DNA from: Agarophyton chilense
Lineage: Eukaryota; Rhodophyta; Florideophyceae; Gracilariales; Gracilariaceae
Direction: 5' to 3'
Length of the DNA stretch: 64,000 nt
NCBI GenBank assembly: GCA_030374765.1
Contig: JARGXX010000099.1
Coordinates: 1,426,001-1,490,000, forward strand
A program made the position numbers and the translations under genes. The notes below the pieces were generated by a model, which was given only the letters and a program-made list of their open reading frames with translations, was not told where the DNA came from and did not search any database. Shown here piece by piece: positions 1 through 64,000 of this stretch; within the stretch, counting starts at the first letter, position 1; every line of letters begins with the position of its first letter.

Positions 1-1513
1 GGAGCCAAACCAACCGTTTCACGTGCTGATCGCTAATCTAGGGACTGTACCCCAGTATCTGGTGAAGAACCAAGTGATAGGGTCCATCATGCCGCACCCC
101 ATCGCTATGGTGCCGACAAAGCTGACCGCAGCTGACGTTCTCGGACTCGTTCACTCTAAGGAGGGGGACAGCCCGGAACCCGTTTCATCACCGGTACTCG
201 GGGTTCAACCTGTAACATGAGGGACGCAGCCCGTTTCAACGAGTGGTGACCGCCCCGATCCAGTCCAAGAACTCGAGGACCTGGATCTCAGCCACGTCCC
301 GGAGTCATACTGCCATCGATTGCCAGAACTTTTAAGGGACTTCACCACTATGTGGGACGGCTCCCTTGGTGAGATTACCACTACGGAACACCGGATTGAT
401 TTGCTACCGGACACCCGACCCATCTCTCAACACCCATACCGTGTCGGACCCGCTGCACGCGAGGAGGAAAAAGCACAAGTGGATAAAATGCTTCGAGCAG
501 GAGTCATTAAACCGGTTCAGTCGCCGTGGGCTTCTCCAGTAGTACTGGCTCCAAAGCAGGATGGTTCCTGGAGGTTTTGCGTCGACTACGGTCGGTTGAG
601 TGCCGTCACAGTCAAGGACGTGTATCCAATCCCAAGAATGAACGAGTACATTGACTCGCTGGGCACCCCCACCGTCTTTACAACCCTAGACACCAATTGG
701 GGATACTGGCAAGTTCCGGTAAGGAAGCAAGACCAGGATAAAACCGCTTTCGCGTCTCACTCCGGAATCTACCGTTTCAAACGGATGCCTTTTGGTCTTA
801 CCAACGCTCCCGCTACTTTCCAGCGAGCCATCGACATCCTACTAGCCCGCTTCAAATGGCGTACCTGCCTGGTCTACCTGGATGACATAATCGTCTTCTC
901 AGATAATCTGGACAAACATCTCACTCATGTGAGGGATATCATGACCACGCTTCGTGATGCGGGTGTAACTATTAAGTTGAAGAAATGTGACTATTTCAGG
1001 GACATCGTGAAGTATCTCGGCCATGTTATCCGTCCAGGACGTGTTAAAATCGAGGAGACTCGTGTTAAGTCACTCAAACAGGCTAAAGAACCGCGGACGC
1101 AAACCGAGATTCGTTCCTTTCTGGGAATCGCGAACGTCTACCGACGATTCATCCCGCACTTTGCGTACAAAGCTGCACCGTTAAAAGCGCTTTTGCGGAA
1201 AGGCCAATCACCAAAACTGGACCCCTTAACCCCCGTTCAAACGGAATCGTTCAACTCTCTTAAGGATTCTGTCATCTCCACCCCAATCCTCTCGTTGCTC
1301 AAGCCTGGAAGGCCCTTCACCGTAGATACGGACGCCAGCGACTACCAAGTAGGTTGTGCACTGTTTCAAACTGCACCAAATTGGGAAAGACGCCCCGTAG
1401 GGTACTGGCCCCGATCGCTAAACGTCCACGAGAAGAATTACTCCGTCTCGGAGAATGATTGCCTTGCAATATTGTGGGAATTACAAACTTTGCGCCCCTA
1501 TCTCATGCGTCTG
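1..1513 (+). mobile_element. Ty3/gypsy LTR retrotransposon fragment (pol: protease end, RT, start of RNase H)
   Basis: Fossil fragment of a Ty3/gypsy pol gene. The + strand reads as reverse transcriptase: a VDYG..LSAVTVKDVYPIP stretch near 580-640, a YLDD catalytic box near 880, a thumb region with YLGHVI near 1015-1030, and the RNase H entry VDTDASDYQVG near 1320-1350. The segment before 320 looks like the protease-RT link. The fragment stops exactly where the terminal repeat of the next element begins. The left part lies outside the window. It is broken and incomplete. The YLDD box and the order RT then RNase H are diagnostic of Ty3/gypsy rather than Ty1/copia. Confidence 0.92.
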
Positions 1514-1530
1514 TGTTCTCGGAATGCTAG
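1514..1530 (+). repeat. Left terminal inverted repeat of the 18.1-kb transposon
   Basis: This 17-bp sequence matches the reverse complement of 19594-19610 exactly. Weaker pairing continues for several bases inward (AGTG is shared at the same offset). The preceding CTG repeats just after the right end. Confidence 0.88.
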
Positions 1531-1604
1531 ATAAGTGTGCTAGATAGCTAGTTTTGTAAATAAAAAGCCAAAAAATCTAAGAATTTTGCAGATTGCGCTA
1601 GTTC
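1526..1604 (+). repeat. Left subterminal repeats (GCTAGAT / GCTAGTTT)
   Basis: GCTAGAT occurs at 1526-1532 and 1539-1545, GCTAGTTTT at 1547-1555 and GCTAGTTC at 1597-1604. Matching copies lie inside the right end. Clustered short subterminal motifs are the usual transposase-binding sites of CACTA-type elements; binding here is inferred. Confidence 0.65.
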
Positions 1605-1761
1605 GGCACCTGAGAAAGAAATATTTGGAAATAAGAACTCCATGCATCTTAGTGTTTTGACCACTTAATGCAGTTTAATCTGCATTTGCAGTTTACTGGT
1701 CACTTTTGACCGCTCTATGTGGAGATCCATACCAAGGCAGTCGTCAGTACCTTCTACCTCA

Positions 1762-2193
1762 TTACTGGCTTTTTTGCTTACTAGGCTCCAGCGTTCCACC
1801 GGGAGGATATTTGAGGTTGAAGAAGTCCACCACCGCATTCTCAACCTCGTCCACCTCCCCACTGCTCAAGTTCCTCACACCCGGCTGCCCCACCACACAC
1901 ACATTCCCACCCTTCTTCTCCACATCCCTACCAACCCTCCTCTTCTTCAGCCGACTCTCTCCAACTCCTCCCCCTTTCCATTCCTCTCTCCCCTTCTTCA
2001 TCCCAGCCGGCTCCCCGCGTCTCCCTGGCGTCACCGGCGACCCTTTCGCTCTCCCCCTCTCCTCTCCCACCTCCTTCAACACCTTCCGCGCACCCCAAAT
2101 CTCCCCCACCCCTTCCATGTGCACTTCCAACACTTTCACACGCCTCTTCAGTTCCTCATTCGCCCTCCACAGCTTCCTCATCTCCAGCCCCAT
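1762..2193 (-). CDS. Small coiled-coil basic protein, unknown
   Basis: The open frame runs from an ATG at 2193 and gives about 143 residues. It could extend upstream without a better start. The N-terminal 30 residues form a heptad-like coiled coil (MRKLWRANEELKRRVKVLEV), followed by a basic Gly/Arg/Lys-rich stretch. The pairing of a zipper with basic sequence recalls a DNA-binding or dimerisation protein, but no family is recognised. A GTGAGT donor-like site lies upstream on the same strand near 2265, so an additional 5' exon is possible, although simple splicing does not keep the frame. The opposite strand is open over the same region, but its product is Ser/Pro-rich and looks like an antisense shadow. 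Confidence 0.35.
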   Translation of the reverse strand: MGLEMRKLWRANEELKRRVKVLEVHMEGVGEIWGARKVLKEVGEERGRAKGSPVTPGRRGEPAGMKKGREEWKGGGVGESRLKKRRVGRDVEKKGGNVCVVGQPGVRNLSSGEVDEVENAVVDFFNLKYPPGGTLEPSKQKSQ

Positions 2194-2804
2194 GGGGATC
2201 CGCTCGACATCGCCAACGCCCGCGAAAGCTATCGACAAGAGCCATCGCAAGCGCAAGCGCACTCACCTTAGTGCGCCCAGTAGTACCCGCAGCCTCCCAC
2301 ACAGCACCCCCCCTCGAAAATCCTCTCGCCCACCTCCGGCCTTTTATCTCCTTTTTTTGACCCGCTTTTCGCGCGCGCTCGCCCAATTTCAGTACCCTCG
2401 TACACCCCTGCATCTACGCTCCGGATTCCCTTCACCCCACTCATTGCTCACTCACACACTCCCATCCATATTCCTACACCTTCTATCATGTTCAGCGCTC
2501 CCTCACTACTCCCAATTTCATAGCCTTCTCATTTATAATAAATCACACTCATTCGTAAAACAAACCGCCGATTACTCATAAGCCCTCTTTCCCGTTATGA
2601 CTTCCATAACAACACACACTCCTACACTTTTAACACGATAAACACCATTCAATATCATAAATCTAACCTCCTTCCCAAAAACCCCTAACACCCATTCCTC
2701 CACAACCATACTCCTTCTCTATTTAATCACATCTCCACACTCGCCACCCCCACCACTTCTTCAATTCCAAGCACACCGCACTCCAAACACCTTTCGCAAT
2801 CAAC

Positions 2805-3628
2805 ATGACCGACTCTCTCACTGCCATCCCTTGCACCTCCGACCCAGCCCCTATTGTCGGCAGAGGCCGAATCGGCACTTTGCTTCGCAACAACGGCACC
2901 CCACAAGATGCTTTTCTCTCAACTCAAGAATTCATCTCCGCGCAATACATCCCCGACGGCCCCATTTTCTTCTGCGGCAGAAATCATTCACTCGAAGACG
3001 TCATTCAATTCTGCTCTTCCTCCCGCAGAGAGGATCTGGTCTTCCTTCAGAACGGAAACATTCTCCCTCTTCTTTCAACCTATGGGCTCCAAAACTGCAC
3101 CAAACCGTTCTCTTCCTCGCCGTCCCCTCCCTTAACGCACCCCCCGAGGACGGTGTCACCCTCCTCAGTCCCCATGGTCTCACAACTGCCACCGGCAAAT
3201 GGGCTCCCGCACTCGCCAATCGCCTCAGTACCGCAGGCCTCACTTGTCATGTCGTCGACCAGCCCTCCTTCTCTAAAGCTTACTACGAAAAACTCGTATG
3301 GATATCAGCTTTTAATCTCGTCGGCTCCTCTTATGGCTTTATCACAATGCACGAAGTTGCAGTACAACACCGCACAGTCGTTTCAACCATAATGAAAGAG
3401 CTCCTCGCCATCGTCACATCCGAAACAGGAATCGCTTACAATACAACCGAAACACTCCAAAAACTTCTGGCCCACGGAAAAACACTTACACAGTTCCCCA
3501 CCTCGTTCTCAGACTTTGAGTTCCGGAACGTCTACTTCTACAACGTTTCTAACGCCCAAAAATCCATTGGAAACCGTGACCCCGCCCCTTTCCATACGAA
3601 CTTCTTGAACGTCCTCCTCAATGGGTAG
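2805..3628 (+). pseudogene. Ketopantoate reductase (PanE/ApbA)-like cargo gene, frameshifted
   Basis: The N-terminal part has a Rossmann NAD(P)-binding motif, VGRGRIG (about residues 18-24). A DGPIFFCGRN stretch and then DLVFLQNGN follow, typical of the ketopantoate reductase-like family. The C-terminal part continues in another frame with PPEDGVTLLSPHG and a helical KLVWISAFNLVG segment like the PanE substrate domain. A shift between the two frames lies near 3095-3108, without splice signals, so a single-base change is likely. The full product would be about 270 residues, close to PanE length. Family members reduce small 2-keto acids with NADPH; the real substrate is unknown. As transposon cargo it is unusual, and it may be a captured host or bacterial gene. 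Confidence 0.62.
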
Positions 3629-4043
3629 TACTTCATTCATACACCCCTTCCAATAAAAACAAGTCCTCCTTTCTAAAGCATATGTCCATCTCCTTCGCTG
3701 CCTCGATAAAGACTGCTATCCGCACGACACCACGTCAGAATATATGAAACGATATTAAGAATTGCTTCGTACATCACAAATCATCACTACAACCACTCTT
3801 CATAAATCTTCCAACTTTGCAATTAACTCTGTACCCAATAACCGCTCCTACAGCCTATCAAAGGTTTTCATTCATAACAATTATTCATACTCCGCAACAG
3901 AGATACGGCAACAACCTAACAACTACTTTGATCACTACATATATATATCCATCGATGACCACCCTACTTCATTGCGCTCAACATACTGTATCCGGTCCCT
4001 CACAAATACCTTTCTACACAACACTCTCCTCTCCTTCTCAAGC

Positions 4044-5229
4044 ATGCAGCGCTACGAAGCACGTCTTTTTCTACCCCCTGGTTCTTCTGTCCAATGCTCA
4101 GCAGCTGTGGATATTCTTCCACAACGAACGGTTATCACCATCGACGAAGTTCTTCAAATCAAACTTCCAACCACCCAGAATGTGGTCGAAGTCAGAGGGT
4201 TCCAGAATCATATCACCAACGAGCTCATGGACGAGATTCGTGACATTTGTACGACCACCAGGAGGCTCCCCACTCGCAACTCCCTACAGCAGCAAGATAC
4301 TCTGAAACAACTGTTCAAAGAGCGGTATCATATCGTTACCTATGTGCAGCGTACAAGGAAGACTAGCAAACAGGAACGCCTTTACTAAGATGTTCAGTTA
4401 GCAAACACTCTTCACATCGACCTTAACGTTCAAAATCACACTAACTACACTCTTCTGAGTTATAGACCCAGCTCTGCAATATACGCTTCCATTCAGATTC
4501 AACTCTCTCCTTCGGTTCATTCTCATAACGCTATTGAGATGTTCTATCCAAAGCCTGCTACACATTCTCATAATCGAAGGAGGCGTACAATGTATAAACG
4601 CGTTATACGGGTCTCTACAAACTACGCCGTTCAATCCAAACCAGCGATATACCTGGAAGAAACGAGCCTTTCTGGAATTCGGGGCTCTACTCCTTACTCT
4701 ACTCATCCCCCTCAACGCCATACTTTTCCTCGTTCACCGCTTCATTCCAGTCAGCGGTACCCTTTCATCAGACGTGAAGACAAATTGTATCGCCTTCTCC
4801 ACAGGAGGGGCCGCAGTTGGCGCTTTGGCATATCTTCTCCAGCTTGTTTCTATATCCTTCTTTCCAGAGTCCTATCTTAACACAAAGTTCACATTGACCC
4901 CGGAACCACGGAGAACCTCTTTTATGAACCTCGTGCTTGGCGCCCTCTCCCACTCTTTTCAACAGGCTTTATTCATATCCAGTCCGGATGTAACCTTCCG
5001 ACTACTCGGTATGAGGCTGTCGGCATGCACTTTCGCTGCTCTCTCTTCAACCGCCTTCTCCACCTCTCGCATTGAGGGACCTGGTGTTCCTATACTGCTT
5101 GGTAACACAGTGGATGTCGTAATCTTGATATCTTCGAAAGTTGTCATTCACTGTGAAAAAGTGAAAGCAAGTGCTACTCTCACGCGTTTCAATCCAGTTG
5201 TTCAGGAGTTTCTACTGAAAGACGACTGA
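4044..5229 (+). pseudogene. Membrane-protein gene of unknown function, interrupted
   Basis: The gene starts at ATG 4044 (an earlier in-frame ATG-less stretch extends to 3762). The first part is a soluble domain of about 110 residues. After an in-frame stop at 4386-4388 the same frame stays open, then the coding frame changes near 4535. The C-terminal 230 residues hold two strongly hydrophobic helices (FGALLLTLLIPLNAILFLV; GGAAVGALAYLLQLVSI) and weaker ones near the end. The family is not recognised. It ends 81 bp before the convergent ParB-dioxygenase gene. No good intron borders were found at the two breaks, so decay is the simplest reading; an unannotated intron cannot be excluded. Confidence 0.42.
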
Positions 5230-5310
5230 TCACTATTACAAGAAAAGGGGACTACTCCACATATTACCTCAAATTGTACTCTTTATTGTTCAATAGGTAA
5301 CAGATACTAT

Positions 5311-8300
5311 CTACTCGTCGTCGTCATCCATTATCATACCGCCGTCTTCATAGTCTCCATCTGTGTTAGCCGAGTTGAGACCCATCCCAGGTTCATCATC
5401 CTCTTCTTCATACTCCTCTTCCCCACTTTCAACAACTTCCATTTTATAATCTTCATCCAACTCCTCATCCTCATCTACATGGACGTCTTCATCATCACCC
5501 TTGTTGGAATCATCCTCTTCGAACTTAGGCCGAAATGCTGGTTGCCAATGCACTGCGTCCGGGAGCTTGTACCCATCCGGTACCAAGTACATGTGATACC
5601 TCATGCAAACTTCCTTAACCAATGCATCCTCGTATCCAGCTCCAGCATGAAACACATCTCCTCTTCCAATAAAAATGGAGTACGGCGGAATCCTGAACTT
5701 CCTCACTACCATCGTCCGAGACAGCCGCTTCAAGCTCCTGTCGTCGGGCACGTACATGTTATGTGACCTCTCACAAACCCAAAGCATAAACGAACTCGCT
5801 CCCGACGCCATCATGAAGAACCCTGGAACCTCTCCGACGTTCTTCTCGGCATCGGTCAGTCCTCGAAATTCCGTATGTAACACCTGCCTTGGACAGCCCT
5901 CCGCCGTACACAGCACTCGCCCCCCTGTTTCAGAGGCATACATCCTCTTCTTCCCCGACCTTTTGTTGCACAACCGAAGAGCGGCCGCAATCTGTCCAAA
6001 CCTCGCATCCAACAATAACCTTTTCCTCACCATTAAAACATTGTTCTCGTCCCCCTCCACAGAATACACAATCCCCACCTTCGTCGTAATGTACCGCCCA
6101 ACTCCCTTCATTCTATCTCCAGCGTCTCTCTCCTCACCAGCGTTGATTATGGGGTCCCATTTCTTTCTATTCCCTTCAATCGTCAAGTCCGGCTGGTTCA
6201 AGAAATCCGTCTGGAAGAACTCTAGCAAAGTCCCAGTCACATCTCCATCGAAGTTTACCTCCCTCTTCTTCGCCTCATCCGCCATCCCCTCGTCCGTGGC
6301 AAACTCTTCCAGCACAAAAAATCCTTTCTCCATCAGCTCACTTCTCTTAGTCGCGAAGTACTCGCGGGCCAAGTCATCCCTCTCCATTGCTGCCATCCAT
6401 ATCGCCTGCTCTTCATTCACAGGGTGGTCCTTCGTCGGTAGAATCACCCCAAGAACCGGTTCTTTCGTGGAACCCAGTTCCTTGTGCCTGTTATGAGCAG
6501 CACGCCAATAAACTGCATGGTGCACACTTTTCAAGTCTTCTACCCTCAAGCACTCTGCCCTATGCTTGTTCCGTAGGTAAATCATCTGCATCCAGAGGTG
6601 CTGATGCTTCACTCCATTTTCACCCGCCGGCCACTTGCTCGGAAGTGCATTCACCAAGTACACCCACGACATACCCGACCCCCCCGCATACGGTCCCGCC
6701 CTCTTCAGCCCCTTCGGAACACCCTCCGGATTATTGTCTTCGAAGCCACGCATTTGCACGCCTTCCTCCTCTTCGTCCCCTACAAATGCACCCTGCCCCC
6801 CATCATCATCCAGTTCATCCTCACTCGATGAGAAAACATTGAGTACATGTTCCTTCAAGAAGCGCTTCAGCTCTTTCCTGCTCATCTTCTTGAACACATC
6901 CACCACGTCAGCCGGTATTTGAGCCGCAGATGTGCCCACCGTCTTTCTCCTCTTCCTCTTCCGCTTTAAAGGCTGATCATACTCGCGTTCATCATCACTA
7001 ATGACCACAGCCTTTCCCTTCCCCTTTCTCTGTCTAGGTTCCATCACCCTCTCACCCGCAGCATCCAGCCCGCGCTCAGTACCTTTTCTAGTTCGTGTGA
7101 TGCGTCTGGGAACCACGGTTTCCTGGTGGGGTACAGACTCCCCAGCACTAGACGAAGGAACATTCACAGAAGGTGGCATCTCCACCACATCCTTCTCCGC
7201 ACTTGGGGACGCCAGACTCACTTTCAGACCGCCTTCAATCCGCCTTTGTGCGATTTTCATCCTCTTCGATACCAACGCCGGCCACAACCGCTTCGGACCA
7301 CTGAGCTCCATCTTCGCCGTTGGCATGCAAAGGTACTCCCTTAAAGACACCTCGTTCTTTCCCATCACAATTGTGCTGTCTAGAACCTTCCCCGCCGTCA
7401 GACCCTTCTCCTTTCCCGCCCTTTCGCATAGTTGGAACATTCCTATGGCGCATTGGAAGAACTGCTTTCGCGTCTCCTGGAAACGTCCCATATTCCCCGT
7501 AGAACCCATCCTCACCCTCACATGTAGCTGCAAACAACGGATTTCGAAACGGAATATTTCGTCTTCGAGTCCTAACAACAAGTCACTCGACACATGCGCA
7601 AGCGTTAGCACTGGACCCTCCTTGCATATGTTCTCAAAGAACTCCAGGAGACCTTCGCTCCTGACGAATTTCAACCCAAGAGTCGCATAGCGATTCAAGT
7701 GGCGCAAGCTGTAGATTCCTATAGTTTCGCTCGTCTTCAGCGCCCTAGCTATCCGTGTCGGAGTAAGGTCAGCCAACTTGGTTCTCTTATCGTCAATCAA
7801 GTTGCAAATGAAGGACACTGTCGAATGAACCTTGTCGGCGAAACTCATCTTCAACACATTTGAACTCATTTCATTGAGTACATTACCAAGACCGAGCACT
7901 TCGTTCAGCGATAAAGGCTTCCGGTCCTTGCGTCTCCAAAGAACGACATCAAGAGACCGCACAATTTCCAACCACTTTCTCTCTTCAGAGGGATCATTCT
8001 TCAGATCTCGCAGAACCAAGACGCGGTGATGACCGTCAATGAGTATGACAGGCACCACTACCCTCCCATTGTGAACAATTTCACTGAAATCTAATTCTAT
8101 TCCCCCGACGATGGCAACAGCAATCAACCCTGCCGACGCAAGCCAGCCAAACGTTTTGCACTTTGCCATCGTCACCGCCTTGTGTTCCGCATTCACACTT
8201 CTGACAGTCTTCTCGGGGATTTGTATGTCATCTATGTCCACAATCAAGCGGCACTGGTCATAGTCTGAAGCAGAGATCTTCTTTTCCACGAGAGTCCTAT

Positions 8301-8997
8301 CCACTTCCTGCGAAGGAACGGCTTCGCCGTCATCGAACAACTCCAACTCGGGACCGGTGTGCGAATCCCCGCGTACATTCACCGCTGACCCTACCTCCAG
8401 AACATCCTCATCAGAATCATCCACTATCGTCACCCTCTTTTTCGGCTTCACGGGTTGCTTCATGGCCGGCGGCACTGTTGTTGGCTGTGCCCTCTTCCCC
8501 CTCAAAGGCGTAGCAGACTCCTTCGAGGGGGTCGCGCTTTTTGGAGTCTCCGGCCGAGGAGGCCCTGGAGTCAGCACAGAGGAGACGCGTGTCATCATCG
8601 AGGTATCCCATGCGTATATACCTGCCGACACCATATACTTCAGCAACTCCGGCGGCTCCTCTGCTCCCTTGAAGGAGTACGGATACTTGGAGTTGATCCC
8701 CTCCTTAATTTCAGTCCTCCAGATGGCCACCAAGTCCTCTCCCGGCTTCGCAGACTCGCGCATCGAATGGCCATGCATCGCTCTGCAAAGCGCCTTCCCG
8801 GCCGCTCCACTGCCCCCAACACCTCTCAACTCCGCAGTGCCAACCATAGTACCCTTCTTCTTCCCTGTCCCATCCGCCAGGAACAACGCCACCCTATCCC
8901 CACCAGCCAGATTGTTTCCCGATGTAGCTTTTCGCGGAGTGGCGCGTGGAGTACCCCGCGGATTACCCCTCGCTTTCGCTTTGCCTCTAGTCATCAT
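5311..8997 (-). CDS. ParB-like domain fused to a 2OG-Fe(II) dioxygenase-like (DSBH) domain, 1228 aa
   Basis: Intact single-exon ORF starting at ATG 8997. Residues 1-30 are basic with RGTPRATPRK-type AT-hook-like sequence. Residues 225-420 resemble a ParB/sulfiredoxin-fold domain: a GLIAVAIVGG strand-helix, VILIDGHHR (D321-R325), then VVLWRRKDRKPLSLNE. The middle is charged, with KRKRKRRK nuclear-localisation-like sequence. The C-terminal domain looks like a double-stranded beta-helix oxygenase: H1041-x-E1043 (HTEF), IGRGDVFHAGAGY with H1117, and R1133 (CMRYHMYLVPD). These are the iron- and 2-oxoglutarate-binding positions. The last 65 residues are very acidic. By family, ParB-like folds bind DNA or nucleotide, and DSBH dioxygenases oxidise bases, proteins or small molecules. 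A role as DNA or histone demethylase is inferred from the methyltransferase-SET gene across the divergent promoter. The acidic ligand is Glu rather than the usual Asp. Confidence 0.72.
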   Translation of the reverse strand: MMTRGKAKARGNPRGTPRATPRKATSGNNLAGGDRVALFLADGTGKKKGTMVGTAELRGVGGSGAAGKALCRAMHGHSMRESAKPGEDLVAIWRTEIKEGINSKYPYSFKGAEEPPELLKYMVSAGIYAWDTSMMTRVSSVLTPGPPRPETPKSATPSKESATPLRGKRAQPTTVPPAMKQPVKPKKRVTIVDDSDEDVLEVGSAVNVRGDSHTGPELELFDDGEAVPSQEVDRTLVEKKISASDYDQCRLIVDIDDIQIPEKTVRSVNAEHKAVTMAKCKTFGWLASAGLIAVAIVGGIELDFSEIVHNGRVVVPVILIDGHHRVLVLRDLKNDPSEERKWLEIVRSLDVVLWRRKDRKPLSLNEVLGLGNVLNEMSSNVLKMSFADKVHSTVSFICNLIDDKRTKLADLTPTRIARALKTSETIGIYSLRHLNRYATLGLKFVRSEGLLEFFENICKEGPVLTLAHVSSDLLLGLEDEIFRFEIRCLQLHVRVRMGSTGNMGRFQETRKQFFQCAIGMFQLCERAGKEKGLTAGKVLDSTIVMGKNEVSLREYLCMPTAKMELSGPKRLWPALVSKRMKIAQRRIEGGLKVSLASPSAEKDVVEMPPSVNVPSSSAGESVPHQETVVPRRITRTRKGTERGLDAAGERVMEPRQRKGKGKAVVISDDEREYDQPLKRKRKRRKTVGTSAAQIPADVVDVFKKMSRKELKRFLKEHVLNVFSSSEDELDDDGGQGAFVGDEEEEGVQMRGFEDNNPEGVPKGLKRAGPYAGGSGMSWVYLVNALPSKWPAGENGVKHQHLWMQMIYLRNKHRAECLRVEDLKSVHHAVYWRAAHNRHKELGSTKEPVLGVILPTKDHPVNEEQAIWMAAMERDDLAREYFATKRSELMEKGFFVLEEFATDEGMADEAKKREVNFDGDVTGTLLEFFQTDFLNQPDLTIEGNRKKWDPIINAGEERDAGDRMKGVGRYITTKVGIVYSVEGDENNVLMVRKRLLLDARFGQIAAALRLCNKRSGKKRMYASETGGRVLCTAEGCPRQVLHTEFRGLTDAEKNVGEVPGFFMMASGASSFMLWVCERSHNMYVPDDRSLKRLSRTMVVRKFRIPPYSIFIGRGDVFHAGAGYEDALVKEVCMRYHMYLVPDGYKLPDAVHWQPAFRPKFEEDDSNKGDDEDVHVDEDEELDEDYKMEVVESGEEEYEEEDDEPGMGLNSANTDGDYEDGGMIMDDDDE

Positions 8998-9142
8998 TTG
9001 AATCGGATCGTAGTCGGTCGAGGTTGCAAATGGTCGCAGAGCGCTTTGAGCATTTTATGGTATACAGACTAAGACGTATTAGATCGAGCTCCTTTGGTGG
9101 CGACTATCCAAAACACTCCCGAGAGCAGTTCGTTGCAATCAG

Positions 9143-9194
9143 CCTGAACTACGTCCGCTTAGTTTCAACCTGAGCTACGTCCGCTTAGTTTCAA
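9143..9194 (+). repeat. 26-bp tandem repeat, two copies
   Basis: CCTGAACTACGTCCGCTTAG continuing to TTTCAA is repeated at once with a single A/G change (9143-9168, 9169-9194). It lies in the promoter side of the ParB-dioxygenase gene. Confidence 0.85.
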
Positions 9195-9287
9195 ACTCAA
9201 GAAACTCCTTGTCTCTTTCCATCACAAACACGCCTATTGGCTTGGTAGGCGATACAAGAAAATAAAATTAAAAAATTAAAAACATCC

Positions 9288-9362
9288 TGACGGCCGACAG
9301 AGGTGCGCTCCGACTTCATCGGGGGTCCCGATGAAGTCCCCGCGCACCTCTGTCGGCCGACA
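9288..9362. repeat. 75-bp palindrome, copy 1
   Basis: The arms begin TGACGGCCGACAGAGGTGCGC and pair with the far end with one mismatch in the first 21 bases. Pairing continues through a CGACTTCATCGGG inner arm to a loop of about 3 bases. The sequence could extrude as a cruciform or be bound by a dimer. Confidence 0.85.
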
Positions 9363-9415
9363 TAATACATATAATTTTGTAATTTTTGGAACGCTCAGGT
9401 GTACACGGTGCACTC

Positions 9416-9490
9416 TGACGGCCGACAGAGGTGCGCGGGGACTTCATCGGGACCCCCGATGAAGTCGGAGCGCGCCTCTGACGGCCGACA
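9416..9490. repeat. 75-bp palindrome, copy 2 (inverted copy of copy 1)
   Basis: This is nearly the reverse complement of 9288-9362, so the two palindromes form a larger inverted pair around a 53-bp A/T-rich spacer. Arm ends differ at about three of the first 21 bases. The core GACGGCCGACAG recurs at each arm end. Confidence 0.85.
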
Positions 9491-9663
9491 GAATGCAACC
9501 AGGATAGCTGCGAAGTCGTTCCGCAACAACCGTTCTTCCGTGCGCGCTCCTCAACCGTACTCACAATCTTTCCGTACCCACCCGCACCCACCCGCACCCG
9601 CTGCTCTCTTTCACTCAGGCTCTCGTGACGACCGCCCGTGAGGTTGTTTGAACATGTACATAA

Positions 9664-12600
9664 ATGGCTCCAGAACCCACGAGAACTTCTTCATCGCCTG
9701 CGGCAGACACCTTCGAAATGGGTAAACTGTTTGGTACGGGGGATGAAGTTATCAGGGCGTGTCTGGATTTGCGTGATCGTTACGCATTAACGAGGCGGGA
9801 GGAAGATGAGCCGCGAAAAGTGGAACACACTGCATTCATCGATTTCACAATTGCCCATTGCCACATCCTACCGGAGACCGCGAAGTTTTTTTATACTCTC
9901 CTAGGTCCCGACCACACCAATTACACAGAAGATGAGCTCCGAGTTGTAGGAATGAGGGGCTCGAACTGTCAGAATTATTTCTCGGCGAGGTTGCTGGATA
10001 TAAGGGATGGGGACCCAGATAGGCGCGTGAGGGACTTTTAGAACGCGTACGAGGCGGTGGAGTTCAAGGGCATCCCGAAGAACGTCACTTTGACAGAGTT
10101 TCAAAGGTCTGGATACAACCCGAAAGAAGGCGAGCAAAAGCCGGGCTCCATTCGCGACCGACTTCCCGACAATGTTCCAGAGGCTGCTGTTCCTCATTTG
10201 TATTCAGTCGGTCTCTATGGAGAAGAGAAGAGTCTCCCGTAAGCGAAGAAAGCGGGACAGAACCTACGATACGCCATTTTCGAAGGTGGCGATTTATGAC
10301 AAACCAGTAGCTCAGCGTGTGGGCTTTGGTGTGCAGCTCGTCAATAACGCGTGGGACAGCTTCGCCCAGTATTTGGGATTCTCTGGCGTGGAATTCATGG
10401 TTTTGACCTTTATCCATCTACGATATTCTGATATGCAGTTCCAGGCAATCGGAAACAGAAGGGATGGGTTCTCTCACAAGGACATGGCCCAACGACTCCT
10501 TCCTGGTAGAAACTGTACTTTATTGGAGGAGGATGTCGTCCCATGGGCGTGGAACCTGCCGGAGTACGTTGACACTCCACTTCGTATGTTGGCCAAAGAG
10601 TTTCTCGCTGACCTGCACAAAGTGGTGGTGAATGAGCAGCTTTACTCTATATCAGCTCCGGAAAGATGGGACGTTCTAAAACCGTTTACATACACTTTGC
10701 CTAGAGTGTTTGCGGAGAGATTCGACTGCTTCTCGAACTCTCTTATCTCTACCATCTCGGAATACATATCGCCACTAAAGCTGCGAGGGAGTGTGGAGGT
10801 GGAAGTGGTGGCTGCGACAAAGGCGGAACCTACTATGGTTATGGAAGAAGACGAGATAGAAGTTGTACCCCCTGAGAAAGATTCGGAGGCTCCGGCGGTG
10901 GAGGGTGGAGAGGGAGTGGAGGGTGGGACCGGGAATGAGGAAGAGAACATGGGTGTTGGTCAGCATTCTTCCACAGCTGGACCAAGGTCGGTCGAATCTG
11001 AGTCGGTGGATATTCTGCCGCCTCACGACCTTACCTCTCTGGATGATATAATGTCTCTCCAAAAGTGCGAGTCGGAGATGGATAAGCACTGTCGAATGTA
11101 CAATTGTACTTTCGAGAACCTGGTGGAGATTAACTAGACATTGCGCAGCAATGGGGTCTCTCCGATAGGGAAAGTGCAGTTGGTTCTCACGGACCCGCCG
11201 TGTAATATACGTACGAAGAAGAACAGGAAAAACAGCTGGTACGACGTTCTTAACCGGCAAGACATGGTGAAGACGGCGAAGCTCATCTCTAAACTTCTGC
11301 GTCCGGGAGGGCATTTCGTTATATTCTGCGCGATTGAGCAGGTGAACGAATGGAAAGAAGTGTTGGGTCGAATTGGTGCAAAGGATGAGAATGGACAGAA
11401 GAGCAGGTCGTTTGTCGTGGACAAGGTCCAGCTGCACTTCATTCGCTCTCAAGGCAATCCGATGCGTAATCCCGGACGTAGTTCGTGCTCCCTGTTTCCC
11501 GGAACAGAGCACGCCATTCATGGAGTTCGCAGCGGGTTGTCCTACGCCGAACAACATGGCATGGTGATCTATGAGAACTTCAGCTATGTACCATCGCGAT
11601 ATCCGGGTTACCATAGCGTGATTGACCAAGTGCCTCCCATTTCGAATGGTGAAACACTTCTATGGAGAAGGAAGAATGCCAAAGGAGCAGTTACGTATCA
11701 GAAAGTGCGGGCGGAACAGAAGTCACGCGCTTTGCTGAAGGAGCTCATCAGCAGGTTTTCTCAGCCGGGAGACATAGTGGTGGACCTCTTCGCCGGAGCA
11801 TTTTCAACGGCCATGGCATGCATGGAACTGGAAAATCACCGTCAGTTTCTAGGGTGTGAGCCAGATCCGCAGTGCTTTGCTCATGCGAAGCACGCCGCTA
11901 CAGTGAAATTTGCGTCATGCATGCGGAACAACGAGACGGACATTCATATAACGCAAGATGTTCGGAACGCTGTGACTCGAGTGACATGCTTGTTTCCGGA
12001 CGTCGTCATAAAGCGTTCGAAGTCCTGGAAAACACCTACCGGACTTCCCGAGCATCAGATGTTTCCACCCCATATCGTGGATTTTCTCTCCTCCATGTGG
12101 CAGGATAAGAATATACCGGAGATTGGGCGACGGCAGGCGCTGTATGAGTGGCCAAGAAGTTTTCAAGGAAAGATGTCACTGTTGGATTGGAATGCTATTC
12201 TGGCAGTGGAGGCGACAGTATGTGGTTGTCCGATTGCAAATGCTGGAGTTGGTGTGTACACAACACGCCGGGTGATACAAGGTGAGACTGTTTGTTACTT
12301 TTACGGGACTTTGGTGTACCATAATCTTTCAAAGCGGAAGGAAGTTCATAAGGCATACGGAGGGGGGCTATTGAAAGCGACTGCTGATCGTTTTCGGCAG
12401 TACGCGATGGAGATAAGCGTCCGAGGGGAAGTGTTTCACAAGCTACCAGGAAGAATTAGTGGGATGTCTCTTATTCCGATGTGGATTTTCCCTGCTCCAT
12501 TTTGCTTGGGGGGAACAATTAACGACCCCAAGTATGTGGAAGGGGATAGGGACAGTGATGCGGTTGAAGACGGGTTAATGAGACGCCGAACTGCAAATGT

Positions 12601-12772
12601 TCGGGTCATCAGAACTCCGGGGACGGGGCGGACTCCATTTCAGTTGAGAGACTATAGATTGATTTCTGTGCAAGCAATTCGAGATATAGAAATAGGAGAG
12701 GAGCTGTTCGCGGATTATGGAACAGAGTATATCTCGAGTATGAATAACACGCCAGTCATAGTACTCGATTAA
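9664..12772 (+). pseudogene. DNA amino-methyltransferase (beta-class order) fused to SET domain, with breaks
   Basis: One gene in three frame segments. 9664-10242 (unrecognised N-terminal domain) has a TAG at 10039-10041. The frame then changes near 10239-10260, where a GTAAGC...ACAG string of 22 nt would restore the frame if removed. 10172-12772 is one frame with a TAG at 11135-11137. After an acidic linker comes the methyltransferase: TDPPCN at 11189-11206 (motif IV), LLRPGGHFVIFCA, a target-recognition-like region, then VVDLFAGAF (motif I) near 11779-11805. Motif IV before motif I is the order of beta-class N6-adenine/N4-cytosine enzymes. DPPC replaces the usual DPPY. The C-terminal part is a SET-like domain: GVGVYTTR near 12246, then GEELFADYG near 12700. 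SET domains methylate lysines. The joint product would mark both DNA and histone; that is an inference. Both TAGs could be single CAG-to-TAG changes. Confidence 0.7.
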
Positions 12773-13096
12773 AAGTGCATCGCTTTTGTTACTTTACTTC
12801 ATTGTAGTGTATCAGATATTGTGGGCTTTTACTATGTTTGTCGCTACATATAACGTCAAAGCGTGACGTAGTACATATGCTAAAGGAAATTCATGTACAC
12901 CGAAGGAGAATACTTTCCCAATATCTGGTGCGTTCGAGCGCATATTTAAAATATCTGAAAAGTTTGGGGGTTTTCTGGGAACACGAAAAGGGTGGAGGTA
13001 TAATTTTGGAAGCAGAATGTTTCGAAGCTTCTCTCCCATCCATGGCATTGCAACGCGTGGAAGACCATACCACGATCGCTCTCTCTCTCTTCAACC
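12773..13096 (+). other. Intergenic leader before the 884-aa gene
   Basis: This 324-bp spacer shows no coding signal. Just before the next ATG it has a CTCTCTCTCTCTTC pyrimidine tract (13079-13092), probably a promoter or initiator element of the downstream gene. Confidence 0.4.
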
Positions 13097-15751
13097 ATGG
13101 CTCCGAAGCGCAAATCGAGAAGCGAGAACACTAGCGGGCGTGGTACAAAATCTCGGCGGCATGGAGGGGATGCGGAGGGCGGAAGGGACAAGGGGCGTAG
13201 GCTCCAGGGCGCGAGTGGAGAGAAGGGAGGCGTGCGCCTGAGAGGTAGATCAAGGCAAGATGGTGGGGAAGGAGAGGCGAGTGGGGGCAAAGGAAAGGCT
13301 GTTCGCGCAAAGGAGACGGTGACGGAGGAGAGTGCGGAGCAAATCACGTCGCTTACGGAGCAAATCACGTCGCCTATGGGAGAGATGGTGCGGAGCGGCG
13401 ATGGAAAACGGGATGGCGTGCGAAGCAACCGCACGCGTGTACCTAGAAGTGGATTGCGGGGGAGGGCGAGCAGAGCTCCATGGAGGACAAGGAGAGGGGA
13501 TGCATCCGAGCGGACTCTAAGTGCTGTACTCACGTCTTCAGCTGATGTGGAGCCGGTAAATCCATGCTCTGCACCTGAAGGAGGTGAAGAGATTCCGAAT
13601 GAGAGGACGAAGGGGCGTAAGGAGGGAGAGAGAATGATCGGAGAACGTGGATCCCGCCTCAGAGGCGTTGAAGAAGCAGGGGCATCGTTTACGGGTATGA
13701 GGGAAGAGGACGGTGATGATGAGATGCAGAAAGGGAGAATAGAGAGTAGCCGTGGTGGGGAGGGTAGAATAGGTGGACCCAGTAGTGGTCTAATCGCGGG
13801 CGCAAGAGTCGTTCGAGAGAGAACAGAAGGAGAGAGTGTTGGAGTTACCGCGGGGGAACAGGCGGAAAGATGGGAGGGGGCAAACTTGGATTACGTGGAA
13901 GAAAGGAGAGAGCGTGCAAGGGAAAGAATGGGGAGTGTTCGAGTTACAGGAATAAGAGCGATAGACGAAAGGGAAAGCAGAGAAGTGCATGTGAGTGAGG
14001 GGGGGAGAAGGGGGTTTGCTGGAGGGAGAACACGTGTTTCAGGGGAGGAAGGCGATGGAAGAGCAGCAGTTCTTTCTCATCAGGGAGAAGATGTCGAGCG
14101 TTTGCCACCGAGGAGAGGGGTGGGTTTGGGAGTTGAAGGGTTTGAGGTGAACGCAAGGCGAAGGACGCCGGAAGGTATGCGAATAAGGAGAAACATTGTA
14201 TTCACAAGGAATAATGATAACGGGGAGAATGCGAATTTGAATGTCGTGGAGAACGCCGTCCGTATACTGGAAGATGAAGCAAATGATGATGACATGGGTT
14301 TGTTGCCGCAGTCGATGCTAATTGAGAAGATGAATGTGTTGAAGGGACAAATGGGACGTATGAAGGAAGACAGCTACAGTGTGATGGTGAGTTTGAAAAT
14401 GACCCAAACGGAGCTGGATCGGGCGAGGGAGGAAATGAAGCAGCAGAATGTGCTGCTTGAGAGTTTTAGGGAGGCGTTGAAAAGTAGAATCGCTGGGGAA
14501 GGGAGGGGGGAGGGAGGCGTGACGCAGCGACGAAAGTATTACATTGGAGTGCAGGAATGCTTTTATGGATTTGCACGTCGTGTGTATGATAGGATTCTTC
14601 ATTGTGCAAAACTGGAGGCATCGGAACTTTGCTTCAACACCGAGAATGTTGGTCGAAGCTGGAAGAATAGAAGTGAGGCGGTTGGGGAGAGTAGGGAGGA
14701 AAGTATGTTTGTGGTGGGAGAGAAGGAAATGGTTGCGGGATGTCCAATTGAGGTTGCATATGAGATGAGACCGTATACGCCGTCGACAGAGGGCGGGAGC
14801 CATTTGTTGTTGAAGCACGTGGTAGAGACTGAGTTAATGGGAGAGAAATGGGAGTCGATAAGGGAAGCGGGGAGGAGAGAGGAGTGCGTGGAAAATTTAA
14901 GTACGAATCAGTGCTTGAGACAGAGAATGAAGCAAGCATTGAGCGATGTGGTTGGGGTGCGGAAGCGATCAGCGCGTGATAAGCTGTTTTCCATGCTTGG
15001 ATATGATTTGATCGCGAAACGAGCTAAGGTGACTGAAGAGACGGAGCTTTGGGCGGAGTTGAAGAAGCAGATTGAGGAGGCGCAGGAGAAGTTGATGGGG
15101 TTGGGGGAGGATGGGAGAGGTAAGCTGTGTGCGTGGAGAACGAGTGCGATTGAAGATATTACTTATTCCGGATCGAAGGTGTCTGAGAACTTGGAGGACT
15201 TTGGTGAGGCAGATATGTATTTTCGAAATCAGGTGTCGTTGAAAGTGTTGGAGGAGTTTATGGGCTACGCGGTAGAGAGTCACAGAAATGGAGAAAGGCA
15301 GTATGTGGATGGGACGGTGATGCATCTTGCGCGACTTGATGCATGGATTGGATGTGTGGTGACCACGATGGATAGAGACCTTGGGCGGGGAGGCCAAAGG
15401 CAACTTTTGTTCTCGACGCTGTTTGGGAGGTTTCTGCCACTGGCTGTTGAAGACATATTGAGGGTTGCCTGGAACATGGTGAAGGATGAGTATGCTGAGG
15501 AGTTTGAGAATGATGGATTCTGTGGAGGGAATCGTAGAGATGTGAGTGGGAATAAGGAGAGAATCGCGACGGTTGGGGTATGGATACCGTCGAGAGAGAA
15601 AATCTATCTGGCGATAAGGGAGGAGTTTTTCATGGAGAATCTCACGAGAAGACTTGGAGCGGTGTTAGATTGCTATATAGCGTCATGTGGACCAGAAGAA
15701 CCACGGTTCAAGCGCTTAGCGTTGGGGAGTAGGCAAGGAGTGGGAGAGTGA
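13097..15751 (+). CDS. 884-aa basic coiled-coil protein, unknown, intact
   Basis: Single uninterrupted ORF from ATG 13097, preceded by a CT-rich tract. Residues 1-400 are highly charged and rich in Arg, Gly and Glu, so probably disordered, with basic nuclear-localisation-like runs at the start (APKRKSRSE). Residues 405-465 form a coiled coil (MLIEKMNVLKGQMGRMKEDS; TELDRAREEMKQQNVLLES). The C-terminal 370 residues look globular, with a GVQECFYGFARRVYDRIL helix and a second short coiled coil near 640-665. No enzyme motif is recognised. It is convergent with the transposase, with 87 bp between stop codons. Its survival alongside decayed neighbours suggests either recent activity or selection within the element family. 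It could be a DNA-binding accessory protein of transposition. Confidence 0.65.
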   Translation: MAPKRKSRSENTSGRGTKSRRHGGDAEGGRDKGRRLQGASGEKGGVRLRGRSRQDGGEGEASGGKGKAVRAKETVTEESAEQITSLTEQITSPMGEMVRSGDGKRDGVRSNRTRVPRSGLRGRASRAPWRTRRGDASERTLSAVLTSSADVEPVNPCSAPEGGEEIPNERTKGRKEGERMIGERGSRLRGVEEAGASFTGMREEDGDDEMQKGRIESSRGGEGRIGGPSSGLIAGARVVRERTEGESVGVTAGEQAERWEGANLDYVEERRERARERMGSVRVTGIRAIDERESREVHVSEGGRRGFAGGRTRVSGEEGDGRAAVLSHQGEDVERLPPRRGVGLGVEGFEVNARRRTPEGMRIRRNIVFTRNNDNGENANLNVVENAVRILEDEANDDDMGLLPQSMLIEKMNVLKGQMGRMKEDSYSVMVSLKMTQTELDRAREEMKQQNVLLESFREALKSRIAGEGRGEGGVTQRRKYYIGVQECFYGFARRVYDRILHCAKLEASELCFNTENVGRSWKNRSEAVGESREESMFVVGEKEMVAGCPIEVAYEMRPYTPSTEGGSHLLLKHVVETELMGEKWESIREAGRREECVENLSTNQCLRQRMKQALSDVVGVRKRSARDKLFSMLGYDLIAKRAKVTEETELWAELKKQIEEAQEKLMGLGEDGRGKLCAWRTSAIEDITYSGSKVSENLEDFGEADMYFRNQVSLKVLEEFMGYAVESHRNGERQYVDGTVMHLARLDAWIGCVVTTMDRDLGRGGQRQLLFSTLFGRFLPLAVEDILRVAWNMVKDEYAEEFENDGFCGGNRRDVSGNKERIATVGVWIPSREKIYLAIREEFFMENLTRRLGAVLDCYIASCGPEEPRFKRLALGSRQGVGE

Positions 15752-15838
15752 TAAGGTACGGGGGGATAAGGGGGTAAGGAGGTGGAGCAAGATGGGAGTC
15801 GGCTATGGAAGAAAAGCAGCGGTGACTATTTTATTGGA

Positions 15839-18800
15839 TCATGTGCCTTGGGAGGTATTATTATGGGTGCCACCCAGTGGTGGTGTTGTGCCACCAGTGG
15901 TGGTGTTGGAGAAGTAGGGCGTGGCAGTTGGGTCTCGGTAGAATCTGTTGAGGTAAAATCGATGGAAGCGCCAGTGCAATCGAGGGGTGCAAGGGGGTGC
16001 GGGGTAGTTTTGGCGAAGTACATGAACGGGGCCGAGAATGGAAGAGGATGGTACGAGGCCGAACCAGGGGGAGACGTTGTCGGAGTTGGAAGTGTTTGAG
16101 ATAGGAAGGGGGTGGGCGGTGTGGTTTTGTTCGTCGTATGTTGCCCATCGGAGGCAGATGCAATTGAGAAAGACATCGACTTGATCCTGGGGTGGAACGA
16201 GTTCGAGGAACTGAACGAAGGCGAACTCGTTATGAGTGGAAGGGGAAGAAGGGGTGGTGAAGCGAAGAAGAGAGTTGAGCTTGCAGACCCAGGCGGTGGG
16301 AGTGGGGTTGGAGAAGCTGGAACCGGCAACGTGGATGTGGGAGAACTTTGGGGTTTTAGAGGGATCGAAGAAGGGAGCAGCGAAGATACGTTGAATGAGT
16401 GGGAGAGGGGGATCTTTGACGGCGAGCTCGTTTCGATCGGCGATGTAGTCGTCTAGGGTTGGGGTGAAGCCGCCGACGACGTATGCGGAATTCACGAATG
16501 TGAGACGGGTTTGGCGGAGAGTGGGGGAGTCCTGGTTGAGAGCTAGTGTTTCGAGTGTGAGTGTGACGAAGGAGGGGAGTGCGAGGGTTCCAATCTGTGA
16601 GATGATGGCGATAGAGTCTGGGGAGAAGAGGTCCTGAAGGGAAGAGATTGTTGAGTGGGGGTTTGCTCGAAGGAATTTGTGAGCGGTGATGAGATCGGAA
16701 AAGGAGGTGTGCTTGCCATCACGGACAAAACCTGTTTTGCGGGCTTGGAAGGGAGGAGGAGGGGCATGGGAGGATGAGGTGACGGAAGGATCAGCGGAGA
16801 GAGAAATCCAATTGTTGACGGCATCGGAGCGTTCGATGGCACGGATGGTTTCGTTGTGCGCGGTGGGTCTGCGCTTGGAAATTCGGGAGTAATGTGCTTT
16901 GAAGAGGGCATGGGCTTGTTCGAAGATGCCTGCATCGTTGAAGTGGAGACCCCCAAAGCGTCGAATGTCGTCTACGCTGTGATCGAGGAGGTGGAATTGG
17001 AGGGTGCCAAGGTTGGAGGTATGGTATGGACCGAGAACATCGACAGCTCTGTGCTTGAAGGAATGGATTTGGGAGGCGAGTTTGGCAAGAAGAGAAGTGG
17101 TCCATTCGGGGACGGAGTTGTAGCACATGGAGGTGAGGAGGAGGTCTGTGTACTTGGAGAAGACAGTTGTGATGGGAGCGGAATTGGCTTCGTCACAGCA
17201 GCGGTCGAAGAAGGCGCCGATGAAGGGGAAGACCATGTCGAGGGCGCGGTAGTCTTTTGCTTCTAGCATGCCGCGGACGCCGTCAGTTGTGAAGAAGCCG
17301 TTGAGGGACTGCCCGCTTTCGGAAGTAGAGAAGTCGATGTGGAGGCCGGTAGCTGGGGAATGATTTTCGATGGCGGTGAGGATGAAGTTGGAGTGCTTGA
17401 GAATGGAGGTGCGGACGGAGTGGAAGGAACGGCGAGAGTTTGTGGAGCTGATGGTGGTGAGGAGGTGTTCTGATCTGAGACGTTCGATGGCGGCGAGCTT
17501 GATGAGTTTGGAAACGCCGAGGTGGAAGTTGTGGAGGGGTTCGAAAGGGAAGATGTTGTATGGGGTGAGGAGGGGGGTGATGTTGAAAAGCGGGTAAGAC
17601 TCAAAGAGGGAGGTGTATTTTGCGAGGGAGAGGGAGTGGAGTGCTTGGAGCGCTTGTTCCTTGAAGTTGCGCGAGACTCTTGGCTTGCGGGCGAGGAGAG
17701 CTGCTTCAGAGTCCTTGAGGAGGGAGAAGTGTTTGTTGCGGGCTGCAAGGGTGAGGGGAAGAGATCGAGGGGGATGGGCGTGAGAGTGTTGGTGGAGTTG
17801 TGAGCGAGGGACAGAGCATCTGTGGCAGGGGTGCTGGGGGCGGGTGCCGTGGGAGATGGCGAGAATATCCTTTGCCTCGGGAATGTCTGCGCAGTAGTTG
17901 GCGATGATGGGGTGGCATTGACGAAGAACGCCGTCTGCGTCGCGGAAGGGGAAAGTGGGGAGGGCGGAAGAGAAGAGAGGTTGAAGGAGGGAGGAGATGG
18001 TCTGCTGTATGAGTTCCATTTTTGTTTGGCGGGGGATGGAGGAGGAATGAGTGATGATATCTGCATCTGGAGAAGGAGTGATTGGGGTGAAGGAGGTGGG
18101 AAGATAGCCGAGGAGTGTGAGATTGTCGGAGATGCATTTGCGCCGAAAGGAGTCGGAGAAGTTGAGAAGGGTGATGTGGAGGGGGTACGAGGTGATGGAA
18201 GAAGATTTGAGAGAGGGAGAGGACTTGTCGGAGTAGATTTGAACGAGGCCGATGAAGGAGTCGATACCGGTGGAGTGAGGAAGATGCCAGACGATGTAAT
18301 CTTTTTTGGACTGCATGATGGCGGTCTTGAGTGCGGGGACGACCTTTGAGCCGAGGGTGGCTGCCATGGGGTGTGCAAAGGCGGGGGAGCCGGAGGCGGA
18401 TGTTTCGGAGATGGGGTGGAAAAAGGTGTTCTTGAAGTGTGCGAGGGCGAGCTGTTGTTTGAGGACATGGATTGCGTCTTTCTGGAAGAGGGTTGCGGGG
18501 AAGCGTTTGTGGGGATCGAAGATGGTAAAGGGGGCGAAACCAATGGACCTGATTCTCTGGTGGAAGAGGTCTGCCTGGAGCTCGAGCTATTGCTTTGCGG
18601 AGGAGACTGAGTTCTGGAATGTTGATTCGGAGAAGTGGGGATCATTAAGGAGAGTGATGAGTTCGTCAGACTTTCGTTGTCCTAGCTTGGAGGCGATGGA
18701 GGAGATGTAGAGGACCATTTTCTCCAGGTGGGGGTTGTCGAGGGGGGAGTGGAAGGAGGGAGGGGGGAGAGAGCGAGAGAGGAGGGGGAACCGAGAGGGG

Positions 18801-19101
18801 CAGTGGCGACGTGGATGGCGTCCTGGGTGTGGAGGGAGAGAGAGAGCTGGTCTTGGAGATAGGAGTCATGGTGTGCGAGAGGGACATTGTCGGAAGGGCG
18901 ATGTGAGGGAGGAGGATGAGGGGGGAGTTGTGAGGTGGACTTGTGGCGTTTTGTGCGTGGGGGGAAGTTGGGTTCATTTCCGCCAGGGGAGAGGAAGCGC
19001 TTGTTGGCGGAGAGGCGATGAGGGCACCTTCTCTGGTGCCGCTGGAGGGCGGGGATTTCTCGGGCGAAGAAGGAGCAACCGTTGAAGCAGCAGAAAGGCA
19101 T
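15839..19101 (-). pseudogene. Plavaka/KDZ-like (CACTA-related) transposase with N-terminal zinc finger, interrupted
   Basis: ATG at 19101 opens a frame starting MPFCCFNGCSFF and carrying a C2H2 finger (C..C...13 residues...H....C/H; QRHQRRCPH). The main transposase frame runs to 15839, open for over 840 residues from 18367. It can be read further upstream (AIHVLKQQLALAHFKNTFF) to a TAG at 18587-18589 and beyond to about 18740, where the frame must change to join the finger. Diagnostic stretches are a zinc-knuckle-like HPCHRCSVPRSQL, FEPLHNFHLGVSK (an E/D-x-L-H box) and HLLDHSVDDIRRFGG followed by FEQAHALFKAHYSRISKRR. These resemble Plavaka and related KDZ transposases that contain a DDE nuclease. 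One frameshift and one stop are apparent; an intron is possible but no clean borders were seen. Confidence 0.7.
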
Positions 19102-19419
19102 GGTGGGTGGAGGAGAGGTGGTGGGAAAGAAGTTGGTAGGGGGCGTAGACGGAGAGAGAGTATGGCGCACACAGGGCACGTGACAGGGGAGGGCGGTGGA
19201 GAATAATATAGAATGCAAGGCACGTGAGGTCTGCCAGGTCGGGCTGCGATTCTATTGCGATTGATATGGATGGTACTAAATGTTCAATTTCTATTTTGAG
19301 GTCCATTTTGGGACCGGTTGTTTGTACTAATCTGTCAATCTAGAGCGCACAAAGATTGAATCTGCTCCTGCACCACTTCTCTACTTTTACCTTTAAACTA
19401 CGGCGACAGAAAGATTAAC

Positions 19420-19598
19420 GCTAGTTTTACCTCCATCAAAACTAGAAAAACTGCAGATATGTGCTAGTTTTCCTTCCCATACAAACTAGCACTAATGAAC
19501 GAATGAAAATATTTTCGGAAATTAACACCTCCAAATTTGGATAAATTTACGGGGTTTTTGGTCATTTCAATTCGTCCTTTTTTGACCACTGAACTAGC
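19420..19598 (-). repeat. Right subterminal repeats (GCTAGTTT family)
   Basis: GCTAGTTTT lies at 19420-19428, GTGCTAGTTT at 19461-19470, AAACTAGC at 19483-19490 and GAACTAGC at 19591-19598, in mixed orientation. They mirror the left-end motif cluster. Confidence 0.65.
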
Positions 19599-19610
19599 AT
19601 TCCGAGAACA
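19594..19610 (-). repeat. Right terminal inverted repeat of the 18.1-kb transposon
   Basis: Exact reverse complement of 1514-1530. CTG follows at 19611-19613, matching the CTG before the left end. Confidence 0.88.
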
Positions 19611-19613
19611 CTG

Positions 19614-21753
19614 ACGTGATCAACTGGCTCGTCCAGGGGTCGTACCAAACGAAATCTCCAGCACTGGCTGTTCGTCTAGGAGAATGGTCGTGGTGACTTG
19701 CACGGGTTCTGCGAGCGGATTGATCAGCTGGCACTCCAGACCAATCGACACTGTCGATCAAATCCGCAAGATGGAGGAAGTCGGCATGGTTCGCACGGGA
19801 TCCCAGGAAAAGGGAAAGATCGAGTTCTCTCGCATACTTTCGCGCAGTGGGCCACATGTACCAAACTCTAAAGATATCATAAGCATCCCACAGGAGGAAG
19901 ACGGCCATCTTCGCAATAAACTCGGTATAAACCACCGTCGAATATCCCGAGAACGGGTCGTCAACCAACGCGGACCCGATGTAGGAGATCGCCGGTGGGA
20001 GCTCCACAGGGCAACCACGAGGACTCTCGATCGCCGCCCAATGCTCCGGTATACCGTTGTAGCGCCCGAAGCGCGCGTTCCGCCGGATGCGGTCAATCTC
20101 GACCATTTGATACGGCACCAAATAGCCCAAACGTGATCGAGTACGGCGTTCCCAACAAGGATAATCCCAATTGGGAATGTCACGCTTTCAAAGGAAGCGG
20201 AACTCCGCACGGAGAAGAGGTTGCTGATAGCAGAGAGCTGCATCACGCACACCGCACACACCGCACCAACCGCTAACATCGACTTCAACGAGTGTCTCGA
20301 TATACGAGTAACCTTCACCGTCGGTACGGGCTTTCCAGGTATCTAGTTCCCAGTCCTGCGGTAGGAGAACCGTACTGATGAATCGGTGAAGACGCTGGTA
20401 AATCAGCTTGGTGAACCGCGTACGGGCTTCGGATAAGGTTTCCGTTGAATATCGCGCAATCGTGTTGTCTGGCAAAGCAATATGGCTAGCCCAGTCGTCG
20501 CTATAACTCGCGTGTTCCGGATTATCGTCAGGGAAGTACCCACAGTGTACATACTGTTGTATCAACACGTCATCGCAGATAGCAACTGGGTCAAGCCAGG
20601 GCGCTTGCGCGAAAAGTTTAACGTTGTCGGGAGGATCTCGTCCATAGAAATCCGTAGGGTGCGGGTAGCTCCGCTGAGCACGACGAGAAGGAGCTCGAAT
20701 CACACCCGCAGAGGCGACGTAAGCCCCGTTCGGCATCGGAGCCACGGTTGGCTGAGGTAACGGTACCGACCGGAATCCGGTTTACGGTGTGGGGAACGAA
20801 CGGTATGGACCGAGTTGAGCAGTAGGCTGCGACGCATGACCAGCAGTGTTGGACGGAGCCCCAGAAGGCACATCCTCAGAGAAGGGCTGGAACGGGTTAG
20901 ACCCGGCGTTCAGATCCATCGCTAGAGATCGAGAGGAAGAGCGGTGAGAAAACGAATGCTGTTGAGAACTATAAGAGTTGGTCGGGCGTCGAGGAATTCT
21001 TGATGACGATGAGTACCCGGAACACCGGTCCGACTGCGTATAAACGCTTCTTGCGTCCCCCATGGTTCGCGCTTAACGATGGGGGTATGTAGTATTCTAC
21101 TATGTCGGGGAATCCAATGGGTTGGTTTTTCGCGAAATTGCGGTTGGAACTCATACGTGAGTGTTATCATCAGCATTGTGATATGAAACGGTATCCCGCA
21201 TAGGATGCCTAGAGGCAGAATGTCTTAGTGGTAGACGTGGTATCACGAGTGGAGTGGCTTGCAACGGCGCATGTAGTGGCGATCCACGTGGCTGGTTTTA
21301 CTACCCTTTGTAGATGTAAGTCCATTAGGGACCATATCCATACAGTGGTTTGGCTAAGTGGCTGACCACTGGGTGTTATTTACGTATTATTTGGGCACTC
21401 ACCCTGGCACACAGTATATAGTGTACCAGAGGTGAGCACCGACTTCAAGTAAAGGAGACAACATGGGCATCATGACTATTCTGTTGCTCGCTTAGGATTC
21501 CTTAACCGGAGATCCGGACGAGATATAATAGATAGTCAGCCCCCAACCACTTCACGGGCCGTCTCGAACCAACGTTCCATCAACATTTTACAGTGGCACT
21601 GTTCACCCTCGCTGGCGAGTAGTGGCCTTACACCATACTTCCAGCTCGCTGGTGTTGTAGCTCTACCACCCCTTTTCCTTCGCCGCAAGCGACCCATCGG
21701 CAGTCCGAACGCTGTCGCAGGTGTCTGCTCTCTCCGTTAGAGCGGATACTACA
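19614..21753 (-). mobile_element. LTR retrotransposon relic: LTR plus gag-like region
   Basis: Fossil. On the minus strand an LTR-like block starts TGTAGTATCC at 21753 and contains a TATA-like stretch (ACTATATACTG, near 21410). Downstream on the same strand one reading frame covers most of 21063-19614, with a few breaks, and looks like gag: Ser/Pro/Gln-rich N-terminus, then a helical part (ARTRFTKLIYQRLHRF) and a WDAYDIFRVWYMW segment. The family is probably Ty3/gypsy-like but not certain. It ends at the transposon's target duplication, so it is cut by that insertion. Its orientation is opposite to the pol fragment on the other flank. Confidence 0.6.
21390..21753 (-). repeat. LTR copy A
   Basis: Clearly related to 23450-23821 in the same orientation; both begin TGTAGTAT on the minus strand and share blocks such as GTTGTAGCTCTACCA. 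The divergence is substantial, so the copies are old or from different insertions. Confidence 0.75.
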
Positions 21754-21829
21754 CTATGTTTTGGCATTTAACTTAATCGTTACGCGCGGTCTATACAGGG
21801 ATTTTCTTCGAGAACTGCACCACAGTATA

Positions 21830-23440
21830 GCCATACAGGCTTTGTGACCATCGATATTAATAATAAAAATCCTATTTGATACTGAAAATCATTCCCTGAA
21901 AAACATATTAAGTTTGTATGACGTTTTTCATTTTGTTAGAATGGGAAAGTTTGACGGAATAGTTCACACGACGAGAATTTCATTTTCGGGTATTTTCCCA
22001 TCGTTTTCTGACAGATCACGATCCTGGCGCGAGCCCTCTTTCTTCGCTCAGTGCCGTCATGGACACCAACGTCAATTCCCATACGAAGCTCCATCCTCTC
22101 CGACGTACGCGAAGCGTTATCCCGTGGCAACGCTGTAATTATTTGCCGTCCATCATTATCGCACATATTCTGCCCCGTCATGCCGTTGAACACGCCGCCC
22201 TCCATTTCCAATCCTTCCCCTGCGCCAATGATGCCGTGCCAGCCACCGATGCTGTTCTCAACAGTAAACCACAGATTGACTCCTTCGAGGAGCATCCCAT
22301 GCACCTCTGTTGCGCGAGAAATGTCCGCAATATGAGTATTAGAGTCATTCCCATTGCAGTCGCTCTGGAACCAGACGGCAACATGTCCGTATCTGTCATT
22401 ATTTTTCCCTCTGCCGTGGAAGGTTTCAACATGATTCCAACTGGAGGGTGTGGTTGTGTGCATCGAGGTCTTTCTCATCTGCTGGATATTTCGCCCGACA
22501 TTCTGGCGCTCGCATTCATTCCAGAACCAGTCGTGTCCACTGAAGTCAATTCTATCCTCGATATACGCAACACATCTGAAATGTTGGAAGCTACCTCCAT
22601 GCCCTCGCTGGAATTGCATTCGCACACGTTCCCAGCCAACATGCATCGCTCGTCTTGCGAGCCGTCTCCAGCTACGCTACATTTCTGACGCGATGGCCCC
22701 AAGGTTTTCGCAACCTTCCGGGCGATTGGTTTACCTTGTGGCATGTTACTGGCTGCAATGCTCCCCGCTCAGTATGATGTTGGGTCAAACCTCATTCGAT
22801 CCGCTGAACAGCGGGCATTTGTCGAAATTTCGCGACAAAACTTGATTTCGGTCGGGTCATGCAGTTCCCCCGCAAGCTCGTGGCAGAGATCACCAACGGC
22901 ATGTAATTGAAAGAAAATTTCGCGCTTGTTGAGAGTAATGTGGAATGGAAAGTAGAAAATCTTTTCACAGGGGCGTCCGTACAGGAGGTCTCCATCATTC
23001 ACAGGCTATTGGGATTCGTAGAGATCCGCCTTTTGCGCCTGAACTGTTCGAAAGGGGGTAGTAGCAGAAGTGCTGGGGGTGGTTATGGGCGTGTTTGGAC
23101 GTATATTTTGGATGATCTTTTGCTGGCTCATCAATTGCTAAGTTCTACATCCTATTCAATAGATGGCGTGAACAGGTACCTTTTTAGTGTGACGGAATAC
23201 TATAGGCCTATAATAACGAACTGACGAAAAGTAGAAGCGCAGTGTAACAAAGTTGAATATGTGCATGTGAGACCGGCGTGTACTGCGATCTCAATTTTTC
23301 CTGTAACACCTGGCGCGTTTGAGTATCTCCAGAGTGCGCAAGGGGTGATGTTGTACACTGAAAATCCCGTGTCCACACTCTAAAACTACTGAAGTGCAGT
23401 GCACATGATGTGTACGAACGGAGAAGAAGTTTTACATGAA
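21830..23440. other. Unidentified sequence between the two LTR copies
   Basis: Both strands are open for 200-240 codons over 21936-22688, but neither product resembles a known family, and codon context does not decide the strand. On + a WPQGFRNLPGDWF string near 22693-22730 looks protein-like. This is most likely a decayed gene or retroelement interior. I do not call a gene. Confidence 0.3.
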
Positions 23441-23449
23441 TGCACTTCA

Positions 23450-23821
23450 TAAATGTCGTGTATACAGGGCTTTAATTTTACCAGAGGTACCAGAAGCTAG
23501 CTTCTTCAACTCCAAAAAAAGGAGACAACATGACTATCATGACTCTTCTGTTCCTAGATTTGGACACCTTTACCGGAGATCCAGACGAGCTATAATAGAA
23601 ACTCAGCCTATAACAACTTCTAAAATCGCCTCTTCTACCGTGTAGTATCCGCCTTTTACAGTAGAGTGTTCACCCTCGCTAGCAAGTAGTGTTTTTAAAA
23701 CCCACTACCAGCTCGCTGATGTTGTAGCTCTACCATTGCTTTTCCCTTCGCGGCAAGCACCATATCGGCAGTCCGAATTCTGTCGCAGGTTTCTACTCTT
23801 ACCGAAAGAGCAAATACTACA
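23450..23821 (-). repeat. LTR copy B (apparently solo)
   Basis: Same family and orientation as copy A; starts TGTAGTATTTGCTC on the minus strand at 23821. No gag or pol was recognised next to it. Confidence 0.7.
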
Positions 23822-23999
23822 AATATAGTCACTTCTCGAACGCACTAATTTACAATAGTTTAATGCGAAAACCACAACTTTTCCAGATGAAGTTCCACTT
23901 CTCCGCAAGACAGCAACCGATACGAAAAGTTTATCCGATCTGAGAATATCAATCAATACTACGGAAACTGCGAAACACTTCTGACTATACCCAACCAGA

Positions 24000-26040
24000 T
24001 ATGTTCTTTGTGGTTAACAAACTTGCTCGAGCCCTATTTAAACAGAATAAGAGACATTGGGGGATGTTTAAGCGGGCTTTAGGTATCCCCAGAGAACCCG
24101 TGAATGTGGAATTCAAATTCTTTTTTCAAACATGCCTCTCAACAAACTCCTTCTACACAACTCCCTCATTATTAATTCCAGTTCTGAAAACGCAGCAGAC
24201 GTCACTGACCGAAGGGCAACAGCTGATTATGTGCACTGTTTTAACAATGTACCATATCTTTGGACTTCAAGAATGCAAAGCATCACGGTTTTATCTACTT
24301 TTGAATCAGAATATGTGTCTGTCTTCTCTGTCGCCCTACAATTACTTTGGATTTGAAGGCTAAATATGGAGATTGATATGCTTCCGACGAAGATCACTAC
24401 ACTCAACATTGGAAATACTTCCGCCATTAAAGTCGCAAAAACTACGGGTCCTTCTACGAAGAAGAAGTACATCGATATTCGTTACACATTCAAGAACGAA
24501 ACATATCGTTGTTGAAAGTACCATCCAAAATTAAGCTCACCTACTAAATGAAAAAGCTGCTCAAGAGGCAGCATTTCTGTCATGTGATCATTAGAATAGG
24601 TGTTAAGACGAGAGGCCGTACATCACGTCTCCGTGAGAGTGTGAAGTGCCTTACCAAACCTGGAACGTCAAAAACGCGACGCACATAACTCGCTAAAATG
24701 TGCCTTACTCATTGCACACATGTATAGACGACTGCCGGCGCTTATACAGCGCTGGAACGATGTCTAAGTAAACAAATGAGCTAAGGTTTGAGAATTGTGA
24801 GTCTTCGCGAAATGCGTAGTGTATTCCAGAAATGCTGTAGCAAACATTTGAGAAGTGCCAGCAGGGTTCACAAATTTTATACCATCACCGGCATCGAAAG
24901 TCATAATGGCGCTTTAGAAAATATATTTTCATAGTTGTCAAATTTTTATTGGTTCTGCTTTTACCGCTGCTAGAAGCAATTTGAGCAATCTAGAAGCACA
25001 TAATAACAATCAAGTAGTAATGCATTTCAGCTCCATTTTGGATTTTCCAGATCTCTAAAAAAGGGGCTCAAATGTTTCAAGTACCCTCTCGGATGACCCC
25101 AACTAACATTTGCCACCCAAAATATTACTTTCCATTGAATTTGAGCCGTTCAACTTTGTCGAGAGGTGAGGCATCTGCCGTCTTGGGACCAGTAAGGCAA
25201 CTGCCGCTGGAAGAGCAAACCCATTCATAAAAAAATTTTGTGGGGCGTTTGGTGCGATACTAGAGATCATTGAGACCCTAGCAGCTGGACGAAGCACCCT
25301 ATGTAAACATACTCTACGGGTCGAACCGTCCTATGTGTAGGTAGGATTTTGTTTGTGGGTACCTAAAGTGCTGGGGCTATCTACAAAGCCCCAAAAGAGT
25401 AAAATGTCTTTGACGGTCTTAAGAGTTTTATAGAAATTTGAGATATAAAACTAAACAGGACGCTAATGCAGGTGGTGCCGCGTAACATTTCCTTGAAAGA
25501 ACCAGCTTCGTATATACATTGAAAGCATGTGTATTTTTGTTTCATCTTCTCGGGGAGTTTGTTAAGGATTGTACAAGTCTGTTTTAGGTTAACGCAGAAG
25601 TGGAAAGGATGTAGAAATTGTTACATATCCAAGTTTCTAACCGGAAGCTAAGGAGTCTCACCTTCAGTAACTATTTGCATTAAGTATTTGGTTGCGCGAC
25701 GTTTCAAGAAGATACAGGAGCAAAAGAATTTTATTTCGTCCTATTTATATCTATTTCATGTATTTGTGCTTTTCAGTTGCGGAAAAGCTTTTATGTTGTC
25801 TTGATGGTGAGTTGGAAGAGAGAGCTTTCATTACAATATAAAGGGCGTATGGTCATGCTTGGCACGTACCGAACGAGAGCTTATTATATATTTCGAGTAC
25901 GGCGTTAAGCGTTACCACGGGCAAAGTACCAGAGCTTCATTTCATAATGAGCGATTATTCGTTGGTGTTCAGTAGTAATGGAAATCCTCATCAACCATGC
26001 TCTTCGAGAAGCAAGATAATGTCTCAAAGAGGAGGTTGAG
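24000..26040. other. A/T-rich noncoding stretch
   Basis: Only short open frames, no recognisable protein, RNA gene or repeat structure. Confidence 0.4.
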
Positions 26041-26042
26041 TT

Positions 26043-28910
26043 TTAACGCCCTGCTTTGGAAATGTCGCCAACCAGCTTGCCAGACATAAAATCAAGTAGA
26101 GCTCCACCGATTCGTGCGGAATTAGCGGAAATTTGTAAATTGCCAAGTCCGAAGAACGATATTGTCTCTTTTATATGCTGTGAATACGGTGCATATGCAA
26201 CCGAAAGAAGTTTTCCAATTATCGGTTCACATACAGCTTGGAAAAACCGTAGGATGGACACAATTTCCGCTTCATATATCAGAGTAAATTACAGAGAACC
26301 TGTTTAAAAATCTCTTATTTCCACGCCTGTGACGTTTGGTGCATACTTCATCAGACGAGGGTCCCCTGGGTACGCATTATATTCAGAGAAAAGACTCAGA
26401 GCCTCTGGTACTCGTAGGCATCCTCCACAATCGGGGATTAGAACTCCTGCAGATGCGCTCTTCATTTGCTCTAGAAGTCTCGATATGAATTCCAGTTCGA
26501 TTGGCTTCGCCAAAGGTGTAGCAGGTGAGGACTTATGAGCTTTTTGCCAACTTCGAAGAGCGCTATGAAAAATGCCAAGTCTCTTCTTGGTTTCAGGGAA
26601 AACGATGTGAAGAGTACAAATCAAATTTAAATTTCTTGCTTGCACCCTGACAAAAAGTGTTCTTCATGATTGCTTCCTATTTATGCCAGCAAAAAGCCGT
26701 CCAACTACGCAAGACTGGCTGGGACTGTTCTTCAGCAGGCCATAAATTTGTTAAGAGCTTTGCAATAGCTCGAGATGGTACTAGATTTGAGGCCCTTTCC
26801 GATAAGCGGGTGCTTCACAAAAAAGACATGGCGGGCACGGGAAACGAGACACATTATTTCAGTGCCGGTGCATCAAGCTGTATTGCGCTTTTTCGCCTGC
26901 TATGAAAAGATCGCTCAGGGCCTACTAGCATTTTCAGTGCACGTGAAGAATCAGTGAGTGCCAAGATTCCATGCCCAAGGTTCTGTAACATTTTGAGTGC
27001 TGGGGAGTCTTATTGACATGTCGCATTTGATAGCTGTTCAGAACGAGAGAGATGTGGCGCGTGATCTTTTTACAGTCGCTTCCCTACGATCTCGAACCCT
27101 ATCCAGGGTCTTGCAGGAGAACTGGTTTTAATACTGTGCGGCTTGGGGTATTCGCTGGGTTCATGGACGATGGAACGTATGCGAGGAGTGGATGTAGGTC
27201 GAAGCCTACGCAAACGGCACTAAACCTTCTCGTCAGCCTTTTCAGATGTGTGCTTGACTACCTGCCTTTTTCAAACGCTCCTACAACGGCTTGAGAGTCG
27301 GAGAGCAGTAGAAGGCGTCGGCCTTTCTCGTTTCGTTATGCGAGCCATTTCATTTCCAGGCATGTGGCCCATCCCTCGTGAGCGTTTGGGTGCTCGGTGA
27401 ATTTTCATGGGAAGGAGAAAGCGTTGATCCATTAGGAGCCAGTAACAAAGGCTCTTAGTACTTTATGAAATGTGTTTCAATGTCTTAAGTCTTCCAGCCT
27501 GGTAAGACAACTTTGACGTCATCAAATATTTGTAAAAGCAGGGCGCGATGCTTTCTCAGTATGAAACAGGGTTCTTCTGCAGGAAGGATGATTGGGTGGC
27601 GTAGAAAAAATATCGGGAGAGAGTTGGTATCCTTCCTGTAAATTTCAAGGAAGCTCTTTGATATATATGTGTGCAAGATATACACAGCCCATTTAAACCC
27701 CCACTGGAAGGGTTTGCTGGAAAGGTCTCCCAAGATCATTTTATTCTGGTTGCATTTGGAGGGACCTGGAGATGTCGCGCTGTAGGTCTTCTGGAAGGTT
27801 ACCGAAGTGAACAATTTTCATGAGGAAGAGGTACGTGAGCCACGAGGGGATCCGAATGTTGTGGGACATTTTAGAAAGGTCGAAGTAAAACAAGTGGAGA
27901 GGCTGCTGTCTTTGAAAATTGTGTTTTAACATGTCTGGAGTTGGCAACTCTCTGTAATGAGCGTCCGCCATGATTTCATTCTGAACCCTTGGCCAACTTC
28001 TAAGACAATCTTTAGTTTCGTTTTAGATACTTCCAAGTTGTTCATTGTAATGATATTGCGAAGCTTCGAGTCAGACGGAGATTCGGATTTTTACATGCGA
28101 CCAAAGAAGAATGCCAGAGTTGTGCATGCCTCGGAGGAGAGGAGGTTTCTTTTCTGAAACAGAAGAGTCCCGCTGGTTTCGTTTTGTATGCTTCCAGCGC
28201 CTTCTGTAGAGGCAGCTCGAAAGCATTTGTGCGATCCATTGTAAACAAGCGAATGATGTAGGGTGGGAGCTCATGCTCTCATTCGAAGCATTTTTTGGCA
28301 GTGTACAAAGAGGGCAGGTCGACATTGCTTGAATCGATGCTCTTGAAGACCCCTCGAACATGGATTGCAATCGCCCACCGCAGTTCAAACTCTTGAAAGA
28401 GTCTGTTGCATTCCGAAGGGGCGGGGGTTTCATGCGATATGGTGGTATCGGTAATTTCGGAATCGGGAGTCAGTACAAGGTTTTCGATAAGGTTGTACAG
28501 GAAAGAGATGCATCTGCGGTTCATGAAGGTCAAAAACGCGTTTTGGAGAACTGTAGCGCGGCTGCTATCTGGAATATGGAGCATTTGGGTGAGCGGGATT
28601 GTTGACCAAAACATTCAAGCTTTTAATTGCATTCTCCAGGAATGGACTTCGAGCGGTTGTATCAAAAGGAATAAAAGTAGGGAAGGGGCTTGGTCGGGCA
28701 CGTTTGAATTTTTGAATACGCAGGACCTCTAATTGTTGTTTTCCCGCGGCTGTGGAGAGCGTTCGAGGTGTTGGAATTTCTGCAGCGGTCGCTGCGTCCG
28801 CGTGCTTTTGAATGAGTTCGTTGCTTTCATTTCGAGAGCGAGCTGCCGCGCAATTGAGTTTTGGTACTCTGTCAACAGGCCTGCTGCTCTCGGATTATAT
28901 TCCAGTATCT
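26043..28910 (-). pseudogene. Possible decayed protein gene, unidentified
   Basis: A string of minus-strand open segments (28614-28279, 28433-28071, 27971-27741, 27814-27485, 26645-26304, 26261-26043) have protein-like composition, for example LFYFDLSKMSHNIRIPSWL and KLLSVAYAPYSQHIKETISF. They are not in one frame and no family is recognised. The pattern fits an old gene with many breaks on the minus strand, perhaps a large helical-repeat protein. It could instead be transposon remains. Confidence 0.3.
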
Positions 28911-29479
28911 GCATCGCCGCTCTCCATGCAGCAGATTGTTATGCATTATTTGTTATGATTGCATTCTCGACATGAAAAAGGACATATAGGCGCTAAAGCC
29001 CGATTTTTAATCATGCGGACTCCTCCAGTGCTTTCTCCAACGTGACAAATGATAGATGCATCAAGCGGACCAAGTTTTTTGCCTCTGATTCGGCGGCCCC
29101 TAACTCTCCGTGCATGCCCCGACATCATCGTATGTTTGCTACTACAGTCTCCAAGTGGGCTCATTTCTGGAGCAGAGACCATAATATTTTCGAGCTTATT
29201 CGGGTTCGCACTGACAACGATGATACTGTGTGGGCCTTTACGGGATATGGACCAAGTCTCAGAGGTCTGTGGGTGGTATCCTTTCCCTGTTCGCCAACGA
29301 TAGGTATATCTCCAATTTGAATGGGTTTGTGCTTCTTACGCGAGGGTTCAGTGCCCTTTTCTACCACAACCATCGTCTGTCAGTCCGGGAGGAGCTAAAT
29401 CTTCTAGTGTGTTTTCTAAAGCGTTTGCGGAGGGTCGTCCGCCACTGGCTGTGTACTGTGCATTTCTTGAAACTTCTTT

Positions 29480-29667
29480 TAGTATAGTGGCGGAACCGCG
29501 CGTATGAGCGAGAATGGCATACCGGACAGACGCCGGTGTGGACAAGGCTGTTGACGGCCATGCCCCCATGTGGGGCTGCCGCCAACCCGAACAGAGATGT
29601 CGAAGACGGGACACGTGGACGATGGGATGGGAACGAACGCCGCGCTGCGGAACAAATGATGTAACAA
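29480..29667 (+). repeat. Dispersed 190-bp repeat, copy 1
   Basis: About 75-80% identical by eye to the reverse complement of 41934-42120. It begins TAGTATAGTGGC and includes the shared core GTTGACGGCCA. The two copies point towards each other and bracket the gypsy relic and the MULE. Confidence 0.75.
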
Positions 29668-32600
29668 GGGCACAGGTACACGTAGATGAACACTGAAATA
29701 TCTTTAGTAATCATTTAAATTTTCGTTAGAGTAGAATACGCTTTACAGTAGGGCCTGAGCTCCGATGCACCTAAGTACCCGGATTCGGCCGCCACCCTTG
29801 GCACTAAACGGTAAGCACGCCTAGCCTTTCGCCTTCGTCGTCTGCCCATAGCAGCGACTACTCCGAACGGTTCTACTACAGGTTCCCAAGCGGTCCTTAC
29901 CCCCCGCTCGTTCCTGACCGTGCTTGGTGGCAGAAACAGCCCATTCTACCTACCGCCAACCGGTGCTTTCGGGCGTACGCGTGGTACAATCACACACGAC
30001 GCTCAACAGCTCGGTATAATCCTGCTTTTAGGAACTATCTAACATTAGTCTCCTGAATTCGAAGTGGGATTATAAACCGACAAACTTGGAAGGAGTCACG
30101 AGTTCAACTCAAGACTCGTAATCGGTCGGTAATTCGCAACTGTACCGTCTTGCGTACAACCGTACGGTTATGGCTAACGAAGACCCCGCTCCGCCCGCTT
30201 GGGCTCCCCCGCATGGAGCTTCTAATTCCGCTTCGGTTGGTCGCCAGATCACTTGAAGCTCCGCTCAAGTGTGAAGGAGCAACGATAACAGTTGAGTCTT
30301 GTACGCCGCCGGGGCCTGAGGTATCTTATAGACGCCACGTGGACTGGCCGACCTCAGCTGGGCTCATTTAGATAATTATTTTGTTTTAATTAATGTAATA
30401 TATTATCATTACAATGGCAGGGAGATCTCAGCGCCTTGCCATTGTTTTTTACTTGGCTCGAGTGACGCTTCTCCCTTACAGTAAGGTGGGCACCATTAAA
30501 ATACTAAAAAACCTCCTTTGGTACATTAGTTGCGCCAATTAGTCTTCAAGCCATCGTTTCCGTAGCTCCAATTTGTAGAACTACGCAGTAGACGCCAGCC
30601 CATTGCACCAAGTACTCTGGGAGTGCCGCCGTCAAGGATACGATTCTCAGGACTCGCTCTACCACGTTACCTCAAATTGAGACCAGTACGCTGACCCATC
30701 AGTCATTTCGTTACAGCAAGCCCCCGCCTGTCCGCTCGAGAATCTTGAGGACCTGTTCGGTACGGGTTCTTCCCGCATCCCCGCTCCACCATGCAGATAG
30801 AATTGACGTCTGCCGTGAGCGCCGCGGGTCCTCCATCTGTAGACTACCCACTTGCGCGGTAAATACCGTACGGAACATACTCTACCCGGGCGCTATGGGA
30901 GGAGCTCGAGCCCTATATGCTCTTGCAACTCCGCACAGAAATTAGTGTCCGCGTACCTGTGGCCGTAAAAAAGTATCTAAACGAATGGATTCCTGGTCTT
31001 TTACGGAAGGATCTCTCGTCGCTCATTCGACCAGTGGTTCAAAAGTTTCTTTCCAAATACTAGCCGAAGGATACCAAAGGGGATGCTCAGGGCGGCCGCG
31101 TGCCTGCCCTTCTGGATGTCATCGAGCAGCCATCCCTTTTTGAAGTCATTCCCATCCGAACGGATATGGCACCCAAACGCGTCGGTAGGGACCGATCGGA
31201 TAAGATGGACCCGCAGATGGTCCGTCTGGCCATGTACCTTCCAGAAGTCCCATCCCTGGGAGATCAACACGGAGAGTCTGACAGTTCCTCTGAAGATGAC
31301 AGGGATCTCTGCAGTCGCCACGGCAAGTCGAGCGAACTCTCCGATTCGGATCGGAAAAACCGCGCACAGAAGAACTGCAGACGCCGCAAAAGGCACAATT
31401 CTTTCGACTTGGACTCGGACTACGGCCGGACTCTGTCTTCAGACGCAGATTCCAAGGCGGACAGTGACGCCGATTACCGAAGTTCCACACGTTGCAAGAC
31501 CAACCAGTATCGTTCCCGCTCCGATGGGACTGCGCTTACCCGTATGGAGCAATTGAACGAGCTGTTCGCAAAGGTTGCAGACTTCCGTACGTAGTGTCTG
31601 TTCAATCGTTTTGAGTCATAGAACTTCTGCGTGGATCGGAAGATCGTACGCTACCAGAAGAAGTTGAATGTTCAAATGAAGGGATATTCCGTCTCCGGCT
31701 CAGACCCGATATCGCTTCAAAATTTTCTCCAGAAGTTTAACACTGCATGCAACCAAAACGGACTTATCGAAGCGGCAGCGCTTTGGTGCTTCCAGTTATA
31801 TCTTAATGGTCCGGCGCACGCGCTCGTACAATATAGGATCATGGGGGAGTCCGGTGCTGCACACTTACAGCGCTGCGAGTCCCTCAAATCTTATTCGGAA
31901 GTACTAAACTTTTTATTGACTACGTACGCGACGGAGAATATCATAGCCGATGCGTACGCCGACTTCACCCTCTACCGGCAGTCGTCGAGTATGTTTGAAA
32001 CGGAATATGTCCAGAAGCTGTGGACAAAGGCACTCCAGTGCGGCAATTTTTTTTTCGATCAGCGTGTGACATTCATCTTCGTCGAAGTGCTTCTCTCTGC
32101 CATACGGTCTAAGGTTTGTAATCAACTCATGACTCATCCAGCTATTGGTTATGACGCGCTCGCGCGGTACGACGAGTCGTACGGCGATACCCAGCGTGCT
32201 TCAAGGCGACAGTCTGTTAGGGTCGATCGAACAGATACAACTGCTCGGCAATCCACCCGAAGGTCAGTTCTAAGCGTCGATAGCCCTCGACACGCGAACT
32301 AAACCGATTCGAATTGTGACGAGCTCGTGCTCGCTTTCTCCCAACGCGGTTCGTTCCAGTCTATTCCCACGACGCTTACAACGTCTATTGCATCTCTCCG
32401 TACGGTTCCAATCCCTATGCTTCCGCCTGCGCCCCCCGCACAGACATCACAATCCATGCAGAACGCTGGATATTTGCTGGGCAGACCGTGTCGAATTTGC
32501 CTTTCACGGGAACCGAGTCACTGTCAGATGCTGACTCTTGAGGTCCGTTGGACTTAGTTAGCCATTCCCGAGGCTAACTACATGCAGCGTCGCGACGAGG

Positions 32601-34079
32601 GTTACTACAGCTTTCGTTTACCTGGCCCGAACGTCAATATGTCGATTTCCGATCAGAAAAATACAGGCAGCAGGGTACTTACGAATCCAAACGGTCGAGA
32701 ACAAGGCCCTCGCATTGTGTTTTGTGCTAACGAACGCCAAACAGATTCGAAAAACGAATAAGAAGATTCTTCGAAGCACACCACCCTTCGGGAACAGAGC
32801 GCCTCCCACAACCCGACGGCCGAGGTCCAAAATCCGGCTCTGATGAGCTGACCCCGGTTTATTTGGTAGATGAATACCATTCGGATAATTTTGTCGTACT
32901 CTTAAAGAGCGCGATTTCCAAAGTTCGCCTTTCCGACGGTTTGCATTCTACTGTCACGTCCCTTCTCACGGGGGTACTTCACACCGGAGCGGAACCGACT
33001 CTCATTCGAAAATGACATCTCCCACAGCAATGGTAGTCCAAGCTAATTCTAAGTTCGGTTCCTAACCATTAAGGCACTTCGCGGAACCATATGGGTATTA
33101 CTGGCATTTTACCTATGCTTGTCCGAGTCTGTGACCTCCATGCTCAAGTACCGTTTCTAGAAACCCCCAATCTGTCCGCCAGCTGCATCCTTGGCACTTC
33201 CTTTCTAGAGCGATACTTTTTGGGAATCTTCCTCTCGAAACAGACGGTCCTCTTTCGTCACTTCCAACCAATTGACATCCTGTCATCCAATTCCTGTCCA
33301 CCCGTACCGGTTAATGAACGTACACCACAACCTGATACCTCTCGGAAGACTCCCGCGACCAAGTTGCGAGTCGCCCGCCAGGCCGTAATTCCACCGGTGT
33401 CGGAGGTCTGCGGTAGGGTCACCACAAAGACCTCTGGCCTTTCCTTCATTCGGTCTCATCACCGTACGGGTAGGCAAGAGCTTGCGCTCCTTCCCAACGG
33501 CGTTATGAAACACCGACCGGTTATTTCCTTTTAAGTTCAGGTTGCTAAGTTCTCTGACCAACCGCTTCGCCTTTTCACACGCTCCATTATCGGTTTTGCG
33601 CTTTCTTCTCCGATTGTGCTCATTTCACCCGAACGGTTTTCGTCCCAGTGCGCCAAGGCTAAGGAGGGGGGTACCAATTCCCCCAATTTCAAATCAGAAG
33701 ATACTGCTATAAATCAACCCAACGTAGACGGAACCAATACATAAGAATAGACATCTAAAGTCCAAGTGTCTCCGGACTATGAAACAGACCGAGAAAGGGT
33801 CATCAATCTGCTCCGACGGTTTTAGAACATGTGGAATGGGTATTTAGCTTGAGAGGGGCCAGCTAAACACCGCATCAAACTTGACCCAGGCACTAAGCAT
33901 ATATACCAGATGCCCTACCGTGTGGGACACTCGTGCCGTGAAAACAACGAACCGAAGTGGAAAAGCAACGACCGCCCATTCTACCTACTGCCACCCGGTG
34001 CTTCCATGCGTACTAGTGATACATTCACATACGACGCTCAACCGCTCTGTGCAATCCTGCTTTTAGGAACTATCTCACA
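29663..34079 (+). mobile_element. Ty3/gypsy LTR retrotransposon relic (LTR, gag, protease-like)
   Basis: Fossil. An LTR of about 380 bp lies at 29663-30044, ending GGAACTATCTAACA. A related LTR segment follows on the same strand at 33968-34079, ending GGAACTATCTCACA. Between them a gag-like part (31.1-32.3 kb) has a retrotransposon-gag helix pattern (FLQKFNTACNQNG; GPAHALVQYRIM). A protease-like tail lies near 33.1-33.3 kb (SCILGTSFLERYFLGIF). No reverse transcriptase or integrase is recognised. The element is broken with numerous breaks and the LTRs have diverged, so it is old. Confidence 0.75.
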
Positions 34080-34606
34080 GCTTTCTGCAGTGCTATACAC
34101 CTATGTATACATTATCGTTAATCACAAGATTTTCACATCACTTCGTCATTAGTCGGATCAGCCTCTCATTGATACTATGATACCAAATATTCTTTCATCT
34201 TCTGATATTTTAGGCATCTCTGAGCTAGAGAGCGACCGGGCTATTTGCGCAATTGATAATATCTTTTCCGCGTGTGACAGCACTCTGCAATGTTCAATAA
34301 TCGTTGAAAAGCCGAATGCAAGCGTGCAAGGGCTTTCAAACAAACAGCTCATCCTTTCTGCCTTAAAATTTCGTGAACCGTTTGCAGCAGAAGAAGAAAT
34401 TCTTTCTGCGAATGCGAGGTAGTATATACTGAAGTCATCCATTGATAAAGTTACACAAGCATTCCCAGAGAACACTTTGAATTCAGAGAACTTCTTCTTG
34501 CCGTAGACCAGTTTGACAGCTCATTATCCATTGTTTCAAAAAACACCGACGAAAAGAGCTTTCTTTTGGAGGCATCATCCTGAAAAGTGATGTTGCACCA
34601 GTAGTG
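34080..34606. other. Unidentified sequence between opposed LTR ends
   Basis: This 527-bp segment lies exactly between two inverted LTR ends. Both strands have open frames of 80-105 codons with no recognised product. Confidence 0.35.
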
Positions 34607-34973
34607 TGAGATAGTTCCTAAGAACAAGATTGTACCGAACGGTTGAGCGTCGTGTGGGAGTGTACCACACGTACGCACGGAAGCACCGGGTGGCGGTATG
34701 TAGAATGAGCTGTGGCTGCCACCAGAGACGATCAGGAACGTGCGGAGGGAAGGGACGGCTTGGAAACTTGTGGTAGAACAGTTTGGAGTTGTCGCTGATT
34801 TACGCAGACGATGAAAGCGATAGGCTAGGCGTTCTTACCGTTTATTGCCTGGCGGCCGAGCCCGGGTATTTAAGTACACCGGAGCTCAGGCCCTACTGTA
34901 AAGCCTACCCCATTCTGACGAAATGTTAAATAATGACTAAAGCTATCTCAGTGTTCATCCACGTATACCTGTG
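34607..34973 (-). repeat. LTR of the same gypsy family, inverted
   Basis: Reverse-complement match along its length to the LTR at 29663-30044. It shares CTTTACAGTAGGGCCTGAG, a GCACAGGTA.ACGT block and the GGAACTATCT end. It faces the fragment at 33968-34079 across about 527 bp. Confidence 0.8.
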
Positions 34974-35514
34974 CGGGATAAACCAAAAAGGTAGCAAGGG
35001 GTGTAAGATCTGAGGGTTCTAGGGGGCATGGGATGTGCTCGACCTAGGAAAAGGAGATTGAAGATACCTGTAAGGCGTGGCAGCGCCAGCCACTGTAGGG
35101 TGCAACAGGACGCCTGGCTCACTGAGAACACGTTGGTAAACGACGATGCACAGCGCTCCTTAGTCCAAAAAACCGTAAGGAAACTAGGCTTACCATTGTG
35201 GTCGACTGTAGAAACCAAAAGGGGTAAAAGTAGTCTAGTAGGTGCTTGTCTTTACAATAATGACATGGGTGGTCATGCTTGCTGAAAATATATCTCACCA
35301 GCCACCCGACCTGCGGTGGCAATCCTTGCCACGAGGCTACCAGGAGGTGCATTTGAGGTGCGCCTCCCTATCCACTTACTTTTATCAAAACAATACTAAA
35401 TTTGCGAAAAGCTAAGCTAATTGCTCAATAAACTACTGTAGTACACGGTGCATGCAGGCAACGATCCAAGTTAACCATGTGGCATAACTACTTCACCAAT
35501 GTAGTTCGCTATAT

Positions 35515-35785
35515 GGCAAAAGGCCAAAATATATGACGTCTGATATGTATGAAATAGATTTGATGTGGACCAATTAAAATTCTGGCCGCATTTCAGATAC
35601 CGTAGTATGTGCCGTGGCCCCCAACTCGGAGTGCGCTCTCTGAGATCGCATGGCACTCTTTGTGCGCATGCGTATCAGGCCAATCACATCGTCCAAATCG
35701 TCGTCTCTTCCTCCTCGTCCAATGCTCTAGCCGGCCGCAAATCGAGCCCCGTTTCCCTAAATCCCCTCGCGCCAAGTCCTCAGGA
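35515..35785 (+). repeat. MULE left terminal inverted repeat
   Basis: About 270 bp, matching the reverse complement of 41649-41910 with scattered differences. Confidence 0.82.
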
Positions 35786-36287
35786 TGTTAGTGAAGAAAA
35801 GAGCACGGCATTTGAACCTGAGATGCAAAGATGACTAGCAAGCTTTAGCAGTTCTTCCTCGGAGCGACAAATGCTTTCCTCTCCAGATGATTGAGCAGGA
35901 ATCTTTGCTTCCCAGCTCACCTCCATCCCGCCCATAATGGCTTTGATCGTATGGTCAGGCTTTTTGAGTGACAAAACAGATGCGCAGCTGTTATTAAGCA
36001 TCGACAGAAGCTCTCTCTTTGAACTTGGTATATTTGCAAAGACCTCGAGCTGATTCATACCTTTATTGTGTAGTTTACCTATGAGATACACTTTTTATTG
36101 TGTCTATTGCTCTCGCGTTCGCAGGTTTTATATCAGATTGAGAAGGTAGAGTCAGGGTCTAAGATTGAGAGCCATTAAAAACCGAAAGAGTTGATTGCAG
36201 CCCACCGATTCGTTGTTTCTTCCTAGAAAACCGCTTTGCGAAGCTCTTCTTGCGCTTCAAAGGCCTTATAGAGGACACAATTGGTGG

Positions 36288-39144
36288 TCAAATTTCTGAA
36301 AAGTCAATTTGACCACTTGATGTTGCATTGAAGTCATGCTTTGCCGCCGCATTCGTAAGAGTTGCAGGTTCTGCATTAGCTACAAGAGCTAGGGAAGGAA
36401 TAAAACGATCAGCAAGTATTGTATTCACTGTTGCTAATTGCCTATGCACTCTATGGAGTGCAATATTGCTCATGCCGGAAGCCAAACGATGTATCTGGTC
36501 GTACATTGTCTCACCGTCGGAGTATTGGCCGTAGTTGCGAAGCTCCAAATCCGAATTGGCTGTTACGAGGTCATTCAATTCCCCTCCTGCGTCCTCCGCG
36601 CCTTCTACGGCTATCAGCTTGGAATTCAAAGCATTTACATCAATCACACCTGTTGTTTTACGAATGGTGGACACTCTCCAAATGTTCCAGTCATCCGAGG
36701 TTTGCTTCCAGTATGCGTCAAACAGTTTGTTCAGTCCAATGTAATCTGATAGTAAAACTTTGAACGGTAGCTGGCGGAGAACTTTTTCGCCGTACACCAT
36801 TGCCCATCGAACAATAAGACGGCATGGAAAACCCATTGTGATGTTCTTTCTACAGCTGCAGCGCACTTCGCGATTTGTTTTGGCTTCTGTGCCAGTTCCG
36901 TGTACTCTACCGGCAAACAGCACAGTTATAGGTAGAGTGGAGTGTTCAGTAGGATTGGAATTTGATAAAAAGGCAGGACGTGTCTTGGAAAGTGTTTTAG
37001 AGGCTGCGACATACGATTTTCTCCACATTAGCTCAAATTTGGCGACACGTCCGACAAAGCTCTCACCTTTTTCGAGCTCAAGCCATTCTACAACCTCGAT
37101 ATCTACTGTACTTGCGCTTAACACTGCGTAAGTTTTTGAGGGAACTATATTGAGCTCCTTAAACTTAAGAAGCGCGTAGCTTGTGTACTCATTGATCATG
37201 AAGTTCAGAACTGGACGCGGAATAGGGAGCTCTGTGTCTCGGATAGATCGATGAAGTGAGCTGACTAAGGGATTTGATATGTGAGGATTGCCTTTCAACT
37301 GTCCTTTTTCTCGTAAGCCGATGCATTTCGTAAGGGATCTAACAGAAAGGCACATTCTTCGATAAAATGTATGGCCTATATCCAGAATTCGATGCCTCTG
37401 TGAAGCCTGTGCTTTGAAAAAGATACCTCTTTGGTACAGCTGCGTCTTTGAAACAAACCGCTAGTATTTGTGGTTTCAAGTGGTAGAGTTATTCGAACCA
37501 GAGCGAAGGGCTACGTTCCAAACCATAGAAGTACCGTTGTTCGTACGCCAGTCTTCTAAACATAAAACTTGATACACTTCTCGACCTTCTGAGGTTGAAG
37601 AGGTCTCGGGACATGTCATCGCACCATGTGCTCCTTGCAACCTTCCCAGACCACGAAGTAACATTCTTCATCTGGTTTCGATTCAGATGCCACTCATCAA
37701 GAGCAATAAAAGATCTATCGAAGACCTTTTCGGTCGCGTCAATGCACGGCACGCTCTGGTCCATAGTTATTATTGCCAGAGAGAACAGAATAATAGACTT
37801 GAAACGAGAAAGTACCTGAACGAAATCTTCTTCTCTGTTTTTGGCAATGAAACCCATGAAGAACGTTAGAGTAAAGCTATCGTTTGATCTCCCATTGGTT
37901 TTGAATAAGGGATATCCGAAAAGAGTCGGTGCTGCCTTACAATCCACAGAAATGCCTGGAACAGTTCCACACTTCTCGTAGTCATTCAACCACTTTCTGA
38001 AGGTTAAGCACGCGGAAATCAATCTCCGGGAGGGGTCGCAGTTGAGGAAGAACTTGTTGGCTGCGTCTTCTTTGATTATGGCTACAAGGGCTTCGCAGAG
38101 TCTCATGCATTCCAGATCCTTTGGATTGCTCAATGAACCTGCAGATCCGAGTTGCTACCCAGCCGATACAGAATTAATTTCTTTCTTATACTTGTCCTCC
38201 AAGTATCGTTACGTCTCTTGGAAGGATATTCCACAAGTGTTAGACATGTGAAGGGCTTTGGTGCACATCTTGGGGGCCAGACGCTTCACCTTGCAGCTTT
38301 CTGCAGAATTGTGATTATTTCTAGCCCCCGTAAAATCCCCATCGTAGGATCTACATGCTCTGTCTTCGTCTGAACCAACTGCCGTAATAGTGAGAGAGAA
38401 ATTGCATCTCTCATGTTGCTTCTAATTGTATCTCTCGCACTTAAGGTTCCCCTTGTGGAGTACACGACGGTCGACAGCGACTGCATTTGCTTTGCTCTGC
38501 TTCCTGTCACCTACGCGGATCGATGTACTCGTGAATAGATAGTATCCCATAAAATCCAAAATGTGCTGCACTTCTTTCATGACATCATGACCGGGCACAT
38601 CGGAGGATAGACTTTGAAAATAAGCAATGAACTCCACCTTCAAGCATTGTTCAATGTGCTCCTTGTCACCTTTGACCTCATCATTCTTACCACTGGGCGA
38701 AATATGCTTCTCTACTTCTCCATCTCTGACGTGGACGTCAAAATCATCAAGGAATTCAATGTCGTCATCGTCGTTCAATGGTTCTTTCATGTAGAAAATA
38801 TCTGGAGGAATTTTTTCTTCTCCATCTAAGAACGGAAAACGATCGATCAGGTCCGATGTTCTATAATCAAGCTGTAGTCCAATGTCATCCTCTATCGTTT
38901 CCATGCTATTCGTGGTCTTCACTACCTCATCTGCCTCTGATGCCAGCATTTTGTTCGGTGTTGTCTTTGTACCATAGTCAGGGTTTGAGCTAGAACAGAA
39001 GGAAGAATCTTCTACACAGTGCTTCTTAGGTTTCCTGTTGGGATTCGGTATCCCAGGGGCTTCAGTTTCAGACACTGGGGCTTCTAGATCACTCACGTCT
39101 CCTAAGTCATTAACAATTACGCCTCGTAAGTCTTTATTACTCAC
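36288..39144 (-). pseudogene. MULE transposase, broken
   Basis: 38133-37489 carries the MULE DDE core: a DCKAAPTLFGYPLF strand with the first Asp, FMGFIAKNREEDFVQVLSRF, IITMDQS with the second Asp, and FIALDEWHLNRNQ in place of the usual C-x-W-H-L. 37355-36288 holds the C-terminal part with a SWIM-type zinc-binding motif (RCSCRKNITMGFPCR), where the last ligand His is replaced. 39144-38422 is an acidic N-terminal part in the same frame as the core. At least one stop or shift separates the N-terminal part from the core, and one frameshift separates the core from the SWIM region (37489/37355). A further minus-strand piece at 36091-35780 may be a second ORF. Confidence 0.75.
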
Positions 39145-41648
39145 GTCTCTTACGTCATTAGATGACTATATCATATTAACGACGTCTTATACGGTTTTTG
39201 CCCTGTTTTGTATCCCATCTACGTCTCCAAAACGCAGGCAAGCAATAGCGTTCTTCAAGATCTCTTCGGGAGTTTAAACCAGGTCAGCGTGGCGAAGAGA
39301 AGGGCTGATAGTCGTTCTATTTGGCGTTGAAAACATGAAAGGATTGACTTTAAGTTGCGGAGCAACTGAAGCGTTTCTCCTGAACACCTCTTCCATTACC
39401 TTGCAACCCAGAACATTGAATGTGGAACCATCTTGTTTGTTAGTAAACAGCTTCGGTTTTAACAGTTCCCAATCTATTGCTCTCCGCCTCCCTCCGCTAC
39501 GATCCCCCTCCTTCCAATTCAGACAGCTAGGCGTCATTTAGCTATGAAGAGCTTCACATCGCTCCTTAATGACATCAGCAGTTTACTCAAAGGGTGTGTG
39601 GTAGTGTCATAGGTCAGCATGAACATGCCATTTCAGACTTTCTCTTCCGAAGCTGAAAATAATGCTTGAAGGACACCGAGTCGGTGCTGAACCCTTCACA
39701 CACCGAAGTCTCTCATTGAAGGTACGATCGTTCTCCTTCATCTTTCTTATCACAATTCGAAAGTGGTGCATGACATAGAGGAACCGATGAGTAGATGCTG
39801 TCGAGGATATGAAAGCAATCATATCTTCCACCTCGCATGAGAACCTTATCCCAGGATCACGGGGAGCCTTCTCTCCTACTCGTAATCCCACGGAAGGAGT
39901 CCTCTCGTGATCTCAATTACGGTTTTCGTCGAGAGAGTGTACTTCTCGAGTAGATACTCTTTCTACCACTTGATCAATGACGTGATAAATGACTGAATGC
40001 GCAACCTCAGTACTATTGAGAAACTCCACTCTGCGAGTAGAACTTTTTGGCGGCGGAGGAGATAGGCATGAAGTCAAAACCTCAACCTTGCTTCGAACCA
40101 TCGTCTATTTGACATTGCAACGACCTTTTTCTTTCAATTCCCTCCATCCTTCTCACTATGAAATACCTCAGCTGCTCACCATCTGATTTGAATCCGGCAT
40201 TCACCATGCCGGACGGATTTTCTTCCTACACCAACTTCGCTACGTTGACTAATTCATCGTTTCCAAGGATAGTACGTACAGGGTTGTCGCCATATCTGGA
40301 TGGTGCTTCTTGCCAGGGATATCCGGTCTCTTTCCTTTTCATGGCAAATCACCCCGTTCCATAACAGGACTGTGAATCTTCTTCAAGCGGCGCTTCCCCT
40401 GCTCCCGAGTGTGATAAATGTGAGAGCGATGATGCAAGCGAGACTGTTGAAGCATACTCTCGGGTACTCGTTTCCCTTCGTAGAATTTGTAAACTATAAG
40501 AATATGAACTACATGACTCCTGATTTCCATCCATGTGTACTGTTACGATAACGTATCACTAGTAAACTCCGAAAAACCCCTACCAGGGGCACATTATCGA
40601 CCTGCAGCAAACTCAACCGCCGCATATATGGCATAACACCTGCAGCTCGTTCCATTCTCCTACCCAGAGTATTTCTTTACATCAAAAATATAATTCTTCT
40701 TTAAGAGAACCGCAAAACGCTTGCTATTCATATCACTATACTAAAACGATCGTTTTAAAAGCATCAATACTTTCTGCGAATATTTCCAGCGTAGAAATTT
40801 GCCAAAGATAATTTTGAGCTTCTTTTTTCTGTTGAAGCTACTTCCATGCGACTTCTTTCCAACCAGAACCTCCCAATGCTGATTCAAAAAATTGAAAGTG
40901 GCAAAGAAAACATGGATTGAACAATCAGAGCCCGTAGTATTTCTGAAAAAGGATTCAGAAAGCGGCTGCAGAATTTTTTCTACTATTTAATACTTATCCA
41001 TGCTTTCCGCGTCTATTATGTCCGTATAGCTAGTAAGAGATGTTCTAGTGTCGCACGCACAAAAAACGTCTAGCTTCGGATTCATTTCTATGAGGGACAA
41101 GGTTATCAGATAACTGCACAGATAAGCCTTCTTCTTCGAACTATGAAAGAAGGATACATGATTGATTTTAAGTTCTTGCGCATCTATGATTTCATAGACC
41201 TGTCGGTTAGCTACTGAAAATCGCATCTTGAACGTGGGTACCTGGTTTTTACCGTGCATTTGAATGTTTTGGTGGAAATCAGTGCACATTATGAACAACT
41301 ATTTGATTTATTTATCCTACATACAGATATATTCAAAAACGTTATCTACATGGAAAACAATGTGGGCGTTAGCACAATAAATATGTCGGAAAAATATCTT
41401 TTTTATATCTATTTTCGTTTTTCTGCATTTAAGAGCAATATAAAGATACACAGGGGTTCAAAAAAACGATATGAGAGGGATAAAAGGGGATGAAAGAATG
41501 GAAAAAATCAATATGATTCAAAATGTGAGATTGGGACGGGGAATAAAATGTTGAAGAGCATCAGTTTATTTGTCGCAAAAAGTAGCGCCATTGTTTTGAA
41601 ATGAATCTGGAAAATCGACTCCGGAAGTTGGACTCCATCGACCTTGTG

Positions 41649-41910
41649 AAGACTTGGCGCGAGGTGATTTGGGGAAAGAAGGCCCGAGTTGCGGCCTGTA
41701 GATTGAACGAGGAGGGAGAGAAAAAGATAAGGACGATGTGATTGGCCTGATACGCATATATGCAAAGAGTGTCATGCGAGCTCAGAGAGCGCACTCCGTG
41801 TTGAGGGCCACGGCGCATTGTACGGTATCTGAAATGCGGCCAGAATTTTAATTGGTTCACATCCAATCTTTTTTATACATACCAGATGTCGTGTGTTTTG
41901 GCCTTTTGCC
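41649..41910 (-). repeat. MULE right terminal inverted repeat
   Basis: Partner of 35515-35785. The outermost bases read ...GGCCTTTTGCC. Confidence 0.82.
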
Positions 41911-41933
41911 CTCACTCTACTACAACCCGTACT

Positions 41934-42120
41934 GTTGTTACGTCTTCAGTTCCGCGACGGGGCGTTCTTTCTCATCCTATCGTCCGCGCGTCCCTCCCAC
42001 GACATCTCCGTCCGGAGAGGCGACAGCCCCACATGAGTGCGTGGCCGTCAACAATTTTGTACACACCGCGATCCGTCAGGTATGCCATTTTTGCTCATCC
42101 GCGCAGTTCTGCCACTATAC
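41934..42120 (-). repeat. Dispersed 190-bp repeat, copy 2
   Basis: Inverted relative to 29480-29667; starts 24 bp beyond the MULE end. Confidence 0.75.
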
Positions 42121-43099
42121 TACAAAAGCTATGAATGCATTAGATGCTACGTATATATGAGCAGTGTGATTTGAACGGTTATGGTCATATCTGACCGGTC
42201 AAATCAGGCATCTAACCGTTACAAAAATTTTTGTTGGCCAGCAGATTAAAAAAGTAGTTACGAAGACCAACAGCAAGCAGAAGTAAAACAGAACAACCGA
42301 ACAGACTGCCCGGAGATGTGTGAAGAACCGATTCGTGAGTGAGCGAGGGTAGATGCAGATTGCCGCCACAACGAAGCGTCGAAGGTCAGCGACGTAATCC
42401 GAGGCACACTGGGAATCCCCCAAATAAATATTTTTCTGCGAAATACTATATTTCCGCCGATATTTATTGTCAAGTTTGGCCTACCGCGTCACAATCAAAA
42501 GATGGCGCTCAGTACTATCACATTCGGTACCCGTTCCTTGGAAAAATAATTCGCTCAAATGAACACCCCCGTTCACAAGCAAGGAAAAAAGGAGCTCAAA
42601 ACATGTTTTACCCCGTATAGGGGCAACCAAATATCCTCGTAGCTTTCTAGGTTGGTCCCGTTCTCAAGAAAGGGAGCAAGATTTCGACGAGAACACTCTT
42701 GGTACACTAGGGCGGAAGAAAAGGGCCTCTTCGCAAAATTTTTCCGTGCAGATACCTAGCGTCGCAGACTGCAACTCGCAGCATTGAATTGTCAGCCAAT
42801 GAATTTCGAAATCTTCCACGCTAAGTGTTGCAGCAAGCGTCAGACATTGGTGTTGCACACTTCCTACTGACGAGCCAGATTCCCAGTCGCTCCAGAACAA
42901 ATATACATACAGTGCTGAAGTAACAAACCCATTGCCCGTGACAACGAGTGACGAGAATACAGATACATATATGACTTGTAAGCACTGTCCTGTTTTCGAG
43001 CAAAACTATTGCAATGAAGACGATCTTTTATTGCATATCTGTACATACAAATTATAAGGTGGTTGCGTATATCAGGTCGAACTTTGCTCAACGTGTGCA
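42121..43099. other. Noncoding region downstream of the WD40 gene
   Basis: No gene or repeat is recognised. It presumably includes the 3' end of the minus-strand WD40 transcript. Confidence 0.4.
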
Positions 43100-44944
43100 T
43101 CAAAGTACCAAGTCATTAACCAGCGATGTATTCCTTCGTTCGTATTCTAACAGGCTCGAGTAAGTGCGGTCACTGACTGCAATGAACAGTCCCTCAGAGC
43201 AAGGAGTAAGTGCAATGCCTGCAATTTCTCCAAACAGGTCAATCTCCTGACATGTGTCAAACTCGCCTCTGTTCACATCAAATATGTGCACATAATCTCG
43301 CGCTTCTGCCATGAACATAAACTGTCCGCACGAGGAAAAACGAAGCGAGCGAACTGCGCCGAGACGGGCACCAAGAACGCTGAGAGACTGTGACATGTAG
43401 CGTACATCCCACACACGACATGTTTGGTCCTGTGAGCCAGTGGCAAGCAGTCTGCCGCTTGGATGCCACGCAGTTGCAAACGAAAAGTCTTCGTGTCCAT
43501 GCAACTGGGTGATTCGTTCCCCAGAGTCGCCGTCAATTACCTGGACGGGTTTATCATCACCTGCAACAGCCACCATCTTCCCGAACGGGCGTCGGGTGGC
43601 ATGGTTGACGGGCTTTTGGAAGCGGAACGCAGACTTGCGTTGAAAAGAATTGATGTCAAAGGTTCTTACGAAACAGTCGTTATTACTAGCAATGACAGTA
43701 TCGTTATGGATGTCGATGGCATTCGTGATCGCATTGTCGTCATAAGTAATCCTGTTGTTGTGAATGATGGTGCCATTCTTAACATTTTTGGCAATCACTT
43801 CTCCATAGAAACCGCCCGCAATGACCAAGTCGTCCTTGGCAGTAAGTGTAGAGATCTGCACCAACATGCCGAGGCCGTCAGGTCCTGAAATGGTGGAGCC
43901 ACTAAGATCAAGCACCTTTGACTTGCGCTTGGCACAGGCATCCCAGTGAACAATGACGCCCTCATGCATGACAAACACGTCATGCTTGCTAGTAGCCCAC
44001 GCAAGGTTTCGCAGCTGAAAATGAATAATGTTGCACTTAACCTTTCTGGTATTCCTATAAAAGTCGTAGAATCGTGCATCCTTCCTCGGTTCCTTGACCA
44101 ACCCATCGGGGCTTTCCAAGACAAAGCGACCTGGATTTTCGCGCAGGCGCGTAGCGCGGTAGTCATCCCTGGTGAATTGTAGCGTATCCCAAGGAATGCC
44201 CTGTACATCGACACCTTGGGCGGCATGCTCAGCAGTGATATCACCGGCAGAAATGCCATAAGGGTTAAAATCGCCGAGGTTGAACTGAGTAGGGCTGGTC
44301 TTCACGCGAGACTTTGAAGCAGCAGCGCAACCACGACAATCAGCGGAACGGTGACAACAGTCGTCATCCAAGCCATCAAGGTCATTATCGTCATCCGACG
44401 GCACCGAATCTTCATCATCAGATGAGGCCAACGCACAGTGGGTTCCGTCGGCGCGATGCGGCGAGGAAAACGGATGTGCGATGGAAGCGGAATGCAAAGC
44501 AGCATGGCAAGTACAGACGTTTTGGACAGCACGGCGTGACCTTCTCCTAGTGGTGAGCGGTGGTGTGGCGGCGCGACGCGCGGCGACAAGCGCGCCAACC
44601 GGAGACTGCAGGCCATTGCATGCAGCGTAGCACTGCGAACGCGGGGCGTGAACGCCAGGTGTGGCGCAGTGCAGCTCACCCATGGCGCCGCAAGGGGCGC
44701 ACGCAGAGAGATCAGGGACGGCAGAATGAGCCAGCTCACAAGCGGCGTTTTCGTAGGCCGCCCAACGGAAGTAGTCGAAGGAGTTGTGGTCGCCAGGGCG
44801 GGGCAGAGCCGGAGGGGCGGGAAGCGCGCGCTCAGTGAGCGCCGGCGCACTGGGCAAGTGGACGACATCCGGAAAGACGGCACACGGTGGGTGAAGCCTG
44901 GATTTGGGGACTCGGAAGACGCGGCGCGGCGGAGGGGCATCCAT
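43100..44944 (-). CDS. WD40-repeat protein (fungal C2A9.03 / plant transducin-like family)
   Basis: Intact single-exon ORF of 614 residues from ATG 44944. Residues 1-210 are low-complexity, rich in Ala, Pro, Arg and Cys, with an acidic DDDNDLDGLDDD run. The conserved part begins with DYRATRLRENPGRF and IIHFQLRNLAWA, a stretch typical of the uncharacterised eukaryotic family that includes the fission yeast protein C2A9.03. WD repeats follow, the clearest being HGHEDFSFATAWHPSGRLLATGSQD with CRVWDVR (GH...WD). Such propellers are protein-interaction scaffolds; no catalytic role is known to me. The upstream neighbour on the same strand ends 506 bp away. The N-terminal extension is unusually long and could be mis-started, as it lacks conserved sequence. 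Confidence 0.85.
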   Translation of the reverse strand: MDAPPPRRVFRVPKSRLHPPCAVFPDVVHLPSAPALTERALPAPPALPRPGDHNSFDYFRWAAYENAACELAHSAVPDLSACAPCGAMGELHCATPGVHAPRSQCYAACNGLQSPVGALVAARRAATPPLTTRRRSRRAVQNVCTCHAALHSASIAHPFSSPHRADGTHCALASSDDEDSVPSDDDNDLDGLDDDCCHRSADCRGCAAASKSRVKTSPTQFNLGDFNPYGISAGDITAEHAAQGVDVQGIPWDTLQFTRDDYRATRLRENPGRFVLESPDGLVKEPRKDARFYDFYRNTRKVKCNIIHFQLRNLAWATSKHDVFVMHEGVIVHWDACAKRKSKVLDLSGSTISGPDGLGMLVQISTLTAKDDLVIAGGFYGEVIAKNVKNGTIIHNNRITYDDNAITNAIDIHNDTVIASNNDCFVRTFDINSFQRKSAFRFQKPVNHATRRPFGKMVAVAGDDKPVQVIDGDSGERITQLHGHEDFSFATAWHPSGRLLATGSQDQTCRVWDVRYMSQSLSVLGARLGAVRSLRFSSCGQFMFMAEARDYVHIFDVNRGEFDTCQEIDLFGEIAGIALTPCSEGLFIAVSDRTYSSLLEYERRNTSLVNDLVL

Positions 44945-45350
44945 GACTGCGAGAAAAGAAAGGAAAGAAACGGCGAAGAGGCAGGGAGGGGAGGGAGGGG
45001 GAGGAAGGGCGGGCGAAGAAGGGCGACAAGGAAATGAGGGGAGGAAAGGAGGGGAAGAAGGCGGGGAAGGAAAGCGAGGTGAAGGGAAGGGGGGGGTGGG
45101 GGATAGGGGCGCGAAGGGTGGTGGAAAAGGGTAGGGGGAGGAGCGGAATGGAGCGGCTCAAAGGGGCGGGACACAAACAGCGCTCTGCGCGAGGCAAACC
45201 AGCAGACGGCAGGCAGCAGCGTGGAGAGTCGAGCGCACACGCACGAGCTGTACTAAATTGCAACGCACAGCGTGCACAGCGCGCACGCAGCTGGTACGTT
45301 GCACTGCACATATGCGGCAGCCACGCAGACGCGACAGCCACGCGCGCGCG

Positions 45351-45394
45351 TCCGCCGTGTCTCCGCCGTGTCTCCGCCGTGTCTCCGCCGTGCG
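45351..45394. repeat. 11-bp tandem repeat (TCCGCCGTGTC)x4
   Basis: Four near-perfect copies lie between the phosphoribosyltransferase stop and the WD40 start, in a CpG-rich segment that may hold the WD40 promoter. Confidence 0.85.
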
Positions 45395-45450
45395 TGCCGC
45401 GACGTTTCGTTACATACGCCGTTTTTGTTTCGCCGCTCCCCCTTCCGCGC

Positions 45451-47298
45451 TCACGTCCGCTCGCCTACCGTCCGATCGTGCACGTCGTCTAGCCGCCGCT
45501 CCTCCGCCCTCACCGCCGCCGTGTCGTCTTCGTCATCGTCGATATCGCCCATTTCGTCCATCTCGTCGTCCGCGTCCTCCCAGTGGATCACCGCCACGTC
45601 GTTCACGTCGTCATCTTCGTCGTCGTCATCTTCGTCGTCGTCCTCATCGCCTTCTGTCTCGCCGCGAGCGCCACCCTCTGCCCTGTCGCCACTGCGCTCC
45701 CTTTCGTCGCTCTTGTCAAGCTCACTCGCTGCCGGCGACGCCCACGGCTCCTCCTCCACAAAAGTGATGCGTCCCTTGTCGCTTCCCGGTAACACCTTGG
45801 CCAGCGATTCCACCGGCACGTCGTAGCCGGACAGAAACGCGCGTCCGCCGTCCATCATCTTCTCAATCAGAACGCCCACGCCCACTACCGTTGCATGCGC
45901 CATCTTCGCCAGCTTGAACAGCGCCTCTGCCGTGGAACCCCCTGCCAGAAAGTCATCTATGATGAGCACGCGGTCACCGCCTTCCAGGTACTCGCAAGAT
46001 ACGATGAGCTCGTTACTGGTGCCCTTGGTGGCCGAACGATACGTTGTCTGGTACGAGTCGCTTATCGTGATGGGCCGACTCTTGCGCGCAAATACCAACG
46101 GTATGCCAAGCGTCCTAGCCGTCGGCAACCCAACAATCAACCCAGTGGACTCTACCGTCAAAATCTTGTTGGGCATGGTGTGCCTCAGCCTCTCAGCCAG
46201 CTCCTCGCCACACACCTCCATGAGATCCGTGTCGACCATGTGATTCAAAAACGACGACACCTTGATGATGCCATCGGCCAACATCTTGCCCTCGCGAAGA
46301 ATACGCTCCTTAAGCATCGTGGCGCCCACCAGCGGCTTGGAGTCACCCTGCCCGTCGGCACCTTGCACGTACAACCCAAACTGGGTTGGTGAATCGAAAG
46401 TGAGCTTGAGGCGCCGCGAAAGCTGCATGAACAGTTCATCGAACGCCGAAGCAATGGCGATAGTGGCGTGATGCGCGGCTGCAAATGCCATGCAAATATT
46501 GGCCGAGCGCTGCGCCACGACCTGCATCTCGCCGTCAAAGTACGCCACAGCGCTGTTGAAGGTCACCATACGATTCTCATCCGAGATGGGGCGCACGCGC
46601 TCAATCATGGAGTTGGCTTCATTAGAAACATCTCTGGTGTAGTAGCCGTGCTGCATGGACTTGTTAATGCTGGCGGAAGATTTGGGAGCTTCAATGGTCA
46701 TGTCGTGAAGCTCAGAAATGGCCGGGAGCCCCGTGGCATCGTACACGGCTTTGGCCTTGAGCAAGGCAATTTCTTCGATGGAAGCGTTGCGATAGGCGGC
46801 AGCGCAGCCGTGCACAAGCTCAAAGTCATCAAAATTATGCTCGATGAGAATGCCCACGCGGGAGTACTGGTTTTTGAGCTCGTTTGCCTTTGCATTATCG
46901 ACAGCCAACGCCCACACGTCGGAGTAATCATCGGGGTTTTCAGCGTGCGAGTAGAGCGGCGATGAGATCAAGCCGGCCTCCTTCCGCTCGCGATAATCGT
47001 CGAGAGCGGGCGAGCGCAAAAAGTCCACGACGCAATGTGGATCCAACGCGCGCTGCTCGCGTTGCTCGCGGTCGGGCGTGGGGACGGACGGGGCAGCGGC
47101 GGCTTCAAGCGGCTCAGCAAGCTTGGCGGCCTCCGCAGCCTCGTCAGACTGCGCGCTCGCGTGCTTCATGCACATACGGCATGCGGGGCGAAGACGGCGC
47201 GGCGGTCGACGCGCGCAGGGCGGGCGGCGCGGCGCGGCAACCCGCGGCGGAGGTGGGGGTGCGCATAGCAAGCTCGCGACGAAAGCGGCGGCGGCCAT
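45451..47298 (-). CDS. Bacterial-type xanthine phosphoribosyltransferase with N-terminal domain and leader
   Basis: ORF of 615 residues from ATG 47298. Residues 1-45 are rich in Ala, Pro and Arg with no acidic residue, like a plastid transit peptide. About residues 85-310 form a domain I do not recognise (SRVGILIEHNFDDFELVHG; MVTFNSAVAYFDGEMQ). Residues 325-500 are a close match to bacterial Xpt: LKERILREGKMLADGIIKVS, SFLNHMVDTDLM, VFARKSRPITIS, and the PRPP loop VLIIDDFLAGGSTAEA near 441-456. Xpt makes XMP from xanthine and PRPP in purine salvage. The last 100 residues are very acidic. Bacterial Xpt is about 190 residues, so this is a large fusion. Origin by transfer from bacteria or a plastid ancestor is inferred. 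Confidence 0.85.
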   Translation of the reverse strand: MAAAAFVASLLCAPPPPPRVAAPRRPPCARRPPRRLRPACRMCMKHASAQSDEAAEAAKLAEPLEAAAAPSVPTPDREQREQRALDPHCVVDFLRSPALDDYRERKEAGLISSPLYSHAENPDDYSDVWALAVDNAKANELKNQYSRVGILIEHNFDDFELVHGCAAAYRNASIEEIALLKAKAVYDATGLPAISELHDMTIEAPKSSASINKSMQHGYYTRDVSNEANSMIERVRPISDENRMVTFNSAVAYFDGEMQVVAQRSANICMAFAAAHHATIAIASAFDELFMQLSRRLKLTFDSPTQFGLYVQGADGQGDSKPLVGATMLKERILREGKMLADGIIKVSSFLNHMVDTDLMEVCGEELAERLRHTMPNKILTVESTGLIVGLPTARTLGIPLVFARKSRPITISDSYQTTYRSATKGTSNELIVSCEYLEGGDRVLIIDDFLAGGSTAEALFKLAKMAHATVVGVGVLIEKMMDGGRAFLSGYDVPVESLAKVLPGSDKGRITFVEEEPWASPAASELDKSDERERSGDRAEGGARGETEGDEDDDEDDDDEDDDVNDVAVIHWEDADDEMDEMGDIDDDEDDTAAVRAEERRLDDVHDRTVGERT

Positions 47299-49394
47299 GA
47301 GAGACAAACGCCACGGTCCGCCGCTGCAGTAGCAAGCTCCCTGCGTTCAAGCTAGACGTGCGCGCTCTCACTTGTTGTCGCCGCCGTCGCGTTGGGACGC
47401 GCGTGTGGTTCGTGTGGTTGCGATGCGCGTGCCGCGCGTGTAGCTGTGTGTGTCGCTACCCCCAGCACGTGGTCACGTGTCAATGTGTACACATGGCCAC
47501 ATGGTACAGTGGCTACGTGTTATGCATTTCGATTCTTCGTCGGGGCGCCGGCGGCAGCTACATAATAACAATCGGCAGCGTCGGCCTGCCACGAAGGAGC
47601 CAAGATCTGCCTTCTTCTCGGCGCCATCTCAGAACTCATCTCGGAGCCATCTCGGAGCCATCTCGGAGCCATCTTTGGACGCCAGGCACTACTCGGGCCG
47701 GTGGCGCACGTGAGGGGCGGCGTGCTTGATTGCGCGTGGTCTCCGAGCGCCTGTGCTTACTCTACGGAGGCGGTTTCACCCCGCCCTGTCTCCACGCCGC
47801 TGTGGCGCGCAGGCCGGGACAGCGTGACCCGTAGGTGAGTTTTATCGCTTGTACTGACTTTTGTGGTGGGAAAGCCGCTCAAATGATGAACAACCTTATA
47901 TTTGCTACTCTTGAAGCGCGTGCGACTTGTGACGTCCACGCGATGACGAGTGATTACCATCTTCACCAAGATCGTTGATGAGCTATGCTTCCTGCCAGTC
48001 GCCCGCACGAAGACTGAATGTGTTCCATGAGTGACTGACCGCTTTGTGTTTGTGCTTTTTTGTTTTCGTGGCCCATCACTGCCCATAGAGTCGCTACGGA
48101 GCGCGCCATATCCATGTTTTGTTTGACGCCTTCACATGTCTTTGTCGGTTTATTTGCCAAGCGCTTGGTCACTGCATCAAGTGCTGAGCACGCGTGACCG
48201 ATCAGCCCAAATGATTGCGTGGCACTCGTTTGTTGATTAATATCTACCAAGCAAAGAAGAGCGCTACTGGCGATAATTACTTTTTCTTTGCGCTTAGGAA
48301 CGCTACTTCTGTTGTGACGGCTGTTGTAGTAAATGTCGTCAAACATGTGTCGCCGAAACCAGGTGCAAATGGTGTTGACTTAGAAGTGGCGGGCAGCAAT
48401 GCTTCGTCATTATGCACACTGAGTGTCCAGAAGCCGCCGTTCGTGCATTCCATTGCTGTGTTTTTTTTTTTTTTAATGTTTGGCGCTGCCAGATACGCGG
48501 TACCGATGTCATAGAGATATCGTGTATGGCGAGTGGTGTGGAACGCTGTCAAACACTTGTTACTTTGTGCGAATGATAAAGAAACGATTGGTATTCCTTT
48601 GCTGAGGGCGCATGCGTGACAGTTCTCAGCCTTCGCGAGATAAATTTACGGCGGGGGACGTGCTATGGCGCACGCCGGAACAACATGTGCGGTGCGGTGG
48701 CAACGCCGGTGTGGACTGCTTGCAGTTGTTGCGAGAGCGCGTGCTGCTGTTCGTGAAAATAAGAACAAAACCTACGTACCCTTCGTATATGCTTGTTTTG
48801 TGGAGTAGGGGTGAGCAAATGTTAGAGAGCACAGGCTAACGCGATCGCGGCACGTTTTGGGTGGATGTTCCGAAACACTGAGTAGTTGGGTGAGCCTGGT
48901 GACTCATCGGGACTAATGCCTCATCAGGCGGGCGCGAAAGAGCACACGAATTCACAAGTGGCGATACGGGGAAAAGAGGGGGAGGGGGTGGGTTTCATGC
49001 CGAGCGCAAACCACAAGCGTGTGTGAGGGGCGGAGACGCGTGAAATGACGCGAAAACATCGACTGCCGGGAGAGGAAGCAGCATTCTGCAGAGTTTGCGT
49101 CGCAGACGCGCGACAGTTTGTTGTTTCTGGACGGTGGTTGCGAGAGGGCGCACGAATGACGTCGAATGACGTGCTCTGCGCGACGATTCGCGGTGTGTGA
49201 GGCGCGAAGTCACGTGTTGAGCACGAAGGCGCGTCGCTCGGTGGCTGGCTGTTCCCAAAGCTGAGGGACGCGGCGTCTCCCACAACGGCCGCTCCTCGCG
49301 CGCAGCCATTGGCCGCCAGTGTGAAGGCGTCGGCGGCGGGTGAGGGGCTGCCAACGCTTGCGCGAGTCGCTACGAGCACGCCACCACCGTCGTC

Positions 49395-49466
49395 CGCCAT
49401 CGCCATCGCCATCGCCATCGCCATCGCCATCGCCATCGCCATCGCCATCGCCATCGCCATCGCCAT
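49395..49466. repeat. (CGCCAT)x12 microsatellite
   Basis: Twelve perfect hexamer copies followed by degenerate ATGGCC repeats to about 49515. Reads as Ala-Met or Gly-Asp repeats in open frames, which I take as chance. Confidence 0.95.
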
Positions 49467-49995
49467 CGGCGTCGCCAGAATCATGGCCATGGCCATGGCC
49501 ATCGTCATGGCCATCGCAGCCATCACCGTTTTGCCGCTGCACTCATTGCCCCCACGTATGCTCCGTTTTTGAATATTCCCCGGTCAGGGGCGCCACCGCT
49601 GTCGCCGTCATGGCGTGCTACTTGTCTCCCTCGTGTCTCGATTTCGCATGTGTGCGCGCGCGCCAACGTTGCGTGATCGTGTGCTCGCGGCCAGCACACG
49701 CTCCACACGGCGCACACGACTCCAGCACGTGCCGCTGTAATGCGCAGCACGTGTGGCGCGTAGCACGTGACCACGCCCTCTTTACTCGCGTCGCACAGTG
49801 GACTGAGCCCTATCACTTCCACACGCACGTGCTTCTTTCACTCCGCCCGCCTCGCATATGGCACGTCTCGTGTAGTCCACGCTGAACGCTTCCATCCAGA
49901 TAGTGCCGAGCTTTAGCTTTAGTTTGTGCCCGATTTGGGTATGCACGCCCAATTTCCCGCTTTCCCCTCCTCTCCCCCTTCCACCCTACACCGCC

Positions 49996-50030
49996 TCCCC
50001 TCCCCTCCCCTCCCCTCCCCTCCCCTCCCC
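49996..50030. repeat. (CCCCT)n tract
   Basis: Pyrimidine-rich pentamer array, seven copies, downstream of the zinc-finger gene on the opposite strand. The G-rich complement could fold into a quadruplex. Confidence 0.85.
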
Positions 50031-50275
50031 ACCCCCCAACCCCCGCCTCCTCCCCACCTACACCTCGTCCCGCCACCTTTCCCACCCTCCATCCCCTCCC
50101 ATCCTTTACCTATTTTTTCGTTTCTACGCTAAGAAAGTAAAAAAGAAAGTAACAGCGGCTCCACTATCACTCCCTCGGTGAGTATATACACAGATATAGA
50201 AAGAAAAGAGACAAAAAAAAACACACATCTCGGAAAGAACAAACTGTGTGTATGTAAGTGTGTACACACACGACA

Positions 50276-50986
50276 CTATTTGCGGAAGCGAGAGTGGGTT
50301 TTCGGGTGCGACGATGATGACGATGAATGCGCGCTCGAGCGATGAAACGACGACGTGGCTGACAGCATCATAGGCTGAGAGTGCGAAGAGCGCGATGTGG
50401 CGCCCATGGCGCCAGCAGAACCGCTGGCAACCAGTGAAAATGACGACGGCTGCCGCGACGACGACGGTGGTCGTAACGACTGCGTCCGCGACGATGAAGG
50501 GTTACGAATGCCATGCACCTGCTTCTCATGTCTGGTGAGCCCGTCCCTAAGCACAAAACTCTTAGGACACAGCGAACATTCAAACTCACGCACGCCGCTC
50601 TCGCGTTTCTCGTGCTTTGTTAGGTTGCCCTTCTCTGTGAAGGTAGCACCACATTTCTTGCAGACGTGCTTGCGAATTTTGAGGTGTTTGGAGTTGATGT
50701 GCTTCTGAAGGTCTCCACGCGACTTGAAGCGAAAGTCGCACGCGTCGCAGCGGTGCTTGCGATCGGGTGAGTCGACGAGCATGCGGTGGCGCGCAGAGGA
50801 AGGCGACGCGTACGGCATGGGCGCTGATGATGATGATGCGGAGGAGGCGGCGAAGGGCGCGGGGGAGGCGGGGACGGGCGGCATGGTGTCGACGTCCATG
50901 GCGGACGGATCTGGGGATCGTTCGCGGTCGTTGAGGATGTACGACATCTTGAGCTTGTGCGCGGAGGAGGCCGATCTGTGCGCCAT
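50276..50986 (-). CDS. C2H2 zinc-finger protein, three fingers
   Basis: ORF of 236 residues from ATG 50986. Residues 1-80 are Ser/Pro/Ala-rich. Three consecutive fingers follow: HRCDACDFRFKSRGDLQKH with the second His in NSKH, HVCKKCGATFTEKGNLTKH, and FECSLCPKSFVLRDGLTRHE with VH. The middle finger lacks a recognisable second His (KHEKRESGV), so it may bind zinc poorly. The C-terminal 90 residues are Ser-rich and basic. It is probably a nuclear DNA-binding regulator; the target is unknown. The region upstream of the ATG on this strand has a 27-base C run. Confidence 0.85.
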   Translation of the reverse strand: MAHRSASSAHKLKMSYILNDRERSPDPSAMDVDTMPPVPASPAPFAASSASSSSAPMPYASPSSARHRMLVDSPDRKHRCDACDFRFKSRGDLQKHINSKHLKIRKHVCKKCGATFTEKGNLTKHEKRESGVREFECSLCPKSFVLRDGLTRHEKQVHGIRNPSSSRTQSLRPPSSSRQPSSFSLVASGSAGAMGATSRSSHSQPMMLSATSSFHRSSAHSSSSSSHPKTHSRFRK

Positions 50987-51056
50987 GGGAGTGGGAAGCA
51001 CGGGCGTGAAGGGTGGTTGTGAGGTGGTAGGTGCGAAGTGGTGGAGGTTTTTGTAA

Positions 51057-51083
51057 GGGGGGGGGGGGGGGGGGGGGGGGGGG
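51057..51083. repeat. G27 homopolymer
   Basis: An uninterrupted run of 27 G on +, in a G-rich 300-bp region immediately upstream of the zinc-finger gene. On the gene's strand it is C27, about 70 bp before the ATG. Length may be inexact in the assembly. Confidence 0.9.
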
Positions 51084-52473
51084 TTGGAGGGGACGTGGGG
51101 AGGAGAGGAGGGTAGTGGGGCAGAAGGAGGGGGGCAGGGGGGGAGAAGGAGCTGAAAGAGAGGGGAAGGCTGAAAGAGGTGCAGGGGGGGGGGGTACAGG
51201 TGGAGCTCTTTAAGGGAGAGGGGGGGCGGCGACGGCGAGGTGGGGGGTTAAGCGGGGGGATGAAGTGGGGGGGGCGACGGGGGCGAGGCGGAGCGGGGCG
51301 TGATGATGCAGCGCGCTTGCGTGCTGCGAAACAACGCATAGTGGTGTTAGATATGCATGCACCACTGGAGTCGAGTTTTTAGACAGGCTCTGCAACACGG
51401 CTGCTGAGCGTGACAGCGCTGTATGTGCCGGCACGGCGGTTGCGCGTGTGGGTTGGTGTGCGGATGGGTACGTGCTTGCGGTGCGTTTCCATTGGACGCC
51501 GGCTGCGTGCTCGTGGACCGTAACAGCCAATGCACCGTCCGCGCCACCAGCGCCACACGCGCGCGCCACGCGCCGGAAAGCGACACGCGCCACTCGCCGT
51601 GGCTTACACAGTAAGCAGCACTGCTCTCTCGAGGGTTTTGAACTGCAAACTGATCGCATTTGGCTAGCACGTGAGCGCATTGCTGGCGCTTGGCGCTGCC
51701 GCTGTCGTGGTGCTGTCGCTCGTTTTCCGCATCTCATTCTTCGCCACTGCGCGCGCGCTTCTGTTGCGTGTCACGCCCTCGCTCGGTGTTCTGTGTGCGC
51801 CCACGAAGCACCCCGTCTTCACAATGCGCTCCATGGCGCTCACCAGCACCGCTCGCACGCAAGATCTCCATCCCCCCCCCCCCCCCGCATCACATAACCT
51901 AACCCAACAGCGCTCAAGCGCACACACAACACGTCCAAACCCTTGCAATCACAATTGCGGCGTACGTCATTTTGTTTTTTTTCTGTGGCACGCAGTCACG
52001 GGTTATTCATGTATCATAACTACTGTATGGATCTCAATCAGATTTGTTTTCAGCCACCTTTTCGACTATCCTGTGTAAACACCCCGCGCCCATTTTGTCA
52101 TTCCACAAAAGCTCTCATCGCAACAGTCTTTCGCACCTTGAGCCTCCATTGCGCCCGAAGCCTTGCGCGCGCAACCGCTCCGCCCCTGCAGCTATGTACT
52201 CACATCAATCTACACCAAGGGTATCTCTTTGCGAACGGTAAGGGATACGGCAGACACAATGCTCCGAAAACCATTGTGCACCCGCGCACAGCCACCAGCG
52301 CCGCGGACACCAGCGCCACGCGTGCCACTGGCCCACATCTGCGTCGCTGGCCCAGCGCTCAGTCAAGTTTTACGGCGCACTACGTCAACACCGCCCCGCT
52401 GTGGCTTCGGTACGCGCCCTCGTCAATTGCTCGCCCCGTCTTGACGTTGCTTGCGTTTTTGCGTGTGTCACCC

Positions 52474-54468
52474 ATGGCTGCCGCGCCCGGCAGTCGAGGC
52501 CCTGCTACCCCGGTTGTCAGCAACAATTATCCGTGGCACGGACCGCCCGACTTGTCCAACAGCAAGCTTAGTGTCTTCAACACTTTCACCGCCTCAAAGG
52601 TGCCCTTCGTTCCAAACGATCCCACGTCAAATATCCTCACATGGTACATATGCGGACCCACTGTGTACGACTCGGCTCACGTCGGTCATGCCTCAAACTA
52701 CGTGCGTTTCGATATTGTACGCCGCATTCTTGCCGACTATTTCGGCTATCATGTGCGTGTTCAGATGAATATCACCGATATAGATGACAAGATCATTAAC
52801 AGGGCTAATCAACGCTCCATTCCATTTCACCAACTGGCTCGCCATTATGAAGCTGAATTCATGCGTGACATGGACTCACTCAATGTTCTCCGTCCGCATT
52901 ACATCACCCGAGTTTCGGAATACGTCTCAGAGACCGTCGCCTACATTCAACAGATCATCGACAACGGCTTTGCGTACCAAAATGGCGGATCGGTTTATTT
53001 TGACACCACTGCCTTTGTGCAGGCTGGCCATGAATACGGAAAGCTCGAGCCCACTTCCGTGGGAAACGAAGCGCTCATTGCCGAAGGCGAAGGTGCTCTC
53101 ACAGCAGCCGACGAGGCCATAAAGCTTCAGAAGAAGGCGCCGGGCGATTTTGCACTCTGGAAAAACAGCAAGCCAGGAGAGCCTTCCTGGCAATCTCCAT
53201 GGGGCAACGGCCGCCCGGGTTGGCACATTGAGTGCTCTGCTATGGCCTCTACCGTTCTTGGCCCTGTCATCGATATCCACGTTGGAGGCGAGGATCTGCG
53301 TTTTCCACACCATTCCAACGAGGTTGCCCAAGCCGAAGCCTATCACAACAGCCATCAATGGGTCAACTACTTTTTGCATTCGGGTCATCTTCATATCGAG
53401 GGTTTGAAGATGTCCAAATCACTTAAAAACTTCATCACCATTGAGAATTGGCTACAGAGGTATAATGCCAGACAGATACGTCTTGCTTTTCTCGGTCATC
53501 GTTACAACGCGCCAATGAACTATACCGATCATGGTATGGAAGAAGCCATTAACCTTGACCGAAGCTTTATGGACTTTTTCGGTACGCTCAAGGCCATGTT
53601 GCGTCACATTTCAAAGTGTGACGTCAAGACGAGAAAGTTGCGGCCTAGCGACCTGGAGGCGGAGCTTTTTACTGAACTGAACCGTTGCCAGCAAGCTGTT
53701 CATGACCATCTGGCGGACAACTTTGACACCCCCGGAGCTTTGCGTGAAATCCAGAACTTGGTGCGCTCCACCAACGCCTACATTGCCTCGCAGGGAGACC
53801 AGGCTAACGAATTGACTCTCGAAAGTATAGGCCGGTATGTCACCAAGATGTTTAAGGTGTTTGGATTGGTTTCAGGCGGTGGTGATGTTGGCTATGGCGA
53901 GGACGGATCTGTTGGAGGACAATCACGGGAAAAAGTGCTCAGCCCTATCCTTGACGCATTTTGTGAGTTTCGCGATAAGATTCGGCTGACCGCGCGCGGT
54001 GACATGTCTGAGGCCATTAGCAATATTCTCTCTCTCTGTGATACCGTGAGAGATGAGGTATTACCCCCTCTGGGCGTGAGGCTTGAGGATCGTGGCGTGG
54101 AGCAGTCATCAGTCTGGAAGCTGGAGAATGCGGCATCGCTCGTAATGGAGATCCAGCGGAAGAAAGAGGCCGAACAAAAAAGAAGGGAGGAGAAGTCTAG
54201 GCAGAAAGCGGCTCGTGAGGCCAAGTTGCGAGAGGAGCTGGAGAAGGGCAGAGTATCTCCCGAAAACATGTTTCATGAGGGGGAGTATGCTGGAAAGTAT
54301 TCTGAGTTTGATGAAGTTGGCATGCCGACCAAGGATAGCGAGGGTAAGCAATTGAGTAAATCTGCGCTCAAGGGCTTGGCAAAGGCAAAGCTGCGGCAGC
54401 AAAAGCTCCATAGCAAGTACCTTGCTTTCGCTGCAGAGGAGGCCGGTAATGGAACTTTGGGGACTTAA
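52474..54468 (+). CDS. Cysteinyl-tRNA synthetase
   Basis: From ATG 52474 the product has 664 residues. It charges tRNA-Cys using ATP. Class I signatures: CGPTVYDSAHVGHASNY (HIGH box HVGH near 69-72), MNITDIDDKII, GRPGWHIECSAM with the zinc-site Cys/His, LRFPHHSNEVAQAEA and KMSKSLKNF (near 312-320). The C-terminal part ends with a Lys/Arg/Glu-rich helix (KEAEQKRREEKSRQKAAREA) as in eukaryotic cytosolic enzymes. The frame stays open upstream to 51943. That upstream translation has other in-frame ATGs (for example at 52012 and 52027) and is almost free of acidic residues, like a targeting leader. Two products, cytosolic and organellar, from alternative starts are therefore possible. No introns. 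Confidence 0.95.
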   Translation: MAAAPGSRGPATPVVSNNYPWHGPPDLSNSKLSVFNTFTASKVPFVPNDPTSNILTWYICGPTVYDSAHVGHASNYVRFDIVRRILADYFGYHVRVQMNITDIDDKIINRANQRSIPFHQLARHYEAEFMRDMDSLNVLRPHYITRVSEYVSETVAYIQQIIDNGFAYQNGGSVYFDTTAFVQAGHEYGKLEPTSVGNEALIAEGEGALTAADEAIKLQKKAPGDFALWKNSKPGEPSWQSPWGNGRPGWHIECSAMASTVLGPVIDIHVGGEDLRFPHHSNEVAQAEAYHNSHQWVNYFLHSGHLHIEGLKMSKSLKNFITIENWLQRYNARQIRLAFLGHRYNAPMNYTDHGMEEAINLDRSFMDFFGTLKAMLRHISKCDVKTRKLRPSDLEAELFTELNRCQQAVHDHLADNFDTPGALREIQNLVRSTNAYIASQGDQANELTLESIGRYVTKMFKVFGLVSGGGDVGYGEDGSVGGQSREKVLSPILDAFCEFRDKIRLTARGDMSEAISNILSLCDTVRDEVLPPLGVRLEDRGVEQSSVWKLENAASLVMEIQRKKEAEQKRREEKSRQKAAREAKLREELEKGRVSPENMFHEGEYAGKYSEFDEVGMPTKDSEGKQLSKSALKGLAKAKLRQQKLHSKYLAFAAEEAGNGTLGT

Positions 54469-55133
54469 GCTGCGAGCTCGGAGATGACAAATTTTCGAGT
54501 TTGGCGAGTGATTCCATTGTAATGCCGCAACTTTTGGTACTATTCACAGCATGAAACTCATTCTCCAAAGCCAAAGTGGTATCAAAAGGTCGTGTACTCT
54601 CTATAGATACAGAAAGGGCTGATGAACAGCACTGCTCAACTAAATTAGAACTTCATAAATCAAGTGACCGATACTAATGTGAGCCCCCTCTTCTTTCAAA
54701 CCAATTCATGTTATTGAAGAAGCGCGTGCAAAAACGGTGTGAAAAAGTGAACGTAAAAAAGACCGCTCTGTTTAACATACTTTAAAAGTTCTTGATCGAG
54801 ACAGGATGAAACACGGGTCCGCATTGAACAATTTTGTTTCCTTGGGTTCATCAGTTTCTCCGTATCTTTGTCGAGGGAGTTACAACTAACGAAGAACTCT
54901 CCTTCGACTCGGCGTAGACAAGAAAAGAAGTATGTCTAAGCCCCCTTCTCTCAGTGCAAGTCATGAACCCTGCCCAAATATACAGTGCCAAGATAATCTA
55001 TATAGATACGATCTCAATGTTTATTTGGTACTAAAAGAAACACTGAAACGAGGGTGTAAGCAAAAAGTGATCCAGCTTGCCGAACCATATGTTCCCTGTT
55101 CTGCGTGTTCATAGAATAACGAAAAACAATCAT
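54469..55133. other. Intergenic region between convergent CysRS and CBM48 genes
   Basis: 665 bp, A/T-richer than the flanking genes, with no supported feature. Both neighbouring genes end here. Confidence 0.45.
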
Positions 55134-55641
55134 TCATTTCTTCGAGAAGAAACCTCCGCCCTTCTTCCTCCTGCTAGCACTAGAATCAACACTAGCAGAA
55201 CTAGCCCTACTGTCCCGCCTTTGTGGCCGATGCCCGCCCTTCGATCTAGTATCCTCTGAAGTTCCAAGATCCGGTTCCGGTAAAACGTATCTTACATTGT
55301 TCAAACTGGTCTCATCAATACCGATTGTGGGGTGTCTTTCGGAATGCTTCCAATCTCCATCCACAATAAACTTGAACTCGTGGGGACCCGGGGGTACGGG
55401 CGTAACCACAGACCAAGTTCCTGCACCTTCATGAAACATTTGTATAGCTTTCCAATCATTCCAGTCACCAGAAAGTTGGACATCATCCTTCGCACCATCC
55501 GCAAAGACAAATTCAGTCTTCACGCCTTCAGGAGCTGAGGCCTTTCTACTCAAAAGAAAGAACCGCGAGAATGTCAGAGCTTGGGCTAAAATAAGGAGGG
55601 ATTATGAAGAGTACTTACTTGCTGCCACCGCCACGAAACAT
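55134..55641 (-). CDS. CBM48 / AMPK-beta-type glycogen-binding protein, one intron
   Basis: Exon 1 runs from ATG 55641 to 55619 (MFRGGGS...). The intron is 55618-55549 (70 nt, GTAAGT...TTTGAG). Exon 2 runs 55548-55134. The product is about 145 residues. Residues 20-100 are a CBM48 fold as in AMPK beta subunits: VQLSGDWNDW, a W in GTWSVV, PPGPHEFKFIVDGDW, with the aromatic residues that stack on glucan. A basic C-terminus ends GGGFFSKK. Such domains bind glycogen, starch or floridean starch. The short length and lack of a kinase-interacting C-terminal domain argue against a complete AMPK beta subunit. It is divergent from Rpt1, with 413 bp between starts. Confidence 0.82.
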
Positions 55642-56054
55642 GATGGGGGAGTGATTTAATGAGAGAAAAATTTTGGTGAAGCGGATAAGAGGGTTACCAG
55701 TTAAATAGAGAGTGAGGGTGGCACCCTTGCGGTTTGGGTTAGGATTGCTACCAGCTGCTTTTGGGACGTCGATTGTGATGAGGAAGAAGGGTGTTCATCC
55801 AACCACGCGAAAAAGGTGCCTTGAAACAGACTCAGAACCATAGAATTTGAGACACTTGGAAGAAACTGGTTTGACGCGGGAATCCAGGTCGAACACGTGG
55901 CTCTGCATACCAATACTGCAAGGTTCCAACCTATCCATCCTCATCCAACCTCCTCCCAGTTTTGGAGGCCGCGGTTGTTTGAACCATTCCTCTAAAAATC
56001 AGTTTCAAGACCACATCGTTCACTTCGAGTAGTGATCCTTGTTTCAAAGAGAAA
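55642..56054. promoter_or_regulatory. Divergent promoter region, CBM48 gene and RPT1
   Basis: 413 bp between divergent starts, so it must hold both promoters. No clear TATA box was seen. The short plus-strand open frame at 55847-56032 looks spurious. Confidence 0.45.
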
Positions 56055-57329
56055 ATGGTCGCAGAAGAAGAAAAGAAAGACGATGGGCCGATCCAGACGC
56101 TTGACGAGGGTGACATTGCCCTCTTGAAGACTTATGGTCTCGGTCCATACTCTCTCGCCATCAAGAAACTTGAAAAGGAAATCAAAGATAAAGCGAAGCA
56201 GGTCGATGAGCTGTGTGGTATCAAAGAATCTGATACTGGTTTAGCGCCTCCGTCTCAGTGGGACCTTGTCAAAGATCGCCAGAACATTAGCGAAGAACAA
56301 CCACTTCAAGTTGCCCGATGCACCAAAATAATTAGTCAGGAGGGCGAAGACCCTAAATACGTCATTAATATCAAGCAAATGGCCAAATTCGTTGTCAGCT
56401 TAGGGGAAAGAGTTGCTCCCACTGACATTGAGGAAGGTATGCGCGTTGGCGTCGACCGTAACAAGTATCAGATACAGATTCCACTCCCTCCAAAGATTGA
56501 CGCATCAGTCACCATGATGACAGTCGAAGAAAAACCTGATGTGACGTATAACGATGTTGGAGGTGCGAAGGAAGCGATAGAGCGAATTCGAGAGGTTGTC
56601 GAACTACCGCTGCTTAATCCGGAAAAGTTTGTGGCGCTGGGAATCGACCCGCCGAAAGGAGTGCTTCTTTACGGCCCTCCTGGTACTGGAAAAACGCTTC
56701 TGGCTCGAGCAGTTGCTAACAGAACTGATGCTTGCTTTATTCGTGTCATCGGTTCAGAACTTGTGCAGAAATATACGGGTGAGGGAGCTCGTATGGTCAG
56801 AGAGCTGTTTGAACTTGCAAGAACGAAGCGGGCATGTATTGTATTCTTTGACGAAGTTGACGCCATTGGTGGCGCTCGTTTCGATGATGGTCAAGGTGGA
56901 GATAATGAGGTACAGCGTACTATGTTGGAAATTTTGAACCAGCTTGATGGATTTAGTGCGAGAGGTAATATCAAGGTTCTTATGGCAACGAACAGACCTG
57001 ATACACTGGATCCCGCTTTGCTTCGACCAGGCCGACTTGATCGCAAGATTGAAGTTGGACTCCCTGACCTCGAGGGGAGAACTCAGATATTCAAGATTCA
57101 CGGAAGGTCTATTAATTGCGAAAGAGACATTCGATGGGACTTGCTCGCGCGACTTTGCCCCAATGCTACTGGTGCGGACATCCGCTCTGTTTGCACTGAA
57201 GCTGGTATGTTCGCAATTCGAGCTCGCCGCAAGACGGTAACAGAGAAAGACTTTCTCGAGTCGATCGCTAAAGTCATTCAGGGATATGCAAAATTCAGCG
57301 CGACTGCAAAGTATCTCGTGTACAATTAG
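56055..57329 (+). CDS. RPT1: 26S proteasome regulatory ATPase subunit Rpt1
   Basis: Intact single-exon ORF of 424 residues, normal length for Rpt1 (PSMC2/S7). N-terminal coiled coil ([20 protein letters not shown]), OB-domain stretch, then the AAA+ module: Walker A GPPGTGKT (207-214), Walker [33 protein letters not shown] with the Arg fingers, and sensor regions. The [13 protein letters not shown] start and QWDLVKD are Rpt1 features. The subunit is one of six ATPases that unfold ubiquitinated substrates and thread them into the 20S core. It is convergent with the deubiquitinase gene, 174 bp between stops. Highly conserved; no anomalies seen. Confidence 0.97.
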
Positions 57330-57503
57330 TTATTGTTTATGCAGGGTTTTATCAACAAAATATTCCCAAGCTTCTCCCAGTTTCGCACTTGCCACACTAC
57401 AGAGTATACCGATATATCGTCCCTGTTCGCATTGTGCTGGTGCGAACAGCATCCCCGGTAGTTTGGAGTCGCTTGTGCTTCGTCTCGACGCGCATCTAGT
57501 GAT

Positions 57504-59654
57504 CTAGAATTGTATGTTTGGAAAGCGCTGCACATAGAACACAAGGTACGCCTCTTCACTGCGAATGATCTCGCCAACCTCGGCGACTCTGCTCACCTTC
57601 TCGTCGTCACATCGAAACCATTCCCCTTGTCTCCTTATTATGGAGGTATAGTGTCCACTGTCTATTCGTCCACTATGGTTAACCACAGCAAATAGATCGT
57701 ACACCGCGTCCTTGCTGGGGCGTACCATTGCCTTTGGTGATTTAGGTCCTTTCGGTTGATCATTCGGTGGTGGGTCAGTCGTGTTCGACACCGCTGTTGT
57801 CCCTACTTGTTGTACAGCATCCCCATCCCGCCTGCGCAGAACCTCTGAGGTTTGAAACGGAAATAGGTCCAAGCCATCGGCCGGAAACTCTACAGGTGTA
57901 TCTATCTTCACCATTTCACTTCTTCGTATGCTCGCGAATGATTGCTCAAAACGCTTGAAATGAAAACAAATTATGGGAGGCAGAGTTCTTATACTCATTT
58001 GCTTCAAAGACTCCTGCCTCATGTTGCAATTCATGCAGTGCATCTTAGAAGAAGAGCCAAGCAGTTCTGGTTCCGTAAACCTGGAGAGGCATTCTCGAAG
58101 AGTGTTCGCTAAGTCGATATCCTTTTCTCCGTCGCCCTCGCCACTCGAATTGTTCGCGTCATGAGAGGACCTGCTTCCCGAAGTATTCTGTGAGCCATGG
58201 ACACTGTCAGCTTTACTTCGCGACCCAGAGCGATCAGTGCCTGGCTGGGTAAAGCTTCCAGCGCTGTTTTGAGAATCCAGAGCTGGGGAAGGCGCTCTAC
58301 TTCGACGGGTAGAAGCCGGTTTGATGACCTTATCCACATCAAGTGATATGTCGTAGAAGCGTTCCAAGGTAGGCGAGCTGTTTCCACATATGCGACAAAT
58401 AACATCCGACTGCAAAGTTCCGCTGAATAAACTTTGGACGATACTTGTGGTCGAGTGAATGGAGAGAAGGCTTGCTTTAGAAAACACTCCATCGCGATCG
58501 GCTCTGACGTTGGTTACCGGACTTATAGGACTTAATTTGCGTTTTGATTCAGAAGATCCCCGCCGTAATGCGGTCGATAGTTCATTCTTAATTGGTTCTG
58601 TGTTCTGCTTTGTTCTCTCAGGGTATTTCTCCTGCCGGCAGTGGGCACTCAGGACATTTAGAGCCGCTATCAAGAACTCATGGGCGTCATGCTGTGCATA
58701 GGTGGCAAGATGTTCTGCATTTCTCCACATGATGTCTAATACAGACTGTGGAACAAGAAAAGGAACTTGCAAGGCTGCTGACGATTGTCCATTCTTCTCT
58801 TTTGGTGGAACGGCCTCGATCGTGAACGTAGAATCACATACCAACTTATCCATTGCACAGGCCAAGCAATCAGATTTGGTAGTTTTCTTGCAATAAGGTC
58901 GGTGTTCATCTGCTAGAAAGAATCTGCGAAGAGGAGGAGCATTGAGAAAAGCCTGCAAAACGGAATTCATGTAACAGGAATTTCCAAGATTGAAAAGACC
59001 AGCAGGAGGTCGAACACCGTTTCTCGGCTGGGTAAACATGACGGAGTTGAGAGTTATTTTGTTGAGTTCTTGATCCGAGGGAGTCCATTCTGATGGAGTA
59101 AGAAGACGCCTCTTTTTCGTACGATCCTTGATATTCGAAAGCTGAAACACTGGACTGCCCTGCACTGGGGTGTCAAGGGGCGAAATAGAAGACGTAAAAC
59201 GACGTCGCTGGGCCCGAGCCATGTACTTTTGCAAACTTATGGCGCCATCAAGATATCGATTGAAGACATAATCGTTGCATTGCGCGCAAAACATTTGCTG
59301 GTGCTCGACGGACAGATGGAGAAAATGGCCAGCTGACTGAAAATGCTGGAAAAGGTGGGTGTGGTGCTCCGGAAACGAAGGGTGTTGCTCAGTCTGGGGG
59401 CTCGCCTCTGGCGTGGGTGCGATGAGCGCTTGAGTGACATTGAGGCACGACATGTAAACGCAGTGCAAGCAGACGAAGACGTCTTGCGCAGCGCTGAGCA
59501 CGCAATCCGGATGTAAGCATCTGGGAACGCTGCCGCTGCCAATATCAGTCAGTGGTCGGTTGGCAGCAGCGAATACCGACTCGGCTGCTCTAGATACTCG
59601 GCGCAAGCCGTCCGCGTTGCAGATGTTGGACAGATGTGGACAAAAAATTCGCAT
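57504..59654 (-). CDS. Ubiquitin-specific protease, USP22/Ubp8 type
   Basis: Intact single-exon ORF of 716 residues from ATG 59654. The N-terminal 150 residues hold a ZnF-UBP: spaced CPH, C..., CLHC, H...H pairs and FCAQCNDYVF. The USP catalytic domain starts at GLFNLGNSCYMNSVLQAF with nucleophile C227. Zinc-ribbon CxxC pairs (CRICGNSS and MHCMNCNMR) lie within it. The His box is GRIDSGHYTS with H668, followed by WFRCDDEKV. A Ser-rich insert sits between the subdomains. ZnF-UBP plus USP is the architecture of Ubp8/USP22, which removes ubiquitin from histone H2B in SAGA; membership is inferred from architecture. Length exceeds Ubp8 (about 470 residues) because of the inserts. Confidence 0.88.
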   Translation of the reverse strand: MRIFCPHLSNICNADGLRRVSRAAESVFAAANRPLTDIGSGSVPRCLHPDCVLSAAQDVFVCLHCVYMSCLNVTQALIAPTPEASPQTEQHPSFPEHHTHLFQHFQSAGHFLHLSVEHQQMFCAQCNDYVFNRYLDGAISLQKYMARAQRRRFTSSISPLDTPVQGSPVFQLSNIKDRTKKRRLLTPSEWTPSDQELNKITLNSVMFTQPRNGVRPPAGLFNLGNSCYMNSVLQAFLNAPPLRRFFLADEHRPYCKKTTKSDCLACAMDKLVCDSTFTIEAVPPKEKNGQSSAALQVPFLVPQSVLDIMWRNAEHLATYAQHDAHEFLIAALNVLSAHCRQEKYPERTKQNTEPIKNELSTALRRGSSESKRKLSPISPVTNVRADRDGVFSKASLLSIHSTTSIVQSLFSGTLQSDVICRICGNSSPTLERFYDISLDVDKVIKPASTRRSRAPSPALDSQNSAGSFTQPGTDRSGSRSKADSVHGSQNTSGSRSSHDANNSSGEGDGEKDIDLANTLRECLSRFTEPELLGSSSKMHCMNCNMRQESLKQMSIRTLPPIICFHFKRFEQSFASIRRSEMVKIDTPVEFPADGLDLFPFQTSEVLRRRDGDAVQQVGTTAVSNTTDPPPNDQPKGPKSPKAMVRPSKDAVYDLFAVVNHSGRIDSGHYTSIIRRQGEWFRCDDEKVSRVAEVGEIIRSEEAYLVFYVQRFPNIQF

Positions 59655-60250
59655 GGAGGAAGGGATGATGGGCAGTTAGGTTGGTGCTTGGCATTCTCAT
59701 CGCAGTTACAGCACGAAGCGGATGGTCGACTGTGATCAACCGCAGCACTGGCTTATTGCGGCCCGTGGCACTGCGCCTTAGGAGAGTTTGGGTGCTCCTG
59801 ATTCGTGTAGGCGCGCGCACGGTTTTCCTCGCTTGGGGACGAAGATACACCAAGGAAGTGTGTCAGCGTGAACGGCACGGCACGTATCTGTGCGCATCAG
59901 CACAGCCCTCTCCTGCGATGGCAAAGTCATAGACTAGCAATTTGTTACCTTTGGTACCAACGGTACCCCGTGTTCGTTTTGTTGCTCGCCGCTCGCCGTT
60001 TCCCGGAGTCAAGCCACGTGCACGCGTTGGCACGATTCGGAGTTGGGTCGATTGCGGCCTTCGTTCCACCTACACGCTTGGTAATTGGTTTGTTCTTCGA
60101 GATCTGTCAAACATTACAGTGACAGAACAGTACTATAGTGAAGCGACGACGACGACGAAGTAAAGATGAAAGTCAGTGCCTTCTACTAACAGGTTATGGG
60201 CCATCGCTAGAAACTCCACCACGGATTCCACAAACCACCGCCTCGCCCGC
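59655..60250. other. Intergenic region upstream of the deubiquitinase gene
   Basis: About 600 bp with no supported gene; likely carries the USP promoter. An alternating (ACG)n run lies near 60143-60160. Confidence 0.4.
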
Positions 60251-62940
60251 CGCTTAGGGTGCGAACTCTGACAAGACACCACTATACAACAACTCTACAC
60301 CAACGCCATACTCACGCACAACGACACACACGAACCACGAGACACCACACAACAGCATCAAACCACCAGCACAATTTCCAACCCCCTTCGCCAATTCAGT
60401 CAGACAAAACGCACCGCATCTCAGAAACAGAAATGAAAAACTATTTTCTATGATACTTAGCACTCAAAACCTATGTTGCCACCATTGAATCTCTCTCACA
60501 TATCCAAGGTAATCCAGCACCTCTCACTGACGTAGCAGAACTAAAACTCTTCGAGTCCAAGAAAAACTGCGTACTATCAGCTATACTCAGCAGCGTATCG
60601 AACGATATACTAGGCCTATTGCTCTTCTCAGATGAAGACCCCACGCCCTATGACCTAACCCAAAAAATCATAGATCTTATAAATCAGACCACGAACGAAG
60701 ATCACAGAATCCTAAGGACGGAAGCCTAAAGCATTGATCTTTAAGAAATGACGAAGATGGACAGCTATCTCAACTAGCACCTAGCCGTGAGACAGAAAAT
60801 GGTGGCAGCACGCTACCCCAGCATCTCCGATGAAGATACTACCATTGACCTCATCAAAGCAGAACTCAAGGCACATGCCACCCTCACACCAATTTCCGGT
60901 CACATTATCTCCAACAAGCCCAGCACAATCCGCAACTTCACTAGAGTCTTCAAGTCACTCTGCAACCTCTATCAATCAACTCAACCAGGACCCTCCACAA
61001 GTTCAACCAATTTGCGATACACCGGGAACTATGGCGCTCACAATACCAGGTACACAAACCGTCCTAATCAACGCCGAAACGCCTACCCAGTACGACGCAT
61101 ACTATACAATCAACTCTGCAGCTACCATAAGGCGCTAGGAATACGTTGCAACCACACCAATGCGCAATGTAGGGATCATAAACACCCCGAATTCAGTTCC
61201 CCACACCAAAAGCCCAAATCCCACTTCATACAAGCAAAACACCAACACAACATCTAACCCCCCATGCAACAACCGCCTCATCCCCAACACCACAACGTCG
61301 CTGTTCCATCGGAAACAGACCCCTACGTCAACGATACGTTCATATTCGACAGCAGGGCACACCCCTCTCACATCACACACCCCCACCCCTCCATGAATCA
61401 ACTTCGAACACCCATCCTAACACAATCCGCCACAGAACACAAGACTCAATGCACGCACAGTAGACTGCTGCACCTGAGAACGAACAACAATAATTCTCTT
61501 CACACACACGCCGTCGTCAACGCGCATATCAGCCATAATCTCATCTCCGTTAACGACCTCACAGCTCGATATGGCCTGGTCATGTTCACAGCCAAACAAG
61601 GATACGTTGTTAACACCATGCAGACTCCGGCAGTGCTAGTGGCCACGGCCAAGTGGAGACACAATTAATACAGTGTAGAAGCCAGCATCATAGATAGTAC
61701 CATATTTCGAACAGCGCGAGCCAAACCATTAAAACACACACGCGCCAAACCCACGAAGCGACAAATACCCACTCCAAATACCTCCCTCACCTTCCCTTCC
61801 AAGGCCACTCACACTACACTCCCGCCACCCATCACCGACAAACCAAGAACACCACACGGCACACGGAACCTAAGGGAACTTCGAAACCCAATCATTCGAC
61901 AGCGACACTCAAACATTCAGCTGGCTGCGCACAACTGGTACTTATGTCTGAGCCACACACATCCCAGAAAGCTTCCTCTCACCGCAAGCGAAAGCCTAAT
62001 ACCCAACATGCCCGCCTCACTCCCAAAAGACTTCCAACTAACCTGCAGAGCATATGCGCACGCGAAACAACAACCAGCCCGTCATAAAAGCAAACAACAC
62101 ACATATCACACAGGCGAGTACATGAGCTCCGACACCTGTGGCCCGATCACTCCCACATCGACACATGGCAACAACCATATGCTACTAATCGTTTGCGCCA
62201 CAAGCAAATTTTCAATAGCCCACTTCATAAAGAACAGAAAGGATATCTCACATCACATTGATAATACGCTGCACCACATCCGACACACAATGGAACACCC
62301 ACTACAAGACTTCCTCAGCGATAATGCCAAGGAATACACATCCAAACCAATGCATATCATCTACAACCTACACAAAATCCGTCACCACCTGCGCACACCG
62401 CACCAACTGCAAGAAAACTGCATAGTCGAGAGGCTCAATCGTACAATCATAGACTCCGACCGAGCAATCCTTAACTCAGCTGGACTAGACGACGCCCATT
62501 GGGAAGATGCGGCTCGGGACACCATCTTCAAATACCATCTACTGCATCACACAGCCACCGATAACTCTCCATTCCAACTATGGTACCGAACTAAAACCCA
62601 CCCTTCACAAACTCTTCACCTTTGGGCAACTCTGGAAAGCTCCCGTATACTCTCCAATAAAGAAACTGCAGACACGGGCGGCACCAGCTCGGTATATGTA
62701 CGGTACCTCACTTACACATAGTAGTTCTCAACCTAGCGAACAACACATACCACCAAATACGAGCAAACGACTTCCACCCTTACAATACTCACACCGATTC
62801 CACGACAACAACAACCAAAGCCTTCAAAGCCAAATCAAATCACAGACAACCCACTCCCACCAAAATACAACTTGTAGTGCAACGCCAAGGGCGGCGGAAA
62901 CACACGAAGATGTCCGAGTCTTCCTCCAAGGAGGGTAGCA
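60250..62940 (+). mobile_element. Ty1/copia LTR retrotransposon relic (gag, protease, integrase parts)
   Basis: Fossil. The gag-like region (60.5-61.25 kb) ends with a CSYHKALGIRCNHTNAQC knuckle. A protease-like part with DSRA and the copia-typical NLISVNDLTARYGLVMF stretch lies near 61.34-61.67 kb. The integrase core at 62.0-62.7 kb has SDTCGPI, GNNHMLLIVCATSKF, LSDNAKEYTS, then ENCIVERLNRT. Protease then integrase before any RT is the Ty1/copia order. No RT is recognised before the sequence changes near 62.9 kb. It is broken, with many breaks, so old. Composition is A/C-rich, unlike the flanking genes. Confidence 0.82.
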
Positions 62941-62979
62941 CGGCGACGGAGCCTCTCCGGAGTGAACACGACTAAGTCG

Positions 62980-63480
62980 GGGTGTAAGGCCGAGGTTCAC
63001 CGGCACGCCAAGCGGGGAGAGTGCGGGATGCTAGAAGGGAGCAGACCAGGTATGAGCTGTATTCCACGAGAGTGGGCAAGTGATAAAGGGGGGACCATCC
63101 AGTGGGGGCGGTCGGGGGCATGGGCCACGAGAGCCAAAAGAAATATGTAGCAAACCCAATACTGGGGCGAGAACACGGCAGTGGTATGAAAGATATACAC
63201 GCTAACAGCGGTGAGTCTCCTGTTGACGCAGGGTGGATAAGTCTACCGTTAGTAACGCGGCTTCACCTCCTTAGAGTGTGGAAGACTCGCGAAAGCGGAA
63301 AAAGACTTAGAGCCAAAAACCCTGGTTGGGGAGGTTTACTGAGTGTCAGGGCGAGATCGCCCTGGCACTATATAGGGTAGAATACTGTAAAGAGCTCCCT
63401 AACCTAGTGTAATAAAGCTAAATAAATAGAGAAATATCTAGCTATGCTGTGCCAACCTGTCCTGGGCCACCCGTGGTACA
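62980..63480 (+). repeat. LTR-like sequence (low confidence)
   Basis: Contains a TATA-like CACTATATAGG (63366-63376) followed by an AATAAA signal (63411-63416), an order typical of a U3-R region. No second copy is inside the window. Downstream sequence to the window end includes an open start MSNQNNQANRLPAG near 63938, which could begin a gag-like frame of an element extending beyond the window. Confidence 0.3.
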
Positions 63481-64000
63481 CGTGGGTAAGTCACACCCGA
63501 ATCGGGGCCACGGCGCACGGCCGCCGGTGCACTTCGCGTACAACGCGTATACACCTGGCTACGCCAGCCCGCTAGTAGCGGTATTACTCATAGATCTCAC
63601 AAGTATCGCCAGAGGCGGAAAAACAACCAAGTCCTGGAAAACGGCCCTCACGAGGGTTGCACTTCATATCCCCCTCCTGAGGCGCGAGTACGACATCCGC
63701 GATGGTGGGCAACGCGCCGAGACGAATTCATAAGAGTGCAACCAGCTCGCTGGGATCCACTTCATCCGATGCCAACAAACGCAGTGCGGCAAAACTCCAG
63801 TCTCCTGGCAACAACCGTTCTCAATTTTCCATCTCAATTGAATCCACATCCTTGCGTGCCAGTCCTCCGATTCCTCGGCATCGTCTTTCGCTTCGCCGGT
63901 CTCCTCTTCCGGTCATCCGGCCTCGTCGCTCACCGATGAGCAACCAAAACAATCAAGCCAACCGTCTCCCTGCGGGGTACTTCTCTGGCTTCCGGTCCGC

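Follow-up and report, generated by a model that had tools for sequence, protein, structure and literature searches.

The locus raises the question of whether an 18-kb stretch of Agarophyton chilense DNA is a single DNA transposon carrying genes for chromatin modification, and whether the copy seen here could still act. The window, that is, the whole stretch of DNA that was analysed, comprises 64,000 nucleotides, and positions are counted from its first letter. The account favoured here, with somewhat better than even confidence, is that of an 18.1-kb Plavaka transposon with long-standing cargo and a fused chromatin-writer gene, whose present copy is probably non-autonomous. Its features are the following, with the strand given where one applies.

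1511–1513: left copy of the CTG target-site duplication, inside a gypsy RNase H frame
1514–1530, plus strand: left terminal inverted repeat (TIR), TGTTCTCGGAATGCTAG, an exact match to the right TIR
1531–1602: left subterminal CTAG repeats, GCTAGTTTT and variants
2805–3628, plus strand: ketopantoate-reductase (ApbA/PanE)-like stretch, matched in Pfam and NCBIfam below the cut-offs
4459–5229, plus strand: 256-codon open frame, perhaps a membrane protein
5311–8997, minus strand: uninterrupted 1228-aa frame with a DGHHR motif, a basic/acidic linker and a C-terminal HTE...FHAG...RYHMYL set
9264–9510: two near-palindromes of ~85 bp, mutually inverted, with AT-rich neighbours, between divergent genes
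9664–12772, plus strand: DNA-methylase-SET fusion gene, both domains in the uninterrupted frame 11138–12772
13097–15751, plus strand: E/R/G-rich open frame of 884 codons whose only heptad-like stretch is short
15839–19101, minus strand: Plavaka transposase (PF18759), with an N-terminal C2H2-like finger (by eye) and catalytic-type motifs at 17522–18238
19420–19593: right subterminal CTAG repeats
19594–19610, minus strand: right TIR, an exact match to the left TIR
19611–19613: right copy of the CTG target-site duplication, beyond which lies an unrelated reverse-strand frame

The borders are the first line of evidence. The two TIRs are identical at 17/17 positions, and a search of the whole 64-kb window with up to three mismatches returned these two matches only, both perfect and in opposite orientation. 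That only one copy is seen counts against the favoured account. By chance, 0.13 matches to the TIR pattern were expected, and two matches occurred in 0/100 shuffles. Within positions 1–22000, the TIR is the only exact inverted 17-mer spaced by more than 500 bp, and the pair was recovered as an 18-bp match, in which one base of the duplication also pairs. CTG flanks the TIRs on the outer side at both ends, and the predicted empty site is CGT-CTG-ACG. Because this site is nearly palindromic, the inverted repeat apparently runs outward past the TIR (30 nt at 90%). Some related transposons are known to prefer CWG targets; should CWG be a fixed rule here, identical CTG copies at the two ends would by themselves be weak evidence. 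The outermost 300 bp (100 on the left and 200 on the right) contain the motif CTAG nine times vs 20 times in the 17,797-bp interior; at least nine terminal occurrences were reached in 0/1000 shuffles, with motif and stretch both picked post hoc. The perfect 17-bp TIRs, the CTG duplication and the subterminal motifs proposed in the initial annotation are all confirmed by these counts.

The transposase gene near the right end matches the Plavaka family PF18759 with E 2.1e-21 (77 bits vs a cut-off of 26.3), covering 113–318 of 325 model positions. Its motifs include CHRC (17816–17827) and FEPLHNFH (17522–17545), with an H pair spaced by 2 and acidic residues chosen by eye. According to the available part of the source, PlavakaA has TGT..ACA termini and PlavakaB has CATCA..TGATG, and the target duplications are 2 bp in PlavakaA, 2–3 bp in PlavakaB and 2–5 bp in the clade (PMC12730594). 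The ends of the Agarophyton element, TGTTCTCGG..CCGAGAACA, are of the TGT..ACA type and thus like those of PlavakaA, whereas its duplication is the 3-bp CTG and not 2 bp. This length falls within the range given for the clade and outside that of PlavakaA, and the flanks on which it is read do not rebuild one gene. The portion of the text at hand treats Plavaka as related to CACTA/EnSpm and apart from KDZ (PMC12730594). Duplications of 7 bp in Kyakuja and 8 bp in Zisupton are given for KDZ, as far as the accessible text goes. The transposase had been described as Plavaka/KDZ-like: the Plavaka half of this label stands, and membership in KDZ was rejected since only Plavaka matched, the duplication has 3 bp and the two groups are placed apart in the text available.

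A switch in GC skew, which is new and absent from the initial annotation, runs through the whole element. On the plus strand, all 17 of the 500-bp bins from 1514 to 10,013 are negative (C-rich) and all 19 from 10,014 to 19,513 are positive (G-rich), with the last partial bin slightly C-rich. The cumulative skew turns at 9714 and spans a range of 1965, whereas other 18.1-kb stretches of the window, which overlap, do not exceed 517. Likewise, the contrast between the two parts is 0.70 in the element vs −0.14 to 0.14 in nine other overlapping 18-kb stretches. Measured on the plus strand, third codon positions of the left arm have a skew of −0.45 and −0.33 (two forward frames) and −0.41 (a reverse frame), and those of the right arm one of +0.28 and +0.60 (two forward frames) and +0.80 (a reverse frame). 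This skew tracks position, not gene strand, in 6/6 frames or frame parts tested. Towards the tips of the element the GC skew vanishes, over the outermost ~200 bp at the left end and ~400 bp at the right end. AT skew never departs from zero by more than 0.16 outside 13.0–14.5 kb, where it reaches +0.18 to +0.32. A copia stretch at 60–63 kb has a GC skew of −0.29 to −0.40 and an AT skew of +0.24 to +0.33, with no switch of sign. Because the skew spans transposase and cargo alike by position, the two look like one old unit with a common compositional history, and this is the best evidence for their unity beyond the ends.

The flanking DNA was examined for the target of the insertion. The left flank encodes a gypsy reverse transcriptase and RNase H (Pfam, RVT_1 1.5e-32 and RT_RNaseH_2 7.5e-25), and the RNase H match breaks off at residue 429, some two codons short of the left border. 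The right flank has a reverse-strand frame in two 197-codon parts split by one stop, in which no Pfam family was found at E 0.1, and a gypsy continuation is not visible in its other frames on inspection by eye. This mismatch of the flanks is a further observation absent from the first account. Two reconstructions of the target were rejected. When the flanks are joined with a single CTG as one gypsy gene, a stop follows in the pol frame. When the duplication is read as 2 bp (TG, element at 1508–19616), the join is open and lacks the RNase H residues that we presume should stand there, which makes this reading unconvincing. With gypsy pol on the left and an unrelated reverse-strand frame on the right, the flanks do not rebuild one gene, and a clean single insertion is therefore not established. 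The same mismatch bears on the idea of a recombinant or chimeric copy, in which the left part of one copy was joined to a right part taken from a second, either through ectopic recombination or through assembly across a repeat of 18 kb, and in which the gene content may mix two copies. The stop of the gypsy match just before the border and the unrelated right flank on the other strand speak for such a chimera, but the skew of the interior shifts gradually with a single switch, and both CTG copies agree. It is considered possible, though on balance doubtful.

Within the Plavaka transposon favoured here, the central cargo gene encodes the fusion of a DNA methylase with a SET domain. The frame 11138–12772 has 544 codons without a stop and holds an N6/N4 DNA-methylase domain (N6_N4_Mtase, PF01555, E 8.1e-16, 59.1 bits vs a Pfam cut-off of 26.7) together with a SET domain (PF00856, E 1.6e-5, 25.7 bits vs 22.4; in a second scan 28.2 bits, with model positions 1–105 of 105). 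The proposed methyltransferase-SET fusion is thus borne out by two families above their cut-offs in one frame, and the ends, the transposase and the common skew all speak for its enclosure in one DNA transposon. The SET motifs lie at 12245–12265, 12515–12535 and 12704–12730; GVGVY and FADYG are present, and INDP stands in place of NHS (by eye). In the methylase, motif IV, DPPC (11180–11203), precedes a motif I-like DLFAGAFST (11777–11809), which is the order of beta-type amino-methyltransferases, as aligned with three phage enzymes. The best match in PHROGs is phrog_67 (E 5.7e-23), and solved DpnA-type enzymes match in the PDB (E 1.8e-9). Phage records gave 67 matches at E 1e-3 for the whole frame and 204 at E 1e-2 for the methylase part, and plasmid records gave 104 at E 1e-3 for the methylase part, 98 of them from Burkholderia; all of these are below 60% identity. 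Motif IV is DPPY in the three aligned phage enzymes vs DPPC here, and DPPC departs from the catalytic pattern (D/S/N)PP(Y/F/W). In the rotifer enzyme N4CMT, activity was lost when S and Y of its SPPY motif were replaced, according to the part of the report available (PMC8885841). Given the DPPC motif and this loss in the rotifer mutants, the methylase of the present copy may be inactive.

Both the transposase and the writer gene contain in-frame TAGs and frame changes, which were absent from the first account. In the upstream part of the writer gene (9664–11137), TAGs stand at 10039–10041 and 11135–11137 and the frame changes by 10240. The codon-position composition of this part resembles that of the rest, and it appears to belong to the same gene as the methylase-SET frame. 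Pfam contains no known domain for it, and translation through the TAG does not extend the methylase homology upstream. In the transposase gene, a TAG stands at 18587–18589, and the reading frame must shift somewhere from 18682 to 18865, close to C6 runs. A reassigned genetic code, with TAG as a sense codon, was rejected: the Rpt1 gene in the window ends ..YLVYN-TAG, and because TAG follows directly on what we take to be the last conserved residues of Rpt1, it is a stop in the host. Since five host-like frames of the window (685, 631, 856, 448 and 723 codons) are uninterrupted, poor assembly is no obvious cause either. The Rpt1 protein has its best match in entry 8amz (spinach, 796.6 bits), followed by 12bm and its 118 companion entries (human, 755.3 bits) and by the 467-residue homologues (yeast, 693.4 bits). 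Together with the intron-poor genes, this ranking is weak evidence for a host on the plant line, perhaps a red alga, and is not what a fungus would be expected to show. Because of the in-frame stops in both genes, the present copy is probably no longer autonomous, and the proposal that the element controls marks on its own DNA is not borne out for the copy as it now stands.

The same damage would fit a passive capture, in which the cargo has no role in the life of the transposon and the methylase-SET gene is a dying passenger with two TAGs, a frame change and DPPC; the broken transposase speaks for this reading too. Against it, the cargo has the strong skew of the element and has probably been aboard for long, and the largest cargo frame, of 1228 aa, is uninterrupted. 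Passive capture is judged unlikely, though it deserves to be kept in mind. It could also be argued that the interruptions are introns of 15, 22 and 15 nt and that the writer gene is intact. All three gaps (10027–10041, 10239–10260 and 11123–11137) read GT..AG, and their removal restores one frame by inspection. The fit is not telling, however, as 32 of 73 simulated CAG-to-TAG changes in five intact frames were likewise 'spliceable' with 12–25 nt. The absence of interruptions from the five host-like frames, and the fact that introns of 15–22 nt are to our knowledge restricted to a few protists, count further against tiny introns, which are very improbable.

The remaining cargo was found to be less distinct than had been claimed. 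The 1228-aa frame has a ParB/sulfiredoxin-like DGHHR motif at 8023–8037 and a set of HTE...FHAG...RYHMYL at 5584–5877 that resembles 2OG-Fe(II) oxygenases (HxD/E..H..R) by eye. NCBIfam and PADLOC gave no match to this frame, the matches in Pfam, PHROGs and the PDB are all at chance level, and Pfam finds no ParB family in it. Similar to its segment DGHHRVLVLRDL is DGHHRVLVARDL, which tblastn (E 1) located in a protein of a Gordonia phage annotated as ParB-like nuclease; this name rests on the annotators, because Pfam finds no ParB domain in that protein either. An HMM of six phage ParB-like proteins scored the 1228-aa protein with 10.4 bits (E 0.03), above 5000/5000 shuffles, in a test that leans favourable, because the HMM centres on the very motif that had prompted it. 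The same HMM gave E 0.032 for an unrelated antisense frame in Rpt1 (among 897 frames). The whole frame found no match in phages at E up to 1. Its 130-aa ParB part, searched at E up to 10, hit a single hypothetical protein in plasmids (E 2) and two proteins in phages, one hypothetical (E 9) and one ParB-like (E 1). The oxygenase end gave one phage match (E 1, hypothetical protein) and nothing above chance in Pfam, the PDB or phages. Both AlphaFold models, made without relatives and including that of the oxygenase, have a mean pLDDT of 35. The ParB domain and the oxygenase of the initial annotation are accordingly not recovered by these searches, and the divergent 1228-aa gene may hold a ParB-like and an oxygenase-like domain.

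The long coiled coil proposed earlier corresponds to the 884-codon frame, whose heptad-like stretch is short and single (crude score) and which is mostly not coiled coil. As to metabolic cargo, the candidate is the ApbA/PanE-like stretch, with ApbA_C at E 0.055 (Pfam) and PRK06249 at E 0.0013 (NCBIfam), both below the cut-off, and with a frame change at ~3.1 kb that was seen by eye only. The 256-codon frame has a weak match to an MFS transporter model of NCBIfam (E 0.0024, below cut-off) and no Pfam family.

Relatives of the element were sought in contig collections, where the scans rely on exact 8-residue words and detect close relatives only. Viral contigs contained no relative, at this level, of the 1228-aa frame, the methylase-SET frame, the transposase, the 51-aa oxygenase motif or the transposase core, and prokaryote genome contigs contained none of the 1228-aa frame or the transposase core. 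The end pattern of the element had 0 matches in the viral contigs. Scans of the window with Rfam (gathering scores) and ARAGORN both returned 0. The notion of an endogenous virus or virophage remnant instead of a transposon is scarcely credible: the size of the element, its skew and the palindromes in its centre are reminiscent of a replicating genome, but no capsid, packaging or polymerase family rises above chance in Pfam among the larger element frames, the sole virus- or primase-type names are at E 0.14 (influenza C matrix) and E 0.22 (TOTE primase), and the borders are explained by a Plavaka transposase and TIRs.

For the Plavaka transposon, the steps from end binding and the target rule to all of its biochemistry are predicted from sequence. 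As a member of the CACTA/EnSpm-related clade, the element would have transposed in cut-and-paste fashion, with the 17-bp ends and the CTAG repeats as binding sites of its transposase and the 3-bp duplication as the trace of insertion at CWG-type sites. The fused phage/bacterial-type amino-methyltransferase-SET protein may once have been a chromatin writer, which would methylate both DNA and a protein (histone) at one place. These paired marks could steer host silencing of the element itself or of its competitors.

Comparable systems are known in other lineages.

Agaricomycetes: Plavaka transposons with TET/JBP genes have been described (PMC12730594), and from the text available they resemble the Agarophyton element in combining a Plavaka transposase with chromatin-modifying cargo. 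The TET-carrying families there are PlavakaB with CATCA ends and a 5mC dioxygenase as cargo, whereas the Agarophyton element has TGT..ACA ends and a methylase-SET gene. In the main text of this source, 'ParB' occurs 0 times, and the accessible portion yielded no methylase-SET fusion (PMC12730594).

Phytophthora: HarbingerS and MuDR transposons carry SET genes (PMC12730594), and so a histone-methylase-type gene rides on a DNA transposon as in Agarophyton. In contrast, they belong to superfamilies other than Plavaka, and a fusion with a DNA methylase is not mentioned in the passages available.

Bdelloid rotifers: N4CMT consists of a bacterial amino-methylase and a chromodomain, and this host gene aids transposon silencing, as described in the part of the report at hand (PMC8885841). 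Like the Agarophyton fusion, it ties a phage/bacterial-type amino-methylase to a chromatin module in a eukaryote. N4CMT is, however, a host gene with a chromodomain reader and SPPY, whereas the Agarophyton fusion is transposon cargo with a SET writer and DPPC.

Amoebidium: Plavaka giant repeats are present, and many of their genes are tyrosine recombinases; database matches of these recombinase genes fall in distant groups, for example dinoflagellates or red algae (PMC11244446). Unlike the Agarophyton element, no methylase-SET gene is mentioned for them in the text available.

Among the matches listed in a full-text search of the open-access literature, to which subscription papers mostly do not belong, no transposon with a methylase-SET gene was found. 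Mark erasers (TET/JBP) or SET genes borne by transposons are thus already known from the accessible text (PMC12730594), and a captured bacterial methylase is used against transposons in one animal group, by the account available (PMC8885841). A DNA methylase and a SET domain in one transposon polypeptide would couple two silencing layers, here on the side of the transposon.

The two near-palindromes in the centre of the element have 87-nt arms that are 91% complementary (DNA fold z −22.8), and they adjoin the GC-skew switch (9.3–9.7 kb). The palindrome pattern had one match in the viral contigs, which has no adjoining palindrome and is taken as chance. The pair is a candidate origin or binding site, and the skew switch and the palindromes would be predicted alike by an origin in the centre and by a two-way promoter there. 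The element might even have replicated at one time as free DNA, starting from an origin in its centre at the 9.3-kb palindromes, with the palindromes bound by the ParB-like protein to keep order and with paired DNA and histone marks set by the fused enzyme. Such an algal plasmid-transposon hybrid with its own epigenetic kit is quite improbable, although its central origin would account for the outward strand being G-rich in either arm. If the central GC-skew switch is general for the family, it would point to an unsuspected mode of replication or transcription in a cut-and-paste element.

Across window positions 1715-19210, within the Plavaka-family DNA transposon, GC skew is very strong and switches sign centrally, at 9.3-9.7 kb, without dependence on gene strand; AT skew is mostly absent. 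The centre and the right flank of the element, and a region further downstream, carry the following features:

9264-9510: two near-palindromes of ~85 bp each, mutually inverted copies
19612-20781, reverse strand: frame with one stop, directly abutting the right end of the element
36288-39165, reverse strand: three frames; a SWIM-like CSCRKN..C pattern can be seen by eye in one of them

The paired near-palindromes adjoin AT-rich stretches and lie between the divergent genes, a 1228-aa reverse frame and the DNA-methylase-SET gene. No Pfam family was found for the frame at the right end. The three frames at 36-39 kb, which had no Pfam match at E 0.1, are perhaps a Mutator-like transposase remnant.

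A single reverse-strand frame (45451-47346) joins a Ham1-like region (E 0.002, below the family score threshold) to a phosphoribosyltransferase domain, and its N-terminus looks transit-peptide-like by eye. In the 60-63 kb stretch, around an integrase frame that is copia-type by eye (61669-62721, forward strand), GC and AT skew are both marked.
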